DNA from: a virus
DNA length: 64,000 nucleotides
IMG/VR virus record: IMGVR_UViG_3300047499_000113
Location: 124,001 to 188,000 of that record
Direction: 5' to 3' (one strand)
Shown: positions 1 through 64,000 of the stretch, one piece after another
How positions within the stretch are numbered: the first letter of the stretch is position 1
Layout of the letters: each line of letters opens with the position of its first letter
Notes under the pieces: generated by a model
Seen by the model: only the letters and a program-made list of their open reading frames with translations
The model's database searches: none
Told to the model about the DNA's origin: nothing
Position numbers and translations under genes: made by a program

Positions 1-3000
1 CTCCCGGAGAGCCTTGTGGTCCGATCGGACCCGTAGGTCCGGTTGCACCCGTGACCCCAGGAGAGCCTTGCGACCCGACCGGGCCGGTAGCACCTGTTGG
101 TCCTATGTCACCAGTCGGTCCTTGAGGACCCGTGGCCCCTGTGACGCCAGGTGAGCCCTGCTCACCTTGGGGTCCAGTTGGACCCGTGGCTCCAGTGACT
201 CCATCAGCACCGGTAGCCCCTTGCGGACCGGTTGCACCCGTCGGCCCGATATCGCCAGTCGGACCTTGAGGACCTGTAGCGCCAGTAACTCCAGGAGATC
301 CCTGATCGCCTTGCGGACCGGTTGCACCCGTGACGCCGGGAGAACCTTGCGGCCCGATGGGGCCTGTAGCACCGGTGACGCCAGGTGAGCCCTGCGGTCC
401 TGTGGCGCCGGTTGCTCCGTCAGCTCCCGTTGCTCCTTGCGGCCCAGTTGCCCCGGTAACACCCGGTGAGCCTTGAGGACCTGTTGCTCCTGTAACGCCA
501 TCTACTCCGGTGGCTCCTTGAGGCCCGGTAGCACCGGTTGGGCCAATTTCTCCAGTTGGACCCTGCGGCCCAGTGGCGCCAGTCACCCCCGGTGAGCCCT
601 GATCGCCTTGCGGACCTGTCGGTCCAGTGGTGCCTGTCACACCATCGGCGCCAGTGGCTCCTTGTGGTCCGGTAGCGCCCGTGACTCCAGGAGACCCTTG
701 TTCACCTTGCGGGCCGGTCGCGCCCGTAGCACCGTCCGCTCCGGTCGCTCCTCGAGGACCGGTGGCGCCAGTCACACCATCAAAGCCAGTAGCACCCTGC
801 GGACCAGTCGCTCCGGTAACTCCCGGGCTGCCCTGATCGCCTTGCGTACCAGTTGCTCCCGTGGGCCCAATGTCTCCCGTGGGCCCTTGCGGTCCAGTCG
901 CTCCTGTAACGCCCGGCGAACCCTGCGGACCGAAGTCTCCAGTCGGGCCCTGAGGCCCGGTGGCTCCAGTTACACCATCTGCACCGGTCGGGCCCTGCGG
1001 ACCTGTGGCGCCCGTGGGACCGATATCGCCAGTTGGACCTTGTGGGCCGGTGGCTCCAGTGACTCCGGGTGACCCCTGCTCCCCTTGAGGCCCTGTCGCG
1101 CCCGTGACTCCATCAGCGCCCGTAGGACCCTGAGGACCAGTTGCTCCAGTCGGTCCAACATCACCAGTAGGACCCTGGGGACCTGTCGCGCCCGTAACTC
1201 CGGGTGAACCCTGATCACCTTGTGGACCCGTAGCACCCGTGACGCCATCAACTCCGGTAGCCCCTTGAGGTCCGGTGGCGCCGGTAACTCCATCGACACC
1301 TGTCGCGCCCTGAGGGCCTGTCGCCCCGGTAACGCCCGGCGAGCCTTGGTCTCCTTGCGGGCCGGTGGCTCCAGTAACTCCTGGGCTACCTTGATCGCCC
1401 TGCGGGCCCGTGGGACCGGTCGCGCCTGTGACACCGTCATTGCCCTGTGGTCCAGTGGCGCCCGTGGGTCCGATGTCACCAGTAGGCCCTTGAGGTCCTG
1501 TCGCGCCCGTAACTCCAGGAGATCCCTGGTCTCCCTGAGGACCCGTAGCGCCGGTCGCGCCATCAGGTCCAGTTGCACCCGTAAAGCCATCGGCACCAGT
1601 CGGTCCCTGTGGGCCAGTAGCTCCGGTGACTCCATCGGCACCCGTAGCCCCTTGTGGGCCGGTGGCTCCGGTGATACCCGGCGAGCCTTGATCACCTTGA
1701 GGCCCAGTTGGACCGGTGGCACCCGTGGCTCCGTCTGGACCCGTGGCTCCTGTGACTCCTGGAGATCCTTGATCGCCCTGGGGTCCAGTCGCTCCCGTAA
1801 CTCCGGGGGAACCCTGCGGTCCAGTCGCTCCTGTGGGACCAATATCACCAGTTGGTCCTTGGGGTCCTGTGGAGCCAGTAACCCCATCAGCTCCCGTCGC
1901 ACCTTGCGGTCCAGTTGCTCCGGTGACTCCGGGTGAACCTTGATCGCCTTGCGGACCTGTCGGACCGGTTGCCCCATCAGGTCCTGTGGCTCCCGTCACT
2001 CCCGGAGATCCCTGCTCACCCTGAGGGCCGGTCGCTCCCGTGACGCCATCGTTCCCCTGTGGACCGGTCGCTCCGGTCACACCAGGAGAGCCCTGATCGC
2101 CATGAGGCCCGGTGGCGCCCGTGATGCCTGGCGAGCCTTGAGGTCCTGTAGCGCCAGTTGGCCCTATATCGCCTGTCGGGCCATGCGGTCCAGTTGCACC
2201 CGTAACCCCCGGACTACCCTGATCGCCTTGAGGCCCTGTCGGACCGGTCGCGCCTGTAACTCCATCGGGGCCAGTGGCTCCGGTTGGACCGATATCACCG
2301 GTTGGACCTTGAGGACCCGTAGCGCCGGTCACACCTGGCGAGCCCTGATCGCCCTGTGGACCCGTGGCACCGGTCACGCCGTCCGGACCGGTGGCGCCCG
2401 TGACTCCATCGGCACCCGTTGGGCCTTCAGGCCCTGTGGCGCCAGTAACGCCATCAACTCCGGTGGCGCCCGTGACTCCAGGCGATCCTTGATCACCCTG
2501 CGGCCCAGTCGCACCGGTGACTCCATCAACACCAGTTGCGCCTTGTGGGCCAGTAGCGCCGGTGGGCCCAATATCACCAGTCGGACCCTGCGGTCCAGTT
2601 GCACCCGTAACACCATCGGCACCCGTGGAGCCCTGAGGTCCTGTAGAGCCGGTGACTCCATCTGCTCCTGTCGGACCTTGGGGTCCAGTTGCACCTGTGA
2701 GCCCAGGGCTGCCTTGGTCCCCCTGCGGCCCGGTCGGTCCCGTGGCTCCAGTCGGACCGACATCACCGGTTGGTCCTTGAGGTCCGGTTGCGCCCGTGAC
2801 TCCTGGCGAACCCTGATCACCTTGTGGGCCGGTGGCTCCGGTAACACCGTCAGCTCCAGTTGCACCTTGAGGTCCGGTAGCGCCCGTGACTCCGTCAACA
2901 CCAGTCGGTCCCTGCGGACCTGTTGCACCAGTAACCCCAGGAGAGCCCTGATCACCTTGTGGGCCAGTCGGTCCAGTGGCGCCTGTGACTCCGTCCGATC

Positions 3001-5935
3001 CTGTCGGACCTTGTGGACCAGTTGCACCAGTGACACCATCATTGCCTTGAGGTCCAGTAGCGCCCGTGACGCCCGGCGATCCCTGATCTCCTTGCGGACC
3101 CGTGGGGCCGGTGGCTCCGGTAACACCGTCATTTCCTTGCGGCCCGGTGGCGCCAGTAACGCCGGGGCTGCCCTGATCTCCTTGCGGACCCGTTGCACCA
3201 GTAACCCCGGGAGAGCCCTGATCGCCTTGAGGCCCGGTGGCTCCAGTCGGACCTACGTCGCCGGTCGGTCCCTGCGGTCCGGTAGCCCCTGTGACACCGT
3301 CCGCACCAGTTACTCCTGGGGAACCTTGGTCACCTTGTGGGCCCGTTGCGCCAGTGACGCCAGGAGAACCCTGATCGCCTTGAGGCCCGGTGGCTCCAGT
3401 CGGACCTTGCGGGCCCGTAGATCCTGTGACCCCACCTTGCCCTGTGGCGCCTTGAGGTCCAGTGGCGCCTGTAACGCCAGGAGAACCCTGAGGTCCGGTC
3501 GCTCCGGTGACCCCAGGAGACCCCTGATCCCCTTGAGGCCCGGTCGGTCCGGTGGAACCTTCTGGACCAGTTGCACCAGTGACTCCGTCAGCTCCCGTAG
3601 CCCCTTGAGGTCCGGTCGCGCCGGTAGGCCCGATACCACCCGTAGGACCTTGAGGCCCGGTTGCACCTTCAGGACCAGTGGCCCCGGTGACTCCATCCGG
3701 ACCTGTGGCTCCAGTGACTCCAGGACTGCCTTGGTCGCCTTGCGGACCTGTGGAGCCGGTAACACCATCAGGACCTGTCGCTCCTGTGGCTCCGTCAGCT
3801 CCCGTGGCGCCTTGAGGACCTGTCGCTCCAGTGACCCCAGGCGATCCCAGATCACCTTGGGGGCCAGTAGGACCGGTGGCGCCCTGTGGCCCAGTGGCGC
3901 CCGTTACGCCATCCGCGCCCGTAACTCCTTGCGGTCCGGTAGCGCCGGTGACACCTGGACTTCCCTGATCTCCCTGAGGTCCGGTCGGCCCTGTAAATCC
4001 AATTTCTCCGGTTGGTCCTTGGGGACCAGTAGCTCCAGTGACACCCGGTGAGCCTTGTGGACCGGTCGTGCCAGTAACACCATCAGGACCCGTGGCGCCT
4101 TGTGGGCCCGTCGCTCCAATAGGACCGATGGCGCCCGTAGGACCCTGAGGCCCTGTCGCTCCGGTCACTCCAGGTGAACCCTGTTCGCCTTGAGGCCCAG
4201 TGGCTCCGGTCTCTCCTTGTGGACCAGTTGCACCTTGAGGCCCAGTCGGACCCGTGGCGCCAGTAACGGTTTGGCCTTGGGGTCCTGTCGCTCCGGTAAC
4301 TCCCGGCGATCCTTGCTCGCCTGCAGGACCAGTCGGGCCAGTTGCACCCGTAACACCGTCTGCGCCCGTGGCACCTTGAGGACCAGTAGGACCGGTGGCG
4401 CCCTGAGGACCGGTTGCACCGGTGACTCCCGGGGATCCCTGCGCACCGATAGGACCAGTCGGGCCAGTTTCACCCTGAGGCCCAGTCGGGCCAGTTTCAC
4501 CCTGAGGCCCAGTAGCTCCCGTGCTTCCAATCGGACCGGTCGCTCCCTGCGGACCAGTGGACCCCGTCACGCCAGGAGAGCCCTGAGGCCCAGTGGCGCC
4601 CGTGGGTCCGGTCGCACCCTGCGGACCGGTGGCTCCAGTTACTCCCGGGGATCCCTGTGGTCCGATTGCACCAGTTGGACCGGTGGACCCAGTGACTCCG
4701 GGAGAACCTTGAGGGCCAATCGGACCTGTAGGCCCGGTCTGTCCCTGAGAACCTGTGGGTCCGACAGATCCGGTGGGTCCAATGCTGCCAGTCGGACCCG
4801 TGGGGCCGGTGGCACCTTGAGGGCCAGTTTCACCTTGTGGACCCGTCGGTCCAGTGGGTCCCGTGTAACCGGGCCCAGTAGCGCCCTGCGGCCCAGTCGT
4901 CCCCTGCGGCCCAGTCGGACCCGTCGCGCCAGTAACTCCGTCCTGCCCAGTCGCGCCCTGAGGACCTGTCGCTCCTTGCGGACCGGTCTCTCCTTGCGCG
5001 CCAGTCGGTCCAGTGGGGCCAGTATAGCCAGGGCCCGTCGCGCCTTGCGGACCGGTCTCTCCTTGCGGTCCCGTGGGCCCGGTCGCGCCCGTGGTGCCGA
5101 CAGGTCCGGTCGGCCCAGTCGGTCCGATCTGACCTGTGGGACCTTGCGGTCCGGGAAGTCCAGTCGCGCCTCGAGGGCCAGGAGTGCCTTGGATGCCCTG
5201 CTGCCCCTGAGCGCCAGTCGCGCCGGCGGGACCCGTGGGTCCTGTTGCGCCTGTGACGCCGTCGATTCCCTGCGGCCCAGTCGAACCCTGCGGACCGGTA
5301 GACCCTTGGGATCCCGTGGGTCCAGCGACACCAGTTGGCCCGACCTGCCCAGTCGGACCCTGAGGACCCGTAGCGCCCTGCGGACCGGTCGCCCCTGTGA
5401 CCCCGGGCGAGCCCCGCGGCCCAGTCGAACCCGTGGGTCCTTGCGGACCAGTCGCTCCTTGCGGACCAGTTTCGCCCTGGGGACCGGTGGGCCCGACTGC
5501 TCCCGTGGGGCCGGTGGCACCTTGCGGGCCGGTCGTTCCGGTGACGCCGGCGGAGCCTTGCTCACCCGCCGGGCCAGTGGGACCAACTGCGCCCGTAGGA
5601 CCTTGCGGGCCGGTCGCTCCTTCAGGACCAGTCGCTCCCGTAGCACCTGGCTCACCAGCCGGACCAGTCGGTCCTGTCGCGCCAACGCCAGTCGGACCCG
5701 CAGGACCAGTTGCGCCCTGAGGACCGATGTCGCCTGTCGGACCAGCTTGTCCAGTAGGCCCTTGCGGACCGATTTGACCAGTGGGACCCGCGGGACCGGT
5801 CGCGCCCTGCGGACCGATAGGACCCGTCGCGCCAGTCCCTCCCTCGGGCCCAGTAGGACCCAACGGACCGGTGGCTCCCGTGGGGCCAGCCGGACCAGTC
5901 TGGAGGTGTCGGCCGCGAGGGTTCTCAATGCCCAT
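1..5935 (-). CDS. Giant collagen-like fibre protein (3' end beyond window)
   Basis: After a short leader ([12 protein letters not shown]) the whole visible protein, about 1,978 codons, is Gly-X-Y triplets built from units such as GATGPQG, GPTGPTG and [10 protein letters not shown]. The frame is unbroken at every point checked and still open at base 1, so the C-terminus is missing. Collagen-like repeats in phage proteins form trimeric rods in tail fibres or head fibres; an extended virion appendage is the likely role. Cys and aromatic residues are essentially absent from the repeat. The ATG at 5935 lies 4 bases after the stop of the upstream gene, with only a weak Shine-Dalgarno. Synonymous codons vary strongly between repeat units. 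Sure of the repeat and frame; the function is inferred. Confidence 0.9.
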
Positions 5936-5939
5936 CGGC

Positions 5940-7223
5940 CTACTCGCTTGATGCTGTGAGCGTAATCCCTATGGTCCCGGGTGCTCCCGGCACTCCACCT
6001 TCAGCCGCAACCAGCCTCACAGTCGTGGCGCCGCCTGGAACGACTGCCTCGATCATGAAGGTGATGGCCGCGCTCGAGGCAGGTATCGGTCCTTCTAGGT
6101 CCTGCAGGTACGTGTTTTGGAGTGAGAACGGCTGCTGCGGTGTGAAGTCCAGATCGATGAGCGTCGATTGAGCCTCGTCGGTCCCGTTGCCCCAGCGCAG
6201 CTGCAGCAGCGCGTAACCGCCCGGAGCGCCGTAAGAATAGGTCACATAGAAACAAATCTTCTTGATGCAGTCCGGGATGATGTATGGGGGCTGGTTGGTG
6301 AAGTTCCCGGACGGCGGCAAGCCCTGCGTCAGCAGGTGGATAGTGCGAGGCACCTCCACTTCGCAGCAGGACTTGGGCGGGCAGGGAGGCGTCGGCACAA
6401 CAGGAGGCGGAATAAATGGCGCACACGGAATCGGACTGCACCCGCCGCTGCCGCATGCTCCCGGACACGGCTCGCAGGTGGCAGCGTAGACGATCCTCGA
6501 GAAGAGTGGCCGAGTGGGCGTTGGGCAGTTCTGCAAGAACAGCGAGCTTTCGCACAGAACCGGCACGACGACCGAGTATGGAGCGCCAAGGTCCACGACG
6601 CTGAAACCAGCCCGCGCAGACTTCATCGGTGTCGATTGATCAGCCTGCCACTCCCACAAGCAGATGTAGTTGCCGCTGCAGAGCGAGACGAAGTATGGAG
6701 CGTAGTAGGCCCCCGTCGCGCTGCACATCGCCGGCGTGCGCGGATGGAGGCAGTTGCCGACAGTGTCGAGGATAGTGAAGAAAACCGCGAACGCGCTCTG
6801 CGGGAACCCGCTCTGGTTTTTCAGATAGAGCGTCAGGTCTTTCGGGCCGAGCGCTTGCCCGGACAGGAACGTGAACTGTCCTTGCGCCGGAATGTCGTTT
6901 GGTTGCAGTCGGCAGCGCTCATAGTCTGCCGGGTCAACGACGAAGATGAAATCCGTGTGGCATACGGTCGGGCCACCGAATTCCTGCATCACCTCCCAAA
7001 CGACTTTGTAGTTGCCGTTGGGGACGTTGGTGAACCAAGGAGCGTAGTAGCGACCAGTGCTTTGACGGATCGCCGGCAAACCGCGGCCAGAAACCTGCTG
7101 CCCGTCTCTTGCGTAGACGGTCCATTTGACTGAGGCGGCATCTTGAGCGTATCCGTTCGAGTTACTGAGGAATAACTGAAGATCGCCTCTCGACAGATTG
7201 CTTCGGACGAGAAAGGCCGCCAT
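5940..7223 (-). CDS. Virion protein with two tandem beta-sandwich-like domains and a Cys/Pro hinge
   Basis: 427 residues. Two similar segments (about residues 10-95 and 120-215) share the pattern DLxLxL..N..G, then GxYYAPxF, then GNYxxxWE, so the protein contains a tandem duplication. A Cys- and Pro-rich hinge follows (about 245-290, with repeated CxxC and PPP runs), then a C-terminal region of about 135 residues. The first segment also resembles the 129-residue protein encoded just upstream. Position directly before the giant collagen-like gene suggests a fibre base or adaptor that attaches the rod to the virion. No enzymatic motif seen. I do not recognise a named family. Confidence 0.8.
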
Positions 7224-7229
7224 TTACAC

Positions 7230-7619
7230 TCATGGTTGGGGGACGAAGGTGGCATTCAGTTCATTCGAAGCCGGCCCTGGCCTGGCCGGCGTCACATCGT
7301 AGGACAGAATGACCTCCTCCCCGAGAGTCGCCTCACGGAAGATGAGACGCCAGAAGCCAATGCGATCCGGGAAGAACCGCACAGAGTAGTAACCAGGTGA
7401 TCCGGCGATCTCGTTGAAATAGATCGTTCCCGCAGAGACGCCCGAGTCGGCAACATTGCTACCGTCCGCCAGAGGCCAGGGAATTGCTGTGTTGTCCGCG
7501 AAAACGGCGAGTCCGAGCGATGTGTAGCTCTCTCCCGTCACACGGTTGATGCTGCCATTGGGCATGTAGAGATCAATCTGATCACGGATCAGCTGACCTG
7601 CGGGCACTTGCCTGGCCAT
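7230..7619 (-). CDS. Small virion-associated beta-rich protein
   Basis: 129 residues, starting MARQVPAGQL. It shares the overall pattern of the duplicated segment in the next gene: DLYMPNGS near the start, YYSVRFFP in the middle and FWRLIFRE near the end. It is probably a single-domain relative of that adaptor. Its stop is 6 bases before the start of the 427-residue gene, so the two are very likely co-transcribed with the collagen-like gene. The ATG sits at the end of a perfect 7-bp hairpin (7618-7634). No signal peptide or catalytic motif is visible. Function unknown; a structural role is inferred from position. Confidence 0.75.
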   Translation of the reverse strand: MARQVPAGQLIRDQIDLYMPNGSINRVTGESYTSLGLAVFADNTAIPWPLADGSNVADSGVSAGTIYFNEIAGSPGYYSVRFFPDRIGFWRLIFREATLGEEVILSYDVTPARPGPASNELNATFVPQP

Positions 7620-7634
7620 ACCTGGAGCAGGTAT
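7618..7634 (-). promoter_or_regulatory. Hairpin overlapping the start codon of the 129-residue gene
   Basis: On the minus strand ATACCTG pairs perfectly with CAGGTAT across a 3-base loop. The last two bases of the 3' arm are the A and T of the ATG. It could hide the start codon; it resembles hairpins at 11097, 16106 and 61769. Confidence 0.5.
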
Positions 7635-7658
7635 TGGAGCCCTAGAGTGCCTATGTTG

Positions 7659-7664
7659 TAGTCT
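7659..7664 (+). promoter_or_regulatory. -10-like TAGTCT, leaderless start
   Basis: TAGTCT lies 5 bases before the GTG at 7670, where transcription from a TANNNT -10 element would begin at or next to the start codon. There is no Shine-Dalgarno. Confidence 0.4.
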
Positions 7665-7669
7665 CTGCG

Positions 7670-8059
7670 GTGGACCTCGAGAAGAAACTCGAAGCCCTAC
7701 GCTCTCAGTTGGCCCAGGCCGCGCAGGCTGTCGTTGACGAGTGGGAGCAGGACGAAGAGGGCATGGACGAAGAACTTGGAGGCGGTGGCGTTTGCGACCG
7801 TGTGTCCGAGGCCATGCAAGGAGTGGTGGCCGACCAGCTCGAGGGAGTGGAATTCACCGAGGGCGGCCAACCCGGCGACGACCACGCATACTTCATCGTG
7901 TACGACGAGGACGAAGCATTCGCTGTCGACATCCCGCCAAGCGTCTACGAGACTGGCGGAGGCTACAGCTGGAAGAAGCGGCAGGACGCGCAGATCGAAC
8001 CGTCAGACGTCGTCTTCTCCGAGGTCGAGCGAGATTTGGTCGCTGACTGGGAAGACTAG
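7670..8059 (+). CDS. Acidic conserved protein of unknown function
   Basis: 129 residues, start GTG. The N-terminal third is a predicted helix rich in Glu and Gln (EKKLEALRSQLAQAAQAVV) followed by an acidic stretch; the rest holds the phrases GGVCDRVSEAMQGV, GDDHAYFIVY and VDIPPSVYETGGGYSW. I recall similar blocks in uncharacterised bacterial proteins, with conserved DDHA and VDIPP..YE.GGGY, but no function. It is a plus-strand gene inside a minus-strand virion block, which suggests an accessory insertion. It overlaps the next, convergent gene by 4 bases. No Shine-Dalgarno is present; the start is supported by the TAGTCT element at 7659. Confidence 0.8.
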   Translation: MDLEKKLEALRSQLAQAAQAVVDEWEQDEEGMDEELGGGGVCDRVSEAMQGVVADQLEGVEFTEGGQPGDDHAYFIVYDEDEAFAVDIPPSVYETGGGYSWKKRQDAQIEPSDVVFSEVERDLVADWED

Positions 8060-8298
8060 GGATCGAAGCAGAGCTGCTTCATGTCCATGACGTTCTTCGC
8101 GTATTCACTGGCTTTCACCAAAGCCTTGCCCGAGTAGTAGTCTTCCCTCAACTGTTTGAGGGAACCGCCCGGGTTGGTGAACACGAAGAAAACGCGAGCC
8201 CCCTGCTTGCGCCTATTCTGCATGTGGCATCCAGCCAGCTTCAGATACGCGGCCAAGTAGATGTCGTGGGTCTCAAACTTCTCTTCAAGTTCCGGCAT
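8056..8298 (-). CDS. DUF5659-like small protein
   Basis: 80 residues. The pattern THDIYLAAYLKLAGC, then RVFFVFTN, then LREDYYSGKALVKASEYA matches what I remember of DUF5659, a short family in phages and bacteria with no assigned function: an 'F.T.DlyLAafL' opening, an 'FvFe' strand and an 'yyng...v.p..f...ik.lk' ending. It may act as a small regulatory or DNA-associated protein, but nothing in the sequence proves this. It converges with the plus-strand gene ending at 8059 and sits between two virion genes. Confidence 0.8.
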   Translation of the reverse strand: MPELEEKFETHDIYLAAYLKLAGCHMQNRRKQGARVFFVFTNPGGSLKQLREDYYSGKALVKASEYAKNVMDMKQLCFDP

Positions 8299-8363
8299 TT
8301 GGGTCTCAGTATGCGTCTGCGTTTCCGCACACTCTACTGAGTGAAGGGTCCCAAATGCACAGA

Positions 8364-8392
8364 CGCCCTCGCTGGAGGAGACAGCGAGGGCG
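8364..8392 (-). terminator. Hairpin after the 422-residue virion gene
   Basis: A perfect 10-bp GC-rich stem (cgccctcgct with agcgagggcg) with a 9-base loop lies 11 bases beyond the stop at 8404. It lacks a clear T tract, so it may be a weak terminator or an mRNA-end stabiliser. Confidence 0.55.
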
Positions 8393-8403
8393 CCGGATGC
8401 CGC

Positions 8404-9672
8404 TTACAGCGTGTAAGCGGTGTGCCCGTCGTCTTCGGTGATGAAGACCGCCGGACCTGCAGCGTAACCGAGGCGAGCCGTCGCGCCCTCGTTCGCGCCG
8501 AAGGGCGACTGGTACGGGGTTTGGGCCGGGTAACCGGGCTGGAAGTAGGACGCCGAGAGCAGCGAGAGCTTGCCCTTGGCGAACGACAGGAGCACCGGAC
8601 CCGTCTCGATGAGCTGCGGCGCGATGGCGTTCTGGATGGCCGTCGCGAGCGCGAGGAACGCACCGCTCGGCGTCGAGGCCGAGTAGCCCGTCATGTTCGC
8701 GAAGGTCGACAGGGCGCCGATCTGCGAATACGAGATGTTGAAGGACAGCGTCTCCTCGGTCCAGCCGAGCGCCGTATCCACCAGCGCCGCCGGGTTGTAG
8801 ATGACAACCGACGTTGGCGAGATGTACTGGACGATCTGCCACGTGCCGTCGTTGGAGGCGTGAGTGCCGCCCGTCAGCACCAGGTAGTGCAGCGTCGAGT
8901 TGGCCGTCATGCCCGTGAGGCCCGTGATGACCGCGGTGCCGTTGGTGCCGACCGAAGCCACGGCTGCAGCGGCGCCAGTTTGGCCCGCGATGGCCGTGAA
9001 CTGGTAGACGCCGGCGTTGGCCGAGGTGCCGATGAGCGACGAGGTGCCCGCCGCACCATTCGCCACGGGCAGACCGGACAGAGCCGACGTCGAAACGCCG
9101 AGAGCTGTCGCGAGCGTGCCGCCGAGGTGCATGTACGCGGTCGGACCCGAGTTGAGCGCGCTGACGAAGGGCGCCGGAGGCTGCGGCGACACACCCAGCG
9201 GCGGCTGAGGAACGCCGGCGTACGTCGAGGAGAACGACGCCGTCACGCTGGCGCCTGGCGCCACCGTGTTGATGCCGATCTGGCCCGAGTGCGGATCCGT
9301 GGAACCCTGCACGATCGCCGTCAGCGACTGCGCGAGCCCGTTGGCCGCGAACGCCGCGTTGAGGGCCACGGCCAGCTGCGCCGCCGTGTACGTCCCCGTC
9401 GCGATCGTCATGGTGATCGTGGGACCGCCAGACTGCACGATGGCCGTCAGGGTGTTGTTGGCACCCGTGAGCGTCAGCGGAAACGTGGCGCTGTTGCCCG
9501 GGTTGCTCAGGAACGCGTACTGATTCAGTACGCTGGTGAGCGTGGTGTTCGAGGGGAACTCGAAGTACCGGCTCTGTCCCGGCGGTTGCGAGGAGAAGTT
9601 CCTCTGCGAGGTATTCTCCACGTCGTCGAGGTAGATCCTCGAGAGGTCTTGGCGGATGAGTCCAACGCGCAT
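8404..9672 (-). CDS. Putative virion structural protein, Ala/Thr/Ser-rich
   Basis: 422 residues. The opening (MRVGLIRQDLSRIYLDDVEN) is followed by a long region rich in Ala, Thr, Gly and Ser with many predicted beta strands, including TFPLTLTGANNTLTAIV and a stretch around residues 235-265 reading TAIAGQTGAAAAVASV. It has no Cys, no signal peptide and no catalytic motif, which is typical of phage appendage proteins. The start has a good Shine-Dalgarno (GAGGAG) about 8 bases upstream. It heads a run of secreted-like beta proteins with the genes at 9717 and 10355. Likely a tail or decoration protein; no family recognised. Confidence 0.75.
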   Translation of the reverse strand: MRVGLIRQDLSRIYLDDVENTSQRNFSSQPPGQSRYFEFPSNTTLTSVLNQYAFLSNPGNSATFPLTLTGANNTLTAIVQSGGPTITMTIATGTYTAAQLAVALNAAFAANGLAQSLTAIVQGSTDPHSGQIGINTVAPGASVTASFSSTYAGVPQPPLGVSPQPPAPFVSALNSGPTAYMHLGGTLATALGVSTSALSGLPVANGAAGTSSLIGTSANAGVYQFTAIAGQTGAAAAVASVGTNGTAVITGLTGMTANSTLHYLVLTGGTHASNDGTWQIVQYISPTSVVIYNPAALVDTALGWTEETLSFNISYSQIGALSTFANMTGYSASTPSGAFLALATAIQNAIAPQLIETGPVLLSFAKGKLSLLSASYFQPGYPAQTPYQSPFGANEGATARLGYAAGPAVFITEDDGHTAYTL

Positions 9673-9716
9673 TGTCTTCTCCTCAAACTCCTGTGCTCAT
9701 CAAAGCGTGAAGATGC

Positions 9717-10316
9717 TCAGGTCACCGTGAACACGTTGCTGAGCTTCGAATTGCTCTGGACCTGAACCATCCAGCCCGCCACGACTGGCCCACCCGTCAC
9801 CAGTGTGTTCGGCAGGACGATCGATGCGGCTGCGATGGTGCCGCCGCCTCCAGTGATGGCGGTGTCCTTGATCGTCTGCTTGGCACCGCTGAGGTTCGTC
9901 AGGATGACGTAGGTGTGGTCCGGCGTGAGCGACAGGAACGTCGCACCCGAGGCAGGACCCGAAATCGTGGTGTCGCCCACCGGCGTGTTGTGCACAGCGC
10001 CCGTGATCGAAGGACCGGCCGAAAGTCCGCCAGCGTGGGTGAAGAAGCTGACGTAGCCTTTCGCGGCGAGCTTGGTGATCACTCCGTGCGGAAGCTGCGA
10101 CTGGAGCCTGACCTCGTCCGATGGAACGAGGTCGAGATAGCCCGGCACAGTCGGATCGATGGGGTTGACGTACGGGACATAGACCGCCTGCTTCGGCGTC
10201 TGCGCGTACGTGAGATCGGTCTCGAACTGGCCCGAGGTCCGGTCGATCTTGTCGAGCAGGATGTCTCGCGGCAGCACCTGCGAGTTGATGACCCTGACGT
10301 ATGCCGGCGTTTGCAT
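9717..10316 (-). CDS. Putative virion structural protein
   Basis: 199 residues, rich in Thr, Val, Gly and Pro, with alternating hydrophobic strands (for example TYVILTNLSG and GWMVQVQSNS). The start is supported by AGGAGA 6-7 bases upstream. It lies between two other probable virion proteins on the same strand with short gaps, so co-expression is likely. No Cys, no transmembrane segment and no enzymatic motif. A beta-sandwich accessory virion protein is inferred; I do not recognise a family. Confidence 0.75.
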   Translation of the reverse strand: MQTPAYVRVINSQVLPRDILLDKIDRTSGQFETDLTYAQTPKQAVYVPYVNPIDPTVPGYLDLVPSDEVRLQSQLPHGVITKLAAKGYVSFFTHAGGLSAGPSITGAVHNTPVGDTTISGPASGATFLSLTPDHTYVILTNLSGAKQTIKDTAITGGGGTIAAASIVLPNTLVTGGPVVAGWMVQVQSNSKLSNVFTVT

Positions 10317-10354
10317 GCCTGTCTCCTACTTGACTGAAGTCGATAAAAGCTGCA

Positions 10355-11098
10355 TCAGTGCATCGGGTCGTTTCGCTGGGAGCCGATGAAGTTGAAGGGA
10401 ACCGAGGCGCCATTGCCACGAACGAAGAGTTGCGACACAGCCGGGTAAGTCGTCACCAGGTTCACGAAATCGCTCGAAAGTGTGGGGACTTGGAACTCCG
10501 GGCCCGTAGGCTCGAATGCCACGTACAGGATCGCACCGCCGTTGTTCTGGATCTGGACGTTGTTGACCTGGCAAGGCAGCTGGATCTCGAGTGAGCCGGA
10601 AAGAGCCCCCGCGTTCGGAGCACTTCCGCTGAGAAGGATCGGTCGATTGGGTGCAATTGGATACGGCAAGATAAGCATCCCGGACTCGGCCGTATTGGTC
10701 GTGCCGTCCAGATTGACCTGCTGAACGCGAAGCCAGAACGGCGTGGAGTCGCTCACACCCACGGTCGAGAAAACCGTGTTGACTTTGCCGCCTGTCATAT
10801 AGTCGGTCGGAGCGAACCTGAATCGCGTCAGATACGGCTGTCGACTCTGACTGAACTGCTCAGAGTCGCCCATGATGTTCTGCATGCCCTGCACGCTCGG
10901 CGAGGCATAGCCACCAGACACGGGCATGTTCTGGAACGTCGTGTATGCCCCATCGAAATTGGCAGCAACCTGAAAGTTGTACGAGGCCGCGTTCGCACGC
11001 GACTCCGGACTGGTCGGGGTCGTGGCATTCGGGCCCGACGTCAAGTTGATGTCGACCAGATTCGGGCGACGCCTATAGAGCGACAGATACCGTGCCAT
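10355..11098 (-). CDS. Putative virion structural protein
   Basis: 247 residues starting MARYLSLYRRRPNLVDINL. The centre (FWLRVQQVNLDGT) looks like a fibronectin/Ig-type strand pattern and the C-terminal third (GAILYVAFEPTGPEFQVP, then SQLFVRGNG) is beta-rich. It continues the minus-strand virion run; 25 bases separate it from the upstream collagen-like gene. The ATG is the end of a perfect 7-bp hairpin (11097-11114), so translation may depend on opening that stem. Function not assigned. Confidence 0.75.
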   Translation of the reverse strand: MARYLSLYRRRPNLVDINLTSGPNATTPTSPESRANAASYNFQVAANFDGAYTTFQNMPVSGGYASPSVQGMQNIMGDSEQFSQSRQPYLTRFRFAPTDYMTGGKVNTVFSTVGVSDSTPFWLRVQQVNLDGTTNTAESGMLILPYPIAPNRPILLSGSAPNAGALSGSLEIQLPCQVNNVQIQNNGGAILYVAFEPTGPEFQVPTLSSDFVNLVTTYPAVSQLFVRGNGASVPFNFIGSQRNDPMH

Positions 11099-11114
11099 CG
11101 CTCGGATGAGCGAT
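11097..11114 (-). promoter_or_regulatory. Hairpin overlapping the start codon of the 247-residue gene
   Basis: On the minus strand ATCGCTC pairs with GAGCGAT around a 4-base loop (ATCC). The final AT of the stem belongs to the ATG. This is the same geometry as at 7618, 16106 and 61769. Confidence 0.5.
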
Positions 11115-11123
11115 AAAAAGCCG

Positions 11124-12176
11124 CTATGGAAGGTCGTACACGGTCATCACGATATATTCGTACGGATTGCTGCCAGAGTTGATGCTCACGGTAGCTGGGG
11201 TGACCGTCGTCTGCTGCCACTGGAGCTGGATCGTATGGGAGGTTCCAGGCGTGTTGGCGATCACTTGGGCCCCGCTCAAGCTCTGCGATACACCAGCGTA
11301 ATCGGTCGTGCCAGTCGCGAGGATCTTCGTCTGCGTGGCCCCGTCGAGCGAGAATCCCACCGTTGCACCGTTCTGCACGGCGTCGGAATCGTACGAATAA
11401 TCGACTTGCACCAAAATACGGGTCCCGTTGAAAGTCTGAGTCGTCGTCATCCCGCCCAGGTCCGCCAGGGGTGCATGGGACGCGAGTTGGTAGTCGAACC
11501 CGGTCGCGACCGTGTAAACGGCAAGTACCCCGCCACCATTCGTACCTGCGGGACCAGTCGGACCTTGCGGACCAGTCGGACCTTGCGGCCCACCAGAAGG
11601 ACCAGTCGGACCTTGCGGCCCTACCGGTCCTGTAGCTCCTTGAGGTCCTGTAGCTCCATTTATGCCCGCAGGACCCGTTGCGCCTTGGGGTCCAGTCAAG
11701 CCATCGACGCCAGCCGGTCCAGTCGAACCCTGGGGGCCGGTAGTGCCATCAGCACCAGTCGGTCCCTGAGGGCCTGTTGCACTAGGACCGGTTGCTCCCG
11801 CAGGACCCACAGGACCTTGGGGGCCGATGGGACCCTGAGGACCGAAACCAGGAGGTCCCTGAGGACCGGGCGGGCCTATAGGACCAATGGGTCCAGGCGG
11901 GCCCGGAACGAACTGCACAGGCGCGGCCGAGCCCTGGGCCACCAGCTGAGCGGTGAAGGAATAGGTGAATTGTCCCGGGCTCTGATTGGCACCCGTCAGA
12001 ACGATGTTTGTGATGAACGTATTCGGCGCGTTGAGCTGCGAGTAGACTGCAGCCGCATTCCCAAACACGAAACCCATCGGATCGGGCAGCGCCTGATCCG
12101 ACACCACAATGATGCCGGCCGATATGACGGCCGGATTCGAACTAGGAGTCCGATTGGCGCTGATCGTGGTGCTCAC
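11124..12176 (-). CDS. Collagen-like fibre or adhesin with globular ends
   Basis: 350 residues in three parts. The N-terminal domain (1-88) is beta-rich ([13 protein letters not shown]). The collagen-like stalk (about 90-220) is Gly-X-Y, starting [17 protein letters not shown] and ending TGPAGTNG. The C-terminal domain (about 222-350) is beta-rich ([41 protein letters not shown]) and could be a trimeric jelly-roll tip like those in C1q-like or receptor-binding phage proteins. The start is GTG. The N-terminal part probably docks to the virion and the C-terminal tip may bind the host. The role is inferred from architecture. Confidence 0.85.
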
Positions 12177-12206
12177 ATCAGCACGCCGCCATAAACAGCT
12201 TGCCGC

Positions 12207-12641
12207 CTAGACGATGAGCTTGTCTTTCTTCGTCTCGGCGATCTTGGCGTCGAAGGTCGGAGCAGCCTCAAGGCCCCTGTCCTTGATGGCCTGAGACTTG
12301 GCTTCTTCCCAGGTGCCGGTCTCCTCGCCCTTGTAGTTGGGGAGTGCCTTCTTCGGCGGCCCGTACCTGTCGAGCTGGCGCTTTCCGGCGGCCTCGGCTG
12401 CCTTTTGGCGATACTGCTTGAATCTGTTGCCCTTGGACGGCCAGGAACCCGTGGGACCATCCTTCAGGACGATGTGCGGAGCGTACGGAACCCACTTGTA
12501 GTTGCAGGGGTCTCCGCACTGCACGCACGGAGGGTGCACGGCCCGCATGTCGTCCTTGATGGAGACCTCGACCTCGAAGACGGTTCGGTTTCCATCCGGG
12601 CCAAGGCACCCATCGTTGGTGCACTCGTACGTGTAGATCAT
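12207..12641 (-). CDS. FmdB-like zinc-ribbon protein
   Basis: 144 residues. The N-terminus reads MIYTYECTNDGC and later CVQCGDPC, giving two Cys pairs around a 30-residue insert, as in FmdB-type zinc ribbons that typically start 'M..YeC..CG'. After the ribbon comes KWVPYAPHIVLKDGPTGSWP and a charged, Lys/Glu-rich helical tail. Similar short zinc-ribbon proteins are common in large phages and have no firm function. The start has no Shine-Dalgarno; TAGAGT lies 5 bases upstream. It is followed on the same strand by the collagen-like gene at 11124-12176. Confidence 0.75.
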   Translation of the reverse strand: MIYTYECTNDGCLGPDGNRTVFEVEVSIKDDMRAVHPPCVQCGDPCNYKWVPYAPHIVLKDGPTGSWPSKGNRFKQYRQKAAEAAGKRQLDRYGPPKKALPNYKGEETGTWEEAKSQAIKDRGLEAAPTFDAKIAETKKDKLIV

Positions 12642-12646
12642 GGGCT

Positions 12647-12652
12647 ACTCTA
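12647..12652 (-). promoter_or_regulatory. -10-like TAGAGT, leaderless start
   Basis: TAGAGT is 5 bases before the ATG at 12641 on the minus strand, with no Shine-Dalgarno. It overlaps the end of the upstream gene. Confidence 0.35.
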
Positions 12653-14059
12653 CTGCTGCTCTTGCTGGCCCTGATCCTGGCCTTCCTCTTCCTCGGATTC
12701 CTCTTCCTCGGGCTCTTCCGGAGCCTCGTAGTCCGGGGTCTCCTCTTCCAGTTCGGAGAGGTCGACCTCGTACTCGGGCAATCCCTCTTCCTCCTCGAGA
12801 GCGTCCTTGACCGCCTCGTAATCCTCGGTCTCCTCCGGGATCTCGTAGTCGGGCTCCTCGGCGGGCGGCTCGTAGTCGGGCTCGAGTTCGGAAAGATCGA
12901 CTTCGTACTCCGGGAATTCCTCTTCCTCTTCGGCCTCGGGCTCTTCGGCGGCCTCCGGTTCGAGACCTCCCTCAGGCTCTTCCTCCCAATCGATTTCGAT
13001 CTCGGGGTCTTCCTCCTCGAGGTCCTCGATGGGAACTTCCGCTTCTCCCTCGAGCCTGTCCCAATCCTCGTCGACAACGTCGAGGATTTCGTCCGAATCC
13101 TTGTCCCAGTTCTCGTCGACGATCTCCTCCATGAAGTCGTCGAGTCGCTTGAGGACCGAGTATGCGTGCTTGCACAGGAAGTATTTCCTGTCGGGATCGC
13201 GAACGTCCGGCGGCGCGGCCGTGCCGAATGGCTGGCCGAGCATGTATGAGTTTTGCGATGCGTGGAACTCCGGGCCGTTGTAACGCCAGAACGGACAGTC
13301 ACATGAGAGCGCGACCTTGTCCACGTCCGACAGCGACGCTTGGACCACGCGAGCACCATGACCGCAGTTGACCGAGAACGTAAAGATCCGGCTCTTCTTG
13401 TCGTAGCTCGTGAGCGAAACGCGGCAGCTCTGCGCGTTGCGCTTGATCTTCTCGGGAACTCTCGGCTCGAGTTCTTCCGGCTTCATCGCCTGACGTCGTG
13501 CCCGCCAGGGAAGCTCCAGCAGGGCTACCAGCTGGATCGAGGAGTGCCGAATCGGCTTCTCCTTGGTCCTGTACGGATAGTCCCAATACTGGGTGATGTC
13601 GACATCTTCGACGAATGTCGTGTCGGTCGGGGTCTGGATGTTCTCGTCGTACTGATATTCCTGGTGGTGAGTGACCGAGTCGGCCTCGCCGTCCTTCGTG
13701 TCGAAGATCGATCCGGGTTCCGAGGACGGAATCGTGGGCTCGTTGTCCTCGTACTTGAACGTCTTGGTTCCGAACCAGTCGGCCTCGTTCTCGCCACCGT
13801 CACCGAGTGGAGTGGCACCGTCCGCAAAACGCCGGCGCGCAATCCGACTCGCCAGATGGCGTCGAGATGCAACCTGGATCGTCTCGACCTTGATCGGAAT
13901 GAGGAAGAGAGGCTTGAGATGATCCGGAATCGCCGCCGCGAACGAGATGATGTCGGGATACACCTCCTGGCAAAGGAACGCGTACTGCGCTGCCTCGCTC
14001 AGGATGAATCCGTGCGGGAAATCCTTCTTGTCGGACGCCTGCTGCGAGTTGCGGATCAT
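12650..14059 (-). CDS. SWIM zinc-finger protein with a long acidic tail
   Basis: 469 residues. Residues 1-250 form a folded region with a basic helix (HLASRIARRRFADG, about 69-82). A SWIM-type motif follows: C253-D-C255, then C296-K-H298, matching the CxCx(n)CxH pattern of a zinc-binding fold used for DNA or protein contacts. Residues 310-469 are extremely acidic and include two copies of EYEVDLSELE with similar flanks, ending in a Gln-rich tip. The ATG overlaps the stop of the 132-residue gene by 4 bases (ATGA), showing translational coupling. A virion or DNA-mimic role is possible; only the SWIM motif is firm. Confidence 0.8.
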   Translation of the reverse strand: MIRNSQQASDKKDFPHGFILSEAAQYAFLCQEVYPDIISFAAAIPDHLKPLFLIPIKVETIQVASRRHLASRIARRRFADGATPLGDGGENEADWFGTKTFKYEDNEPTIPSSEPGSIFDTKDGEADSVTHHQEYQYDENIQTPTDTTFVEDVDITQYWDYPYRTKEKPIRHSSIQLVALLELPWRARRQAMKPEELEPRVPEKIKRNAQSCRVSLTSYDKKSRIFTFSVNCGHGARVVQASLSDVDKVALSCDCPFWRYNGPEFHASQNSYMLGQPFGTAAPPDVRDPDRKYFLCKHAYSVLKRLDDFMEEIVDENWDKDSDEILDVVDEDWDRLEGEAEVPIEDLEEEDPEIEIDWEEEPEGGLEPEAAEEPEAEEEEEFPEYEVDLSELEPDYEPPAEEPDYEIPEETEDYEAVKDALEEEEGLPEYEVDLSELEEETPDYEAPEEPEEEESEEEEGQDQGQQEQQ

Positions 14060-14454
14060 TTGTCGACCTCGTAGTCGTACTCCGGGGCCGATGCCCGCTG
14101 CTGAGGAGTAGGCTGTCGCCCGGTCCTGCGCGGAGTACGGAGCCGCACGTCCTCCAGGACGCGCTCCAACTCGTCAACCTTCTCCGGCCTCAGAACTTGT
14201 CGCAGTTCTTCGTAGTCGAACTTGTCGACTGCCATGGCAGCAGCCTGGAGAGCGCGCTCGAGCTTGAGCATGCACTCTGGCACGGCATGGATGATGTCGC
14301 CCGCCACAGCGTAGAAGTGATCTCGCTGTGGCGAGGCATGCACCAAATCCAACGCTCGGACTACGTAGCTCTTGAGTTCGTCCGCACGCAGGCGAGCATC
14401 GGATAGCTCCTCCTGAATGTAGAGACTCACATGAGCCGTACGTTTGGTGCTCAT
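14056..14454 (-). CDS. Hypothetical helical protein
   Basis: 132 residues, predicted mostly helical (IQEELSDARLRADELKSYVV, then LERALQAAAMAVDKFDYEEL), with a basic Pro/Gln-rich linker (TPRRTGRQPTPQQ) and an acidic end (YDYEVDK). Coupled by 4-base overlaps to the HNH gene upstream and the SWIM gene downstream, so the three are read as one operon. The helical body could be a four-helix bundle or coiled coil. I do not recognise a family. Confidence 0.75.
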   Translation of the reverse strand: MSTKRTAHVSLYIQEELSDARLRADELKSYVVRALDLVHASPQRDHFYAVAGDIIHAVPECMLKLERALQAAAMAVDKFDYEELRQVLRPEKVDELERVLEDVRLRTPRRTGRQPTPQQRASAPEYDYEVDK

Positions 14455-14963
14455 ATTTGTCTCGATGCTCGGAGCCTGAGAATGGCGTCAACTGCTGCCT
14501 GAGCCTCTTCAGGTGTCATCCAATCAGACTTCATTCGATTGCAAAAGCCGCAGCAAGAGACAACGTTTCCGATTACATATCCGACGTTGCTGTTGAGACG
14601 ATCGAGGCCACAACCTTTCTTCACCGGCTCACCAAGTTTGCCCTTGCAATAATAGCAAGGTTGACTCACCAGAATGATATATGACTCCAGAGAGAGAGTG
14701 AATTCAAGCCCACGATCTCGAGCTACCCATTTGGCTTTCTGGTATCTTCCACGAGCTGTACCGACATACTTGTGTCGACCAGCAATAGTCGCCGGTTTTT
14801 TATTGTGGCACTCGTAGCAGACATTGCTTCTTCCGTCCTTAAGACGCTTGTTTGGCCGGAAAAGCGCAAGCGGTTTGTCGAGACCACACTTGATGCAGTT
14901 TTTAGCTCTGACTTCCTCCTCGGGAGCCATAGGCATCAACTGATGAACAGTCGCCTCCGCCAT
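14451..14963 (-). CDS. HNH endonuclease
   Basis: 170 residues. An N-terminal zinc knuckle (CIKCGLDKP with CYECHNKKP) is followed by a linker and the HNH-type core CYYCKGKLGEP, GLDRLNSNVGYVIGNVV, CCGFCNRMKSDW. This has the zinc-binding Cys pairs plus the D-R, GN and CN positions typical of free-standing phage HNH nucleases. Such enzymes nick or cut DNA; many are selfish homing genes and others assist packaging. The local sequence is clearly more AT-rich than its neighbours, which suggests recent arrival. The gene overlaps the next gene by 4 bases. Confidence 0.85.
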   Translation of the reverse strand: MAEATVHQLMPMAPEEEVRAKNCIKCGLDKPLALFRPNKRLKDGRSNVCYECHNKKPATIAGRHKYVGTARGRYQKAKWVARDRGLEFTLSLESYIILVSQPCYYCKGKLGEPVKKGCGLDRLNSNVGYVIGNVVSCCGFCNRMKSDWMTPEEAQAAVDAILRLRASRQI

Positions 14964-15003
14964 TTCGGTTTAGGCGGCCCATCAAAGTCTTGGGGCCGCC
15001 CAA

Positions 15004-16107
15004 TCAGGCGCCGAACTGCTTGGGATACGTCTTCTCGAGCATCTTGCGCATCTGGTCGCCCTCGGCGGCATAGAGAGCCTCGAGGAACTGCTGGGATGCG
15101 CCGTGCTTCTTGACGGCATCCATGCGGTCCTTGAGCTTGCCCGTGAAAGACCAATCCGCCGGGAAGTCCGGGTCGATGCGCCGGGCCATGCGGATCTTGG
15201 GCGGCAGCTTCGTGTCGATCTTGACGTCCTTGGACGTCGCCTTCACGGTCTTGCCGTTCTTGGCCGCGGCGCGCTCCGCACGGATGTTGCTTGTGTCGGC
15301 GACGCTCACGCCCTCGGCGTTGCCCATACCCCTCGAGGAATGGCGCACCTTGCCGACGACCGTGCCCTCGTTCTCGTCCCCGATCTCGACAGGGGCATTG
15401 CGGTTCATCCTGCTGGTCGTGCGGATGTTGATGCCCTCCTGCTCGGTCTCTTCGTACTGCTGACGAAGCGGAATGGCACCCGACCCGGCGATGTTGTCGA
15501 GCCGATGCTTGAGCTGCGATGCCCCAGCCGACGTCATGTCGATCTTGCCAGCATTGGCCGGCGTACGCAGGCGCGCGACAGGCGTGTAGTCCTGCTCCTC
15601 GATAGCGCCCGGATTGACGACCAGGCCGCTCGACTTCCAGCCGGTCTTCTTGGGCTGCGGCCGATTGGCGGAGGTGATCACGCGCGGTTGCGCCCGGATG
15701 TTGCGGCCACCGGGGTTGTGCATGTCGGCCCGAGCCTCGGGGCGCCTGTCGGACACGTGCATCACCGTGTCCTCGTCCATACTGTCGGTCTCCATCGAGT
15801 TGGCCTCGTGGCGCTGCACGCGTTGGAGATCCGTGTTCTTCGTCTGCGACTTGGCCACCTGGCGCGACGGCACCACCGCAGCCACGTGACCATCGATCTC
15901 GGCCTCGTCGTCGGTGAACCACCCTTGGTTGACGGACGACCGGAGGCTCGGGCCGATGGGGAGGTCCATCCCGGCGTATTTGAGCAGAGTCCCGTCGTAC
16001 TGGACCTGTTCACCCTTGTCGATGGTGACGCTGTGTGGGCCACCAAGACGAATCTTCATCTTGGCGTAAAGGGTGACGAAATCGTTGCGTTGCCAACGGA
16101 TGTCCAT
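15004..16107 (-). CDS. Putative virion protein of unknown function
   Basis: 367 residues. The first 45 residues form a compact region (RWQRNDFVTLYAKMKIRLGG, then VQYDGTLLKYAGM). The middle is long, charged and probably disordered, rich in Asn, Glu, Arg and Thr. The C-terminal 65 residues are helical (KIRMARRIDPDFPADW, FLEALYAAEGDQMRKML). It has a mapped-looking 5' leader: TACAAT at 16134-16139, then a hairpin that exposes AAGGAG in its loop and buries the ATG. This is the first gene of the minus-strand run below 16 kb and may head a late operon. Function not recognised. Confidence 0.75.
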   Translation of the reverse strand: MDIRWQRNDFVTLYAKMKIRLGGPHSVTIDKGEQVQYDGTLLKYAGMDLPIGPSLRSSVNQGWFTDDEAEIDGHVAAVVPSRQVAKSQTKNTDLQRVQRHEANSMETDSMDEDTVMHVSDRRPEARADMHNPGGRNIRAQPRVITSANRPQPKKTGWKSSGLVVNPGAIEEQDYTPVARLRTPANAGKIDMTSAGASQLKHRLDNIAGSGAIPLRQQYEETEQEGINIRTTSRMNRNAPVEIGDENEGTVVGKVRHSSRGMGNAEGVSVADTSNIRAERAAAKNGKTVKATSKDVKIDTKLPPKIRMARRIDPDFPADWSFTGKLKDRMDAVKKHGASQQFLEALYAAEGDQMRKMLEKTYPKQFGA

Positions 16108-16135
16108 AGTGCAAACTCCTTCGGGCTTGCACTAT
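16106..16135 (-). promoter_or_regulatory. Start-codon hairpin with Shine-Dalgarno in the loop
   Basis: On the minus strand ATAGTGCAA pairs perfectly (9 bp) with TTGCACTAT. The loop GCCCGAAGGAGT carries the Shine-Dalgarno AAGGAG and the 3' arm ends with AT of the ATG at 16107. This looks like a translational switch for the 367-residue gene. Confidence 0.6.
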
Positions 16136-16139
16136 TGTA
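16134..16139 (-). promoter_or_regulatory. Candidate -10 element TACAAT
   Basis: TACAAT on the minus strand partly overlaps the base of the 16106-16135 hairpin, so the transcript would begin with the hairpin. An upstream AT-rich stretch (16140-16165) lacks a consensus -35. Confidence 0.4.
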
Positions 16140-16170
16140 CCGAAAAATTGCGCCAGTTGTTATAAAAAGG

Positions 16171-16593
16171 CTACCGAATAACCCGGCGGGGCGGCGCGCT
16201 GGTCACCACGTCCTGGTCCGATTCCTGCGGCTTCTTCGTGCCTGGCTCGCGCCGAAGTTCCGTGATGAACTCATCGACATCATGCTTGAGGCTGCGCAGA
16301 GCGGGGACGAGCTTGTCGGGCTCCTCGGTCTTGCGCACGAACTTCATCGCTTCCTCGACGTCCTTGCCCTCGTCGGTGTCCCAAATCGACAGCTCGACGT
16401 CATCGGCGGCGATGGAAAGTATTTCTCGAGCGACGCGCTCGATGCGCTGCTGACGACACAGCGCCGAAGCGAGGAGCTTCAGGTCTTGGCGGACGAGGGT
16501 GTTGCTGGGCTGCTCACTGGCGTCGATCTTGGTTGCAATTCGACGCAGAATAGAGGCTACCTTGTCCGGCGCGAGCATACTTCCCTGGGGCAT
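16171..16593 (-). CDS. Hypothetical helical protein
   Basis: 140 residues, predicted helical. The early segment DKVASILRRIATKIDASEQP resembles the recurrent IAxRVA-like motif found in several proteins of this phage. Later segments are acidic (DDVELSIWDTDEGKDVEEAM) and end in a basic disordered tail (APPRRVIR). It starts at ATG 16593; an internal ATG five codons later has a better Shine-Dalgarno (AGGGAAG) and is an alternative start. A T-rich run follows the stop. Function unknown. Confidence 0.7.
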   Translation of the reverse strand: MPQGSMLAPDKVASILRRIATKIDASEQPSNTLVRQDLKLLASALCRQQRIERVAREILSIAADDVELSIWDTDEGKDVEEAMKFVRKTEEPDKLVPALRSLKHDVDEFITELRREPGTKKPQESDQDVVTSAPPRRVIR

Positions 16594-16638
16594 AAAAACC
16601 TACGTAAATGTCTGTTCGAATAAGGTACGAGGCGGCCA

Positions 16639-18636
16639 ATGCGGAAGCGTTTCTTCAAGTTCACAATCGGGGCGGTTCTATTCGTGATGCTCCTGTTCGT
16701 GGGCTTGTGGTTGGTAGCCCCCGTTTTCGCCAAGAACAAGGCAATCGAGCGGGCCCAAGCGATGGGCCTGACAATGACTGTGAACTCCGTGAATCACTCG
16801 GACGGCGGTTACCTGTTCGAAGGGATTCACATCAGCTCCAAAGAGCTGCCCATCGAAGCCGACATCGATCAAGCGATGGCGATTGTCGATGGATCGAAGC
16901 TGCGCGCTCTGACCGTCCACGGTGGGAAGGTCGTCGTCCACGGGAGAGTGTCCGAAGTCCGCGGTCAGTGGCAATCGTGGCGAGACAAACACCACGGCAA
17001 TGGCAGTGGTGAGAAGGCCGTCATTATGGCCGACAAACTCCAGCTCACGTGGCAGGCACCATGTGGCGGAGACGATGCTTCTGCTACAGGCGTTTCGGTC
17101 AACAACACGGACCTGGTCGTGCAAGCGAGCGATGTAACCGCAAGTTGCCTCGGGTGGAAAGCCCACTCCACTGACGTGAAGGCATCTTTGCAGAGTGTGG
17201 AAATCGGCAAGCTCGAGATTACGCGTTCCGGAGCAACAGGGCCAGCAACCACGTCACCCAGGAACCTCGACACCAGAGAGTTCCCCGTGCAGGGGTCCAT
17301 TCCAAACCTGGTCGTCAGAGAGCTGAACGTCGACGACAAGCCCCACACGCTCCACGCGAAGAACCTTGTGTTCCGCGGCGATTCCGACTCTGGCGACACG
17401 GCGTACACGAAGTTCTCCTTCGACGAGATGGAGGCTGACCTTCCGAAGGTTCACAAAGTGAGTCTCGGGAAGACTGGGACCGAGGGCTGGCTGAGTGACT
17501 TGTCGTCCGGCGGATACGCGCTCTTCTCCTTCACCGTGAAGTCGGATGGAGCCCGCGGCAAAGTGCAAGGCGTCACAGGCAATCGGGTGACCCTAGGGAC
17601 AACGGAGTTGGTCCTCGCAGGAAGCCTGCCTCCGGATTCTACGTGGAAGTCACCGCATGTTCTCTTCGACGAGAGAACCCACGTGAAAGTGGAAGAGGTG
17701 CAGGTCAACTTCAAGGGTGAGTGGAAACCCGGTCGACTGCAAGCTGACGTAGAACTCCCCGACACGGACTGCCAGAAACTCCTTGACGCGGTTCCAGCGG
17801 GAATGAACCGAGCCATCATGGGTTTGAAGATGAAGGGCTCGGCGGAAATGCAGCTCCACGTCGAGAAAGACGACAACCTCGCCGAACCCGTCGTGAAGCT
17901 CCACCTGTTCGATCACTGCAAGGTCACGAGTCCGCCGGATGGGGCTGACCGAGCCACACTGCGATCGAGCTTCATGCGTGTAGTGCAAGGCCCGATGGGA
18001 GAGGGTGTCGAAATCCCTACGGGACCAAGCTCAGGCAAATGGATGCCGCTGGGCGATATGTCACCCTTCCTCGTCGATGCCATCCAAGTGACGGAGGACC
18101 CGGGCTTCTTCGGTCACTACGGATTCGAGCCGTCCGCCATCGAGAACTCGCTCAAGACGGACATTTCGCTCGGTAGGTTCGCACGGGGCGCGAGCACGGT
18201 CACCATGCAGCTCGCCAAAAACCTGTGGTTGTCGCGCGAGAAGACCATCGCCAGGAAGATCCAGGAAGCCTTCCTCACCATCTACCTCGAGCAGACGCTC
18301 TCCAAGCAAGAGATTCTGGAGACGTACTTCAACGTCGTCGAGTTTGGACCGATGGTGTACGGCATCACGGACGCGGCCAACTTCTACTTCAATACTATTC
18401 CGTCCAACCTCACACTCTCGCAGGCGCTCTTCCTGTGCTCGATTCTACCCAACCCCAAGCAGAATTGGTTCGGGGCAGACGGGCAGCTGCAACCAGGTCG
18501 GCTCAAGTGGCTACAGACGCTCATGGTCGCACTCGAGCACCGTCATCTCATCACGCAGACGCAGTATGAAGAGGGCGTGACCGAGATTCCCGTTCGAGGA
18601 ATGCCGAAGCCGGCGCGTGCACTAGCGCTTGAATGA
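16639..18636 (+). CDS. Membrane-anchored peptidoglycan glycosyltransferase (GT51)
   Basis: 665 residues. A short basic N-terminus and one transmembrane helix (about 8-30, AVLFVMLLFVGLWLV) are followed by about 430 residues of AsmA-like beta repeats. The C-terminal GT51 domain (about 475-640) polymerises lipid II into glycan strands. Its motifs are present: TEDPGFFGHYG with catalytic E486; GASTVTMQLAKNLW; RKIQEAFLTIYLE with the second catalytic Glu E543; KQEILETYFNVVEFG. There is no transpeptidase domain, so it is monofunctional. The layout (helix, AsmA-like region, GT51) is one I associate with Myxococcota. Start ATG 16639 has GAGG 7 bases upstream. Plus-strand gene in an accessory block; probably host-derived. 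Phage-encoded lysins are common, but a synthetic enzyme is not. Confidence 0.9.
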   Translation: MRKRFFKFTIGAVLFVMLLFVGLWLVAPVFAKNKAIERAQAMGLTMTVNSVNHSDGGYLFEGIHISSKELPIEADIDQAMAIVDGSKLRALTVHGGKVVVHGRVSEVRGQWQSWRDKHHGNGSGEKAVIMADKLQLTWQAPCGGDDASATGVSVNNTDLVVQASDVTASCLGWKAHSTDVKASLQSVEIGKLEITRSGATGPATTSPRNLDTREFPVQGSIPNLVVRELNVDDKPHTLHAKNLVFRGDSDSGDTAYTKFSFDEMEADLPKVHKVSLGKTGTEGWLSDLSSGGYALFSFTVKSDGARGKVQGVTGNRVTLGTTELVLAGSLPPDSTWKSPHVLFDERTHVKVEEVQVNFKGEWKPGRLQADVELPDTDCQKLLDAVPAGMNRAIMGLKMKGSAEMQLHVEKDDNLAEPVVKLHLFDHCKVTSPPDGADRATLRSSFMRVVQGPMGEGVEIPTGPSSGKWMPLGDMSPFLVDAIQVTEDPGFFGHYGFEPSAIENSLKTDISLGRFARGASTVTMQLAKNLWLSREKTIARKIQEAFLTIYLEQTLSKQEILETYFNVVEFGPMVYGITDAANFYFNTIPSNLTLSQALFLCSILPNPKQNWFGADGQLQPGRLKWLQTLMVALEHRHLITQTQYEEGVTEIPVRGMPKPARALALE

Positions 18637-19317
18637 GATCTTGCTCGGCTCCTTCGCATCCTCGATGAGACTATCGAGGTATGGAAGAACGTCCTTGTTG
18701 GGCGCGAGCTTGAAGGGACCGAGCCACTTCACCTCGGCATCGTCGAGCTTCTGGATCGACTCGTCCAGATTCAGAGGGTCGACCTTCGAAATGTCGAGGA
18801 ATCCGACCTCCGTAGGGTCGGCGAGCCGCTGCCGTTCCGGCAGGAACATATTTTCGGGACCGCTCGTGAAATGGATGGCCCGGAAGACGAACGTCCAGCG
18901 AGTATTCTTCGGCACCGGATAACCAGTGCGCATCTGGAATGCAACGCTGTGGCGCGAGATCGACTTGTCGAAATCGGGCATCAGCGCGAACGCGTAGCGC
19001 TTGTTCTTCTGCCGCAGGTGAAAGTGGAACCACTCGGTGGGCTTACCCTCGGCCCACATTTTGAGGTGCTCGACGATGTTGTCCGCATCCTTCATCAGGA
19101 AGACGGGTCGCATCTCGTAGTCGGTGTCCGACTTGACGTTGTGCTTGAACCAGAGACAAGCCTCGGCGGCTCCGCTCGGAAGCTGATCGAGGCCCTCCAT
19201 CAGCTCCGCGGTCCGCTCGGGCGGGATGAGCTGCATTGGGTCTCCCACCAGCAAGGGAACGTAGCTGATGAGGACGATGGACATCCCGGGCGACTTCTCG
19301 TCCTTGGGCTTACTCAC
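18622..19317 (-). CDS. Hypothetical protein
   Basis: 231 residues, start GTG. Visible segments are SIVLISYVPLLVGDPMQLIP, EWFHFHLRQKNKRYAFALMP, RWTFVFRAIHFTSGPENMF and a helical end. No signal peptide; single-domain alpha/beta composition. It lies directly downstream of the VWA gene on the same strand and its end overlaps the convergent GT51 gene by 15 bases. The start has TACTTT 5 bases upstream and the same 11-base sequence precedes the KptA gene start. I do not recognise a family. Confidence 0.75.
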   Translation of the reverse strand: MSKPKDEKSPGMSIVLISYVPLLVGDPMQLIPPERTAELMEGLDQLPSGAAEACLWFKHNVKSDTDYEMRPVFLMKDADNIVEHLKMWAEGKPTEWFHFHLRQKNKRYAFALMPDFDKSISRHSVAFQMRTGYPVPKNTRWTFVFRAIHFTSGPENMFLPERQRLADPTEVGFLDISKVDPLNLDESIQKLDDAEVKWLGPFKLAPNKDVLPYLDSLIEDAKEPSKISFKR

Positions 19318-19322
19318 CGCGG

Positions 19323-19328
19323 AAAGTA
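19323..19328 (-). promoter_or_regulatory. -10-like TACTTT, leaderless start
   Basis: TACTTT is 5 bases before the GTG at 19317 on the minus strand. The block GCGTACTTTCCGC is identical to the one in front of the KptA gene at 25789. Confidence 0.5.
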
Positions 19329-19355
19329 CGCCGCCCGGGATCTGGACTTACGCGG

Positions 19356-20471
19356 TCAGGCCGCTTCTTCGGACTTGTCCCAATCCGGCACCTCGTACAG
19401 GAGCCTCGTGCCGGCGACCAGGGAGCGATTGGCCGAGGTCGACTGAACGAAGACCGCGTACTTCTCGAAACTCACCGGCTTGAGCTTCACGTCCTCCCGG
19501 TCTTCACCCTTGCGCTCGCTCTGCGGAGGAAGCTCGAGCATTTCGCGCACTTTGGCGCCGTTGAAGATGTCGCCCGTGGACTTGTCCATGAGCACGATCT
19601 CCTTGAAGCCCTGAACGGTCTCGGCCTTCGTCAGCTCGTAAAATCCGCGACCCTTGCGGAACTCGACGCCCTGATCGCGGACGAAGTCGGCGATGCCCTG
19701 CTTCTTGTCGACGGGCAGGATTTGGAACCTGCCGGCCGGAACCGCATGCAGCGAGGCGTCGCCGGCGGCGAACGCGGGCTTGCGACCCAGCAAGATCGAG
19801 ATGATCTTGTCCAGGTTGCGGTTCATGCGCTTGTCTTCCTTCAGCTCCTTCTCGAAGCCCTGGAGCTGCTCGTCGCCACCCTGCTTGTAGCAGACGGCCA
19901 TGATGAGGTCGTTGATGGTCGCGAACTGGTCGAGCGTCAGGTAGAATCCGCCAGTCTTCTTGGCGATCTCCTCGTAGAAGCTCTTGGAGTGCTTGCGGCA
20001 GCCCGGCATCGCGTGGACGCCGTAGACGTTGATGCCCGCCTCGAGCAGGAGTCCCAGCTCGTTGCGCCAGTCGATCTTCTTCTTGTTGTCCGGATACGTC
20101 GGTCCGTGCGGGACGTCGTCGCCGATCATCACCAGGACCTTCGACTTGCCCGAGGTCCACTTGAGAGTGCGCGCCTGGTGGAGCACCAGCTCGTAGCACT
20201 CCGGGGAGTCCCCTCCGCCCGTGGGCTCCACCTTGTCGATGAAAGACGTGACCTTCTTCACGTCGTCCGTCAGATCGAGGATCTTGGTGACGTACGAACT
20301 TCCAGCGTCGCAGTAGTCACCGTGAGCGATGACTCCCATCCGGAGCCCTTCGATGTCTCCGAAAAGCCGCTTGGCGGTGTCTTTGCAGTTTCGCCTCACC
20401 TGAGTGAGGCATGGGTACATAGACCCCGTGGTGTCGAACGTCAGGACCACATCGATCGAGGATTTGCCCAT
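19356..20471 (-). CDS. von Willebrand factor A (VWA) domain protein
   Basis: 371 residues from ATG 20471, chosen because GGGAG lies 8 bases upstream. The VWA domain is at about 5-205: DVVLTFDTTGSM carries the MIDAS metal site (D13-T-T-G-S17), EPTGGGDSPE supplies the second metal loop and KVLVMIGDDVPHG the third. VWA domains bind a divalent metal and mediate protein-protein contacts. The C-terminal half (about 215-371) is mixed alpha/beta with no known motif. The protein has no signal peptide, so it acts inside the cell. The Shine-Dalgarno is buried in a hairpin (20478-20498). Partner unknown; the 231-residue gene just downstream is a candidate. Confidence 0.85.
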   Translation of the reverse strand: MGKSSIDVVLTFDTTGSMYPCLTQVRRNCKDTAKRLFGDIEGLRMGVIAHGDYCDAGSSYVTKILDLTDDVKKVTSFIDKVEPTGGGDSPECYELVLHQARTLKWTSGKSKVLVMIGDDVPHGPTYPDNKKKIDWRNELGLLLEAGINVYGVHAMPGCRKHSKSFYEEIAKKTGGFYLTLDQFATINDLIMAVCYKQGGDEQLQGFEKELKEDKRMNRNLDKIISILLGRKPAFAAGDASLHAVPAGRFQILPVDKKQGIADFVRDQGVEFRKGRGFYELTKAETVQGFKEIVLMDKSTGDIFNGAKVREMLELPPQSERKGEDREDVKLKPVSFEKYAVFVQSTSANRSLVAGTRLLYEVPDWDKSEEAA

Positions 20472-20477
20472 GCGGAT

Positions 20478-20498
20478 ACTCCCTTCTTGAAAGGGAGT
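20478..20498 (-). promoter_or_regulatory. Hairpin hiding the Shine-Dalgarno of the VWA gene
   Basis: A perfect 8-bp stem (ACTCCCTT with AAGGGAGT, loop TCAAG) lies between the amidase stop and the VWA start. The 3' arm is the Shine-Dalgarno. It may also act as a terminator for the amidase gene, but it has no T tract. Confidence 0.55.
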
Positions 20499-20519
20499 GT
20501 ACAGGCGCACGGTCGAGAT

Positions 20520-21290
20520 CTACGCATTCGGGGCGGCCTGGGGAGCGATGTAGGCGCTGATATCCACGCCCGAAGAGTGGGCTCCCGTGGCCAGCTGGAT
20601 GGCCGTCGAACGCGCCGTGTCAGGGTCCATGCCCTGCGTCCGAAGGAAAATATAGAGGTTGAGCCAAGCCCCGTCCGCGTGACCGAAGTAGTGGTGCGCG
20701 TAGATCCCCGGCGCCAGGCTATTGCATGGCGCGTACGGACCCATCACTAGGGTGTTGCCGTTCAGGCCGCGAAATGTGAGGGGAATAGTCAGGTTGGACG
20801 CCGGCGTCAGCATCCAGAGTACCAGCTTGAAAACTGACTCTGCTTGCTCCGGTGTAGGGACCAGGTACTTGCCGCCGGCTGCCCAAGGAGCGTTGGTGAT
20901 GATGTCCTTCCACGGACTATTCTTGGGAGCCAAGCTGGGTTCGTAAGGGTTGACAGTCTCTATTCCGACTGACGGGCCATTGTGCTGGCTCCCATGCCAC
21001 AGCTCATCGGTCAGCAAATCCCCGTGCTGGTAGATGGTGCCGTCGTAGTCGGCGATGAAGTGGACACCGAGCCCACGGCCGCCAGGATTCGACGGCGACG
21101 ACGGCATCAGGACTTGTACGGTCTCTTGCCAACTCGACGTAACAGTCTCGTGCACCACCGCTTCGGTCACGGGACCAGTACGTTTCTGGTTGACGAACCT
21201 GTAGACCGAGGGGTCGGTGAAGTTCTTCAGGCGCACACCATCGGGCCCCTCGAGCGCAACCCCGTTGACGATGACACCAGCAGCAACCAT
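20520..21290 (-). CDS. N-acetylmuramoyl-L-alanine amidase (Amidase_2), probable endolysin
   Basis: 256 residues from ATG 21290; a longer reading would run into the divergent gene and is not supported. The Amidase_2/PGRP fold cuts the bond between muramic acid and the stem peptide. AVVHETVTSSW gives zinc ligand H47; GVHFIADYDGTIYQHGDL and LWHGSQHNGPSVGIETVNPY are the classic middle motifs; GIYAHHYFGHADGAW near residue 200 supplies the remaining ligand candidates (H199/H200, D206). The C-terminal 40 residues may be a small helical add-on. No clear signal peptide, so release probably needs a holin, none of which I could identify. It is divergent from the 2H phosphoesterase gene. Confidence 0.85.
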   Translation of the reverse strand: MVAAGVIVNGVALEGPDGVRLKNFTDPSVYRFVNQKRTGPVTEAVVHETVTSSWQETVQVLMPSSPSNPGGRGLGVHFIADYDGTIYQHGDLLTDELWHGSQHNGPSVGIETVNPYEPSLAPKNSPWKDIITNAPWAAGGKYLVPTPEQAESVFKLVLWMLTPASNLTIPLTFRGLNGNTLVMGPYAPCNSLAPGIYAHHYFGHADGAWLNLYIFLRTQGMDPDTARSTAIQLATGAHSSGVDISAYIAPQAAPNA

Positions 21291-21332
21291 CACAGCCAAA
21301 ATGGGTATCGGACCTTTATCACGGGCGGAGAC

Positions 21333-21842
21333 GTGGCGTTCATAGGGATGCGGCTGCCATCGATCGCAGCGACCAATCTTTCGGAGATTCCCGTCCCCGG
21401 CGAAGCGACACCACTGCGTGAAATGCATGTGACGTTGGCTTTCTTGGGAAACCAAGTGCCGATGGAGCAGGTATTCCGGTCCCTCGCGTGCTGCTACCTG
21501 GTTGCGCAGGAGTACGCACCTCTCGAGCTGACTGCAGCACTGTTGATGAGCTTTCCGGCCGACCCGGAAGGGCGAATCCCGGTCATCGCTCGAATAGTGA
21601 CCCCGCAGCTCTTCGACATGAGAGCGCGTTTGGTCCAGTTGCTTGAAATGAATAAGGTGGAGTATTCCAAGCGCCACCCGCAGTACAAACCACATGTGAC
21701 GCTGTCGTACGCGCAGCAGGCAGTGCCACCGCAGAAGATCAAACCGCTACGCTGGCCGGCACAGTGGCTCACAGTGTGGGGCGGCGACGAAGCGGATCAG
21801 CTTTTCTCTGCGGAAATAGAACTCCGCGGGCAGAAACGCTGA
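21333..21842 (+). CDS. 2H phosphoesterase (LigT / 2'-5' RNA ligase-like)
   Basis: 169 residues from GTG 21333 (MAFIGMRLPS), with GGCGGAG just upstream; ATG 21348 is an alternative. The two defining HxT motifs are present: MHVTLAFLG (H32, T34) and PHVTLSYAQ (H121, T123). Family members open 2',3'-cyclic phosphates or cut 2'-5' bonds; relatives include CPDase, which opens ADP-ribose 1'',2''-cyclic phosphate, and the anti-CBASS enzyme Acb1. The substrate cannot be read from the sequence. KptA, which makes that cyclic phosphate, lies 3.4 kb away. Divergent from the amidase gene, spacing 42 bases. Confidence 0.85.
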   Translation: MAFIGMRLPSIAATNLSEIPVPGEATPLREMHVTLAFLGNQVPMEQVFRSLACCYLVAQEYAPLELTAALLMSFPADPEGRIPVIARIVTPQLFDMRARLVQLLEMNKVEYSKRHPQYKPHVTLSYAQQAVPPQKIKPLRWPAQWLTVWGGDEADQLFSAEIELRGQKR

Positions 21843-21854
21843 CGCTCTTATCCC

Positions 21855-22097
21855 GTGTTGTGGCGAATGGCTGCAACAGCCAAACGCTCAGTTGCCAAGA
21901 CGATCGCCTCGATAGAGAGGCAAGGCGGCCTGCTCCTTCCGTGTGGGTGCGTGATAGGCGTGGAACTTGGCGGCATGCGAAGGCTCGTGGAAACCGTTGG
22001 ACCAGAGCCTGTGGTAGAAATCTTCCGCGACATCCAGTGCGCTATCCATCCACGTCGAATTCGCAGACGCGCGAAATCACGTCCGGCTAGTCCGTAA
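21855..22097 (+). CDS. Small hypothetical protein
   Basis: 80 residues from GTG 21855 (or 76 from ATG 21867). Segments: KRSVAKTIASIERQGGLLLP, CGCVIGVELGGMRRLVETVG, then a basic Arg/Lys-rich end. The bases CTCTTATCCC before the GTG are identical to those before the helicase ATG at 28615, which supports this start. It follows the 2H gene by 12 bases. No family recognised. Confidence 0.5.
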   Translation: MLWRMAATAKRSVAKTIASIERQGGLLLPCGCVIGVELGGMRRLVETVGPEPVVEIFRDIQCAIHPRRIRRRAKSRPASP

Positions 22098-22128
22098 GCT
22101 TCAGGCGTGTTGATGTAATGATCTGAAG

Positions 22129-22371
22129 ATGGGCGAGCTGAACGGGTGGACGAAACTCGGCGATAAGGTCGAGGGCAACGGCAAGTGGCGTCTTTTGAGG
22201 CACGGAGGCAAAACCTTCGATACCTTGAAGCCCAAGGGTGAGTGGCCGCCGGAGCAAGCCGAAAAGGCCACGCGCGAGTACCAGAAGCTGGCCGAAAACG
22301 TGAATATCGGCGGCTTGTGGCTTGTGGCTCCAGACGGCACAGTCGCCGCTCTCATCTTCCGCAATCGCTAG
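22129..22371 (+). CDS. Small hypothetical protein
   Basis: 80 residues. The sequence (GNGKWRLLRHGGKTFDTLKP, later GGLWLVAPDGTVAALIFRN) looks like a compact alpha/beta domain with a tryptophan-rich core. It overlaps the end of the convergent gene at 22368 by 4 bases. No Shine-Dalgarno; TAATGA lies 7 bases upstream, a near match to the TANNNT pattern. Function unknown. Confidence 0.65.
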   Translation: MGELNGWTKLGDKVEGNGKWRLLRHGGKTFDTLKPKGEWPPEQAEKATREYQKLAENVNIGGLWLVAPDGTVAALIFRNR

Positions 22372-23081
22372 GCGTTCATCAGGTCTTCGACAAGGAATTC
22401 CTTCCAGGCTCGATGGAAGTCGTCCTCTTCGAGGAGTCCCGGAGGGATGTTCTTTTTGAGGAAAGCGACGAGTTCACCCGTGTACTTCATGCGGTGTTTC
22501 TCGCGGAACGCTTCGATGGCTTTGTCGAGCACGTGCTCGCGCTGAGCCTCCGTCCGAGCGTCGCGCACGGTCAGGTTAATGGAATCCTGCACCTTGTACA
22601 GGACTTCGTTGCTGACCATTTTGTTCAAGATCTCGAACGCCGCTTTCTTGCTCAGAAGCACCTGGATGGACACCTTGGACTTGAACGAGTCGAAGAGTCG
22701 ATCGACAACACCGGACGCGTAGTCTTGGAAGCTCTTGGCCTTGATGCGACCCTTGTGATGCGACGTCTTGATTATCGCGTAGACATGCAGGTCGGCGACG
22801 ATGCGCTTCTCCGAGTTCAAGCGCACGTCGGTCTGAACTGAAGGTGCCACGACCTGAGCGTCCGCAAGCTGACGAGCGAACACCGCAAAGTTGGGCTCGA
22901 GCTGCTCCATGTAAACGATCGATTCCGCGTCTTTGCACAGAGCTGGATAAATAAGCCGGTACGCTGTCTGCATGCGCTTGTCTGCTTGGAGAGCAAGCAC
23001 CTGCACGAGCTGCTGACGGAGATCGACCGCCGCGGCCAGGACATCAATGAACCTCTGGCGAGCGTAATCTAGTGTATGCAC
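22368..23081 (-). CDS. Hypothetical helical protein
   Basis: 237 residues, start GTG at 23081. Almost entirely predicted helix (for example RQQLVQVLALQADKRMQTAY and KAIEAFREKHRMKYTGELV). The start region overlaps the divergent gene that begins at 23076 by 6 bases, so the two start codons are embedded in the same few bases. No metal-binding, transmembrane or enzymatic motif. Family unknown. Confidence 0.75.
   Translation of the reverse strand: MHTLDYARQRFIDVLAAAVDLRQQLVQVLALQADKRMQTAYRLIYPALCKDAESIVYMEQLEPNFAVFARQLADAQVVAPSVQTDVRLNSEKRIVADLHVYAIIKTSHHKGRIKAKSFQDYASGVVDRLFDSFKSKVSIQVLLSKKAAFEILNKMVSNEVLYKVQDSINLTVRDARTEAQREHVLDKAIEAFREKHRMKYTGELVAFLKKNIPPGLLEEDDFHRAWKEFLVEDLMNA
23065..23070 (+). 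promoter_or_regulatory. -10-like TAATCT, leaderless start
   Basis: TAATCT lies 5 bases before the ATG at 23076. There is no Shine-Dalgarno. Confidence 0.45.
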
Positions 23082-23642
23082 GATCTTCCCGAGAAGGAGT
23101 TACGCGAGACCCTACAGCAGCTACGTGATACTGAACAAGTCGTCCGGCTGGCAGTGGACGACGGCCTCGGAGAGAGCATGTTTCCTGGTCTCGTCAGTGC
23201 CATCGAGGGACGCCCAGCATCCGCCAAGGCCATTGCGAACGAGATAGGAACGGATTCTATCTTTCTCGGGATGATGCTCCAGGAGAAGACCAAGGCGCAG
23301 GTGCTCCAGATCGTGCAGCAGACTCTTGCGCGCGGGGAGAAGATCCTCGCTGACAAAGTGAAGCCCGACGACCGCGAAGAGGTCCTCGCCGGCGAGAACT
23401 TTGGCGTGGTGTTCATGCCACCAGAGCTGCTGCGCCAGCTATGGGGCCTCGGAGAGGCGGTTGTGCACTTTCAGGAAGGGAAGAGCGAATCCAAGCGCGT
23501 GGAGCCACGAGCCATCAACGTGATGATGCTCGCCGCGCAGTGGGTTCGCGACGCCAGAACACGTTGGGGACTCCCCGACAGAGTAGAGAAGGTAGAGGTG
23601 GCTCCCCTATTGAAAGAGCCGCCCATGGAGCCGCCGTTCTAG
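23076..23642 (+). CDS. Hypothetical protein
   Basis: 188 residues. Helical N-terminal half (KELRETLQQLRDTEQVVRLA, then MLQEKTKAQVLQIVQQTL), Pro/Glu-rich C-terminus (LLKEPPMEPPF). The 5' end overlaps the divergent 237-residue gene and the 3' end overlaps the convergent gene at 23639 by 4 bases. No family recognised. Confidence 0.7.
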   Translation: MHDLPEKELRETLQQLRDTEQVVRLAVDDGLGESMFPGLVSAIEGRPASAKAIANEIGTDSIFLGMMLQEKTKAQVLQIVQQTLARGEKILADKVKPDDREEVLAGENFGVVFMPPELLRQLWGLGEAVVHFQEGKSESKRVEPRAINVMMLAAQWVRDARTRWGLPDRVEKVEVAPLLKEPPMEPPF

Positions 23643-23953
23643 TGGATCTGCATCCGAATGGGCCGCAGGTTCTGCTTGACCTGGTCCATCTTATCCTCAA
23701 GCAATTCCCGCCGATCAGTCACTTCCTCATGGTGCATAGTCACGAGCTTGAGGATGGTCTCGAGAGCAGAATATGCGCCCTCGAGGAGCTTCACGGCTCG
23801 TTGTGGGTTGTCGCGTGAGGCCGCCTGAGTGAGAAGGTCGAGCTGACGCTTCAACTGCGTAATGATTTCTTCGACTTTGTCCGACTCGATGGGCGTGTCC
23901 TCTTCGGGGTCACCAGCAGCTACACGCGCGGCGATTTGCAGGAACCGGCCCAT
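23639..23953 (-). CDS. Small coiled-coil protein with IAxRVA motif
   Basis: 104 residues. Opens with MGRFLQIAARVAAGDPEED, a clear copy of the short motif shared by several proteins of this phage. The rest is a likely coiled coil (KVEEIITQLKRQLDLLTQAA; EEVTDRRELLEDKMDQVKQN). TAGTAT lies 6 bases before the ATG. A virion-internal or scaffold-associated role is possible because the motif recurs in proteins of the head block. Function unproven. Confidence 0.75.
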   Translation of the reverse strand: MGRFLQIAARVAAGDPEEDTPIESDKVEEIITQLKRQLDLLTQAASRDNPQRAVKLLEGAYSALETILKLVTMHHEEVTDRRELLEDKMDQVKQNLRPIRMQIH

Positions 23954-23959
23954 CGGGGT

Positions 23960-23965
23960 ATACTA
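23960..23965 (-). promoter_or_regulatory. -10-like TAGTAT, leaderless start
   Basis: TAGTAT lies 6 bases before the ATG at 23953 on the minus strand. The overlapping GTATAC is palindromic and could serve the divergent plus-strand gene at 24018 as well. Confidence 0.45.
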
Positions 23966-24017
23966 CTCTTGGACACAAAGGGTCGGAAATACGACCAGGT
24001 GGATAGTATCGAGGGAC

Positions 24018-24287
24018 ATGCGCAAAATCCCCATGCTCAAGTCGGTGCCTCTGGCTCCGAAGGTGTCGGTCGGGGTGCGCCGGCTCGCCGAGGGTTTGTA
24101 CAGGGTCCTTCTCGAGGACCTGACTCAGCGCCAAGCCTCCTACTTCGAAGTTGGAACCCTGCGCGACGGCGCCCTGACAGTCGGCGCCAATCCGCGGGGC
24201 CAAGCGGCAGTCAAGATGCCGGAGTTTCCGGCGGCGATTCAGGAGCTTTCGGACTTCACGACCGTTGACACGGTCATGTCAGAATAG
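24018..24287 (+). CDS. Small hypothetical protein
   Basis: 89 residues from ATG 24018, chosen because GAGGG lies just upstream. Segments: SVGVRRLAEGLYRVLLEDLT, ASYFEVGTLRDGALTVGANP. Compact alpha/beta composition. Its last 14 bases overlap the convergent gene at 24274. No family recognised. Confidence 0.65.
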   Translation: MRKIPMLKSVPLAPKVSVGVRRLAEGLYRVLLEDLTQRQASYFEVGTLRDGALTVGANPRGQAAVKMPEFPAAIQELSDFTTVDTVMSE

Positions 24288-25230
24288 CGATCACTGACTC
24301 GAGATCCGCAGTCACCGCGGCAATGGACGGGCGGGAAGCCTGCTCCACGTTGTTCGCGATGATACGCAGGATGTCGGCCACCGAAGACGGTCCAGCCGAC
24401 AGTTTCGTCTTCTTCGGGTCGAAGGTCATGCCCGTGTCTTTGAGCTGCTGCAGAAGCTCGCCCTTCTTCGAAGCTCGCTCAGCGGGCGACTTGAACATGC
24501 CCTTCGCGAGCATGTCGAGATCCGGCGGACCGAACACGCCGTCGTTCTCGTCGACCATGTGATCGTAGAACGATTCGATGGAGCTGTACGGCCCCGAAAG
24601 GTCCGCCTTCTCTTGCTCGAGCTGCTTCTCGCCCTTCTGGCGAACTTGCTGCTGCTCCTTGTACTTCTGGACCTTCTTCTGCACCGCCTTCGATTTGGAC
24701 TCGAAAGGCGGGTGAGCGACAATGTGCTGGACGAGGTCTTGGACGCCGGCGCCTACGCGTCCGAAGTCCTGCTCCTGCCCAGTGTCCTCGTCCTTGGTCC
24801 AGCTCGGATTGCCCTTCGCATCGAAGTTGATGTCGTAGGTACCGAGGTCGGTCTCCATCGAATACTTGCCCTCGCCAGACGCGCCGGGCAACTTGTGGTA
24901 ATATCCGACCTCAAGGTGGACAGTGTTGGCCTCTCCGGGCTTCGGATTGACGGCAAGGTTTCCCTTGACCAGCAGGCCACCGAGGATGCCGTTGTTGCTC
25001 AGCTCCGAGGGCTTCCCCGGGAAGGAGAAGTTCAGGCCGCTCCAGCCGAAGCCTGCAGACGGGTCTTCTCCGCGAGTGTCCCACTGCCAGTCGATGCCCG
25101 GCACGACTGCATCGACAAGTGGCCTCACGAGGTCTGAAATGGAGACCGCAGTCTCCTTGCTCATGGACACGATCTCGTCGGCCAGGCGCAGACGAGTATA
25201 CGTCGCGGCGAGTTTCTCCCAAACGGGCAT
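24274..25230 (-). CDS. Hypothetical protein with beta core and coiled-coil tail
   Basis: 318 residues. After a helical start, residues about 55-155 are beta-rich (GWSGLNFSFPGKP; VHLEVGYYHKLPGASGEGKY; LGTYDINFDAKGNPSW). A Lys/Gln/Glu coiled coil follows (KVQKYKEQQQVRQKGEKQLE) and the end contains SSVADILRIIANNVEQASRP, a loose copy of the recurrent IAxRVA-type helix. Possibly a virion-associated protein. Family unknown. Confidence 0.75.
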   Translation of the reverse strand: MPVWEKLAATYTRLRLADEIVSMSKETAVSISDLVRPLVDAVVPGIDWQWDTRGEDPSAGFGWSGLNFSFPGKPSELSNNGILGGLLVKGNLAVNPKPGEANTVHLEVGYYHKLPGASGEGKYSMETDLGTYDINFDAKGNPSWTKDEDTGQEQDFGRVGAGVQDLVQHIVAHPPFESKSKAVQKKVQKYKEQQQVRQKGEKQLEQEKADLSGPYSSIESFYDHMVDENDGVFGPPDLDMLAKGMFKSPAERASKKGELLQQLKDTGMTFDPKKTKLSAGPSSVADILRIIANNVEQASRPSIAAVTADLESVIAILT

Positions 25231-25252
25231 ATCCCCGCAGGAGATAAACAGC

Positions 25253-25789
25253 CTAGGTCAGGTCGACGAGCTGGAAGTACCGAGACGGAACGTGGTCGGT
25301 GAGCCAGACTCCGTTGGTCGACAGGAAGAACTTGTAGCCGTCACGGAACATCTGGTCTGTCCAAATCTCGAGAACTATCGGGTTGCGACGACGCCGAGCC
25401 ACGATGAGGGCAGTCTTCACGTCCGGAGACATGTGGACGTGGTGACGCTGCATCTTCTTCAGGCCCTCTTGCTCGAGAACATCGAGGATGTCCTTCGACG
25501 TGCCGTGATACAGGCAATCCGGTGGTTCCTTCTCTTCGTACTCGAGGTCGACTTCCACCGAATGACCCTGGCAGGCACGAATGCGAGTCTTGTCCTCGTT
25601 GAATTCGAACCGCTTCTTGTTGTTGTCGCGAACGACCGCCTCGAGGTCGTCCATTGACCATTTCATCGCCGGCAGGAGCGCAGCGACTTCGACCCATCCA
25701 GCCGAATCGAGCGTGAGGCCGACGCTCTCGGGCTGATGGCGGAGCACCAGGCTCAGATGCTTGCTCTTGTGGACGAGAGGGTCTTTCAT
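25253..25789 (-). CDS. kptA: RNA 2'-phosphotransferase (KptA/Tpt1 family)
   Basis: 178 residues, the normal family length. Tpt1/KptA uses NAD+ to remove an internal RNA 2'-phosphate, releasing nicotinamide and ADP-ribose 1'',2''-cyclic phosphate. The signature blocks are intact: SKHLSLVLRHQPESVGL (R17-H18), GWVEVAALL, NKKRFEF, TRIRACQGHSVEV (R71), LYHGTSKDI, QRHHVHMSPDVKTA and NGVWLTDHVP, so the catalytic Arg-His-Arg-Arg set looks complete. In fungi it finishes tRNA splicing; bacterial and phage roles are unclear. TACTTT lies 5 bases before the ATG and no Shine-Dalgarno is seen. Divergent from the 107-residue gene. Confidence 0.95.
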   Translation of the reverse strand: MKDPLVHKSKHLSLVLRHQPESVGLTLDSAGWVEVAALLPAMKWSMDDLEAVVRDNNKKRFEFNEDKTRIRACQGHSVEVDLEYEEKEPPDCLYHGTSKDILDVLEQEGLKKMQRHHVHMSPDVKTALIVARRRRNPIVLEIWTDQMFRDGYKFFLSTNGVWLTDHVPSRYFQLVDLT

Positions 25790-25794
25790 GGCGG

Positions 25795-25800
25795 AAAGTA
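25795..25800 (-). promoter_or_regulatory. -10-like TACTTT, leaderless start of kptA
   Basis: TACTTT lies 5 bases before the ATG at 25789. The block GCGTACTTTCCGC is shared with the start at 19317. Confidence 0.5.
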
Positions 25801-25814
25801 CGCTCGAGCCGTTG

Positions 25815-25820
25815 TACCGT
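25815..25820 (+). promoter_or_regulatory. -10-like TACCGT, leaderless start
   Basis: TACCGT lies 5 bases before the ATG at 25826, facing away from the kptA element only 15 bases away. Confidence 0.4.
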
Positions 25821-25825
25821 CGCGA

Positions 25826-26149
25826 ATGACTCTCCCGCGCAAAGGCAGCCGCAGTGTCGCCGTCGATGGGCGCATGTTCCGTTGGATGCTATCGGACCCT
25901 CGTAAACGTGAGGTCGAGGGAGATCCGATGCGGACCCGATGCCTTGCCACTCTCACCGTCCAAGAAGACGTGGAGGAGCCGGGTCATGTCTTGCAGCACG
26001 AACTTTCCTGGCTCGAGCACAACTCGGTCACACCCGAAGTCGTCAGGACCGTTGTCCGGCGCGCGATGGATGCTGGTTGGAATCCGTCCTCCAAGAGCGC
26101 TTTCCGCCTCAACAATCAGCGCGTCATCGTCGAAAACATCATGACGTGA
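25826..26149 (+). CDS. Conserved hypothetical protein (bacterial type)
   Basis: 107 residues from ATG 25826. The opening LPRKGSRSVAVDGRMFRW followed by a mid-section with CLATLTVQEDV and the ending TPEVVRTVVRRAMDAGWNPS match a small bacterial family I remember only by its pattern ('gsR.i.vDG..yRWrv ... vtP..Vr..I..Al..GW.P'); no function is known to me. It looks like a gene acquired from a bacterial genome. Followed after 21 bases by the 227-residue gene on the same strand. Confidence 0.75.
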   Translation: MTLPRKGSRSVAVDGRMFRWMLSDPRKREVEGDPMRTRCLATLTVQEDVEEPGHVLQHELSWLEHNSVTPEVVRTVVRRAMDAGWNPSSKSAFRLNNQRVIVENIMT

Positions 26150-26170
26150 GTTTTTGTCCCGCATCTCTGT

Positions 26171-26854
26171 ATGCGGGCAAGATTCATCCAGCAGATCGGC
26201 ATTCGAGGTCAGCTACGGATCTTTTGGGACAGGGTCCGCGTCACGAAGCTCTACGAAGACGGGTACTACTCGCGCGAGCATCTCAACGACTGCCCGAAGT
26301 CGTACGGGCGTGAAGGCTCGGCAGGTATCCACAACGCCTATCACGAGCTGGGTGACAAAACCGGAACCGAAGACTACAACTGCTTCGGCAAGGTCGAAGA
26401 CTATCCGCCTGAGATGTGGCCAACAGCTTGTGCCTACTGCAACAAGCTCGTCCCGCCCAAGCAAATCCCCGTACGTGTCGGAGACGAAATCAACGACATC
26501 ACCCACCAAGTTTTCACGAGCCGGCTCTACAACAATGCCTCCGGCAGGCCCGAGCCTGGCGACGTGTATTGGGTCAGGTGGCACGAGCCCGGGAAGTGCC
26601 CGAATTGGGACAACTGCGATGGGATGCACCTTTACGGCGTGCTACCGACCGGATTCGATTGGGATATCGACGGTCGTGCGAGCAACTGCACACTGCCGAA
26701 CGACAGGCAACATCGGTGTTGGGTGCGGACGGGCTCTCCAGAAGCCGGAACGCTACACGTCGACAAGAATGGACACACCTGCGCCGCGGGCGCCGGTTCC
26801 ATCATGACGAAGGAGTGGCATGGTTTCTTGCACCACTTCGACTGGCACACATGA
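26171..26854 (+). CDS. Cys-rich hypothetical protein
   Basis: 227 residues. Several Cys/His clusters suggest metal binding: TACAYCNKLVPPKQIPV, GKCPNWDNCDGMHLYGVLP, NCTLPNDRQHRCW and KNGHTCAAGAGS, the last near a His-rich end (WHGFLHHFDWHT). The middle block 'GDVYWVRWHEPGKCPNWDNCDG' style suggests a compact zinc fold. I do not recognise a family. It overlaps the convergent gene at 26802 by 53 bases, and the two ends must be read on opposite strands. Confidence 0.75.
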   Translation: MRARFIQQIGIRGQLRIFWDRVRVTKLYEDGYYSREHLNDCPKSYGREGSAGIHNAYHELGDKTGTEDYNCFGKVEDYPPEMWPTACAYCNKLVPPKQIPVRVGDEINDITHQVFTSRLYNNASGRPEPGDVYWVRWHEPGKCPNWDNCDGMHLYGVLPTGFDWDIDGRASNCTLPNDRQHRCWVRTGSPEAGTLHVDKNGHTCAAGAGSIMTKEWHGFLHHFDWHT

Positions 26855-27401
26855 GACTCCGGAGTTTTCTCCGGAGGACGTTGTAGTCGGTGTGGTAGAG
26901 GAACTTTCGTCTGTTGCACCACTGGCTACCCAATCCGTGGACGGCCATCCACGCCAGCGTGGCCGCATGCTTTGAGCTTCCTTCATAGTGCCATCGTTCA
27001 TGTTTCTCGGGAACGGGATCAGGGAGAAATACCAGCCCCGCTAGGGACCACATCTTGGCGTGCTCGCTGTACCCGAGACACCGATACGTAAGAATGAAGA
27101 GCCCGCCGGCGCTCACGGCGGCGACTCTGTGACGGAACCACTTGTGGAATCCGACAGGGCTACTCGCGTCAAACCCGTGCTCGGTCACGATGGCTTTTGC
27201 GGGGCCCGTGTACATAGCTTTGTCGCCGAACTGGTGAATGTCGAGCGACTGGTGCACGACCCAATACTTCTTACCATCCGAAACGAACTTGTCGGAGACG
27301 TCCGCAATGCCCTGCAAGTCGGGCGGGCCCACGTAGGCGTATGGCGCCTCGTACACAGGGAGCGCCCCATCGGGCAGTGCTCGAAAGTAAAACCGAGGCA
27401 T
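26802..27401 (-). CDS. Hypothetical protein
   Basis: 199 residues from ATG 27401, which overlaps the TGA of the upstream gene by one base. Segments: FYFRALPDGALPVYEAPYAY, KKYWVVHQSLDIHQFGDKAM, VGFHKWFRHRVAAVSAGGLF. One hydrophobic stretch (AAVSAGGLFILTYRCLG, about residues 95-112) could be a buried strand or a weak membrane segment. Basic C-terminus. The 3' end overlaps the 227-residue gene by 53 bases. Family unknown. Confidence 0.65.
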   Translation of the reverse strand: MPRFYFRALPDGALPVYEAPYAYVGPPDLQGIADVSDKFVSDGKKYWVVHQSLDIHQFGDKAMYTGPAKAIVTEHGFDASSPVGFHKWFRHRVAAVSAGGLFILTYRCLGYSEHAKMWSLAGLVFLPDPVPEKHERWHYEGSSKHAATLAWMAVHGLGSQWCNRRKFLYHTDYNVLRRKLRSLMCASRSGARNHATPSS

Positions 27402-27790
27402 CAGTTCGGAGCACGCACCCCGAGAATCGTCGCCATGTTGCGGTATGCGAATGCAGTCGGACCGACATGCCGGGGAAAGGGCGACCGGAGACCGGCTTCG
27501 ACGAGAAACACGGCCATGTTGTTGCAGGTCCACTCGATCTGGAGTTCCACGTGACGGATCTTCCAGAATTCCGGCGTGGCGAGTTTGCCCTCATTCGCGC
27601 GACGGCGCGCGTCCTCGATGTTCCGTTGGGCCTCGTCCAGGAGCTTGAACAGCTCGTCGGGCGTCTTGTTGCGACATGACTCGAACCCCTGGATGGAGCC
27701 CTCGAGCTTGTGCGGCTGGTCTTTGTACGTCTTCTTGCACCCATCGATACCGCGACGGATCACGGCGTCGAGCGCGGCCAGATATTCCAT
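27401..27790 (-). CDS. Hypothetical helical protein
   Basis: 129 residues from ATG 27790. Helical with a charged linker (DELFKLLDEAQRNIEDARRR) and an aromatic C-terminal half (WKIRHVELQIEWTCNNMAVF). TAATCT lies 6 bases before the start and includes the stop of the upstream gene. Coupled to the next gene. No family recognised. Confidence 0.7.
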   Translation of the reverse strand: MEYLAALDAVIRRGIDGCKKTYKDQPHKLEGSIQGFESCRNKTPDELFKLLDEAQRNIEDARRRANEGKLATPEFWKIRHVELQIEWTCNNMAVFLVEAGLRSPFPRHVGPTAFAYRNMATILGVRAPN

Positions 27791-27796
27791 CAAGAG

Positions 27797-27802
27797 AGAT
27801 TA
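27797..27802 (-). promoter_or_regulatory. -10-like TAATCT, leaderless start
   Basis: TAATCT lies 6 bases before the ATG at 27790 and includes the TAA stop of the preceding gene. There is no Shine-Dalgarno. Confidence 0.4.
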
Positions 27803-28090
27803 CAAGGCAGGGCCGGCGATTTCCCAACCCTTGTCGGCCTTGCGCAGGAAATGTAGCCCCTCGACGGGTACATCGTTCACGGATTCGATGCCGACCTCGA
27901 GGTCATCCTTGGTTTTGGGGATGTCGTTGGGGTAGGCGGGCTCTTTGAAGAGCTTGACTTTATGCTGACCGAGGAGACTGCGAACGTGATCGACGTTGTG
28001 CGCCTCGGCCAGAGCCTGATTGACCGTTTCGAATCCCGGCGACTGCGCGGCGACGCGAGATGCAATCGCAAAGAGCCGCTTCTGATTCAT
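27800..28090 (-). CDS. Small protein with IAxRVA motif
   Basis: 96 residues from ATG 28090 (MNQKRLFAIASRVAAQSPGF), with AGGACA just upstream. The N-terminus is a clear copy of the recurrent RLxxIAxRVAA motif. The rest is an alpha/beta domain (LGQHKVKLFKEPAYPNDIP; DLEVGIESVNDVPVEGLHFL). It could be an internal virion protein if the motif is a packaging tag; otherwise unknown. Confidence 0.75.
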   Translation of the reverse strand: MNQKRLFAIASRVAAQSPGFETVNQALAEAHNVDHVRSLLGQHKVKLFKEPAYPNDIPKTKDDLEVGIESVNDVPVEGLHFLRKADKGWEIAGPAL

Positions 28091-28120
28091 TTGTCCTGAT
28101 GAGGGATAGAAGCCCAAACG

Positions 28121-28126
28121 TAGGAT
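28121..28126 (+). promoter_or_regulatory. -10-like TAGGAT, leaderless start
   Basis: TAGGAT lies 5 bases before the ATG at 28132. GGAT/GAG is too close to act as a good Shine-Dalgarno. Confidence 0.35.
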
Positions 28127-28131
28127 CGAGA

Positions 28132-28584
28132 ATGGAACTGCTCTGCACGGCGAAATCGGCGGTGGATGGGGACAGCACGATTGAATGCCATGTCTTCATG
28201 CTCAGGGACTGGAGGATAGAGCCAGGCGCTACCCTCGAGCAACGGCGTGGTGATGAGGTCATCGCCACATGGGAACTCGTGGTGCAGACGGGCAAGAGCC
28301 TCATCCTCAAGAAGGGTACAACCCCGGCCGAGTCCATCGAGTTGGCGGATGAATTCTACGTGCAGCCGCCCGTTATCGAGCAACCGGTTACGATGCAAGC
28401 CACAATCCCTGTGCTGCTGTTCGGGGGCAAAAATTGGAAGCTCGCCTCACCCAAGAAGTGGGTGAAAGCAAACATCTCCGTCGAGGGATGTCCGCAAGTC
28501 GGCGAACTCAATATCGATGGGCAGGATTATGTAGTCATCAAGCTCGCTGAGGGCTTCGCTGCCCGTCCGCGAGCCGCCTCGTAA
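28132..28584 (+). CDS. Hypothetical beta-rich protein
   Basis: 150 residues from ATG 28132 (ATG 28099 is an alternative). Beta-rich: STIECHVFMLRDWRIEPG, VIATWELVVQTGKSLILKK, PVIEQPVTMQATIPVLLFGG. It ends 30 bases before the helicase gene on the same strand. No motif or family recognised. Confidence 0.65.
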   Translation: MELLCTAKSAVDGDSTIECHVFMLRDWRIEPGATLEQRRGDEVIATWELVVQTGKSLILKKGTTPAESIELADEFYVQPPVIEQPVTMQATIPVLLFGGKNWKLASPKKWVKANISVEGCPQVGELNIDGQDYVVIKLAEGFAARPRAAS

Positions 28585-28602
28585 GTTGGGACCTATCCGG
28601 CG

Positions 28603-28608
28603 TACTCT
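28603..28608 (+). promoter_or_regulatory. -10-like TACTCT, leaderless start of the helicase
   Basis: TACTCT lies 6 bases before the ATG at 28615. CTCTTATCCC is identical to the sequence before the GTG at 21855. Confidence 0.5.
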
Positions 28609-28614
28609 TATCCC

Positions 28615-29808
28615 ATGGAGTTCTTTGCCGGCACCAGCGCGCAGCCCAGGGACTACCAGGGGCGAATCTGCAACAAGGTGCTGTCGATGCTCAACGGAAC
28701 GTGGACCGCGAAGGACGGTCACAGCCCAGGGCAGGCCAAGTCCGTCCTCATCGAGGCGCCTACCGGCTCGGGCAAGACCGTGATGGGCCTCGGGCTCGCG
28801 CAGTACGCCTTCCAGCACGGGCTGCGGGTGGGCTGGTGCGCGATGCGGCGCAACCTACTCCGGCAGGCGATCGACATGCGAGACCAGTTCGGCTTCCAGG
28901 TCCCGAACATGGCGCTGATCTCCATGTTCGAGCAGGACCCGCCGGATGATGTGGACTGGCTGTTCGTCGACGAGGCTCAGCACGACAGCACCGACAGCAT
29001 GGCGCACATCCACGCGCGTGTGAAGCCGGCGAAGGTCATCGGTCTGTCGGCTACGCCGTACCGCACGGACCGTGCGCAGCTCTCCTTCGAGCGCATCGTC
29101 AAGGACGTCGGTATCCACACCCTCATCCAAGAGGGATACCTGTCGCAGTACGACCACTACACCATCCCCAAGTATTCGCCCGAGTCGGTCGCCGAGCTGT
29201 TCCGGCGTCATCCGGACAAGTGGGGCAAGTCCGTGGCATTCTTCCTCACGATGGAGGAGTGTGAGCGTGCGCAGGCCGCTCTGAACGCAGTGGGAGTGCG
29301 CAACGAGGTGGTGTGGGGCGGTTCCAACAGGGAGGAGCAGATCGACGCCTTCCGCGAGGGAGACGTCCAGGTACTCGTCTCTATGAGCATCCTGTCCGAA
29401 GGCTTCGACGCCGAGGACATGCGGTCGGTGTTCATCCGGCCGTCGTCCCGCCTGCCGGCGGTGCAGATGGGCGGGAGGGTCCTGCGCATCTGCGAGCAGG
29501 AGCCCGTCAAGCAGATCATCCAGTGCCAGGACACCCACCACCCTTTCGTGAAGACGGCACGAGCCCGCCGGTCCTACATCCAGGTGGGGGAGAGTTTCCG
29601 GTCGCTCGCGCAGAACGAAAACGTAGACAGGATCGCCTCGGCCATGGCCCAGCAGGTTCTGCTGGCCGACGCCTCCCTGCCGCAGTTCATCTTGGACAAA
29701 TCCAAAAAGCTCCCGGGGCGTTTCGGAAGGGACGCCGAGCACGACAACGGCCGGTTCCCGGTCGCCGGCCGTAGATCTCGGAGACCCCGGCGTAGGCGTG
29801 GTGTATAA
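28615..29808 (+). CDS. SF2 DEAD/DEAH-like helicase
   Basis: 397 residues. RecA-like domain 1: a Q-like region (AQPRDYQGRICNKVL), Walker A APTGSGKT (48-55), Walker B VDEAQH (118-123) and SATPYR (145-150). Domain 2: VLVSMSILSEGFDAEDM and LPAVQMGGRVLR with the motif VI arginines. This is the compact restriction/recombination-type helicase layout seen in phages; it unwinds DNA or RNA using ATP. The basic tail (RSRRPRRRRGV) may bind nucleic acid. Likely job: replication, recombination or transcript handling. Its stop codon lies within the TATAAT that probably serves the next gene. Confidence 0.9.
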   Translation: MEFFAGTSAQPRDYQGRICNKVLSMLNGTWTAKDGHSPGQAKSVLIEAPTGSGKTVMGLGLAQYAFQHGLRVGWCAMRRNLLRQAIDMRDQFGFQVPNMALISMFEQDPPDDVDWLFVDEAQHDSTDSMAHIHARVKPAKVIGLSATPYRTDRAQLSFERIVKDVGIHTLIQEGYLSQYDHYTIPKYSPESVAELFRRHPDKWGKSVAFFLTMEECERAQAALNAVGVRNEVVWGGSNREEQIDAFREGDVQVLVSMSILSEGFDAEDMRSVFIRPSSRLPAVQMGGRVLRICEQEPVKQIIQCQDTHHPFVKTARARRSYIQVGESFRSLAQNENVDRIASAMAQQVLLADASLPQFILDKSKKLPGRFGRDAEHDNGRFPVAGRRSRRPRRRRGV

Positions 29809-29809
29809 T
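29804..29809 (+). promoter_or_regulatory. Candidate -10 element TATAAT for the DUF932-like gene
   Basis: A perfect TATAAT overlaps the helicase stop. It is followed by a 41-base leader with AGGAGGT, a strong Shine-Dalgarno, before the ATG at 29851. No consensus -35. Confidence 0.5.
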
Positions 29810-29850
29810 CCCAGGAATTCCCCCTTCAGGGATACCCATCAGGAGGTCAC

Positions 29851-30873
29851 ATGGAAGCTTCGGTAATTCCCGAGCTGCAGTACAAGATCCTTCCCCTGGC
29901 AAAGGTGCAGGTGGAGAGCACCAACGACGAGAAGCGCCTGGCAGCCAAGGTGCGAGTCGGAACCAAGTGGTTCGCCACCACGCAGCGGTTCTGGACTTCG
30001 TTCTTCGCGAAGTTCGGGATCTCCGACTCCATCTTCAAGTATTACTCGCACCAGGAGGTCTTCGACCGCATCTGCCAGACCAAGGACGACGTGGAGCTGC
30101 GGTTCTGCACGGACGGCACGAAGGCGCTCGCCATCTCCAACCCGGCCAAGCCGCTGCTGCAGGTCGCCGAGTTCGACAAGATCGCCCGCAAGTTCCACGG
30201 CGAGAACCTGCAGTACGAGGACGGCATCATCACGAGCACGTACACGCCGAACTCCGGTGAGCACCAATTCAAGATCGGTGGCGACGCGTTCGCCAACCGC
30301 TACATGCTCGAGACCCCGATGGATGGGTACGGCAAGCCCTCCATCTACCTGTCGCTGCTGCGGCAGGTCTGCTCCAACGGCGCCGTCGCCTACGCCCCGG
30401 CCTTCCGGACAGACATCACGGTCGGCGACAACCCCAAGTACAACCTGAACCGCGCTCTGGAGTCCTTCGACTCGGACGAGGGCTACTCGGCCCTGCGGCA
30501 GCGCTTCGAGGTGGCGCAGCTCTCGCCGGCCTCCCTGTGGGAGTGCCTCAAGCTCTACAAGCGGCTGAAGGGTCTGCGCCACAAGGACGCGATGAAGGCG
30601 TTCGACAAGGTCGTTGGCGACATCTACAACCACTACGGAGTGGCGAATCTCGATGCCATTTCGGAGAAGAAGCTCCGCCTGCTGCCGGCCAAGTGCAGGG
30701 TCTACGACCTGCTGAACCTGGCGTCGGAGGTCTCCACACACCACTCGAAGGGCATGGAGGCCCGTCAGCTGGAGGCGTGGCTCGGCACGACCATCTCGGG
30801 CGAGTTCGATCTCGAAGGGACCGACACGAAGGCCATCGACTTCGAGGGCAAGCACTTGCCCGCGGCGAACTGA
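29851..30873 (+). CDS. DUF932-like protein
   Basis: 340 residues. Phrases such as TKWFATTQRFWTSFFAKFGI, YSHQEVFDRICQTKDDVELR, LAISNPAKPLL, KIGGDAFANRYMLETPMDGY, SIYLSLLRQVCSNGAVAYAP and ESFDSDEGYSALRQRFEVAQ match the DUF932 (phage/plasmid-related TIGR03299) family as I remember it. Such proteins are widespread in phages and plasmids; their biochemical role is not established, though links to DNA repair or recombination have been proposed. Strong Shine-Dalgarno AGGAGGT. A GC-rich terminator follows at 30884-30917. Confidence 0.8.
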   Translation: MEASVIPELQYKILPLAKVQVESTNDEKRLAAKVRVGTKWFATTQRFWTSFFAKFGISDSIFKYYSHQEVFDRICQTKDDVELRFCTDGTKALAISNPAKPLLQVAEFDKIARKFHGENLQYEDGIITSTYTPNSGEHQFKIGGDAFANRYMLETPMDGYGKPSIYLSLLRQVCSNGAVAYAPAFRTDITVGDNPKYNLNRALESFDSDEGYSALRQRFEVAQLSPASLWECLKLYKRLKGLRHKDAMKAFDKVVGDIYNHYGVANLDAISEKKLRLLPAKCRVYDLLNLASEVSTHHSKGMEARQLEAWLGTTISGEFDLEGTDTKAIDFEGKHLPAAN

Positions 30874-30883
30874 CCTGGTACGG

Positions 30884-30917
30884 TGAGGGCGGGTTCCGGA
30901 AATCGGACCCGCCCTCA
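30884..30917 (+). terminator. Terminator-like hairpin after the DUF932-like gene
   Basis: An 11-bp GC-rich stem (tgagggcgggt with acccgccctca), extended by ccg/cgg across a one-base bulge, begins 11 bases after the stop. The following bases (gtgtattcc) are only weakly T-rich. Confidence 0.6.
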
Positions 30918-30945
30918 GTGTATTCCCCTGTGCAGGAGGACTGCC

Positions 30946-30969
30946 ATGATGATCGTCCTCTGCGCGTGA
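30946..30969 (+). CDS. Seven-residue leader peptide with strong Shine-Dalgarno
   Basis: ATG ATG ATC GTC CTC TGC GCG TGA encodes MMIVLCA, placed 5 bases after AGGAGG. Its stop codon is inside a perfect 8-bp hairpin (30962-30982, GCGCGTGA with TCACGCGC). Stacked signals of this sort suggest a leader peptide that modulates a downstream transcript, or a ribosome-stalling device. Nothing proves it is translated. Confidence 0.35.
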   Translation: MMIVLCA

Positions 30970-31033
30970 CGTGTTCACGCGCGGATGAGCACGCCACGCT
31001 CTTGAGTAGGCTTCGCCAGCCTCTTCCTGTCCC

Positions 31034-31086
31034 GCGGGCGTATTCGAGCGGACCACGACCGCAAGGTCCGTCATCATATCGCCCGC
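31034..31086 (+). ncRNA. Nested stem structure in the 5' leader of the 31121 gene
   Basis: Outer stem gcgggcg (31034-31040) with cgcccgc (31080-31086); inner stem cggacc (31049-31054) with ggtccg (31065-31070); internal loops of 8 and 9 bases and an apical loop of 10. It ends 34 bases before the ATG. It could be a cis-regulatory RNA or a small structured RNA. Unverified. Confidence 0.3.
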
Positions 31087-31120
31087 TCCGCCGGACTCGT
31101 GTAGCGGCTGGGTGGCTGTC

Positions 31121-31393
31121 ATGGCAGGTAGAGATAGGAAAGCGCGTGAGCGGAAGCTCCGGCGCTCGAAGAAGACTGATCGTAAGTTGGCCCAAAAGGC
31201 TTTGTACGAGCAGTGGAAGAAGGAAGGTCGGAACACCAAAAGCAAGCGCGTGAAACTCCGGGCGAAGATGCTGAAGAAAAAGCAGATTCGCACGAGGAAT
31301 CACGCGACTGGCCCGTGCGGAAACATCGGTTGCAAGCGCTGCAATCCGATCCCGCAAAACCTCGTCACCCCGACCTTTCTCCACTCCCACTGA
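31121..31393 (+). CDS. Small basic protein with C-terminal CxxxxCxxC
   Basis: 90 residues from ATG 31121. A Lys/Arg-rich N-terminus (RKARERKLRRSKKTDRKLA) and middle are followed by CGNIGCKRCNPIPQN, a small metal-binding knuckle. It looks like a nucleic-acid-binding protein. I recall similar small proteins with the ending 'GPCGN.gCkrCnP' in phages and bacteria but not their function. A terminator follows at 31400-31433. The start region shares GGTGGCT.TCATGGCA with the next gene. Confidence 0.75.
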   Translation: MAGRDRKARERKLRRSKKTDRKLAQKALYEQWKKEGRNTKSKRVKLRAKMLKKKQIRTRNHATGPCGNIGCKRCNPIPQNLVTPTFLHSH

Positions 31394-31399
31394 GGAGAG

Positions 31400-31433
31400 A
31401 CGGCCCCGCTGGTGGAAACGCTGGCGGGGCCGT
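31400..31433 (+). terminator. Terminator-like hairpin
   Basis: A perfect 10-bp stem (acggccccgc with gcggggccgt) with a 14-base loop starts 7 bases after the stop at 31393. No clear T tract. Confidence 0.55.
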
Positions 31434-31502
31434 CGCATGTTCGGGCACAGATCTCGCAGCGCGCACCCGCGAGCGGCTGATCCGCTCGGAAAGGTGGCTA
31501 TC

Positions 31503-31790
31503 ATGGCAACGCAACAGACTCAGGAGAAAGCGGAAACGAGGCGTATGTCGCGCGGCGAAATCGTGTCGCAACTCGAGGACTTGGGTAAATCAGGGGACCA
31601 CGAGGATGTGATGAACGCCGCGAAGCGGGCGATCGAAGTGGCCGAGAAGCAGGGAGCGGACGATCCGTACGAGATCGCGGTATCCTTCCTCAACGCCGCT
31701 GCAGTCGTCGTGCCCGGGACCAAGACCATCTGGACGGAGCGTCGTCTCCGCGAGTTCGTCGATCTCGGTGTCAAGCGGCCGGGTCTCTAA
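31503..31790 (+). CDS. Small hypothetical helical protein
   Basis: 95 residues from ATG 31503, with AAGGTGG 6 bases upstream. Helical: EKAETRRMSRGEIVSQLEDL, DVMNAAKRAIEVAEKQGADD, then AVSFLNAAAVVVPGTKTIW. The start region is nearly identical (15 of 16) to that of the gene at 31121. A terminator hairpin follows. Function unknown. Confidence 0.75.
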   Translation: MATQQTQEKAETRRMSRGEIVSQLEDLGKSGDHEDVMNAAKRAIEVAEKQGADDPYEIAVSFLNAAAVVVPGTKTIWTERRLREFVDLGVKRPGL

Positions 31791-31805
31791 CCGTCCTGCT
31801 CCGCT

Positions 31806-31839
31806 CCGACCCGACCGGGATTGGGCCTGGTCGGGTCGG
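31806..31839 (+). terminator. Terminator-like hairpin
   Basis: A perfect 11-bp stem (ccgacccgacc with ggtcgggtcgg) with a 12-base loop begins 15 bases after the stop at 31790. Confidence 0.6.
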
Positions 31840-31903
31840 GCTGTGCGGGGAAACGTGCATCCGAGGCAGTTTTGCGATCAGACTACGGAGGAGATTCGGT
31901 TCT

Positions 31904-32122
31904 ATGACCTGCTGCCCCCGATGCGGCTTGGAAACGCCAGACCTCCATCATCTTCATGATGACTGCATTCGTGATTTACGCAGATGCCACGAGGTAGCCA
32001 AGCGCGCACTCCTGAAGATACACGCCATCGCCAAAAAACTTCATACAGAGCCCAGCAGTTTTGGCTCAAGTGAAAAACTCGTGGAGGATGCTCTGCACGA
32101 TTTGAACATCACATGTCCGTAA
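31904..32122 (+). CDS. Small zinc-knuckle-like protein
   Basis: 72 residues with GGAGGAG 11 bases upstream. Opens MTCCPRCGLETPDLHH, a CxxC metal-binding start, then a helix with HDDCIRDLRRCHEVAKRALL, so up to six Cys/His ligands. The gene is richer in A and T than its neighbours. It ends 13 bases before a bidirectional terminator. Function unknown. Confidence 0.7.
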   Translation: MTCCPRCGLETPDLHHLHDDCIRDLRRCHEVAKRALLKIHAIAKKLHTEPSSFGSSEKLVEDALHDLNITCP

Positions 32123-32135
32123 AGCCAAATACGAC

Positions 32136-32169
32136 TGAGCCCCGGTATCCCTTGCGGGGCCGGGGCTCA
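32136..32169. terminator. Bidirectional terminator between the small genes and the capsid gene
   Basis: A perfect 10-bp stem (tgagccccgg with ccggggctca) with a 14-base loop lies between the plus-strand stop at 32122 and the minus-strand stop at 32191. Confidence 0.6.
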
Positions 32170-32190
32170 GAAGGCCGTCAGGCGCTAAGG

Positions 32191-33081
32191 TCAGCGCGCG
32201 ACGATCAGGCGCACCAGGCCGCGGGGGTTGTACGCCCCGATGCCAAGGTTCTCGAACATTGAGAAACCTATTGTCCGCTCCTCGGGGTTGTCGGCCGAGA
32301 GAACCGTCAGCTCCGTGCGGACCGGGATGCGACCGAAGTGCTCCGGCTCACACGTGATGTAGACGACGCCGGCGGCGACGAGGCGGCTGACGATGAACTG
32401 GGCGTTCCAGCCCGTCGCCATCATGCCCGTCTTCCACAGCGTGGCCTGGCTCTCGATGTCGAGCACGTCGCGCCCGAACTTGCGGATGTCCGCGTAGTCG
32501 GTCGCGTTCATGTAGACGCGAGCGACGCGGAGGTCCTGCCGCTCGATCTCGGCGAACGCGTCCGCGAGAACGGCCGGAGAGATCGGAGCGATGACGGGGA
32601 CGTCGGGGTTGGTCTGCCCCGGCAGCTCGTCGAAGCCGTTGACGGCGAGCGCGTCCATGATGGAGAAGACGCGGTCGTCTTCTGCCGCCTGGACCTGCGC
32701 CTTGCCGAGGTCCTGCATACGCTTGAGGAGGTCGTACCGACGCTCCTTGATCTGCGTGAGCGGGGCCTTGGGCAGGGCGGCGATCTCGAAGAGCGGGAAG
32801 ATCACGCGCCGCGGCTTCATGACCGCGGTGATGCTCTCGCCCTCCTCACCGATGACGTACGCGGTGACATCCGGATCCTTGTCGTAGATCGGGAGAGCAC
32901 CGTCGGGCAGCTGCTCGACCAGGAAGGTCTTGCGACCCACGGACGAGTAGTCGCGCCGCTCGCGGAGCGGCTGGATCATGGACGCCGCGAGGCGCTTGCG
33001 ACCAGCCGAAGAGCCGATGAACTTGTCGACGACCTGCTCCTTGATCGTGTTGTCGACAACCTGAACGCCGAAGGGATTCAT
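32191..33081 (-). CDS. Probable major capsid protein (HK97-like)
   Basis: 296 residues. The N-terminal 45 residues are helical, then VEQLPDGALPIYDKDPDVTA, GEEGESITAVMKPRRVIFPL, LTQIKERRYDLLKRMQDL and the C-terminal ITCEPEHFGRIPVRTELTVL. This pattern matches the compact capsid proteins of some phages, where the 'LPxGA.p.YdkD.dv.AYvigeeG' block precedes the spine helix. Gene order supports it: portal, protease, scaffold-like, decoration-like, then this gene. It assembles the icosahedral head; the N-terminus may be trimmed by the prohead protease. A decoration role for this protein and capsid for the neighbour is the main alternative. Confidence 0.7.
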   Translation of the reverse strand: MNPFGVQVVDNTIKEQVVDKFIGSSAGRKRLAASMIQPLRERRDYSSVGRKTFLVEQLPDGALPIYDKDPDVTAYVIGEEGESITAVMKPRRVIFPLFEIAALPKAPLTQIKERRYDLLKRMQDLGKAQVQAAEDDRVFSIMDALAVNGFDELPGQTNPDVPVIAPISPAVLADAFAEIERQDLRVARVYMNATDYADIRKFGRDVLDIESQATLWKTGMMATGWNAQFIVSRLVAAGVVYITCEPEHFGRIPVRTELTVLSADNPEERTIGFSMFENLGIGAYNPRGLVRLIVAR

Positions 33082-33109
33082 GGTATTTGCCTTTCGTCCT
33101 TTCTTCGGC

Positions 33110-33808
33110 TCAGGCCACGTTCAGCTCGAGGAACATCTCGGAGCTGGTGGCATCGGGTTGAGCGAGCAGTGTGCCCAAGCGGGTCACATCCGGCTCCATG
33201 GGGGTTCCGGCCGTACCGCTTCCGAGCGCGGCAGCGTGGATCCACTGCGCCTCGTACGAATCGGTCCAGTCGTTGGTGAGGTAGCCGTTGACCGAAGCGT
33301 AGAGCTTCTGGCCGGGGCTGTAGACGAGGGCGGTGCCGACGACGCCACCCGAGGTGGACATGCCGGTTCCGGCGACGAACGAGTTCGTCGTCTGCTTCGC
33401 GGTCTCGTACAGCTTGTTGCCGCACGTACCGCCGCGCAGGAACGGTCCCTTGCCCGACGCCGGGCCCGGGGTGTTCTCGTACGCGTTGCCCGCCGCGTCG
33501 TTGATGAAGAGGCCCAGCGGCCTCGTATTCACGACGTAGGCGCTCGAAACGAGCACAGCGCCTCCGACCGTGTTCTCGCCAATGTCGGGCCGAACGAAAG
33601 CGACCGACCCACCGAGAACGCCCTTCTTGACGTTCACCGGAATGGTGGTCGAGACCGCGCCGGCCGTGGTGACGACATTGGGGTTGTTCTGCGTGAATCC
33701 GTCAGGGCTCAAGGACGGGATGGTGTCCTTGAACAGGCTGTACAGGATACGCAGCGCGCTGGTGCTCAGCTTGAAGTCACCAGATGCTTGGCCGCCAATC
33801 GATCCCAT
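33110..33808 (-). CDS. Putative capsid decoration protein
   Basis: 232 residues, directly upstream of the probable capsid gene (28-base gap). Beta-rich with Gly/Thr/Ala-rich loops: VSTTIPVNVKKGVLGGSVAF, GGAVLVSSAYVVNTRPLGLF. GGAG lies 9 bases before the ATG. A decoration, head-completion or minor capsid protein fits its position. It has a roughly 190-base 5' leader, the longest untranslated stretch of the head block. Confidence 0.7.
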   Translation of the reverse strand: MGSIGGQASGDFKLSTSALRILYSLFKDTIPSLSPDGFTQNNPNVVTTAGAVSTTIPVNVKKGVLGGSVAFVRPDIGENTVGGAVLVSSAYVVNTRPLGLFINDAAGNAYENTPGPASGKGPFLRGGTCGNKLYETAKQTTNSFVAGTGMSTSGGVVGTALVYSPGQKLYASVNGYLTNDWTDSYEAQWIHAAALGSGTAGTPMEPDVTRLGTLLAQPDATSSEMFLELNVA

Positions 33809-33983
33809 GGTTGCTCCAGTCTCCGTTGACGCTCAGGTCCGACTAAGTACGCATCTCTCCGAAACCGTGGCTTCAGTCCGGTTGCCCGCGAAGCCGTCCA
33901 ATTTCTTCAATCTGCTTTCCTGTCTTTCCCTTTCGTCTCCAAAGATGCTGTGGTTTGTCTGCGTATCCTTTATTTGTATCTCT
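33809..33983 (-). promoter_or_regulatory. Long 5' leader of the decoration and capsid genes
   Basis: 175 bases without a gene lie between the decoration-like gene start and the upstream hairpin. The part nearest the hairpin is AT-rich (tttatttgta and similar), a plausible site for a late promoter. I saw no convincing -35/-10 pair. A long leader fits a highly expressed capsid operon. Confidence 0.35.
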
Positions 33984-34011
33984 GCAATTAGGAGCTTATC
34001 GCTCCAATTGC
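33984..34011 (-). terminator. Hairpin after the scaffold-like gene
   Basis: GCAATT and GGAGC pair with GCTCC and AATTGC (11 bp with one bulged base; 5-base loop), 10 bases past the stop at 34022. No T tract. It separates the scaffold-like gene from the capsid genes. Confidence 0.5.
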
Positions 34012-34021
34012 TGAAATTGCA

Positions 34022-35488
34022 TCACGGACGGTCCCAGAGGTTCTCCAGGGCCTGGTCGACCGACGCGGGCTTGCCGCGCTGGACCTGACCGATCTTCTTG
34101 GCGCCCTTCACGGAAGCCGTGCGGCCGACCGAGAAGTTGCCCATCTCGCGAGCGTGCTGCTCCTGCTCCGCAGCCTTGATCTGGCGCTGAGCCTGAACTT
34201 CCTCGTTGTCGCCGAAGAGGTTGTCCAGCTCGTCGCCATGCGAGGCCACGGCAGCCGCCGTGACGCCAGCCGGAGTCGCCTGGAGTTCGTCCTCCTCGTC
34301 GAAGGAGATGTCGGGCTGCGCACCCGTCGCGGTCGCCATCACCGGAGCGACAGGAGCCGCCGGTGCGGGAGCCGCCTCGAAGAGGGCCTGGAGGTCGTCG
34401 CCCGCGGGCACGCCCTGCTGACCCATCTCCTCCTTCAGCATCTGATCGAGCATCTGAAGCTCGGCAGGCGGAAGGTCGCCGCCCATGTGCGGCATGCCCA
34501 TCTCCTGCTGCTCCTCCTGCTCCTGGCCCTGCTGTTGCTGCTGGCCCATCATCGGATGCTGTGCCTGCTGCTCCTGCTGGCCCATCATCTGCTGCTGACC
34601 CTGCTGTTGCTGCTGGCCACGTTGCTGCTGCTGGCCCTGCTGCTCCTGCTGGGACTGCTGCTGCTGACCCTGCTGTTGCTGCTGCTGGGAGGTCTTGCCC
34701 TGCTGCTGCTCCTCCTCTTCCTCTTGCTGCTGCGCGACGCGAGCCGCAGCAACCTGCTTGAGGACAGACTTGAGGGTCGGGTCGTCGATCGTCATGATCG
34801 TCGACGCCAGCTGCTCGAGGGCCCGGTCAGCCGCCGACTCGCCGATGAGGAGAGCCGCAAGCTTGGTGCACGCCATCGCGCGGCGCGTCTTGTTCTCCGG
34901 CGTCAGCGCGTCGGGAGACACGGCGTCGAGGGCGCGGAGGGTCGAGACGACGACGCGGTCGGGCATCCCCATGAAGCCCATCGCCACTTCCTCGACGATC
35001 TTGTCGTTCGAGGTGCGCAGCATGGCACGGGTGATGCGCTCGACTGCCTTGGCCTTCTGCTCGGCCATGGCGCGCGGGTCAGCCGCAGTGGCAGGACGAC
35101 CAGCCGCCTCGTAGGTGCGACCAGCCTTCTCGCCCTGGGACTTGCCGGACGTGTTGCCCGAGAACGTCCCGGTGCCGTCCGGCTTGACGTTGTCGTACGT
35201 CCCCTTGCCCGAGTGCCAGTTGTCGGAGTCCTTGTGCTTGAAGGTGTTGTCGCGGAACTCGGCGAAGTTCAGCTCGTTCCGCTTGACGTGACCGCCCTCG
35301 TACTCCGCCTCGACATCACCGTAGCCGTGCCAGGACTCGGCCCAGCTGTCCGGGTCGCCCGACTCGTAGTCGGTCGGCTTGGGATCCGGGTGCTCCTGGT
35401 TCATCTTGTAGATGTCGGCTTGGCGTTGCGTCGCCGCCTGACGCGAGGTCGCGGCACCGTTGCCCTGCCAGGTGGAACGCGTACGCAT
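34022..35488 (-). CDS. Gln-rich scaffold-like protein
   Basis: 488 residues from ATG 35488, chosen for its AGGAG. Order: a charged N-terminal region; a helical domain (about 135-255, ERITRAMLRTSNDKIVEEVA); a Gln tract broken by Met, Gly and Glu (about 258-345); an acidic helical region; and a basic C-terminal helix (KGAKKIGQVQRGKPASVDQA). Scaffold proteins are typically placed between protease and capsid and use a basic C-terminus to touch the capsid; this gene has both features. Chaperone-like or internal virion function is the alternative. The Gln tract is built from recurring CTGCTGTTG-type units also found in two other genes. Confidence 0.7.
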   Translation of the reverse strand: MRTRSTWQGNGAATSRQAATQRQADIYKMNQEHPDPKPTDYESGDPDSWAESWHGYGDVEAEYEGGHVKRNELNFAEFRDNTFKHKDSDNWHSGKGTYDNVKPDGTGTFSGNTSGKSQGEKAGRTYEAAGRPATAADPRAMAEQKAKAVERITRAMLRTSNDKIVEEVAMGFMGMPDRVVVSTLRALDAVSPDALTPENKTRRAMACTKLAALLIGESAADRALEQLASTIMTIDDPTLKSVLKQVAAARVAQQQEEEEEQQQGKTSQQQQQQGQQQQSQQEQQGQQQQRGQQQQQGQQQMMGQQEQQAQHPMMGQQQQQGQEQEEQQEMGMPHMGGDLPPAELQMLDQMLKEEMGQQGVPAGDDLQALFEAAPAPAAPVAPVMATATGAQPDISFDEEDELQATPAGVTAAAVASHGDELDNLFGDNEEVQAQRQIKAAEQEQHAREMGNFSVGRTASVKGAKKIGQVQRGKPASVDQALENLWDRP

Positions 35489-35525
35489 GTGGGAGTCTCC
35501 TGCTTCTTGGTCTTCTATCAAGGTC

Positions 35526-38330
35526 CTAAAAATTGACTGACGCGATCCGACCCTTCCACTCGAGGAACCTGCGCTCCTGAGCGGTCAGCTCCCTACCAAC
35601 CTTCATCTTGCACGCAGCAATGAATGAGTTGGTTGTCGGGTAGCTGCTGGAAGGACCGGCTTGCATCACTGCTTTGTAGAGACTCGGCGGGTAGTTCCGG
35701 TCTCGGCATCGATCCTCGATCCATGAAAGGATTATCAGTTCACGAGGCGTCATGTTGGCGCGACGAATCGCTGCGATCCCGCCTTCGTGAACGGTCTTGT
35801 AAGCTTTCTCTGCCCACTGCACGAGACGCGGCGAAGAGCCGAACTTCTTGCGCAGAATGCGAGTGAAGTCCTGGCTCGAACGCACGAGACTGTCGTTGCC
35901 AGCCTCGAGATTGGCAGGCATTGGAGTCGCAGTGCCGACGTCCTCGGGTTTGGGAGCGAGCTTCTCCTCGAGCTTGTTGGTGATGCTGGTGAGCAATTGC
36001 TCTGTAATTTTATCCAGCATCCCATCAATTTTATCGGGCTTTGCCTTTGCCGGCTTGCTCGGCTCCTTGCCGCCCTGGTCCTGCTCGCCCTGACCGCCCT
36101 GACCTTGGTCCTGACCGCCCTGCTCTTCGGCTTGGTCAGCGCCGCCGCCTTGTTGCGACTCGTCCGCACCGCCCTGCTGGCCGCCCTGTCCGCCCTGGTC
36201 CTGACCGCCGAACACGTCGTCGAACGACTGCTCTTCCTGGCCCTGCTGGGCGCGGCGCTGCACGGAGGCGGCCTTCTTGATGCCGTCCATCTCCGGGATT
36301 TGCTGCCGCAGTTCGTAGACGTACTTGGACGCTTGCATCTGCGACGAGACGGCGCTCGCGTCCGGGTTCAGGATGTTGCGCCGCACAGCTCCACGAAACG
36401 CCGGGTTGCGGACCCACGACGCCTCGATGAACTGGTTGGAGTTGGGAACTGAAACGTGACCGATGACTTCAGCGAGGATTTGCTCTCGCCCAGTCTCGTC
36501 GATGAACGTTGAGAGCTTGCCATCGTAGAGGACGCACGGGCAAAGCTGCGCATCGTCCGCGGCCACGTTGCCGCACTTCGTGCAAGCAGTGAACAGCGAA
36601 ATGCAATTCGAAACTCCGACGCCGTTGGCGACGTAAGAGTGATCCCCGTCGACTTGGAGGTCATATACGAATCCCTGGTACTCGGAACGGACGACCTTCT
36701 TGATCTCCGAGTAGACGTACTTGTCGGTGATCCAGCGGCTGTTGCGACCCGCTTGAGTAGACTTGATCCCGGCGAGCGCAGACCGCACCTTGACCGACGG
36801 AACTCGGACCACGTCCGAATTGCGAAGTTTGATCTGGTAGTCCACGCCGGCCGCACCATGGAGCAGCCTTGTCCCCGGTCTCTCCACGGCAGAGAAGGTC
36901 GGGACTATCCCGCAGCGAGCTGCAAGCTGCATGTACTGATGGGCGAGCTTCAGGTTGCGGGTGCTGAGGAAGACATTCTTTGTCCCACGCTTGCTCGTCG
37001 AAACGCACCCATCGGAGTCGATGAGGCCCGACAAGAACGCCATTTGGTGTTCCCGCGGCCAGCTCATGATAGTCTTGCCGATAAGTTTTTCGGACGAGTT
37101 CCTGCCGGAAACGTGGGAGTCCACGAGCCTGCGGAAGGCTCGAGAAGTGTTCGTAATATAAGCCGCACCTCGGCGACTCGAACGGGACGTGCTTTGGGGC
37201 TTGATGGGCGCACCTCCGACAGCCATATGATATTCGCGCGCAGCCCAAGCTACTTGGTCGAGTGAGCGAATAGCATCTTCGACGATCTCGGGGTGAGACT
37301 CGTCCAGGCAGAACCCAACGCCAACCGTGGAGTCGTGCGTGTACTCGAACTTCCAGCCATCCCCAACCCAAAGCCCGAGAAGACGAGCTTCGGTAAGGGA
37401 AACGTCCGCTTCCAGGGTGTCCTGGGAGATGGGGAAAGCGAGGAAGTCCCCGACGCGCGCAGTCCCGGCTTCGGCGTAGTCGAACGCGTAGTCCTTCTCC
37501 ACAACACGAGGCTTGGATTTGTGGCCGCAGCCGCTGCGAGTTCGGACCATATCCAACGTCTCGCGGCGGACGATGTAGTAGTTGTGATTATCGGTCGAGG
37601 TGACAGGAGGAAGCCCGACCGCCTTGATAGTCTGAACATTCCAACGATTCTCGCGGATCTGCAGGTTGTCGACGCGCCGGGAATTCCCCTTCTGCGTCAT
37701 GACCTCCATACCCGGGCGGACGTCCTCGATGTTTATCGGACTGCCGTCCGACAGGTAAACGAGGGTTCCAGGGACATGGCAGCCCATGCTCAGGCCCGTG
37801 ATGGCGCCCGAGAGGATGTCCGACACGAGCTGGTTGTGCTTGCGGTCGGTCGCGACGAGGATGTCGATGTAGCAGCTGTTGCCGAGATCACGCGCGATGG
37901 CGTCGACGATGAAGCCCTTCGACAGCTCGGGGAGCTGGATGTGCTCGAGGTAGTTGTGCGCGCCGATGAAGGTCCGGTAGGTCGCCAGAAGGAGCGAACG
38001 CTCCCACGCATCACCGTTGTTGTTGATGATGTTGTGGCACTCGGGCTTGATGCGGAACTCAGGCCACCGGACGTCGATCTGGCAGCCGCGGTTCATCAGC
38101 CGGCCGGTCTTGACACCCTTAGGGGCGTAGGTGTCGACCGAAGCGACGATGGTCGCATGCGACAGCAGGTACTGCTTCGGGTCGCACTTGCGCAGGATCG
38201 TCTTGGCCGTGCGGTGCACGAAGTCCTTCGGAACTGCGCCCTCGTGCTGGTCGCGCAGCTCTTCCATCCACTCGTCGAAGGCGATGTTCCGACGAGAAAC
38301 GATGGCGTGGGCGTACCTTCTCTTGGCCAT
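35526..38330 (-). CDS. Prohead protease interrupted by an intein
   Basis: 934 residues before splicing. N-extein 1-183: the protease start, with TYRTFIGAHNYLEHIQLPEL (His 125/130) and GAITGLSMG, where S181 is the likely nucleophile. Intein 184-575. C-extein 576-about 660: C-I-S-L-F, then a CxxC zinc-like knuckle (C583, C586, C597, C599) and IGHVSVPNSNQFIEASWVRN, NPAFRGAVRRNI. After splicing this reads as a T4 gp21/HK97-type protease, which trims scaffold and capsid proteins. A Gly/Gln-rich linker (about 695-765) and a helical C-terminal domain follow. GAGG lies close to the ATG. Position between the portal and the scaffold-like gene fits. Confidence 0.85.
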   Translation of the reverse strand: MAKRRYAHAIVSRRNIAFDEWMEELRDQHEGAVPKDFVHRTAKTILRKCDPKQYLLSHATIVASVDTYAPKGVKTGRLMNRGCQIDVRWPEFRIKPECHNIINNNGDAWERSLLLATYRTFIGAHNYLEHIQLPELSKGFIVDAIARDLGNSCYIDILVATDRKHNQLVSDILSGAITGLSMGCHVPGTLVYLSDGSPINIEDVRPGMEVMTQKGNSRRVDNLQIRENRWNVQTIKAVGLPPVTSTDNHNYYIVRRETLDMVRTRSGCGHKSKPRVVEKDYAFDYAEAGTARVGDFLAFPISQDTLEADVSLTEARLLGLWVGDGWKFEYTHDSTVGVGFCLDESHPEIVEDAIRSLDQVAWAAREYHMAVGGAPIKPQSTSRSSRRGAAYITNTSRAFRRLVDSHVSGRNSSEKLIGKTIMSWPREHQMAFLSGLIDSDGCVSTSKRGTKNVFLSTRNLKLAHQYMQLAARCGIVPTFSAVERPGTRLLHGAAGVDYQIKLRNSDVVRVPSVKVRSALAGIKSTQAGRNSRWITDKYVYSEIKKVVRSEYQGFVYDLQVDGDHSYVANGVGVSNCISLFTACTKCGNVAADDAQLCPCVLYDGKLSTFIDETGREQILAEVIGHVSVPNSNQFIEASWVRNPAFRGAVRRNILNPDASAVSSQMQASKYVYELRQQIPEMDGIKKAASVQRRAQQGQEEQSFDDVFGGQDQGGQGGQQGGADESQQGGGADQAEEQGGQDQGQGGQGEQDQGGKEPSKPAKAKPDKIDGMLDKITEQLLTSITNKLEEKLAPKPEDVGTATPMPANLEAGNDSLVRSSQDFTRILRKKFGSSPRLVQWAEKAYKTVHEGGIAAIRRANMTPRELIILSWIEDRCRDRNYPPSLYKAVMQAGPSSSYPTTNSFIAACKMKVGRELTAQERRFLEWKGRIASVNF
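36606..37781 (-). mobile_element. Intein with LAGLIDADG homing endonuclease
   Basis: 392 residues. Cys1 starts the splicing block (CHVPGTLVYLSDGSPINIED); TSTDNHNYYIV is block B with its His. The endonuclease core has two LAGLIDADG helices: LLGLWVGDG and FLSGLIDSDG. The C-terminal blocks are VYDLQVDGDHSYVANG and VGVSN, then +1 Cys. The residue before the final Asn is Ser rather than the usual His. The element sits exactly after SMG of the protease active-site motif. Confidence 0.95.
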
Positions 38331-38407
38331 AGGTCCTCGCCCAAGCTGGGCTATAGAAGCTCTGGCACGTTACCGTAAATTGGCCTCCCTCGAGCGTACC
38401 AAGTGGT

Positions 38408-38929
38408 ATGAATACCCCGGCTGCGATCGCTCTCATCGCCGACGTCGAGGTGGTGAAAGTAGAGGTGACGCTCTCCCTGAGCGGGATAGAGAAGAACACC
38501 CCGCTCATCGAGTGTCTCTGGCCACGCGTCACATTCTCGTGCCGGGGCAAGCAGAAGGTGCATCCCTTCACTTACTGGCGCGAGATGATGGAGACCAAAA
38601 AGGACGACCCGAACTTCAAGTACCACACGATGGATGACTTGGTCTTCCTCACAGCGGGTCTCCGGCCCGTCAAGAGGCCATACGTTCTGGCCGATGCCGC
38701 CGAGGCGAAGGCCAAGATGTGCTACAAGAAGATCCAGCAGAAGCTCGCGCAGGCCACGCAGAAGAAGTCCTTCCAGGAGAGGCACCGCAAGCTGATGCGC
38801 AAGATCGAGCGAGCCGCAGGCAAGAAGGCCATCCGAGACCTGCTGCTCAGTCTCCCGCACCGGCTCGAGAAGCGCGACGTCGTGGAAGCCTGGCACGAGG
38901 CGGTTGTCCACAAGGTGATGGAGAGCTAA
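38408..38929 (+). CDS. Hypothetical protein with a helical C-terminal half
   Basis: 173 residues. N-terminal beta region (VVKVEVTLSLSGIEKNTPLI; VTFSCRGKQKVHPFTYWREM), then a long basic helix (KAKMCYKKIQQKLAQATQKK). The ATG lies in TACCAAGTGGTATG, a short inverted repeat. It ends in KVMES, as do the two proteins ending VYEIMES and FEVMES. Plus-strand gene inside the head block, so probably an accessory insertion. Family unknown. Confidence 0.7.
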   Translation: MNTPAAIALIADVEVVKVEVTLSLSGIEKNTPLIECLWPRVTFSCRGKQKVHPFTYWREMMETKKDDPNFKYHTMDDLVFLTAGLRPVKRPYVLADAAEAKAKMCYKKIQQKLAQATQKKSFQERHRKLMRKIERAAGKKAIRDLLLSLPHRLEKRDVVEAWHEAVVHKVMES

Positions 38930-38932
38930 TTG

Positions 38933-38938
38933 TAAGCT
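38933..38938 (+). promoter_or_regulatory. -10-like TAAGCT, leaderless start
   Basis: TAAGCT lies 5 bases before the GTG at 38944, just after the previous gene's stop. Confidence 0.4.
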
Positions 38939-38943
38939 CGAGC

Positions 38944-39138
38944 GTGCCGCTCTTCCGCAACTCGCTCGATTACATAGCGCCTGGACAGCTCGTGACGTTT
39001 GGAGGCGACGGGATCTACAAGGTGCTCAAGTGCGAGCCGGACGCGAGTAGACTAATCCCGGGCTTCAAACAGTGGCGGCTGCAGCTCGTCGCTCCGACCG
39101 AAGACGAGGTCGTCGTCTACGAGATCATGGAGAGCTGA
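38944..39138 (+). CDS. Small hypothetical beta protein
   Basis: 64 residues from GTG 38944. Segments LDYIAPGQLVTFGGDGIYKV and WRLQLVAPTEDEVVVYEIME suggest a small SH3-like beta barrel. It ends EIMES, like its neighbour's KVMES. Its stop is 1 base before the stop of the convergent gene. No family recognised. Confidence 0.65.
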   Translation: MPLFRNSLDYIAPGQLVTFGGDGIYKVLKCEPDASRLIPGFKQWRLQLVAPTEDEVVVYEIMES

Positions 39139-40113
39139 TCAGCGGCCGGTCAGCTTGTAGATGACGGGCAGAAGCTTCGGCCGCAGAGCCGGACGAGCGT
39201 GTGCGTACCGGATGAAGATGCGCGCAGCCTTGATCTTGGCCGCGGCGAGTTCTGCCCGCTCCTCGTGAAGGAACGGCTTGACCTGGTTGAACAGCTCCTT
39301 GAGGAGCTTGACCGTCTTGCCCTCATCACCGGCGGCCTCCTGGAGGGACTCGCCGTACTGCGAGACGAGCATGCTGAGCTGCTCGGGAGAAGGCTTCTTG
39401 CCCTCCGGCTTCTTCTCCGGCTTCATCCCCTCTTCGGTGATCTCGATCTTTGGAGCCGGCTCGAGGAGATGCTCGCGGATGCCCTTCGCGAGGTTCTTGC
39501 CCTTGCGAATGAGGACTTCGACCTTCTTGAGGATGTCCTGGATGAGGCGCTTGTTCGGCTTGCGACGGGCCTCTTCCATCTCGGCCAGGATCTTCTCGAC
39601 GCCACCGAAATACGCGGCGTTCTCCTTGGCCTCCTCGTTGATGTAGTGCTCAGGATCCGCCCACTCACGCTTTCCCTCGATGAACTCGTCCATCGCGGAC
39701 TCGTCCATTTGGTACGACGGAGCGTTGGCCTTCATGTCTTCGGCCTGCTCCTCGAGCTTCTTCTGCGTGGGCTTGAAGACGTCCTTGAACTTCTTGAAGA
39801 AATCCTTGATGCCCGCGGTCGTCGAAACCTTCTTGAGCATCTGGCGGAGTTCTTCTTCCTCCGCCTCGGCCGCGTCCTCGAAGAACTTCGCGAATTCCTT
39901 CGCGTCCTCGGTGTCGAGCATCTTGAGCGCGTCTTCGAGTTCGTCCTTGAGGGACTCAAGGACAGTGATGCTGTTCTCGAGGCTCTGCTCCCACTTCTTG
40001 GCGCCCGGATTGATGACGGCAATCGCCTGGCGCTCCAGCTCGTAGCCGAGCAGAGGGTTGTACTGGCCAATTTGACGCGCCAGCTTCACCCGGCGCCATA
40101 CGGCGCGACTCAT
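39139..40113 (-). CDS. Acidic helical head-region protein
   Basis: 324 residues from ATG 40113, which overlaps the upstream stop (ATGA). Almost fully helical and strongly charged (ALKMLDTEDAKEFAKFFEDA; KKFKDVFKPTQKKLEEQAED). The C-terminus reads IRYAHARPALRPKLLPVIYK, matching a motif near the end of the 887-residue protein. N-terminal SRAVWRRVKLARQIG is loosely like the recurrent IAxRVA motif. Such features suggest a scaffold or internal head component. No enzyme motif. Confidence 0.75.
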   Translation of the reverse strand: MSRAVWRRVKLARQIGQYNPLLGYELERQAIAVINPGAKKWEQSLENSITVLESLKDELEDALKMLDTEDAKEFAKFFEDAAEAEEEELRQMLKKVSTTAGIKDFFKKFKDVFKPTQKKLEEQAEDMKANAPSYQMDESAMDEFIEGKREWADPEHYINEEAKENAAYFGGVEKILAEMEEARRKPNKRLIQDILKKVEVLIRKGKNLAKGIREHLLEPAPKIEITEEGMKPEKKPEGKKPSPEQLSMLVSQYGESLQEAAGDEGKTVKLLKELFNQVKPFLHEERAELAAAKIKAARIFIRYAHARPALRPKLLPVIYKLTGR

Positions 40114-40823
40114 CGGCTGATGTCCTTGGGATGGATGGCGAACCCGCATCCCTTGCAGAGCATCACACGGCCACCGTGCCGGTAGACACGCGGCTTCAGG
40201 AGACCGTGGCAGCGCGGGCAAGAGAGCTTGCCGGTCTGCTTCTCCTTCTGCGTCGTCTTGTAACGGCGCTTCGGGTCCTTCCAGTACAGAGCGAGCCTGC
40301 GGCCCAGCTCGTACAGGTTGGCGATTGTGATACGTACAGCCTCTTGGCCATACTCCGGACCGAACACCTTCGCCATGCGCTGGAAGGCTTCGATCTCGGG
40401 AATCTCGCAGTGCCACGCCTCACACGCCGCGCGCCACAGAGGCAGGGTGTGCTGCTCGTACCGATCGACGATGCGAGCTGCCAGAGAAGTCGAGGCGGTG
40501 AGCGACTTGCGCCATTTCTCGTCCGCCTTGACCACTTCGGGCGAGTTGATGTTGCGCGCCATCTCGTGAGTCGAGTAGATCTGATCGGCCGACATGGGCG
40601 GCACGAACGAATCGCTCACGTCCTTGACCAGCTCGGTAGGCGAGATCTCTTCCTCGCCCCACGGCCACTGCACGTGGACTTTGCCCGAGTCCGGACTGGA
40701 GTAGATGACACGCCCAACGTAGGGAGAGAGGACGAAGTCGCGGTACCCGGCCTTCCGGACTATATCGCCGCTCTTGAACTCCCTAGCGATGAGTGAATCA
40801 TCTACGAATGCAGTCCTGAACAT
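40110..40823 (-). CDS. Zinc-ribbon protein
   Basis: 237 residues with GAGGGAG just upstream of the ATG. An N-terminal SH3/KOW-like region (GDIVRKAGYRDFVLSPYVGR; VHVQWPWGEEEISPTELVKD), a helical middle, and a C-terminal zinc ribbon CPRCHGLLKPRVY with MLCKGCGFAIHP. The start region resembles small DNA-associated phage proteins. Coupled to the next gene by an ATGA overlap. Function not recognised. Confidence 0.7.
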   Translation of the reverse strand: MFRTAFVDDSLIAREFKSGDIVRKAGYRDFVLSPYVGRVIYSSPDSGKVHVQWPWGEEEISPTELVKDVSDSFVPPMSADQIYSTHEMARNINSPEVVKADEKWRKSLTASTSLAARIVDRYEQHTLPLWRAACEAWHCEIPEIEAFQRMAKVFGPEYGQEAVRITIANLYELGRRLALYWKDPKRRYKTTQKEKQTGKLSCPRCHGLLKPRVYRHGGRVMLCKGCGFAIHPKDISR

Positions 40824-40838
40824 GGCTCCCTCGCATTG

Positions 40839-40867
40839 GGCGCCTAGCCCGGAGAAGATTAGGCGCC
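40839..40867 (-). promoter_or_regulatory. Perfect inverted repeat between two head genes
   Basis: GGCGCCTA and TAGGCGCC (8 bp, 13-base spacer) lie just after the stop at 40876 and before the Shine-Dalgarno of the gene starting at 40823. Terminator or operator; no T tract. Confidence 0.45.
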
Positions 40868-40875
40868 GAGTGGCT

Positions 40876-41424
40876 TCAGGGAGCCCAGGTCTTGCCGGCC
40901 GTCTTTGCCGGTGCGGCCGGACGCGCGGGACCCGAGCCGATGGCGGTGCTCTTGCCAGCCGGACCCTTCTCCCACGACGGCTGCTTCTTCGTGCCGCCGG
41001 CGTACTCGTTCAGGTCGCGCACCTGGAACTCGTCGCGGTCGGCAACGCTCGAGGAGATGTCGGCGTCGTACGTCTCCATGTCCTTCGTCGAGTTGTAGCC
41101 GTGCGGAGCCTTGTGCATGTACGGCTCGTCGGTGTCCGTCGTGATCGGCTTGATCGGGTTCTCGAAGGTCTTCATGTACTCTTCGTCGGAGTCACGCTGG
41201 ACGACCTTGGCCTGGATCAGCCTCGACGCACGCTTCTGCAGGTTCTCCTTGCCGAAAACGGCAATCTCGAACTTGTCAGCGAACGTGTCGATGTCGCGGT
41301 TGATGGCGCTCGCGAGACGCGGATCGATCTTGCCGGCCTTGGCAAGACCGTCCAGCTGCTCGGCGGTCGAGTCCAGGGTGTGAAGAACCCTGTTGGCGAT
41401 CTGCTTTTGCTGAGGGGTCGGCAT
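40876..41424 (-). CDS. Hypothetical head-region protein
   Basis: 182 residues with CGGAGA 4 bases before the ATG. The N-terminus is helical (QQKQIANRVLHTLDSTAEQL, then FADKFEIAVFGKENLQKRAS); the rest is charged, Pro/Ala/Lys-rich and probably disordered (GPARPAAPAKTAGKTWAP). The start carries a partial match to the IA.RV motif. Likely scaffold-like or virion-internal. Family unknown. Confidence 0.7.
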   Translation of the reverse strand: MPTPQQKQIANRVLHTLDSTAEQLDGLAKAGKIDPRLASAINRDIDTFADKFEIAVFGKENLQKRASRLIQAKVVQRDSDEEYMKTFENPIKPITTDTDEPYMHKAPHGYNSTKDMETYDADISSSVADRDEFQVRDLNEYAGGTKKQPSWEKGPAGKSTAIGSGPARPAAPAKTAGKTWAP

Positions 41425-41475
41425 GTCTATCTCCGGGTCTGTTCTACAGAACTATGAAAACTGTATCAACCCAAC

Positions 41476-44139
41476 CTACCACTTGATGTCGGATGGGTCG
41501 ATGGTGACGGCTGCCTTCTTCTTGCCGAAGGGAGGCGCCTTCTTGCCGCCAAACGGCGGGGCCTTCTTGCCACCGAACGGGGGCTTCTTGCCGCCCTTGC
41601 CGCCCTTGGCCTTGTCGCCGCCCTTCGCGAAGGGATTGGGCTTGTCGCCCTTCTTGCCCTTCTTCTTGGCCTTGTCCTTCTTGCGCTGCTCCTTCTTCTT
41701 CTTTTTCTTGCCGGCGGCGAGGATGATCGGCAGGAGCACCGGGCGGGCCTCCGGGTTGGCATGCGCGAGGCGAACGAGCGTGCTCATCGCCACCACGACG
41801 CTGCCGGTCTTGACGCCCTTGGCAGCCTGCTCGGCCTCCGAGAAGAGCGCGTCCATGCCCTCCATGAACTTCTCGATGTCGTTCTCCTGGAAGAGCTTCT
41901 TGGCTTCCGCCTTCTGCTTGTCGAGGAACGCCTTGACCTGCTCCTCGTCCATATCCTCGAGCGGCTCGAGGTCCATGATGGCGCCGGTCTGCTGCTCCTG
42001 ACCCTGCTGTTGCTGCTGACCCTGCTGTTGCTGTTGCTCTTGGGCAACGCGGGCAGTGCGGCCGGACGCGGTCTTCTTCAGAAGTTCGTCCATCTCCGTC
42101 AGACCATCGACGAAGTCCTCGATAGACTGCGCGTCGACGACCTGCTTGAGGTGGTTCTTGAGATCCTTGATGTCGACCTTGCCCTCGACAAAGTCGTCCA
42201 TGTCTTTGTCGTGGATCTGGCTCTGCTGCTGTTGCTGGCCCTGGACAGGGCCGCCAGCGGCCGGCGGAGGAGGCGGAGGAGCCATGCCGGGCGGGCCAGC
42301 CTCGGGCATGCACTGCTCGCCCTGCTGTTGCTGCTGACCCTGCTGCTCCTGCGAGCACATCTCCTGCTGCGAGTGGTGGGAGCCTTCCTGCTGCTCCTCT
42401 TCCTGCTCTTCCTCCTGCTGGGAGGTCTTGCCCTGCTGCTCCTCTTCCTCCTGCTGTTGCTCTTGCTGCTGAGCAACCATGGAGCGAAGGTTCTTCACGA
42501 TCTCGAGCGCCGCACGAGGGTCCGTCTTCCGCAGGTTGCTCGCAACCCGCAGGATGTTTTGGTAGTGGACATTGCTCATGGCGGAAGCTCTCCTCGATTT
42601 CGTGCTGTCGTCGTTCGTGATCAGGGTCTCAGAAAACACGTCAACCTTGTCGCCCATCAGGCGAGCAAGCAGCATGTTGTACGTCTCGCCGTCGATCTTG
42701 CCCTGGTAGAGATTGCTGTCGGCCAGGTGGATCGACAGGTCAAGCGCGGCGCGGAACGGTGCATCTTTGGCACCTGACTCCCACTCGAACTTGAGCCAAT
42801 CCTCCTGAAGCAGGTCCTTGGCGTGGGCAACGATGGAGTCGTAGTGCTCCTTGCCGAAGTACCGCTTGTCGATCGACTGGTATCCCTTGTACGGCCCGTT
42901 GGTCGGGTCGCCCTGCTGACGGACACCGTGATAGGTTGCAGTCTTCTGGCCCATAGCCTTACCTCGGAGGGCTCCATAAGAAGTTGCTGCACTCCTGTAC
43001 CCCTCGACCATCTTCTTGAGGGGCTCCGGAGCTTTCTTGAAGTCGTCCCCGAAGAAGCTCTCTATCCCATCGACAAATTCCCCAGGGTCGAAGACAGGGT
43101 CATCATCGTCCTTGAAGAACGACTTGAGGCTCTTCTGGACCTCGTCGTAGTATTCGCTGGCAGTGATGGTCTCGGGGTCGTCGTCTCCCTTGGCGAACTC
43201 GTGAATGGCCTTCTCCCACGATTTCATGAAGGTGGAGACAGCCAGGAGCTTCTGCATCTCGCCGTAGACCCGCTCGGTCTCCTTGTCGATATCGGCGACA
43301 AGATCTGCGGCATCCACCCGGATGGGATTGTCAAGTAGGGATCTGTAGGCGGCAACGAGGGTGGCAAGCTCGGTCCTGTCCTCCAGACTCTCCTCGCTGA
43401 TCTTGCCTTCGCTGGCCTCCTTGAGAACGTCCTCGAGGAGATTGGCACCTTTCTTCTTGTTGCCGGCCTCTCGAAGAGCTGTGGCTTTGATCGATGCCGG
43501 AGCCTTGAGGCTCTTGACCGACTCTTGGAGGGCTGCCAGCACGCCCGCCCGAGTAGCCCAATTGTTGGGCTTGTCGTTCGGCCACAGTGCCGCCACTTCG
43601 GCAGCGATTTCAGCTGGAGTACCTTTGAACTTCGTGTTCGCGGTCTTCTCGTAAATGCCGATGAGTTTCTTCATCCGGCCGACGAGGTCTTTCTGCGCGT
43701 CGAGCATCACCTTGTGCTGGTTGCCCTTGCCCTTTCCGGGCTTGCCGACCTTCGCCAGAGCCACTTGCGCGTAGTTCTTGCGGGCAAAGTCGTCGAACGC
43801 GTCCTGCAATTTCATCGATTGCAGGCCCAAGAGATGACTGAACTTATTGATCAGGCGATGAGCTTCCTCGCCCGGACCCGCGGGAGGCTGATGGCCTTCT
43901 TCCTCCTCTGTATCTGCCGCGACACGGGCCGCGATGTAGAAGAGTCGCGACGCCTGCGTCTTGCGCGACAGGTCCTTGTCAGTGGTTTCCTTGTCCGTGT
44001 GGTCCTTCATCCGGCGCCGGCGATTGTCATGCTTCGGCGCCCCACGACCCTTCGGCTTCCTACTCGGAGCAGGTTCCTTGTCGATCAGGCGTTCAATTTG
44101 CCTGTCGTCCTTCTCGGCAGGGGTCAGATCCGTGGGCAT
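41476..44139 (-). CDS. 887-residue Gln-rich head protein with basic tail
   Basis: Residues 1-60 are basic. RLFYIAARVAA (65-75) is a clear copy of the recurrent motif. A long helical region follows, then about 555-650 is a Gln/Glu-rich tract and a Pro-rich patch. Near residue 790 the motif VRLAHANPEARPVLLPII matches the end of the 324-residue protein. The last 80 residues are Lys/Gly/Pro-rich with repeats of PPFGGKKA. ATG 42579 (residue 521, MSNVHYQNILRVAS) has GGAGAG about 9 bases upstream, so a shorter internal product is possible. The basic tail may touch DNA. Position between portal and protease suggests an internal head or scaffold protein. Confidence 0.8.
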   Translation of the reverse strand: MPTDLTPAEKDDRQIERLIDKEPAPSRKPKGRGAPKHDNRRRRMKDHTDKETTDKDLSRKTQASRLFYIAARVAADTEEEEGHQPPAGPGEEAHRLINKFSHLLGLQSMKLQDAFDDFARKNYAQVALAKVGKPGKGKGNQHKVMLDAQKDLVGRMKKLIGIYEKTANTKFKGTPAEIAAEVAALWPNDKPNNWATRAGVLAALQESVKSLKAPASIKATALREAGNKKKGANLLEDVLKEASEGKISEESLEDRTELATLVAAYRSLLDNPIRVDAADLVADIDKETERVYGEMQKLLAVSTFMKSWEKAIHEFAKGDDDPETITASEYYDEVQKSLKSFFKDDDDPVFDPGEFVDGIESFFGDDFKKAPEPLKKMVEGYRSAATSYGALRGKAMGQKTATYHGVRQQGDPTNGPYKGYQSIDKRYFGKEHYDSIVAHAKDLLQEDWLKFEWESGAKDAPFRAALDLSIHLADSNLYQGKIDGETYNMLLARLMGDKVDVFSETLITNDDSTKSRRASAMSNVHYQNILRVASNLRKTDPRAALEIVKNLRSMVAQQQEQQQEEEEQQGKTSQQEEEQEEEQQEGSHHSQQEMCSQEQQGQQQQQGEQCMPEAGPPGMAPPPPPPAAGGPVQGQQQQQSQIHDKDMDDFVEGKVDIKDLKNHLKQVVDAQSIEDFVDGLTEMDELLKKTASGRTARVAQEQQQQQGQQQQQGQEQQTGAIMDLEPLEDMDEEQVKAFLDKQKAEAKKLFQENDIEKFMEGMDALFSEAEQAAKGVKTGSVVVAMSTLVRLAHANPEARPVLLPIILAAGKKKKKKEQRKKDKAKKKGKKGDKPNPFAKGGDKAKGGKGGKKPPFGGKKAPPFGGKKAPPFGKKKAAVTIDPSDIKW

Positions 44140-44177
44140 GCAAGCTCTGCCTAGACGGCTTATGGAAAGCCTACCGA

Positions 44178-45971
44178 CTACTTCTCGCCCTCACCGCCGC
44201 CGAACCTGTCGCCCTTCTTCTTGGATAGTTTCAGTCCGGCAGCCGTGGCGACCTTCTCGAGGATATCAGTCTCCTCGAGGGCTTCCTCACCAGCCTTGGT
44301 CATGACGGTGCGCAGGAATTCATTGAAGTTGGCGTCATTCGGCGTGAACATATCGCGCTTGAGCTGCGCCAAAGTCTCGTCTGCGTCGATGTTGAGCAGC
44401 TCGAGGATGAACGAAATCGGCAACGACCCCTTGTTGTAGAGGTTGAACATGAAGTCCTGCAGCTCCGAGTTGTCACGCAGCGCAAGGCGCGTGAACTGGA
44501 GCTTGGGGTAAAGCAGGACTCGGTTGCCGTAGTCGTCCTCCTCCCAAAACCCCTTCTTCTCGGCGACCGGAGCAAACAAATAATCCTCGACGAATTGCGC
44601 GAGCGTCTCGCGATACAGCAGGTACATCGTGTTCATCACGTCGAGATGAATACGCTCGCCTGAATAAGTCGACTCTCCGGTGAGCATCGACTCGGTGATG
44701 CGCAGACCGATGAACAGAAGCTTGTTGGTGATTTCGTACTCGGTTCCGAGATCGAGGAGACGGTCGCGCGAGCCGACCTCGTCCCAGTGGACCTCGAAGT
44801 TCATGATGATGCTGAAGTCGGGGTCGATGAGCGCCTGGTCGATCTGGTCGCGCAGGTTCTCGACGTCCGGCTCCGACATCTTGTCGGCCCAAATGACGCG
44901 CTTGGGCGTCATCGCGCGCGATGCAATGGACGTCTGCGCCTGGCGCAGCTTGTCCTGATAGAGCAGAGTCCGCAGGCAGCGCTCGAGAATCGAGATGCCG
45001 CGGTCGTCGTAGGATGACTTCTTGTGCGTCAGGTGATAGCAGAAGGACGAGCACAGGAAGTCGTCATAGGGCGACGTGTTGAGCGGGATGGGCTGCCCGC
45101 TCAGGAGATTCTCACGGATCTGCTCCGGGATGTCCTCGGCAATCCGTGCAGACTCATCATCGTGCTGCTCTTGCGCCTTCATGACGACGATTCGGTCCTT
45201 CTCGGACGGAATCAGTTCCATCTTGGCGCGATTGGTATACTGGAAAACCTCGAGCTTGACCTGCTCCGGTGGAAGAATCTGGAGGCGCTCCCAGCCCCGG
45301 TAATTCTTGGCGACGTGCTCTCGAATGGCCTTGACTCGCTCGGTCTCGGGCTTGAGCGACTTCTTGCGTTCAATCTTGGTCTTCGCGCGGCCGGCGTAGT
45401 CAACCTCTCCAACTTCCTCTTCCTTGACGTCCGAGATCATCTCTTCGGTGATCTCTTCAGTCAGGTCGTGGTCCTCACAGAAGATGAAGACGTTGCCGTG
45501 CAGCCAGTATTCGTGCGTGGCATCGTAGAGCGTCTGGAACAGGCGAACCCGCTTGCACATCTGCTCGTAGAAGTGCAGGATGCGCTTGTTGCGGTCCAGA
45601 TCCTTGCCTTTCGGGAGCGAAAGACGGATCTTGGACATCGGCACATCGGTGTGAAAGTCGATGGCCGCGCCGACGATGGGGTGCGTGACGTACCAGAACC
45701 GAAACAGCTCGCGCTTTTCGCGCTCGGACTGCGGCAGCTCGAGGAAGTCGGTAGAAAGCTGCGGGCTGTAGAAGGCGGAGTCCGCGTTCGATATGGCTCC
45801 GCCGCCAGCATTGCCGAAGGTACCGCCGTACGCGGCGACACGGATGGACTGCGCCTGCTCCCGGCGAGCGAGCCTCTCGAGCTTCGTCAGCTTCTGTTTG
45901 GAGCCATTCTGCTGGTCAACAGAGTTGACCGGCATCGGGGGAGTGACTCCAACTTTCGGTTTCTTCGCCAT
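44178..45971 (-). CDS. Portal protein
   Basis: 597 residues. The opening (LTKLERLARREQAQSIRVAA) is followed by a portal-like core: FRFWYVTHPIVGAAIDFHTD, RVRLFQTLYDATHEYWLHGN, WERLQILPPEQVKLEVFQYT, SILERCLRTLLYQDKLRQAQ and GLRITESMLTGES. The last 80 residues form a helical C-terminus. Portals are dodecameric rings through which DNA enters the head. It lies just downstream of TerL in the usual order. Shine-Dalgarno GAGAGC near the ATG. No frameshift seen. Confidence 0.9.
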   Translation of the reverse strand: MAKKPKVGVTPPMPVNSVDQQNGSKQKLTKLERLARREQAQSIRVAAYGGTFGNAGGGAISNADSAFYSPQLSTDFLELPQSEREKRELFRFWYVTHPIVGAAIDFHTDVPMSKIRLSLPKGKDLDRNKRILHFYEQMCKRVRLFQTLYDATHEYWLHGNVFIFCEDHDLTEEITEEMISDVKEEEVGEVDYAGRAKTKIERKKSLKPETERVKAIREHVAKNYRGWERLQILPPEQVKLEVFQYTNRAKMELIPSEKDRIVVMKAQEQHDDESARIAEDIPEQIRENLLSGQPIPLNTSPYDDFLCSSFCYHLTHKKSSYDDRGISILERCLRTLLYQDKLRQAQTSIASRAMTPKRVIWADKMSEPDVENLRDQIDQALIDPDFSIIMNFEVHWDEVGSRDRLLDLGTEYEITNKLLFIGLRITESMLTGESTYSGERIHLDVMNTMYLLYRETLAQFVEDYLFAPVAEKKGFWEEDDYGNRVLLYPKLQFTRLALRDNSELQDFMFNLYNKGSLPISFILELLNIDADETLAQLKRDMFTPNDANFNEFLRTVMTKAGEEALEETDILEKVATAAGLKLSKKKGDRFGGGEGEK

Positions 45972-46005
45972 GAGGTCGCTCTCGCACAGCCTTCAAAAAG
46001 GCCAA

Positions 46006-46464
46006 CTACCCGGTCTTCCGCTTCCTGGCCTCTGCCGCCTTTGCCGCCTCCGCCATCTTCCTGAGCTGCTCTCGGACTTCGAGGGGATCCCGCGTGACGC
46101 CGGGAAGGTTGGGATCCAGAACTTCGCGCTTGGCCGCTTCGATGTGACGGACCGAGCGTTCTGATTGCTTTACCAGCTGCGACAGGAAGAACTTGACCCC
46201 AGCCACGCCCTTGAGAGATGCCTGAATGCCGATCCGGCGGCCGACGCGTAGGGACCGAAGCGGCTGACTAGTGTCCAGGTCGTGCAGAAGCTTGAGATGC
46301 TCCTGAATAATCTCATCGAGCGCCGGCGTCAGCTTAGCGATTTTCTCTCGGATGAGCGTATGACGCTTCGAAACCTGATCGACCTCTTGAAGACGGTCCT
46401 GCTGCTCCCGTTCCGAAAGCTCCGGAATGGGTATCACGGCAGGCGCCTGGCCGACCTTGGGCAT
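46006..46464 (-). CDS. Small hypothetical helical protein
   Basis: 152 residues from ATG 46464 (GTG 46473 is an alternative and would overlap the upstream stop). Pro-rich opening followed by helices (QEVDQVSKRHTLIREKIAKL; DEIIQEHLKLLHDLDTSQPL) and a charged C-terminal coiled coil (REQLRKMAEAAKAAEARKRK). It sits between the 86-residue gene and the portal gene. The role is likely structural or scaffold-related. Family unknown. Confidence 0.7.
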   Translation of the reverse strand: MPKVGQAPAVIPIPELSEREQQDRLQEVDQVSKRHTLIREKIAKLTPALDEIIQEHLKLLHDLDTSQPLRSLRVGRRIGIQASLKGVAGVKFFLSQLVKQSERSVRHIEAAKREVLDPNLPGVTRDPLEVREQLRKMAEAAKAAEARKRKTG

Positions 46465-46472
46465 ACCTAACA

Positions 46473-46733
46473 CTACTTGGCGCGTGCCACCCTGGAAGCG
46501 ATGCTAGCAAGGCGACGGTTGTTGACGAATGCGTCAATTGCATCCTCGATGATCTTGACGCATCCCATGTCGCCACCCATGAGACGTTCCCAGGAGCCTC
46601 CGCGGGCCGCGTAGTCGTGGAATATCTTGACGAAGTCCTCGTTGGAGAGTTTGGTATCCGGCCCGTACACGTGATCCGTGATCTGCCGCACGATCTTGTA
46701 GGCAGTCGTGTCCTTGACGCCGGGCTCTTTCAT
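46473..46733 (-). CDS. Small protein with C-terminal IASRVA motif
   Basis: 86 residues. KIVRQITDHVYGPDTKLSNE then DFVKIFHDYAARGGSWERLM and a last stretch NNRRLASIASRVARAK, a clear copy of the recurrent IAxRVA motif at the C-terminus. It lies between TerL and the portal, a position often held by small packaging or head proteins. Function not recognised. Confidence 0.7.
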   Translation of the reverse strand: MKEPGVKDTTAYKIVRQITDHVYGPDTKLSNEDFVKIFHDYAARGGSWERLMGGDMGCVKIIEDAIDAFVNNRRLASIASRVARAK

Positions 46734-46757
46734 CTAGTCTAGTCGACGATTAGGGCT

Positions 46758-48707
46758 TCAGCGGGGTCTTGTCCGTGGGACACGTCGCATGGACGCTCCG
46801 CCTCCGTGCATGCGGTCCCGCATCCGGTGATAGTGATGATACCCGTACGTCGGCACCCGTGACGAAGGCGCCGGGGCGAGGATCGTTCCGGCCGTCAGGA
46901 GGGACGGGTTGTCCTTGACATACTCGTTGGCAAGTGCGACCGAACGGACGAGGGCGTCCGACTGGTCGTCGTGCTTGCCCGCGATCTTTGGCGCCTCGAC
47001 GATGATGATGTTCTTTCCACCCGACGTCGACTGCAGCTCAAGCAGCTCGGAGATGAGCGGGGAATGCTTGCTGCCGTCCCACAGTTTGGTCTCGTCAGCC
47101 TGAGGAATCGGGTAGTCGTACAAGGCGAGCTGTTTGTAGTACATGCTCATCTTGAACCCGTGATACATCTGCGACGAGTCCATAGTCGAGAAGTTGCGCT
47201 GCTCGAATTGGATGAGATGGCGCTTGTGCAGCACTTGTTCGAAGATGGGGCCCGCCCACTGGTCGAACACTCCCTTGATGATGTAGAACCTTCTCGAGAG
47301 TGCGAAGAACCAATCAGCAATGGCTTCGATGTCGAGCCTCGCCTGATCCTGGAGAGTCATGGCGTACGGCACCATCGGCGACGGCAAGTGAGGATTGCAC
47401 TCCGCCCATTTCTTCTTCGGATACCACACCTCGTGGTAAGCCAGCTCTATCCTGCCCGAGTTGACACGAGTCAGAGCGATGGCGGTGCCGTCGCCCGAGA
47501 GACCGAAGTCGACGCCCGCCCAGTGGGGCTCGCGCGGAATGCCAACTTGCTTGGGCCGCAGGTCGGGAACGATGCAAGCCTGAAGGTCCCGGGCGTCCTC
47601 GATGAAACCGCGGACGCGGTCCGAGAACTGAGCGCCGTGCTCCGTCATGAAGCCAGCGGGATCCTTGGCGTACTCCTCCTCGTAGTAGCTCTTGGGAAGG
47701 TCCGGGCGGATTTCCCACGTCGGCGCCTGGATCATGAGCATGTTGCGCGACTCGGGTCCGCCCGTCAGGCTCATCTCGTACTGCTTGTAGAAGAAACCCT
47801 CTCGCGCGTCGGGCGACGAGATGAGAATCATGCGGCCTTCGGTATCACCGACCGCCTTGCGGGTCTTCTTGTCCTTCTTGGCGAACTGCGCGATGGAGGG
47901 CTTGATGGCCTTGTACACGCGTTCGGCCGAGCTTTTGCCGTTGTCGACGAAGAATGCGATCTCGTCGAGAATTGCGCAAATGATACCACGACCGCGGAGA
48001 CCCTTGGCGATGGATGATTTGAACGTCGCCGTAATGGTGCCCTTGCCCTCAGGGCCGAACTTCTTGCGGTCATTTTCCGTTCGGAAGCGCAAGAACGTTT
48101 GCGTGTCGTGCGCCACTGACGACTTGAAGTAGTCGATGGCCTGGATGTGGCCCTGGATGTCGTTGTAGACGATCGACGCCTGCTCTTTGTCGTTCGCGAT
48201 GTCGAGGATACGAATTTCGGAGCCCGGCGGCATGCCGTAGTAAGCCTGCGGGTGCCCGCGCTTGAGGAGCTTGTACAGCTCGTACGCCGCGAAGACGGCC
48301 GAGAGCGCGCTCTTACCAGAACGGCGGCCGAGGATGAGGACCAGCTCGCGGCGCTCTCTCCCGTCCTGCTCGCGGATGTTGCATCGCTTGTTGTCGAACA
48401 GGTACTGAAGGTATTCCTTCTCGGTCAGTTCGAGCTTGATCGCGTCGCCGTACCTGTCGGTGATCTTGATGCACTTCTCGGTGTCGTCGAGCGGGATGTT
48501 GTAGTACAGCTTGATGATGAAGCGCTGCGCGGGGAAAAGCCCGTCCGGGAAGAGCTTGAACCGGTCGATGAATTCGAGAATATTGAGGAACTCAACATCG
48601 CCTTCAGTGTCCGACTTCTGCTGACTGCCTTGCTTCCGCTTCCTGGCGATGAAGCCAGACACCTCTGCAGTCAGCTCGCTCTTGAATACAGGCTCGCGCG
48701 TCGGCAT
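46758..48707 (-). CDS. terL: Terminase large subunit
   Basis: 649 residues from ATG 48707, 2 bases after the upstream stop. ATPase: Walker A variant GRRSGKS (127-133) and Walker B IICAILDE (D248, E249). Nuclease: GVDFGLSGDGTA (D400) and a late acidic site (KHDDQSDALVRS). TerL pumps DNA into the prohead and cuts concatemers. The C-terminus is basic and Pro/Arg-rich. Gene order (TerS-like, TerL, small genes, portal) is standard. Confidence 0.95.
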   Translation of the reverse strand: MPTREPVFKSELTAEVSGFIARKRKQGSQQKSDTEGDVEFLNILEFIDRFKLFPDGLFPAQRFIIKLYYNIPLDDTEKCIKITDRYGDAIKLELTEKEYLQYLFDNKRCNIREQDGRERRELVLILGRRSGKSALSAVFAAYELYKLLKRGHPQAYYGMPPGSEIRILDIANDKEQASIVYNDIQGHIQAIDYFKSSVAHDTQTFLRFRTENDRKKFGPEGKGTITATFKSSIAKGLRGRGIICAILDEIAFFVDNGKSSAERVYKAIKPSIAQFAKKDKKTRKAVGDTEGRMILISSPDAREGFFYKQYEMSLTGGPESRNMLMIQAPTWEIRPDLPKSYYEEEYAKDPAGFMTEHGAQFSDRVRGFIEDARDLQACIVPDLRPKQVGIPREPHWAGVDFGLSGDGTAIALTRVNSGRIELAYHEVWYPKKKWAECNPHLPSPMVPYAMTLQDQARLDIEAIADWFFALSRRFYIIKGVFDQWAGPIFEQVLHKRHLIQFEQRNFSTMDSSQMYHGFKMSMYYKQLALYDYPIPQADETKLWDGSKHSPLISELLELQSTSGGKNIIIVEAPKIAGKHDDQSDALVRSVALANEYVKDNPSLLTAGTILAPAPSSRVPTYGYHHYHRMRDRMHGGGASMRRVPRTRPR

Positions 48708-48709
48708 GA

Positions 48710-49309
48710 TTACACCGCTTCCGAAATGCGCTTCTCCCACTCGGCCATGTCAGCCTCTATCTGTCGAAAGACCAGGTCGATGTCGTTGTCGGCAACGCCG
48801 GCTTTCTGCATGGCCTCGTGAATGAACTCGAGCCATTGGTGGATGACCTTCTTGAACTCCGGGCTCCTGAAGTCCATCCGCTCTTGGCGGTTGTTCTCCT
48901 GGCGCTTGAGAAGCACATCGGCCAGGTTCCGGAGCATGGAGATGCGGGCGATAGTGTGCTGGACGGTGGGCTTGCCCTCCTTGGTAGCCTTGCGACGTTC
49001 GAATTTGAGGTGGGCGAGTTCTTCAGTGATCTCCTGGATGGCCAGTTCGATCATCTCGCCAGTGGCGCCACGGCGCGTAGCCGCTTGCACCAGTTCCTGG
49101 CGCCTGACGTAGTCCTCGCGCTCCCGAAGCTCCTGCTCGGCTGCTTTCGGGTCGATGACTTCCGGGGTCGGAACGTTCCCGCTCGGGCCGACGATGACCC
49201 CGCTCATGCCGATTTCGCCGGTGTTGATCTTCTTCCCACCGGGGAGGACGAGAAGTTTGCCTTTAGGCTCGTCCTTCTTGTCTTTGTCCTTGTCCTCGGT
49301 GTCGTCCAT
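48710..49309 (-). CDS. Possible terminase small subunit
   Basis: 199 residues directly upstream of TerL. A charged N-terminus with a Gly-rich stretch (GGKKINTGEIGMSGVIVGP), then mainly helical (ELVQAATRRGATGEMIELAI; HTIARISMLRNLADVLLKRQ). Small terminases are helical, oligomeric and located here; sequence similarity is not visible, so the call rests on position. TAAAGT lies 6 bases before the ATG. Confidence 0.55.
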   Translation of the reverse strand: MDDTEDKDKDKKDEPKGKLLVLPGGKKINTGEIGMSGVIVGPSGNVPTPEVIDPKAAEQELREREDYVRRQELVQAATRRGATGEMIELAIQEITEELAHLKFERRKATKEGKPTVQHTIARISMLRNLADVLLKRQENNRQERMDFRSPEFKKVIHQWLEFIHEAMQKAGVADNDIDLVFRQIEADMAEWEKRISEAV

Positions 49310-49315
49310 ACAGGA

Positions 49316-49321
49316 ACTTTA
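49316..49321 (-). promoter_or_regulatory. -10-like TAAAGT, leaderless start
   Basis: TAAAGT lies 6 bases before the ATG at 49309 and overlaps the upstream gene's last codons. Confidence 0.35.
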
Positions 49322-49323
49322 CT

Positions 49324-51369
49324 TCAGCCATCGAGCGACGGGCCACCAATTGTAATCTCGGGGCCCTTCGCGCGAACCTTCGGAGGCTCGACGACCAACT
49401 CGTTGGCCAGTTCGAACGTCTCGACGGGGTTTTCGACTGGAGCGGCCTGCACGACAGGGAGCTTGCGCTTGGCAGCAACTGCTGCCTGACGGACTTGAGT
49501 GGGAACCTGACGGATCAGGGACTTGGCGTACTTGGAGCACCATCCCGGGGCCGTCTGGAGCATGCACCCGGTGCACCCGTCCGAAGCCAGGACGTGCGGA
49601 GCGCCGCGCTTGCGGAACGCCTGGGACCCGACGTTGCACCCCTTGCCGTAGTCGCGGTAGGCGGTCGGGTCGATGAAGAAAACGCCCTGGACGCCGTCGT
49701 CCTTGGCCGCCCGACGTCCCACCTCCGGTACCTGGGTCAGGTCGTCTCGAGAGTACCGCTGGAGGATGGCCGCTTGCAGAGGCTTGCCCGACAGGCCCGT
49801 GTTCATCAGGTGCGAAATCGTGCGACGCACCTCCTCCGGATCCATCTGCGCGACCGCCACCTCAGCCCGACCGGGCTGGAGGGTCTTGATGGTGGCCTGG
49901 ACGCCGGAGTATTGATGCACCTGCTCGTCCGCCGGCGGAATCGGGTTGTGCAGGTTCACGTAAGCGACCGCAGTCGCCCAGCTCTTGATGGAGGCCGACC
50001 GCGCGTTGGCGTTCTGGACTTCTGTCGTCGTCAGTCGGTGCTGCAGAGCTGCACGCTGCAGTGCGAGCAGGAACGTCTCCTTACTGATGGGCTGCTTCTT
50101 GCTCACGATCTTCGTGTACTTGCAGATCTGAGCACATGCGCCGTCCGGAGCGCCCTTGCAGTGCGTGCACGTAGCCGAGCGCCGAATCACGTAGTCGAGA
50201 TGCAGGTCACGCGGATCGATGCCGAGACCGGCTTGGTTCGACTGTCCGTCAGCTGCCAGCTGATGCATCAGGTTCAGCGTGTTGTTGCACCCCTCGAGAG
50301 CGTCCATGTCGAGGTACGTCTTGCCGAGGATTCCGTACTCGGCAACGAGACCGGCGATCTCCGGGTCTTGAGAAGCGGCGAGAACCTGCAGGTCAGCGTC
50401 GCCCTTCATCATCCGCGCCGCGTACTTGAGGAAGCCCGGCGACGGCATCGACTCGACCGGAGCCGAGAACTTGCGGTGCCAGAAGGCATCGTAGTCGGCC
50501 TGCGTCGGCTGGGCCTTGGGCACCGGCTGCTGCGTCTGGACGGTGAGGACACCCTCCGCTCGAGCAGCGATCGGAGTCTTCAGAAACGCAGCACGCAGGA
50601 TTTCCTTGTACTCGCGTGCACTCGCAGGGAGTCCGTTGGCCATCCGGCCCACCGGAACGGGACCGTCCAGACGCTTCTCGCTGGCGAGCGTGGGTGCGTA
50701 GTGAGCCACGACCTTGGCCGTGTATGGAACTTCGGCCACGACGCGCTTGCCGCCGAACGTCTTGCAAATGCCCGTCTTCTGGCAATCGCATCCGCTCGAG
50801 TTGTCGCACCCTCCAAGCACGAACAGAGCGTTCCTGCTCACGGCACGAGCGAACTGGCGCTCCTTCGGATCCTTGCACGCTCGAGGGAAGTAAGAGGCGT
50901 TGATATAGACGTTGCCGAGAAGGCCGCGCTCCGCGATGACTTCGTTGATGGCGTCCTTGGCGCGGCGAATGTCGCCGATGCCGAACTCCGACTGCAGGCG
51001 ACCTGCAATCGTGTTGTTGTCCATCCCCATCATCACCATCTTGGCGACGCGATTCCGGATGGGGGCCGTCTGGTCAGTGGGGGCCGTCTGACCGTAGTCC
51101 TGGCTCAACGGATTGCGGTTGACGATGGTGTGTGGCTTGAGCGGAACGAGCTGCGGGACGTTGAGCGAGCCCTCTTTCGTGTCCGAAATGAGTGCCTTCT
51201 GGAACTCCGGAATGATGTCGAGGTTCTGCTTGGGAAGAGCCTCGGCTGCCCGATAGTCCGCTTCGTCGACCGCGAGCCAGCTCAGGTCAGACACACCCTG
51301 GTTGTGAAGGATCTTGGTCAGATCCCCAAGACCAGAGGTTCCACTGAGATCGGGCAGTTTCTTAGCCAT
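49324..51369 (-). CDS. Cys-rich large protein upstream of the terminase
   Basis: 681 residues. Three Cys clusters look like metal sites: GGCDNSSGCDCQKTGIC, CTHCKGAPDGACAQICKYTK, and CTGCMLQTAPGWCSKYAK. Between them are mixed alpha/beta segments (NVYINASYFPRACKDPKERQ; GLVAEYGILGKTYLDMDALE). The large size and the repeated Cys pattern suggest a protein with several zinc or Fe-S sites. It could be a terminase-linked DNA-handling protein. I do not recognise the family. Confidence 0.75.
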   Translation of the reverse strand: MAKKLPDLSGTSGLGDLTKILHNQGVSDLSWLAVDEADYRAAEALPKQNLDIIPEFQKALISDTKEGSLNVPQLVPLKPHTIVNRNPLSQDYGQTAPTDQTAPIRNRVAKMVMMGMDNNTIAGRLQSEFGIGDIRRAKDAINEVIAERGLLGNVYINASYFPRACKDPKERQFARAVSRNALFVLGGCDNSSGCDCQKTGICKTFGGKRVVAEVPYTAKVVAHYAPTLASEKRLDGPVPVGRMANGLPASAREYKEILRAAFLKTPIAARAEGVLTVQTQQPVPKAQPTQADYDAFWHRKFSAPVESMPSPGFLKYAARMMKGDADLQVLAASQDPEIAGLVAEYGILGKTYLDMDALEGCNNTLNLMHQLAADGQSNQAGLGIDPRDLHLDYVIRRSATCTHCKGAPDGACAQICKYTKIVSKKQPISKETFLLALQRAALQHRLTTTEVQNANARSASIKSWATAVAYVNLHNPIPPADEQVHQYSGVQATIKTLQPGRAEVAVAQMDPEEVRRTISHLMNTGLSGKPLQAAILQRYSRDDLTQVPEVGRRAAKDDGVQGVFFIDPTAYRDYGKGCNVGSQAFRKRGAPHVLASDGCTGCMLQTAPGWCSKYAKSLIRQVPTQVRQAAVAAKRKLPVVQAAPVENPVETFELANELVVEPPKVRAKGPEITIGGPSLDG

Positions 51370-51378
51370 GACCGTTGA

Positions 51379-52986
51379 TTACTCCCGCTCTTTTACGGGC
51401 TCGGACTTCATTCCTTTGAGCCACTCGTCGTGAGACATGCAGGATTGGCCGCTCTCTCGACAGCTCTTACAGTAAGCTTCGTAGGCGGTCTTGGTCGACT
51501 CCTTCATGGCGTCGTCGTAGCATTTCTCGGCTTCCTTGACGCTACCGTCACTGGCGATCCGGTCCATGTCGATGAGAGCGCGAGTCAGATTCGCCGCGAG
51601 TCGGCGGAGGACGCCGGCGACTTCGGGCTGCAGCACGTATCGGCACTCGAGATCGATGAGCTTGTTGCGGACCCTGGCCACCGTGGTGTTGCCAGCCGTC
51701 GACGCCGCACGCGCCACCGGGAACTCGTCGAGCACGTCTTTGACGAAGACGTTGTGCGAGAGTTTGAGGCACCGGATGATGTCCGATGACAGATATTGCG
51801 GCAGACCACGCGACTGCAGGAATGCCAGCACATGCCGCTTGGTCAGACCCTTCTTGCCGGCTTCCTTGAGGAAGTCCTTCGTCAGGGCCACGACCTGGTT
51901 GATGTTGGTTGCCTGCCTCGAGTTCATCGAAAGTCCTCCGGACGCAAACATGGTAACCCTATCACCGGTCACATCGGCACCAGGGAGCTGGGTTCCACCG
52001 TCCTGGTTGTCACTCCTGTCAAAGTTTATGTTCTCATCAAAGTCTGTTGCAGGAAACCCGTACGGACCCGATACGTCCTCGATCTCCTTGCCGGAAAGCC
52101 AGTTGCCGAGACTCTGGAGAAAATCGTCCATCGTCTCTTCGTTCTTCATCACCGTGGGAAGCGCAGAATCGGAAACTTTTTCCTTTTGACTTGTGTAGGC
52201 GCCGCTGTCCTGGGTGGGCGCCACATAGTCAGTGAAAAGAGCCCGCCTGCTCGACCCGGTATGACCGGGGTGCATATAATCGTAGTAGTCAGTCCGCGCC
52301 GCAGGATTATCACCATCGACAGGAAGCTCCGAGTGCTCTTCGGAAACTTTCTTGCCTTTGGGCCTGATGGCGCCAGGATCACGACCGTCGACGCCCTGCT
52401 CCTGCGGAAGCGTCGTAGCTTCCGCTACGGTCTCCACTCGAGCGTCGTAGACGTCGGTCTTCGGATGGAAGTGCTGGATGTTGGCGTCCTGGTCGCCCGG
52501 AACGAGGCCCACAGCAATGAAGCCGCGGTGCATGAGGGTCCCGAGACGTCCATCGTCACCGTCCGGATAGATTAGACTCCGGTCTGGATTGAAGACGTTG
52601 GCCGGCTGAGCATCTCCAATGGGAGGCTCGTGCTCGCAGTCCTCGTCGCAGACGTGGTCCGGCGGCAGAACGCCATTCGGAAGAGGTCCGAGGCGCATTG
52701 TCATCTCGGACACTGGTGATGTGTCGACCGACACTGGATAGCTGACAGTGCGGCTCTCCGGCTCGTTCGGATACGAGAGCCACTCCTCATCACCGGCCCC
52801 GTTGCCGGGGACCTCGATCTGCGATGACTTGGTGGCGTCGTCTGGCAGCGTGCGGCCTGCAGGCTCGTGCGCCTCAGAGTTCTCCCCGTGATCCCCTTCT
52901 TCGTCTCGCTGGGAATCGTAGGTCCCGATGCCCCAAGTATCGACTTGCTTGGGGAGGGTGCTCTCTGTGGGGAGTGTAGACGGCAT
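51379..52986 (-). CDS. Hypothetical protein, disordered N-terminal half
   Basis: 535 residues from ATG 52986 (TGATG overlap with the upstream stop). The first 330 residues are charged, Pro/Asp/Gly-rich and probably disordered, with a CDEDCEHEP patch. The C-terminal 150 residues are helical (NQVVALTKDFLKEAGKKGLT; GVLRRLAANLTRALIDMDRI; YEAYCKSCRESGQSCMSHDE). It sits in a run of unusual acidic proteins between the terminase genes and the BACON-like gene. Family unknown. Confidence 0.75.
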   Translation of the reverse strand: MPSTLPTESTLPKQVDTWGIGTYDSQRDEEGDHGENSEAHEPAGRTLPDDATKSSQIEVPGNGAGDEEWLSYPNEPESRTVSYPVSVDTSPVSEMTMRLGPLPNGVLPPDHVCDEDCEHEPPIGDAQPANVFNPDRSLIYPDGDDGRLGTLMHRGFIAVGLVPGDQDANIQHFHPKTDVYDARVETVAEATTLPQEQGVDGRDPGAIRPKGKKVSEEHSELPVDGDNPAARTDYYDYMHPGHTGSSRRALFTDYVAPTQDSGAYTSQKEKVSDSALPTVMKNEETMDDFLQSLGNWLSGKEIEDVSGPYGFPATDFDENINFDRSDNQDGGTQLPGADVTGDRVTMFASGGLSMNSRQATNINQVVALTKDFLKEAGKKGLTKRHVLAFLQSRGLPQYLSSDIIRCLKLSHNVFVKDVLDEFPVARAASTAGNTTVARVRNKLIDLECRYVLQPEVAGVLRRLAANLTRALIDMDRIASDGSVKEAEKCYDDAMKESTKTAYEAYCKSCRESGQSCMSHDEWLKGMKSEPVKERE

Positions 52987-54338
52987 CAGAACTGCGTCTC
53001 CCACAGGTTCGGAATTTCGAGCTTCGGCTTCTTGGGATTCAGGCCCGGCGGCGGGTCAGGCTGCGAATGCTCGCGCAGCCACTTGAGGTCTTCCTCGTTC
53101 ATTCCAAGCGCGTAGTAATCGAGATTTTTGCTGTTGTCGGCGCCCGGGAGCCACGAGTAGGTCTGCGGGAGAGCGGCCACCTTCGTGGCTACCGAGTTCA
53201 GGTCGACGCTCTCTGCGCTCTCCGTGTACGGGTCGCCGAGTCCCGTAGTGCCATCGAGCATCGCATCGTAGCCTTCCGGGAGCTGCTTCTCGGTGTTGAC
53301 GCCGCTGTCGAGTGCTTCCCCAGTGGGATCGTCCGAACCGTATTGCTCGTCGCCATTGAAGCCACCCTCACCCGGACCGATGTGCTCGATGCGGGGACCA
53401 GGCAGGCTGTCCGGATCCACCGATGAGTCCGCGACGCGAGTCGACGCCGTACGCATCTCGTACGCGCGCATTAGATGGGCAATGGCCGAAGCGTAATTGC
53501 CCTGCTCCGGCGTCGTGGTGTGCATCACCATTTCGACGGGGCTTTGGCCCTCGTGCTGTTCGCCCGTACCGCCCGGGAGTTGCGAGCCCTGCTCGCCGGG
53601 CTCCTCGGACTTCTTCTTTTTCTCGAGGATCTTCTTGTCGCGCTTGGCCGTGTCAGCGTAGCTGGAGAGCTGCATCTGGCCGTCGCCGCTGGCGTCGTTG
53701 TCCTCGGACGAACCCTCGTCACCCCAGCCATCGTTGTCGCCGTTGTCGGTCTCGTCGCTCTCGACCTGCGGGTTCATCTCGTCGGCGTTCGGGTTCTCGA
53801 CAGGCTCGTCGAAGGTTTCCTCGGGGTTCTCCTCCTGGAATTCCTCCTCGACAAAGCCGGCCGGATTCTGCTTGACCTCTTCGGTCTGGTCCAGAATCTC
53901 CTCGGCGGGCCCGGACTCTCCGGCGCCCTGCCAATGCGGAGCGTTGATTTCGTCGTCGACAGTATCGGTGAAGGACGAAAGCACCTCCGCCGCCTGCGCG
54001 AGCGACTGGCGCATGTCCTTGATGTTCTGGATATAACCACGGCCACCGAGCAGTCCGTCCGGGCTGATCTGCGCGGACGGCATCTTGGAGAAGAGCCGGA
54101 AGGCCGCCATGGCGTAGCTCTGAGCACGCTGGCTGGCCCACAAGATCTTGGCAAGTTCTCGCAGCGCCTCGGGAGTCCACTGGAAGTCCTGAACGCGGAT
54201 GTCGCGCCGGATCGGACCGGTGTCCTTGACGAACTCGATCTTGCCGGCCGTCCTGACTTGCGGCTTGCCGCGCACTCCGGCCACACGCATGGCGTGGCGA
54301 ATGAGGACACCAGCGGCGATTCGAGAAAGGCGGTCCAT
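52986..54338 (-). CDS. Acidic hypothetical protein with IAxxV/RVA motif
   Basis: 450 residues. N-terminal helical segment RLSRIAAGVLIRHAMRVAGV, a variant of the recurrent motif. Then a helical domain (TPEALRELAKILWASQRAQS) and a very acidic low-complexity middle with patches such as EEEFQEENPEETFDEP. The C-terminal half is rich in Gly/Asp/Pro and ends in PPGLNPKKPKLEIPNLW. GAGAGG lies upstream of the ATG. A virion-internal or DNA-mimic role can be imagined; unproven. Confidence 0.75.
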   Translation of the reverse strand: MDRLSRIAAGVLIRHAMRVAGVRGKPQVRTAGKIEFVKDTGPIRRDIRVQDFQWTPEALRELAKILWASQRAQSYAMAAFRLFSKMPSAQISPDGLLGGRGYIQNIKDMRQSLAQAAEVLSSFTDTVDDEINAPHWQGAGESGPAEEILDQTEEVKQNPAGFVEEEFQEENPEETFDEPVENPNADEMNPQVESDETDNGDNDGWGDEGSSEDNDASGDGQMQLSSYADTAKRDKKILEKKKKSEEPGEQGSQLPGGTGEQHEGQSPVEMVMHTTTPEQGNYASAIAHLMRAYEMRTASTRVADSSVDPDSLPGPRIEHIGPGEGGFNGDEQYGSDDPTGEALDSGVNTEKQLPEGYDAMLDGTTGLGDPYTESAESVDLNSVATKVAALPQTYSWLPGADNSKNLDYYALGMNEEDLKWLREHSQPDPPPGLNPKKPKLEIPNLWETQF

Positions 54339-54347
54339 GGAGACCTC

Positions 54348-54617
54348 TCAGCCCTTCACAGGACCGTTGTCGTCGTCGACCAGGCGCTCGATGTAGAAGC
54401 CCTTGTCGTCCTTGCCCAGGTGCCAAAAGTCCTGTTGCGACAAGTGCACCAATTGGTCTTCGGCGACGAGTTGGAAACCGGCCAGCTGACCGGCATTGGC
54501 GATGCGAATCCTGCCGACAGGCGCCGCGCTCGCCTTCCGCACCACGGGCTTCGAGGTGAAGAAGTCGTCGATTGAGCTGGAGGAGAAACGCAGGTCTTCG
54601 ATCTTAGGCGCAGGCAT
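54348..54617 (-). CDS. Small hypothetical protein
   Basis: 89 residues with AAGGGTGAG before the ATG. Segments FSSSSIDDFFTSKPVVRKAS, VGRIRIANAGQLAGFQLVAE, and an SH3-like ending (DLVHLS, KGFYIERLVDDDNGPV type). Ends 10 bases before the 450-residue gene. No family recognised. Confidence 0.7.
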   Translation of the reverse strand: MPAPKIEDLRFSSSSIDDFFTSKPVVRKASAAPVGRIRIANAGQLAGFQLVAEDQLVHLSQQDFWHLGKDDKGFYIERLVDDDNGPVKG

Positions 54618-54668
54618 GTCTCACCCTTTGCAAGGCATGCCAATGAACAGCCTAGGAGTGTCCGAGGG

Positions 54669-55577
54669 TCAGCTGACGACCAACTGCACCTGGACGTTGA
54701 CCGGAGTAACCGTGGGGTTCGGGGACGAGATTTGAAGTATCTCGAAGTAGGTTCCCGGCACCTGAGGTATCCCCGCCGACCAGAGCGAGAGAGTGACGAT
54801 AGTCGACTGGCCCCCAGCCAGGCCGCTGACGGTGGGCGGGTTGAAGGCGAGCCAGGGGCTGTTGTTCTGCACCTTGGCAACCGTCGCGTTCAGGATAGAC
54901 GACGTCGGCCCGGTGTTCGTGATCGTCAGCTGCTGCGATCCGCTGTTCGCGGCCGTCAGCAGGGTCCAGGTGAGCTGGATGACGGCAGGCTGGGCCGAGA
55001 TGACCGGCGGCGGAAGCACCGTGACGTTGACAGTCAGCGGAATGACCGTCGGCGTGGCGCGATTATCCTGCAGGTTGACCGTGCCGACGTAAGGCGCCTG
55101 CTGGGCGACCAGAATCGTCGGATCCAGAATGACAGAAAACTGTCCCGTCTGGTTCTGACCAATCCCCGGGATAGTCACCGGGGAGGCCGAAAGCCAAGGC
55201 ACTGTTGGGGTCGCCGTGGCAGTCATAAAAGACCCGAAGGCGCCGGCGTTGATGATATTGACCGCCCCAACGAGAGACGCCGCGTCGCCTTGCGTGACAG
55301 TGATATTGAACGATGTCTGCTGACCCGCGACGAGCGCCAGAAGAGGCGCGAGCTGCTGCTGCAGCTGCGTCATTGAACCGGCCATCTCTTGGACGACGTC
55401 GCCGGGGATCGGAACGTCGACGCCATCCGTGTAGCGGCCAAACGGCGTCTGGATGTCGCAGACGTAGTATTGCTGCGAAGCTCCTTGAACGTTGCTGGCC
55501 GAAACAGTCCAGTACCAAGTCCCGCCAACCGAGATCTTGCTGAACCGGAAGCCGCCCGAGGCTACGTTGGAGCCCAT
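54669..55577 (-). CDS. Ig/BACON-like virion surface protein
   Basis: 302 residues. N-terminal region about 1-90 is beta-rich (GTWYWTVSASNVQGASQQYY). Two BACON/Ig-like repeats follow: about 90-190 (NIINAGAFGSFMTATATPTV, VPWLSASPVTIPGIGQNQTG) and 195-300 (LTITNTGPTSSILNATVAKV, SPWLAFNPPTVSGLAGGQST). Each ends in strands like APYVGTVNLQ or GTYFEILQI. Such domains bind carbohydrates or decorate phage heads and tails. Start ATG 55577. Likely binds host or mucus-like glycans; the specific target is unknown. Confidence 0.75.
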   Translation of the reverse strand: MGSNVASGGFRFSKISVGGTWYWTVSASNVQGASQQYYVCDIQTPFGRYTDGVDVPIPGDVVQEMAGSMTQLQQQLAPLLALVAGQQTSFNITVTQGDAASLVGAVNIINAGAFGSFMTATATPTVPWLSASPVTIPGIGQNQTGQFSVILDPTILVAQQAPYVGTVNLQDNRATPTVIPLTVNVTVLPPPVISAQPAVIQLTWTLLTAANSGSQQLTITNTGPTSSILNATVAKVQNNSPWLAFNPPTVSGLAGGQSTIVTLSLWSAGIPQVPGTYFEILQISSPNPTVTPVNVQVQLVVS

Positions 55578-55601
55578 CGCCAAGGAGCGACCATGGGAAG
55601 C

Positions 55602-55817
55602 CTACCAAATGTCTCGGCCGCTCATCGACGGAGCGTCGAACACCTCGGAATAGAAGCGCTCGAGGTCGTGAAGAAACCCTCGAGTGGCGCGGTTGAGAGA
55701 TCGCCGGTATCGGCGGTTGGCGATCCTTTTGTCTTGGCGTTTGGAAAGGATGCTGTAGTTCACCCAGCGACGAGCCCGTTTGCAGCTGTACTGCACAGCA
55801 GGTAGGACGGTGATCAT
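55602..55817 (-). CDS. Small basic hypothetical protein
   Basis: 71 residues with a strong AGGAGG. Very basic middle (QDKRIANRRYRRSLNRATRG), a hydrophobic start (MITVLPAVQYSCKRARRWV) and an acidic-aromatic end (HDLERFYSEVFDAPSM). Preceded by a 4-codon minicistron whose stop overlaps its Shine-Dalgarno. Probably nucleic-acid-binding. Family unknown. Confidence 0.75.
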   Translation of the reverse strand: MITVLPAVQYSCKRARRWVNYSILSKRQDKRIANRRYRRSLNRATRGFLHDLERFYSEVFDAPSMSGRDIW

Positions 55818-55829
55818 GGTCAGAACCTC

Positions 55830-55844
55830 CTAAAGTCCTGACAT
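55830..55844 (-). CDS. Four-residue leader minicistron (MSGL)
   Basis: ATG TCA GGA CTT TAG, preceded by AAAGGAGG. Its TAG overlaps the TAGGAGG that serves the next gene, so ribosomes ending here could reinitiate at 55817. Confidence 0.4.
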   Translation of the reverse strand: MSGL

Positions 55845-55873
55845 GATCGCCTCCTTTCGCGCGTCGAAGTGCA

Positions 55874-56329
55874 TCAGCTCTCCATTACCTCAAAGACTTC
55901 TTCGTGAACTTGTCTCAAAAGAAGGCCCTTGCAGGCCCAGGTCCCGAACTTCTTCCACTTCGGCCGGTGCGTGTAGCCATGCATCCAGCGTTTCTTGGCG
56001 TTGAACGGAACCTCTATGCTCTTGACAGTAATGCAAAGATGTTTCGGACTCACCTCAACGGTCAACTTCCCGTGCCGATGGCTCGTGCCGCGGTTCACAG
56101 CTATCAGGTCGAATGTGATTTCGACGGCACCAGGCAAGTAATTGCTGCTGAGGGTGCCTGGCTGAACTTGGAAATATCGAGAAAGATAGAACGCCCCAAT
56201 CACAGACACGATGGATGGACGAGCCCACTCGCAAGCCGCAGGCAATTCCTTTGGTAGCAGGTCCGCAGGCTGGAGCACTTGCTCCGTCATCTGCTGAGCC
56301 TCATCCACTGTGAAAAGGTGGGTCTTCAC
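55874..56329 (-). CDS. Hypothetical protein
   Basis: 151 residues, start GTG at 56329. A helical N-terminus (FTVDEAQQMTEQVLQPADLL) and a mixed beta C-terminal half (VEITFDLIAVNRGTSHRHGK, then CITVKSIEVPFNAKKRWMHG). It ends FEVMES, like the KVMES and EIMES endings at 38.9-39.1 kb. The start is preceded by a perfect 17-base tandem repeat. Slightly AT-rich relative to the block. Family unknown. Confidence 0.7.
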   Translation of the reverse strand: MKTHLFTVDEAQQMTEQVLQPADLLPKELPAACEWARPSIVSVIGAFYLSRYFQVQPGTLSSNYLPGAVEITFDLIAVNRGTSHRHGKLTVEVSPKHLCITVKSIEVPFNAKKRWMHGYTHRPKWKKFGTWACKGLLLRQVHEEVFEVMES

Positions 56330-56369
56330 GCCGCTATTCTTGGGGTCAAGTTGCCGCTATTCTTGGGGT
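56330..56369. repeat. Perfect 17-base tandem repeat upstream of the 151-residue gene
   Basis: Two copies of GCCGCTATTCTTGGGGT (56330-56346 and 56353-56369) are separated by CAAGTT. They begin 1 base upstream of the GTG at 56329. The minus strand carries TTGACC in the spacer region. Likely operator or promoter element. Confidence 0.6.
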
Positions 56370-56404
56370 ATTAGGTCGCTCCCGCAGCCTGAGCCCGGGA
56401 ATAG

Positions 56405-56421
56405 AGAGTCGTAACGACTCT
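56405..56421. promoter_or_regulatory. Small hairpin
   Basis: AGAGTCG pairs with CGACTCT across a 3-base loop, between the 63-residue gene and the tandem repeat. Terminator or protein site; not followed by T residues. Confidence 0.35.
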
Positions 56422-56510
56422 TAGCAACATCCCTTTGGATTGATGTCGTCATCGCGGCTTCACGTGCACGGTGCCTCGGGACAGTGAGATTACACCGTCG
56501 TCGGGCAGAC

Positions 56511-56702
56511 CTACGATTCGTGGACTTGGCGGGCGACGCGAACGATGTATTCTTCCGTAGGTGGCGGGCCTGCGAGTGGTCCCATCCTCGCACCGCACCT
56601 CTTGCAGACGCGGACGAGCGCGGCCATCGAAGGGTTGCCGGACTTGCGGCGCTCCGTTTTGGGGAGCTTCTGCCACTCGTGGCCAAAGTTACGCGCCGTC
56701 AC
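56511..56702 (-). CDS. Small zinc-knuckle protein
   Basis: 63 residues from GTG 56702, chosen because GGGGAG lies 7 bases upstream; the start overlaps the nucleoside hydrolase stop by 14 bases. Segments: NFGHEWQKLPKTERRKSGNP and VRVCKRCGARMGPLAGPPP, a CxxC knuckle. Function unknown. Downstream (56370-56510) there is no clear gene. Confidence 0.6.
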   Translation of the reverse strand: MTARNFGHEWQKLPKTERRKSGNPSMAALVRVCKRCGARMGPLAGPPPTEEYIVRVARQVHES

Positions 56703-57579
56703 TGGGTAGCTCCCCGGCAAGCACTCGTTCGAACCGTTCCCGATTGTAGTTGATGGCAATGAAAGTGCTCGAGTCGTCTGATAGGCGACTGCCCCACTCA
56801 CCCTTATCTCGGTAGAGCTGGACTCGAGCAAATTCGCAGATTCCGGGATCGATGGTGGACATGGCGGCGAGTGGGTCGTGGAACGCTTTGCCTTTCGGGT
56901 TTTTCCCAAGATATTTCGCCATCCCTTCTCGCATGAGAGCAAAGCCCGGGTTCGGATTCTCGACTCGCATCATGCGCTCGTGTGTCGCCGGATCGTAGAT
57001 GACGCCGTGGCACACGTTCTTGGAGACCAGGTGTCGCTTGAGCACAGACGGGCTCTCGAGCACGTGTTTGGCCGCCGGGACGTCGCCGTTGAGGTTGTAA
57101 GTCGCACACGTCTCTCGGCCACGGAACTTCTCGAGTCTGTACTGCTCAGGCACGACGCTATCGCCGGCGAAACCGCCTTGAATGAACATGCTCGGAATGA
57201 TGACGCCGGCGCCGAGCGCCGCCGAGATGTTGCTCAAAGCCGCTCCCGTGATGACTGTCGTGTTGGGGTGACTGTGGAAGACGTCCTGCAGCACGCAGGA
57301 TCCGGTCCCATCAGGAGACTTGGGAGGGATAGGCCCAAGCCAGTCGTAATGGAAGCTCGAGACGCAGTCCTTCGGATGGTTCGGGCGCGCGGAACCAATA
57401 GAGGTGTTCTTGTGATCGAGCCGGTCGAGAACGTACCGGACAAGTCCAACCTGCGCTCTCGAACCTGGAGTGACAGTCACCGCGCGCAGAATGACCCCGG
57501 GATGCGTGCACAGCAGGCACAGAGCCATCACATCATCAGGGTCACTTGTTTCCATATCAAAAGCTATGTTCAAGCGCAT
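56689..57579 (-). CDS. Nucleoside hydrolase (inosine-uridine type)
   Basis: 296 residues from ATG 57579, with GGAG 7 bases upstream. The metal-binding start (AFDMETSDPDDVMALCLL) matches the DxDxxxDD pattern, with D8, D13, D15 and D16. VFHSHPNTTVITGAALSNIS, SMFIQGGFAGDSVVP, YNLNGDVPAAKHVL and FHDPLAAMSTI are the later conserved blocks, including the H-D-P-L-A motif. The family cleaves ribonucleosides or nicotinamide riboside into base and ribose. In a phage it may salvage nucleosides or change NAD/nucleoside pools. Substrate unpredictable. Divergent from the plus-strand gene at 57615. Confidence 0.85.
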   Translation of the reverse strand: MRLNIAFDMETSDPDDVMALCLLCTHPGVILRAVTVTPGSRAQVGLVRYVLDRLDHKNTSIGSARPNHPKDCVSSFHYDWLGPIPPKSPDGTGSCVLQDVFHSHPNTTVITGAALSNISAALGAGVIIPSMFIQGGFAGDSVVPEQYRLEKFRGRETCATYNLNGDVPAAKHVLESPSVLKRHLVSKNVCHGVIYDPATHERMMRVENPNPGFALMREGMAKYLGKNPKGKAFHDPLAAMSTIDPGICEFARVQLYRDKGEWGSRLSDDSSTFIAINYNRERFERVLAGELPSDGA

Positions 57580-57602
57580 CGGAAACTCCAATAGTTCGAG
57601 CG

Positions 57603-57608
57603 TACAAT
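57603..57608 (+). promoter_or_regulatory. -10-like TACAAT, leaderless start
   Basis: TACAAT lies 6 bases before the ATG at 57615, which would place transcription start at the ATG. No Shine-Dalgarno. Confidence 0.55.
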
Positions 57609-57614
57609 ACGTGC

Positions 57615-57866
57615 ATGCCCAACTACCAGATCGAAATGCTCTGGCGCTGCGTTTGCAACGCCAAACAAGTCAACAAGGGCTTGTCCCGGCATTGCAGTAG
57701 TTGTGGGCGTCCGAAGGGCCCCGACATGGAGGAGTTCTTCCCGGATGATATAAGTATCCGGGCTGCCCTCCGGCGTGGAAATCTTGCCGTAGTCACTCGA
57801 TGGGGACGATTGCAGCGTCGCCGCGGTCACGAAACTGCGGAAGTGACACTTCGTGCAGGATGTTGA
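57615..57866 (+). CDS. Zinc-ribbon (RanBP-like) small protein
   Basis: 83 residues from ATG 57615. WRCVCNAKQVNKGLSRHCSS then CGRPKGPDMEEFFPDD: a WxCxC...CxxCG pattern like RanBP2-type or related zinc fingers that bind RNA or proteins. The C-terminus is basic. Its 3' end overlaps the convergent sigma-like gene by 74 bases, so the C-terminal residues are less certain. Confidence 0.6.
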   Translation: MPNYQIEMLWRCVCNAKQVNKGLSRHCSSCGRPKGPDMEEFFPDDISIRAALRRGNLAVVTRWGRLQRRRGHETAEVTLRAGC

Positions 57867-58566
57867 AGTGCTTGTCCGAAATGGCGAAGAACACGGTCCA
57901 ATACTTGCCGTACTTGGAGTTCTTGACCGCGTCCTCGAGTTCGTGCTCGGCCGCTTCGACTTCGTCCTGAGAACGACCCTGCTTGCGCATCATCTGCACT
58001 TGGACCTGCTTCTCGCGAGCCTCCTCGGCGATGAGGTCCTTAATGCGTTGAAGAGCGCGGAAGAAACGATGACGGACCCGGCCTTGGGTCAGGTTCATCT
58101 GCTTGGCGATCTCTGACTGGCATGTAGTCTCGTACATGCGCCAGAGAATCTCCCTGTCCTGATCACAGAACTTGGGCCCAAGTTCCAGCTCGAACAGCTC
58201 CTCGTCCAACTCGGGAATGGTGCGGAGGAATTGAATGCGCTTGATGCCGCGGTGAAGACGATAACTCACGGCCGCCTGGGTGATGCGGAACAACTTGGCT
58301 ATCTGTTCCTGCTTCATCTTGTCGTGGTGATACAGACGGATGAGATCCGCCTCGCGCGGCGGGATCCTATCCAGGTACGGCGCCACGGCGGCGAAATCGA
58401 GTGACCGGCTCTCGGCTTTCAGCTCCTCTTCGGGCTCCGGCGCGAGTTGCGCTTCGATCAGCTCGTCGAGGTCTTGTTCGGTGTCGGCGTCGTAGCCGAG
58501 CCTATCTTTGGTGCTGTAGCGAGAAGAGAGATTACTCGGATCCTGGATCAGGATATGGGATGACAT
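57793..58566 (-). CDS. Sigma-like protein with two HTH units
   Basis: 257 residues. HTH1 (69-113): PPREADLIRLYHHDKMKQEQ, IAKLFRITQAAVSYRLHRG. HTH2 (134-176): DQDREILWRMYETTCQSEIA, KQMNLTQGRVRHRFFRALQ. Both resemble region 4 of sigma-70 factors; a region 2 is not evident. The C-terminal third is a mixed alpha/beta domain ending VSLPQFRDRGDAAIVPIE. Likely a phage regulator that contacts promoter DNA. Upstream are two 19-base repeats (58609-58666), which may be its own operator. Confidence 0.8.
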   Translation of the reverse strand: MSSHILIQDPSNLSSRYSTKDRLGYDADTEQDLDELIEAQLAPEPEEELKAESRSLDFAAVAPYLDRIPPREADLIRLYHHDKMKQEQIAKLFRITQAAVSYRLHRGIKRIQFLRTIPELDEELFELELGPKFCDQDREILWRMYETTCQSEIAKQMNLTQGRVRHRFFRALQRIKDLIAEEAREKQVQVQMMRKQGRSQDEVEAAEHELEDAVKNSKYGKYWTVFFAISDKHFNILHEVSLPQFRDRGDAAIVPIE

Positions 58567-58608
58567 TTGGCTCCGACCGTGGCGACCCGTGAGGATCGGC
58601 AGTTTCCC

Positions 58609-58666
58609 GAGTATGCGTATTTGTCTGAGGACCCGTGCGGGTCAACGGAGTATACGTATTGGTCTG
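58609..58666. repeat. Two 19-base direct repeats upstream of the sigma-like gene
   Basis: Copies at 58609-58627 and 58648-58666 read GAGTATRCGTATTKGTCTG with two mismatches, starting 39 bases apart. They lie in the 170-base gap between the exonuclease stop and the sigma-like start, 43-100 bases before the ATG. No gene was supported here. Confidence 0.55.
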
Positions 58667-58736
58667 CGTATAACGGCGGAGCCGGTGCTTCCCGGCACGC
58701 TAATGACACACTACCAGATGAATCTTTTGTCTGGAA

Positions 58737-59774
58737 TCAGATACCTTCGAGCCAGCTCTCGAGAGGCACCTGACCATCGCCAACGGCTGCCGGCGGGCGG
58801 AAGGGACCGAAGTCCAGACCCGAGATAAGTAGGTCTTCCCGACAGATGTCGACTGCCAATTGGTAGTCCTTCTTACCGGGTTGGAGGCTCGAGGAGAGGT
58901 CCAGGTCGTCCTGGAGACCCACGAGCCTCCAGTTCATCTCTATACGGGCTCGGTGCTCGAGGGTCTTGGTCCGTTCGCCGTTGCTGAAGCTGGTCAGGCC
59001 CGAGGCGAACACATCTTCCACGGTGGGAAGATGGCACACAGTCATAGCTGTCTTCTTGCGCAGTAGCGGTACGCCGGGGATGCTGTCCGAGTTGTCGCCG
59101 CAAAGCGACTTGAACATCCGCACCTGGCCGCAAGGGACCTTGGGGTGTTTCCCCTTGAGGAGTCGACCCCACACCTCGGCGGACGCCGCGGCATCAACGA
59201 ACCGTTGCTCCTTCGAGCCCGGACGGAACATCACCACACGCGGATCTGTCAGGAGTTGGAAGAAGTCCTTGTCGTCCGACACGACGATGCGGACGGAGTC
59301 CGGATGCTGCTTGCAGAAGCTGGCGATGAGGTCGTCGGCTTCCTCCGCATGATTGTGGTAGACGTCGCACCCGAGGAGTTGCAAGATATGTGACAGGACG
59401 GCGATGTCACTCTCGGCCTCGAAACCGTCGCGGAGCCGGAGTGGGATCTTGACCGTCTCTTCACCGAAGAGCTTGAGATCGTGCTTGGTGTCCTCGCGCT
59501 TGATCTTGTACGTGGGATCGAGCGCTCGCCGGCGCACGGGTGCCCCGTCGAAGAAGATGGATACAGACGTGAACGGCTGCATCTCATAGAGCCAAGAACA
59601 CAGGAACGTAAGGAACCCGTAGATGATGCCGGTCGGATACCCTTTCGGGCCACTCATCAGCGGCCTGCCATCTTTGAGACGGCCTTCGACGAAGACGTAA
59701 AATGCTCGCTGCAGGACGTTATTCCCGTCCACCACGACGTGGCGTTTGGTCTCCGCTCCTCCGATGTGCCTCAC
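58737..59774 (-). CDS. 5'-3' exonuclease (PIN/FEN family)
   Basis: 345 residues, start GTG at 59774 coupled to the NusG-like stop (GTGA). Metal-site blocks: HVVVDGNNVLQRAFY, HAEEADDLIASF and RIVVSDDKDFFQLL. Helical arch and H3TH region: FKSLCGDNSDSIPGVPLLRK. This is the T5/T7-type flap endonuclease or 5'-3' exonuclease used to remove RNA primers. It clusters with the clamp loader and primase. Confidence 0.9.
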   Translation of the reverse strand: MRHIGGAETKRHVVVDGNNVLQRAFYVFVEGRLKDGRPLMSGPKGYPTGIIYGFLTFLCSWLYEMQPFTSVSIFFDGAPVRRRALDPTYKIKREDTKHDLKLFGEETVKIPLRLRDGFEAESDIAVLSHILQLLGCDVYHNHAEEADDLIASFCKQHPDSVRIVVSDDKDFFQLLTDPRVVMFRPGSKEQRFVDAAASAEVWGRLLKGKHPKVPCGQVRMFKSLCGDNSDSIPGVPLLRKKTAMTVCHLPTVEDVFASGLTSFSNGERTKTLEHRARIEMNWRLVGLQDDLDLSSSLQPGKKDYQLAVDICREDLLISGLDFGPFRPPAAVGDGQVPLESWLEGI

Positions 59775-60382
59775 GTGTCGTCCTTCTGCAAATACGAGGC
59801 TGGAAAGTCCATGAAGATGCCGCCTCCCTTGATGGAGCGCAGGTTCACGAATACCTGGACTTTCTCACCGTCGTCGTAGATCATCGCGACGCGACCGGGG
59901 AGTCCCTTGTAGCTACCCTTGGTGATTTTGACGCGCTGGTCTTCCTTGAACCTCGAGGCCGTAACTTTCAGGTCCTGCATGCCGTTGCGCATGTGAGACA
60001 GGTCCTTGTCGGTCAAGAGTGAATAGACTCGCTTCTTCTCACCATTGACCGAGCTGAGACTGCTCAGCACCATGTTGAAGTAGTTGGTCTCGGCGAGTTT
60101 GTGGTAACTGACGCCAGGTTCGTACTGCACGAAGACGTAGCCTTCGGAGTACCAGGTAGTCAGAGAGTCATCAATCCCCTTCTGGTTGATGGCCGGGACG
60201 AAGACGTCCAGATCGTTTCGAGCAAGGATCTGATGAGCAGATCGAATGATCAGCTGGATATTCTTCTCCCGCTCCCCAAGGGCCGTCAGCTGCACGACCA
60301 CCCACTGAGAGACGGGTGGCGGAGCAGCGGGCGGAATCGATGCTTTCTTATTCTTGACCTTTGATCCTTTGGAGGAAGCCAC
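59771..60382 (-). CDS. NusG-like transcription factor
   Basis: 203 residues from GTG 60382, with AAAGGAG 7 bases upstream; the start overlaps the DnaX-like stop by 35 bases. NGN-like region: VSQWVVVQLTALGEREKNIQ, then GIDDSLTTWYSEGYVFVQYE. KOW motif: DQRVKITKGSYKGLPGRVAM, followed by VQVFVNLRSIKGGGIFMDFP. NusG proteins hold RNA polymerase in a processive state. A phage copy may promote readthrough of long late operons. Confidence 0.85.
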   Translation of the reverse strand: MASSKGSKVKNKKASIPPAAPPPVSQWVVVQLTALGEREKNIQLIIRSAHQILARNDLDVFVPAINQKGIDDSLTTWYSEGYVFVQYEPGVSYHKLAETNYFNMVLSSLSSVNGEKKRVYSLLTDKDLSHMRNGMQDLKVTASRFKEDQRVKITKGSYKGLPGRVAMIYDDGEKVQVFVNLRSIKGGGIFMDFPASYLQKDDT

Positions 60383-61769
60383 GCGCGAACTCCTTTGGCG
60401 CCATCGGATGGAGATCCTTATCCAACCGTACGTCCGGAGCGCTGGTCGGACCCGTGGCAATCGGGGCCCCACGGCTTCCTTTCTCGAGCTTGTCGTCCAC
60501 TGAGGTGAGCTTTTCGGCCGGAGTGAAGCTCACTCCGTCGATTTCGAGTGCTTTCGGCTTGACGATACGACGTGGAGGCTCCGCCTTGACCTCCGGTTTG
60601 GGCTCGGGAGCCTTCGGAGCCGGTGCAGGCTGGGGAGGGGCCTGCTGGACGGGCGCTGCCTGCGGAGGGGCAGCCTGGGGCGCCGGCGTAGGCGGCGTTG
60701 GAGGCGTTGAGAGCCGCTTCTCCCAGTCGGCCGGCAGAGGAGTGGTAGCGGCAGGAAGATTGGGGATGGCCTCAAACAAGATGGCCTCGACGTCGGCGGC
60801 GCCGGGTTTGTCGAGCTGACCGAGGGCTTTCGCCACAGCGAGCCACGCCGGTCCACGCGTCGCGTACAGCGATGCGGGCACCATCAGGGTCGGCTTCGCC
60901 CCGACACTCGCCCGCACGGCGCTGGTGACCACTTGGATCGTGGTGTCGCGCACCCAGGACGGTCCTTCTGTGTCGAGAAGCTCAGAAATAGCGCTCAGCG
61001 CCACCTTCGGGTCGGACGATAGTCCTTCGAGCGCGGCGACCAGCTTCTCTGTCGCCCCGAGCCTGAAGTATGTCCTGACGTCGTCGACTGTGATAGGCCC
61101 CGCCGACGACAGCATCTCGAGGGCAGTTAGACACGTGCGCGGGCAGTTAGACTGCGCCTGCATGATCAGCTGAAGTGCGTCGTCAGGCGCTTGAATGGAC
61201 TCGGCCTCGCAGACACGATGCAGGTGTCCAAGCAAAACGTCCACGGGCGGCGCAGAGACGGGAAACTCCGTCATCCTGTCGCGCAACGGCCCCTGGATTT
61301 TGTGAGGCTCCGTAGTGCACAGGATGACGAGCATTCGCCGATCTTCGATGCTCTTGAGGAGAGCATCTTGGGCCTGCTTCGTCAGACGCTGCGCTTCGTC
61401 TAGGATGAAAACAGACGGCTTGCCGTTGAGATTCCCGTAGTCGAGTTCCGACACGATGGTACGCATATGCTCGACCGAGCCCTGCGTAGCGGCATCGAAT
61501 TCCTCGAAACTTTCCGCGCTTTCCTGACGCACGCCGAGACATGCGTTGCATACGCCGCAGGGCTCACCGTCCTGCAAATCGTTGCAGACTACAGCGCACG
61601 CCACAATGCGCGCGAGCGAGGTTTTGCCGCAGCCCTTCGGGCCCCCGAACATCAGTGACCGCTCGCCGAGCTTTCCGCCACGACTGAGCTGATGAAGGAG
61701 CTGTACGACAGCTTTGTTCCCCAAGATATCGGCGAACTTCTTGGGTCTGTACTTGAGGTCAAGAGCCAT
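60348..61769 (-). CDS. DnaX-like clamp-loader ATPase
   Basis: 473 residues. AAA+ core: Walker A GGPKGCGKT (42-50); a zinc module with C62, C71, C74, C77; Walker B FILDEAQRL (121-129); sensor 1 MLVILCTTEPHKI. The C-terminal 150 residues are Pro/Ala/Gln-rich and end in a basic helix. It loads sliding clamps for DNA synthesis. A start-codon hairpin (61769-61790) precedes the ATG. Confidence 0.9.
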   Translation of the reverse strand: MALDLKYRPKKFADILGNKAVVQLLHQLSRGGKLGERSLMFGGPKGCGKTSLARIVACAVVCNDLQDGEPCGVCNACLGVRQESAESFEEFDAATQGSVEHMRTIVSELDYGNLNGKPSVFILDEAQRLTKQAQDALLKSIEDRRMLVILCTTEPHKIQGPLRDRMTEFPVSAPPVDVLLGHLHRVCEAESIQAPDDALQLIMQAQSNCPRTCLTALEMLSSAGPITVDDVRTYFRLGATEKLVAALEGLSSDPKVALSAISELLDTEGPSWVRDTTIQVVTSAVRASVGAKPTLMVPASLYATRGPAWLAVAKALGQLDKPGAADVEAILFEAIPNLPAATTPLPADWEKRLSTPPTPPTPAPQAAPPQAAPVQQAPPQPAPAPKAPEPKPEVKAEPPRRIVKPKALEIDGVSFTPAEKLTSVDDKLEKGSRGAPIATGPTSAPDVRLDKDLHPMAPKEFARGFLQRIKGQE

Positions 61770-61790
61770 CGCGCTTATATTACAGCGCGA
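61769..61790 (-). promoter_or_regulatory. Hairpin overlapping the start codon of the DnaX-like gene
   Basis: TCGCGCT pairs with AGCGCGA (7 bp) across GTAATATA. The last A of the 3' arm is the A of the ATG. The loop contains the TAATAT element. Confidence 0.5.
61777..61782 (-). promoter_or_regulatory. -10-like TAATAT, leaderless start
   Basis: TAATAT lies 7 bases before the ATG at 61769 and within the hairpin loop. It follows the stop of the 68-residue gene upstream by 9 bases. Confidence 0.4.
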
Positions 61791-61997
61791 CTAGTTCAAC
61801 CCGTGCGGCCTCGCAGTTTGCATCGTTATGGACTGGCGCCAATAGGCTTCCGCCTCGGCTCGCTCGTTCTCACATAAGTCAGCCCAGGCTTCTTTGAGCT
61901 GCTCGTCGATGCTGTTGACCTTCGCTTCGGCGGAAGAGGGAGACAAGCCCCGTAGTTGGTCTACGAGGTCCTTGTACCGGCGAAGAGCTTCGGACAC
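61791..61997 (-). CDS. Small hypothetical coiled-coil protein
   Basis: 68 residues, start GTG at 61997, with AAAGGGCA upstream. Helical: YKDLVDQLRGLSPSSAEAKV; ADLCENERAEAEAYWRQSIT. Coupled to the gene upstream (1-base gap). Its stop lies just before the hairpin of the DnaX-like gene. No family recognised. Confidence 0.7.
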   Translation of the reverse strand: MSEALRRYKDLVDQLRGLSPSSAEAKVNSIDEQLKEAWADLCENERAEAEAYWRQSITMQTARPHGLN

Positions 61998-61998
61998 T

Positions 61999-62517
61999 TC
62001 ATTTGCCCTTTAGACTGTCGCCGAGTGCTGCCAGGTCTGTGTTCCACTTGCCGTGGCGTGCTGCAATTTCCGGGAATTCCTGCACTTGAGGTGGCCTCAA
62101 TCGGTACTTGTACTCGCCCGTGGTCTCGTCCTCGATGGCGACGCATCTGGCAAGCAGATGGTCGACCAGGGCAGTACGTTGATTCGGCTGCAAGCCGTTC
62201 CAGACATCGAGGGCGACCGTCAGTACGTAGTCAGCACCTTCATCTCCGGCCTTTTGAGCGAGGTGCTTTTCGGTGGGATTGGCCTTCCGGATAGTGCCCG
62301 GAACGGGAGTGCCTGCCGCTTTGGACGCACGATTGCGGCACAAGCAGAGGATGTGAGCGTTCACAAGCTCGTGGTAATACTTCGGCACGAGCTTTTGAAC
62401 TATCTCGAAGACCGACTCCGAGTCCGCGATGATGAGCGGTTCGGGGGCCGCCTTTTGCTTCTTGTCCCGTACGGCGTCGTTCTCATTGGATCGTTCTGCA
62501 GTTTGCACGGTCACCAT
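61999..62517 (-). CDS. Degenerate phage metallopeptidase-like protein
   Basis: 172 residues. Helical N-terminus (VFEIVQKLVPKYYHELVNAH) and a C-terminal block reading QRTALVDHLLARC then RPPQVQEFPEIAARHGKWN. This resembles the 'putative phage metallopeptidase' family whose members read alLdHELcHc ... HDveEF..v..RyG.W, but the HExxH site is replaced by HLLAR, so zinc catalysis looks lost. Coupled to the primase gene by a 1-base overlap. Recognition is by memory of the pattern only. Confidence 0.65.
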   Translation of the reverse strand: MVTVQTAERSNENDAVRDKKQKAAPEPLIIADSESVFEIVQKLVPKYYHELVNAHILCLCRNRASKAAGTPVPGTIRKANPTEKHLAQKAGDEGADYVLTVALDVWNGLQPNQRTALVDHLLARCVAIEDETTGEYKYRLRPPQVQEFPEIAARHGKWNTDLAALGDSLKGK

Positions 62518-63314
62518 CAGATCACTCCCGCGAGTGCCCGTTTGAAGTGAGCCCGGAACCGGTCGTCGCCGACTCGTTTCCAGTAGTCACCCGGGTCTTT
62601 GTCCTTGGGTTGTAGGCAGGGATATTTTACGTTTAAGACCTCGAATTCGTTGCTGAATCGCTCGGTGAAGCCAGTGACACCTTTCCTGCCTGCTTCATCC
62701 ATATCGAGAATGAGGACAATTCGACGGGCGAACCTCCGCAAGAAGCGCAATTGAGATTTGCTGACACCGCTGGTCGTAAGTCCAAGGATGTTCGGAGCGA
62801 TAAGTCGCTCGCAGATCTGATGGTCACCGGGCCCTTCCACAAGAATTGCAGTCCGCGTCGACCAAACCGCAGCTATGTTGGCGGGATTGCAGAAGAAGAA
62901 ACCCTCGGGTCTGCGATGCAGAGCGAACGTGTCGTATTCTTTGCGGTCCAAGTGGCGAATTTGGAAGCCAACATGGACACCCGAATACGAAGTCAGCGGG
63001 AAAACTACGCTGCCGCGAATGCGACGCCCTTGGAATTGCGTCTTCGGGCCGTTTTCTTCCACAGCCTCCCACGTCGAAGACCAGTTCCGGAAGTGGCACG
63101 AATCGCACCACAGGTGCTTCTTCTCGCGGTCAGAGCACTGCGCTCCATGGCCGCGATCTAATGACGAGTCCACCGCATAATCCTCGGCGGTGTAGCCGAG
63201 GCGATGCTCGAACATCTGCGCTTCCGAAATCCCGCGGCCCTGGAGATAGCTCTTGGCATCATCGGACTGCATCAATCCGTGGTATGCCCAGTCCAGAAAT
63301 GCGTCGACATCCAT
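62517..63314 (-). CDS. DnaG-like primase (Toprim)
   Basis: 265 residues. A zinc-like region (QCSDREKKHLWCDSCHFRNW) with C60, C70, C73, then VVFPLTSYSGVHVGFQIRHL and the Toprim core: TAILVEGPGDHQICERL (E160) and IVLILDMDEAGRKG (D204, D206), then KDKDPGDYWKRVG. It makes RNA primers for DNA synthesis. Only the Toprim half and a short N-terminus are present; a helicase domain is absent. Coupled to neighbours by tiny gaps. Confidence 0.9.
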   Translation of the reverse strand: MDVDAFLDWAYHGLMQSDDAKSYLQGRGISEAQMFEHRLGYTAEDYAVDSSLDRGHGAQCSDREKKHLWCDSCHFRNWSSTWEAVEENGPKTQFQGRRIRGSVVFPLTSYSGVHVGFQIRHLDRKEYDTFALHRRPEGFFFCNPANIAAVWSTRTAILVEGPGDHQICERLIAPNILGLTTSGVSKSQLRFLRRFARRIVLILDMDEAGRKGVTGFTERFSNEFEVLNVKYPCLQPKDKDPGDYWKRVGDDRFRAHFKRALAGVI

Positions 63315-63315
63315 C

Positions 63316-63915
63316 TCAGTCAGGCGGGCAGAAAGCCAACCCGTTCCGGACGTTATGTACCAGAATACTCGAGCGACCGCCCACGAACTGAGTGTACATG
63401 CCGACGAAGTCCGGCCGTGAGCAGAACACCGGAAACTCGACCTTGGACGGTGTCACGCGGCAGACTTTGCAGAACACGCCGTCCACCAGGTCCTTGCCGG
63501 CGGCCTTGTTGAAGGCCGTGACGGCTTTACCCTCAGGAGCTAGTACCATGTGCGGCTGGGACTTCATGCCTGATGCTTTCTGTACGTAGCTAAAAGCCGC
63601 ATGAAGTTGTTTCTTGCCGCGAAAGATGTTCGGCCAGTTCTCCTTGACGGCAAGCTCGTACGCCGACTTCATCAGGTCGCCGATGAGTTCGTCGATTCTA
63701 TCCGAGTCGTACTTGAAAACGCCGCTACGAAGCTTGCCGTCCTGCGTGAGCTTGCGCGACACGAGGAAGCGCTTCTCGGGCACATCCATGCCCGAGCCAC
63801 TGATGACTGCAGGCACAAATGCTGGCTTGGCTGGCGTCTCTATCCAAAGCGGGACTGCTTGGATGTTGGCGCGCGAGCGGTGCAGGTCATGGTCAAGAAG
63901 CCGGAGGAGAATCAT
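63316..63915 (-). CDS. Hypothetical protein
   Basis: 199 residues. Segments RFLVSRKLTQDGKLRSGVFK, LMKSAYELAVKENWPNIFRG, VFCKVCRVTPSKVEFPVFCS. A CxxC pair and FCS may bind metal. Located upstream of the primase in the replication module and overlapping the next upstream gene by 23 bases. No family recognised. Confidence 0.75.
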   Translation of the reverse strand: MILLRLLDHDLHRSRANIQAVPLWIETPAKPAFVPAVISGSGMDVPEKRFLVSRKLTQDGKLRSGVFKYDSDRIDELIGDLMKSAYELAVKENWPNIFRGKKQLHAAFSYVQKASGMKSQPHMVLAPEGKAVTAFNKAAGKDLVDGVFCKVCRVTPSKVEFPVFCSRPDFVGMYTQFVGGRSSILVHNVRNGLAFCPPD

Positions 63916-64000
63916 CTTTCTGATCGTACCACAAATTCGACGTCAACTCGGGCGGCGGGAGTTGCGGGAGAGCAGGAATTGGCTTCCAGAATTTGGACTG
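63893..64000 (-). CDS. Partial gene at the right edge (C-terminus only)
   Basis: 35 C-terminal residues: FWKPIPALPQLPPPELTSNL then WYDQKDDSPPAS. The 5' end lies beyond the window. Overlaps the 199-residue gene by 23 bases. A Pro-rich tail; identity unknown. Confidence 0.6.
   Translation of the reverse strand, partial: QSKFWKPIPALPQLPPPELTSNLWYDQKDDSPPAS

Follow-up and report, generated by a model that had tools for sequence, protein, structure and literature searches.

The gene under study lies on the plus strand at positions 16639..18636 of the window (the whole 64,000-nucleotide stretch of DNA analysed here, which corresponds to bases 124001-188000 of a 240,015-bp virus record from a tailed phage). 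It starts with ATG, is closely preceded by a GAGG ribosome-site-like sequence and encodes a protein of 665 residues; a search for a promoter motif upstream of the gene gave none that is convincing. From the N-terminus, the protein comprises a single membrane helix, a long stretch of beta strands and finally a GT51 peptidoglycan glycosyltransferase domain (residues 465-608; 18031..18462, plus strand), the latter matched over exactly these residues by the Pfam Transgly profile (PF00912) with an E-value of 2.1e-45 and 154.8 bits against a cut-off of 27. The GT51 motif residues GxST, QxxKN, RKxxE and ExYxN are all present, as are both catalytic glutamates, Glu486 in motif I (EDPGFF; codon 18094..18096, plus strand) and Glu543 in RKIQE (codon 18265..18267, plus strand), which a first-pass annotation of the DNA had noticed in an apparently intact domain and whose numbering proved correct on re-reading. 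Sequence matches in the PDB are to class A penicillin-binding proteins (PBPs) and to the Staphylococcus aureus monofunctional glycosyltransferase, and Foldseek matched the predicted structure best to the moenomycin-bound peptidoglycan glycosyltransferase of Aquifex (3nb6; TM-score of 0.83 by target length), placing the domain in the lysozyme-like alpha-helical glycosyltransferase fold.

Class A PBPs (PBP1A, PBP1B, PBP1C and PBP2) thus share with the window protein a homologous GT51 domain with the same motifs, but the extra region of the window protein is N-terminal to this domain rather than C-terminal; Pfam detects no transpeptidase domain, and PBP models match over the GT51 part only. In having one membrane helix and GT51 as its only enzymatic domain, with no transpeptidase, the protein resembles the monofunctional enzymes MtgA and SgtB (TIGR02070), yet it scores 138.3 bits against the TIGR02070 equivalog, under the cut-off of 182.65, carries about 440 additional residues between helix and GT51 domain and occupies a separate branch in the tree (see below).

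The transmembrane helix noticed in the first-pass annotation is predicted at residues about 8-30 (16660..16728, plus strand; hydropathy peak 2.7) and is preceded by basic residues, and a hydrophobic N-terminal stretch recurs in every relative with a complete N-terminus. The same annotation had called the region that follows AsmA-like. In an AlphaFold model of the window protein (23-row alignment, mean pLDDT 78), a helix at residues 2-41 is followed by consecutive beta strands to about residue 460 and then by the helical GT51 domain, and a model of the distant relative L041 (pLDDT 88) has the same layout. The beta region (residues about 42-450; 16762..17988, plus strand) gave weaker Foldseek matches, with low TM-scores, to the repeating-beta-groove proteins LPD-3, LptD, LptC and Atg2. 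No AsmA or DUF748 sequence profile matched significantly (DUF748 reached E 0.022 over 50 residues, below the Pfam cut-off). "AsmA-like" is therefore retained here as a structural description, since the models are consistent with a groove layout and a profile match is absent. With AsmA, TamB, YhdP and YdbH the window protein shares a membrane helix at its N-terminus and, as far as the models predict, the long beta-groove behind it; it differs from them in carrying an enzyme at its C-terminus and in the lack of a significant AsmA match at the sequence level. Lipid binding is one possible role of the groove, which may otherwise serve as a spacer that holds the enzyme off its anchor.

The window also encodes, on the minus strand, a major head protein (32191..33081; phrog_2522, 2.7e-46), a portal protein (44178..45971; phrog_16240, 2e-26) and a terminase large subunit (46758..48740; phrog_2, 3.3e-26), and the rest of the 240,015-bp record has matches to a baseplate wedge protein and a replicative helicase. 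The possibility that the contig joins phage and bacterial DNA at 16-19 kb, raised in the first-pass annotation, was examined and no such junction was found. Caution is due here, since most public "phage" records that match GT51 contain bacterial DNA filed under the wrong label. However, IMG/VR contains a second contig, 3300049255_000272, with 100% identity to the window over 21,995 bp comprising the GT51 gene and 10 kb on each side, and thus crosses both junctions; it may come from a related sample and therefore counts as a second contig rather than an independent population. Moreover, GT51 genes fill this slot in divergent phages as well, and among the 81 genes of at least 300 codons the GT51 gene ranks 30th from the bottom in GC3 and 14th from the bottom in coding score, within the range of this genome. 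No close bacterial relative was detected in a peptide scan of 84,980 prokaryote species genomes in which exact short peptide matches were required. With a second contig spanning both junctions identically and the slot recurring in divergent phages, bacterial contamination or an assembly chimera is excluded for practical purposes, and it is virtually certain that a phage carries this GT51 homologue.

Scanning IMG/VR with profiles from the window protein and from one neighbouring core gene, we found relatives on 41 further contigs in addition to the window and its identical twin, 24 of them longer than 200 kb and the largest measuring 618,736 bp (near-duplicates among the 41 are L024/L025, L029/L030, L021/L022, L042/L043 and L034/L035). 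A terminase match is present on the same contig in 23 GT51 contigs, counting the twin, with three of these matches being weak. One further candidate, L045, was dropped from the family as it is PBP1A-like and lies on an 8.6-kb contig. With such a gene on some forty other phage contigs, most of them giant, the family is established among phages and not a one-off.

In a search of 50,697 deposited phage records, no convincing member appeared among the matches listed (40 of 56 and 12 of 46), which look like bacterial DNA. The "mtgA" of Microcystis phage MaAM05 was rejected as a phage relative, as it encodes a class A PBP and lies among the bacterial genes secDF, glyS, fabI and engB, and GT51 genes in human-gut "Bacteriophage sp." records and in Listeria, Salmonella and Acinetobacter "phage" records were likewise taken as bacterial DNA; two GT51 proteins from such mislabelled records served as Bacteroidota-like references. 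MW495066.1 and the "Bacteriophage sp." MT83xxxx records are filed as phage and apparently contain bacterial DNA with housekeeping genes and class A PBPs, which can mislead annotation based on database matches. PHROGs holds no dedicated family for the window protein, the only hit being a weak partial match to phrog_33002 (unknown function). No description of a phage GT51 was found in the literature, jumbo- and huge-phage papers included, in a search that covered few subscription journals and no preprints; one paper mentions "peptidoglycan biosynthesis" genes in large phages in passages that name none (PMC10732071).

The GT51 gene occupies a recurrent slot. A conserved block of genes, g97-g106 (8056..16107, minus strand), flanks it in a set of phages that we refer to as group 1 (the window phage, L018, L019, L021, L023, L070, L071, L072, L080 and L092), and in these the GT51 gene lies just past the block on the opposite strand. 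In the window, g107, a small protein of unknown function, is encoded divergently from the GT51 gene (16171..16593, minus strand), and on the other side the 3' end of g109 (18622..19317, minus strand; unknown) overlaps the GT51 3' end by 15 bp. Beyond g109 lie g110, a von Willebrand factor A (vWA) domain protein (19356..20471, minus strand; Pfam VWA 2.5e-7), and g111, an endolysin-like N-acetylmuramoyl-L-alanine amidase (20520..21428, minus strand; Pfam Amidase_2 1.5e-9), the endolysin previously noticed in this region. The block itself encodes a SWIM zinc-finger protein (12650-14059, minus strand) that is present in all cassette-bearing phages at 45-68% identity and has almost no counterpart in deposited phage records, making it a good marker for this huge-phage lineage; its homologue in L087 (G002:C1:217856-219217) contains one in-frame TGA within the match, which may reflect a frameshift, recoding or an over-extended alignment.

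We located the block at 17 loci, 11 of which have a GT51 gene nearby and 6 of which do not. No GT51 gene is found anywhere on the cassette-bearing contigs G244 (393 kb), G029 (193 kb) and G030 (85 kb); the other three loci without GT51 lie on contigs of 29-72 kb. The GT51 gene is thus not essential, because several cassette-bearing phages, including that of the 393-kb contig, lack it. On G030, g112 follows g106 within about 200 bp, where the window has g107, the GT51 gene, g109, the vWA protein and the amidase. In L105 (72% identical) and L093 (55% identical), an amidase occupies this slot near g106 without GT51. Relatives of g107 lie near the slot in several phages including L091, which lacks GT51, and relatives of g109 occur in L018 and L093. 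In L071, GT51 and amidase genes are adjacent. L091 is the closest phage by major head protein (98% identical), and the absence of GT51 at its locus, on a contig of only 28.6 kb, implies that gain or loss of the gene can be rapid. Divergence of GT51 nevertheless correlates with that of the flanking cassette (r 0.49-0.66, permutation p 0.0015-0.0045), a pattern consistent with inheritance over long periods, punctuated by gains and losses. L079 has a group-1 cassette, yet its GT51 gene branches with a second group of phages and has another orientation, which suggests replacement.

In this second group (group 2) the neighbours differ from those of group 1. Genes for vWA proteins lie upstream of GT51 in L026, L039, L073 and L074, either adjacent or one gene away, and proteins with peptidoglycan-binding domains are encoded near GT51 in L040, L076, L077 and L078. 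We regard the link of GT51 with hydrolases and vWA proteins as a noticed association. Upstream of the window, the same genome carries a sugar cluster (L010:6222-14347; G000 106222-114347) encoding an FkbM methyltransferase, GT1/GT2/GT4 glycosyltransferases and a GDP-mannose dehydratase. In L020 and L070, genes related to these lie directly beside GT51; in the window genome the cluster is about 26 kb away.

Twelve residues are invariant in all 36 phage proteins aligned: E486, D487, G517, S519, T520, Q524, N528, R539, K540, E543, Y563 and G575, both catalytic glutamates among them. The region before the GT51 domain contains two further invariant positions, Cys378 (codon 17770..17772, plus strand) and Cys427 (codon 17917..17919, plus strand), which are conserved in 36/36 phage proteins and in 0/3 Bacteroidota homologues; the pair, predicted to lie in the periplasm, may form a disulfide. 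The dN/dS ratio is 0.16 for L031/L034, and for L076/L077 it is 0.07 in the GT51 domain versus 0.29 in the rest of the protein, with synonymous sites near saturation. GT51 is the most constrained part of the protein and the best conserved in sequence, and the groove varies in length and sequence. Because the catalytic residues are invariant and selection is purifying, the protein is probably a working enzyme that is under selection.

To place the family, we built a tree with bacterial MtgA, PBP1A, PBP1C and Bacteroidota proteins as references, a thin sampling of bacteria. The beta-groove-GT51 proteins form one clade (support 100/97) comprising 36 phage and 3 Bacteroidota rows. The phage rows require two label changes, since L075 groups with Bacteroidota at weak support (82/77), and L044 forms a long branch. 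A topology with all phage proteins in one clade, within the Bacteroidota beta-groove-GT51 proteins or next to them, is not rejected (AU p 0.33). The nearest phage relatives are only about 31-33% identical to the window protein over the full length. Bacteroidota proteins annotated as "biosynthetic peptidoglycan transglycosylase" (WP_121956505.1 of Parabacteroides distasonis; the gut fragments L015 and L016) share its length (about 655 residues), its layout and its clade, with L015 and L016 being 25-29% identical over the full length, but they do not have the Cys pair and their gene neighbours are bacterial, not phage. Bacteroidota therefore provide the nearest bacterial architecture found under this thin sampling. 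Acquisition from a myxobacterium, proposed in the first-pass annotation, finds no support, as the clade is almost wholly phage and the scan of 84,980 genomes gave no close relative, although myxobacteria, outside the direct sampling, may still be an old source. A comparison with 196 relatives of a Bacilli genome yielded 0 matches at E 1e-60 and is uninformative on the donor. Thus, the enzyme class and, in Bacteroidota, the layout are known, and the new finding is a branch of GT51 in phages that is broad and apparently old.

GT51 enzymes polymerise lipid II on the outer face of the inner membrane, using two glutamates, and are blocked by moenomycin. By homology to this family, the window protein would be an inner-membrane-anchored GT51 that faces the periplasm behind an AsmA-like beta-groove and converts lipid II into glycan strands; the bulk of the protein should be periplasmic because a single N-terminal helix is preceded by basic residues. 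Cross-linking would be left to host enzymes, and must come from the host since the protein has no transpeptidase. Judging from gene context and phage size, the enzyme would be made during infection and would either sustain wall synthesis or act on the sacculus by thickening or repairing it as host synthesis declines, so holding the cell intact through a long infection until phage hydrolases lyse it. That the enzyme is active is likely, whereas its role in wall maintenance is a tentative proposal. It is the role that we favour because the enzyme looks active, is constrained, is concentrated on large phage contigs and twice lies beside a phage amidase; against it, several cassette-bearing phages do without the gene, the neighbours differ between phage groups and uncross-linked glycan could equally harm the wall. 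The explanation as a whole, a membrane-anchored lipid II polymerase without transpeptidase that keeps or rebuilds the host wall in infection, is plausible but still somewhat short of an even bet when judged from sequence and models.

The missing transpeptidase and the amidase next door in two phages would also suit an offensive role, in which an active GT51 uses up lipid II and deposits glycan without cross-links, so that host wall synthesis is derailed and takeover or lysis becomes easier. The means by which phages are known to disrupt wall synthesis are small inhibitors, beside which an envelope enzyme of 550-700 residues with a conserved groove would be costly, and we consider this role unlikely. 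Rather less likely still is superinfection exclusion, whereby new glycan or the groove changes the periplasm and thereby bars a second phage from entering by injection or hydrolysis: a surface-sugar cluster is present in the same phage and abuts GT51 in L020 and L070, but its distance in the window genome and the catalytic nature of the conserved residues, needless for plain steric exclusion, argue against it. It is also improbable that the protein works mainly through its groove, in lipid transfer or in the lipid homeostasis of the envelope, and that GT51 is secondary or regulatory. Both models do contain about 440 residues of beta-groove, with Foldseek likeness to lipid-transfer proteins and the invariant Cys pair within, but it is GT51 that is most constrained and best conserved, whereas the groove is variable. 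A catalytically dead decoy or inhibitor of host glycosyltransferases is very improbable because the catalytic residues are conserved in 36/36 proteins, and the tested catalytic and motif residues are intact in all or nearly all of these divergent proteins.

Phages are known for wall-cutting enzymes (endolysins) and for small inhibitors of wall synthesis. Endolysins and tail lysozymes are likewise phage gene products acting on peptidoglycan, but they cleave where GT51 polymerises. A conserved, apparently wall-building phage gene thus points to an unstudied need of giant phages, candidates being that the cell is held together through a long infection, that entry damage is repaired or that rivals are shut out. 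The defined active-site residues, the natural presence/absence pairs at one slot and the specific inhibitor moenomycin make the role directly testable. Extending wall maintenance to the whole family, we speculate that the Cys-pair-marked proteins may represent an old huge-phage wall-building lineage in which a groove module serves a GT51 polymerase and the virus re-walls the infected cell, a class of function undescribed so far; this broader view is more doubtful than not.

Several further genes were observed around the locus. An HNH/endonuclease VII-like gene (14451-14963, minus strand) lies between g104 and g106; it was not seen at this position in most relatives, has a distant relative nearby in L023 and is probably a homing endonuclease. 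Past the amidase gene, a 2'-5' RNA ligase/Acb1-like protein, possibly acting against CBASS, is encoded at 21423-21842 (plus strand), and about a dozen of the related phages encode relatives of it close to their GT51 gene. At the other end, two giant collagen-like repeat proteins (1,567 and 2,295 residues, by gene calls) occupy window positions 1-5935 (minus strand) and run on upstream.

Follow-up and report, generated by a model that had tools for sequence, protein, structure and literature searches.

An insert at the active site of a head protease

What is a 392-residue insert doing three residues past the catalytic serine, Ser181, of a phage protease? The question is raised by one open reading frame of the window, the 64,000-nucleotide stretch of DNA analyzed here, which is a portion of a 240-kb virus record. 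A sequence-only reading had placed an intein of 392 residues at 36606-37781, directly after the S-M-G that includes Ser181, and its coordinates, length and residues all proved to be exact (Table 1). Judged by sequence, a chance origin of the insert can be excluded, because it is an open, in-frame stretch of 392 codons with all motifs correctly spaced, and because other contigs have related inteins at this codon and a gene identical to the window ORF is found on an independent 111-kb contig (L003).

Table 1. Features of the precursor gene and of neighboring head genes in the window. Single residues are numbered along the precursor, except for Cys1 and Asn392, which are numbered along the intein.
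Feature	Position	Strand	Basis or remarks
Precursor ORF, prohead (head maturation) protease with intein	35526..38330	-	934 aa; ATG start, GAGGA upstream
N-extein, residues 1-183, C-terminal GLSMG	37782..38330	-	empty-site relatives
Intein, residues 184-575, 392 aa, Cys1 to Asn392	36606..37781	-	motifs, family matches, fold match of 184..575 to whole inteins
C-extein, residues 576-934 and stop codon	35526..36605	-	opens with CISLFTACTKCGN (Cys cluster), then FIEASWVRNPAF, Gln/Gly-rich tail
Ser181 of SMG, proposed nucleophile	37788..37790	-	invariant in 60-sequence alignment; protease fold
His130 of HNYLEH, proposed catalytic His	37941..37943	-	invariant in 60-sequence alignment
+1 Cys codon (Cys576)	36603..36605	-	directly after intein
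Block A, CHVPGT, includes Cys1	37764..37781	-	motif reading
Block B, TSTDNH (TxxH)	37584..37601	-	T246 and H249 invariant in alignment A4
First LAGLIDADG motif, LLGLWVGDG	37356..37382	-	motif reading
Second LAGLIDADG motif, FLSGLIDSDG	37008..37037	-	motif reading and family match
Block F, FVYDLQVDGDHSY (Asp F:4 and His; VYDLQV..DHSY)	36633..36671	-	motif reading and family match
Block G, ANGVGVSN then +1 Cys; penultimate Ser574	36603..36629	-	motif reading and family match
Terminase large subunit	46758..48740	-	phrog_2, 3.3e-26
Portal protein	44178..45971	-	phrog_16240, 2e-26
Major head protein	32191..33081	-	phrog_2522, 2.7e-46
Gln-rich 499-aa downstream neighbor, scaffold-like by position only	34022..35521	-	no PHROG match

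Anatomy and predicted splicing of the intein

The insert carries the class 1 nucleophile set, namely Cys184 at position 1, the terminal Asn575 and Cys576 at +1, together with the block B TxxH (TDNH) and the block F Asp and His (VYDL, DHSY) of this class. The usual class 1 penultimate His is missing, with Ser574 in its place; this His is not strictly defining. In family searches, the intein matched Pfam LAGLIDADG_3 (1.4e-13, over the curated cut-off) and Hom_end (22.9 bits against a cut-off of 21.1), as well as the NCBIfam model TIGR01443 intein_Cterm (26.8 bits against a cut-off of 15.6). The AlphaFold model of the precursor had a mean pLDDT of 71.3 overall and was weak in the protease part. 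Residues 184-575 of this model align end to end with solved LAGLIDADG-bearing inteins, with Z-scores of 29.8 for both 7qsu and 2cw7 (TliVMA, PI-PkoII) and of 22-25 for PI-SceI, and Foldseek gave E-values as low as 3.5e-20 for this part. Within it, residues 307-521 match I-DmoI (Z 17), showing an alpha-beta fold with two LAGLIDADG motifs and their acidic residues; the full endonuclease that had been read from the letters is thus borne out.

Very probably, the insert is a class 1 intein that encodes a homing endonuclease with two LAGLIDADG motifs. It lies at the SMG/C junction of a large tailed phage's prohead protease gene, and it is predicted to splice and to be excised before the protease acts. 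According to the mechanism we propose, a thioester formed at Cys1 would be transferred to Cys+1, after which cyclization of Asn392 would leave the exteins ligated as GLSMGCISLF. Such self-splicing would restore the active-site loop ahead of head maturation by the protease. BIL and Hedgehog domains were also among the Hint fold matches, as might be seen if the insert were an intein-like Hint domain that only cleaves, with the two fragments assembling as a split protease. We consider this extremely improbable, given that the insert has the full class 1 splicing residue set including the +1 Cys, and that the joined exteins are exactly colinear with the empty alleles described below.

Host protein and its gene neighborhood

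The host had been named a prohead protease, and this identification is supported by a protein family match, the fold of an intein-less homologue, and the order of the head genes. Both the exteins and all 60 of the intein-less relatives that were scanned match phrog_18299 ('head maturation protease'). Invariant residues in the alignment of 60 sequences include the N[YF]xEH His and the SMG Ser. For the empty homologue L066, the AlphaFold model (mean pLDDT 83.8) gave Z-scores of up to 11.5 against herpesvirus capsid proteases and of 9.4 against the T4 capsid assembly protease gp21 (5jbl), whereas the next unrelated fold, MlaD, scored well under these at 6.8. For the protease, Foldseek alone found only weakly similar structures (best E 0.088), but a second look with VIA-align was clear. 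Likewise, no PDB sequence was matched in a profile search with the extein, where the fold comparison succeeded; a PDB sequence match to Tako8 was rejected as a repeat artefact. The L066 model supports the view that the host protein is a caudoviricete prohead protease with the T4 gp21/herpesvirus assemblin fold. T4 gp21 and the herpesvirus proteases resemble the spliced protein in fold, but they have no intein and their sequence identity to it is very low.

In the window, the genes follow the order TerL, portal, protease and major head, and this local order agrees with that of Tunturiibacter phage Tunturi_5. The module also encodes two long, Gln-rich, low-complexity proteins without a PHROG match (34022-35521 and 41476-44139, both on the minus strand), and the C-terminus of the protease is similarly rich in Gln and Gly.

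Empty and differently filled alleles

The sequence-only reading had asked for intein-less relatives with matching exteins, and several were found: L004/L064, L066/L143, L005/L084 and L006/L058 lack the intein and are colinear over the junction. The empty alleles (L066/L143, L004/L064, L005, L006 and others) read GLSMGCISLFTxCxxCGN, and GLSMGCISLF is uninterrupted even in relatives with 91-92% extein-core identity (L066/L143, L004/L064). A Cys follows SMG in 79 of 80 empty alleles. Furthermore, in L158, whose extein is 88% identical to that of the window, the codon is occupied by another intein, one with 44% identity. In other words, the site is empty, filled or otherwise filled among near relatives, and these alleles, all within about 90% identity, form a natural system in which to test homing and any effect of splicing rate on head maturation. 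Pupper and Finch were also considered as carriers of a site intein and were rejected, since their translations contain none.

An insertion hotspot in the protease gene

Inteins are as a rule inserted beside catalytic or active-site motifs (PMC7765530, PMC5050341). By scanning for the pattern SMGC..PGT and for the exteins, we gathered 26 inteins at this site, so that the SMG/C junction in environmental phages holds no fewer than 26 distinct inteins, which fall into several separate lineages. About a third of the pattern matches were out-of-frame chance matches and were set aside (L016-L018, L020, L025, L027, L031, L033, L036, L047, L049, L050, L055 and L056). In a scan ranked on the N-extein only, and hence blind to the site, an SMG/C intein was present in 12 of 79 loci, 10 of them called automatically and two, L158 and L216, recognized from a reading of their sequences. 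Each of the 26 inteins has Cys as its first and Asn as its last residue, followed by Cys at +1. In the intein tree, the window's own SMG/C clade comprises nine rows (support 100/99) and another comprises 12 (97/94); L021 and L030 form a clade (100/100), L054 groups with the intein of Eggerthella phage LE2-3 (100/99), and L038 and L043 each stand alone. These clades are separate and well supported, without a resolved deep order.

Besides SMG/C, the protease gene has four further intein sites: NNN/SDAWERS (L028, L083 and L085), N[YF]/CEH beside the catalytic His (L037, L102 and L141), xL/C or EM/C in the Cys cluster (L014 and L048), and SMGLN/C (LE2-3). We regard this recurrent hotspot, with five insertion sites in the one gene flanking both catalytic residues and several lineages at one codon, as more interesting than the new insertion site itself. 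Two genes (L014:11426-13210 and L048:1734-3752) carry two inteins each, one at SMG/C and the other in the Cys cluster, about 20 extein residues further on. At SMG/C, the inteins of L037 (134 aa) and L140 (133 aa) have no endonuclease, and these mini-inteins are candidates for compact splicing tools.

Why has one codon been chosen so often? Extreme DNA conservation may be the reason at some sites only. The NNN/xDAW and NY/xEH sites lie in highly conserved DNA (ranks 9 and 19 of 223), whereas this explanation is unsupported at SQL/CPC (rank 95) and at SMG/C, where the 24-bp DNA window is average in conservation (rank 121). Therefore, the choice of SMG/C by several lineages is not explained by DNA conservation alone. 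Its reuse may instead reflect a constraint at the protein level, namely an essential active site that tolerates exact loss only, combined with the near-invariant +1 Cys. An intein would then be kept at the site because imprecise loss would break the active site, and because the almost invariant Cys would provide the +1 nucleophile.

Mobility and selection

Across the 96 sequences of the extein tree, we counted at least 15 presence/absence changes. Per 100 bp, the inteins of L015 and L053 share 86-100% identity (median about 96%), whereas their flanks are mostly 50-85% identical (upstream mostly 50-60%, protease coding 63-86%), and the edges are sharp. In addition, dS is 0.15 in the intein, whereas synonymous sites of the extein are saturated. 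Near-identical inteins in divergent flanks point to a recent horizontal transfer in this pair. The endonuclease is under purifying selection in the relatives, with dN/dS of 0.06-0.11 in three pairs. The presence/absence changes, the L015/L053 pattern and the low dN/dS are consistent with homing, in which the endonuclease would cut the empty protease alleles of co-infecting phages and the intein would then be copied in.

For the window copy itself, we infer splicing, DNA cleavage and homing. The window intein is 77% identical to those of its nearest relatives, L015 and L053, and its extein 78-80% identical to theirs; since the two are about equally diverged, there is no sign of recent transfer. 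This is what vertical descent would produce, and it would suit a decaying intein that is still competent to splice, whose endonuclease is dead and which the window lineage has passed on vertically. Some relatives do have altered motifs (SNG in L023; PEA, with a penultimate Gly, in L216). However, both LAGLIDADG motifs of the window copy retain their acidic residues, and dN/dS is low among the relatives, so we judge such decay to be very unlikely.

Splicing as a timer of head maturation

The sequence-only reading had suggested that the penultimate Ser may slow C-terminal cleavage and that splicing could time capsid maturation. Neither idea is supported. The penultimate residue is Ser in 14 of the 26 site inteins (His in 10, Gly and Lys in one each), and published phage inteins that lack the His splice readily (PMC5050341). 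The Mja KlbA intein has Ser at G:6 and is functional (PMC4031507). Mycobacteriophage inteins often have Gly, Lys or Ser in place of the penultimate His, and splicing of the RDF intein became much slower when its Gly was changed to His (PMC5050341). A penultimate Ser is thus common and does not by itself indicate slow splicing.

In its stronger form, the timing idea makes the intein a kinetic or conditional lock: the precursor would be a zymogen without activity, and head maturation would be timed by splicing that zinc, redox state or assembly slows or triggers. The position three residues past the nucleophile and beside the invariant Cys cluster, the recurrence of separate intein lineages at the same codon, and the retention of the site by the two mini-inteins would all suit such a lock. 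However, relatives at 91-92% identity do without an intein, its presence is patchy, and near relatives carry different, unrelated inteins at the codon. The purifying selection on the endonucleases is expected under homing. We therefore think a lock very unlikely. There is a similarly slight chance that large phages offer inteins a privileged niche at the active site of the prohead protease, where splicing would keep the protease inactive until late infection and independent lineages would be retained as a maturation timer.

Relation to known inteins

PI-SceI (the yeast VMA1 intein) and the archaeal VMA and Pol inteins (PI-PfuI, TliVMA and PI-PkoII) likewise combine a Hint domain with a nested two-motif LAGLIDADG endonuclease, and they align end to end with the window intein (Z 21-30). 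The window intein differs from them in host protein, insertion site and penultimate Ser, and the identity is about 15-22%. The class 1 inteins of mycobacteriophages (TerL, RDF, portal and TOPRIM) are also phage-borne, patchy and located beside conserved motifs, again often with the penultimate His replaced (PMC5050341); in contrast, Table 1 of that survey lists no head protease as a host.

Annotated phages are in line with the view that terminases and polymerases are commoner hosts of phage inteins; among 50,697 phage records, the queries used found a protease intein in LE2-3 only. Its orf71 (L009) also has an intein beside the catalytic Ser of a head protease, but two residues later (SMGLN/C), with a penultimate His, and in a different clade. 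This gene (L009:2854-5967) was deposited as 'tRNA synthetase' and is a head protease with an intein; such genes are misnamed by annotation pipelines. Searches of the literature, exclusive of subscription papers and supplements, brought up no earlier description of a prohead protease with an intein. The element is of a known kind and lies at an apparently new insertion site, and a protease of the structural module joins the list of intein hosts.

Two further inteins, one of them apparent, were noted. Outside the window, the same virus carries a second LAGLIDADG intein in its ribonucleotide reductase (G000:C1:200914-201507, L002), inserted at RASNP/C and ending VAHN/CSEFLHVDNTACNL. In an Escherichia phage P1 isolate (OP279344.1; L217:1294-4083), the dmt gene, annotated just as Dmt, has an apparent LAGLIDADG-type intein at the Pro-Cys motif of the cytosine methylase, with the junctions GTP/CFTAGH...VVHN/CQAFS.
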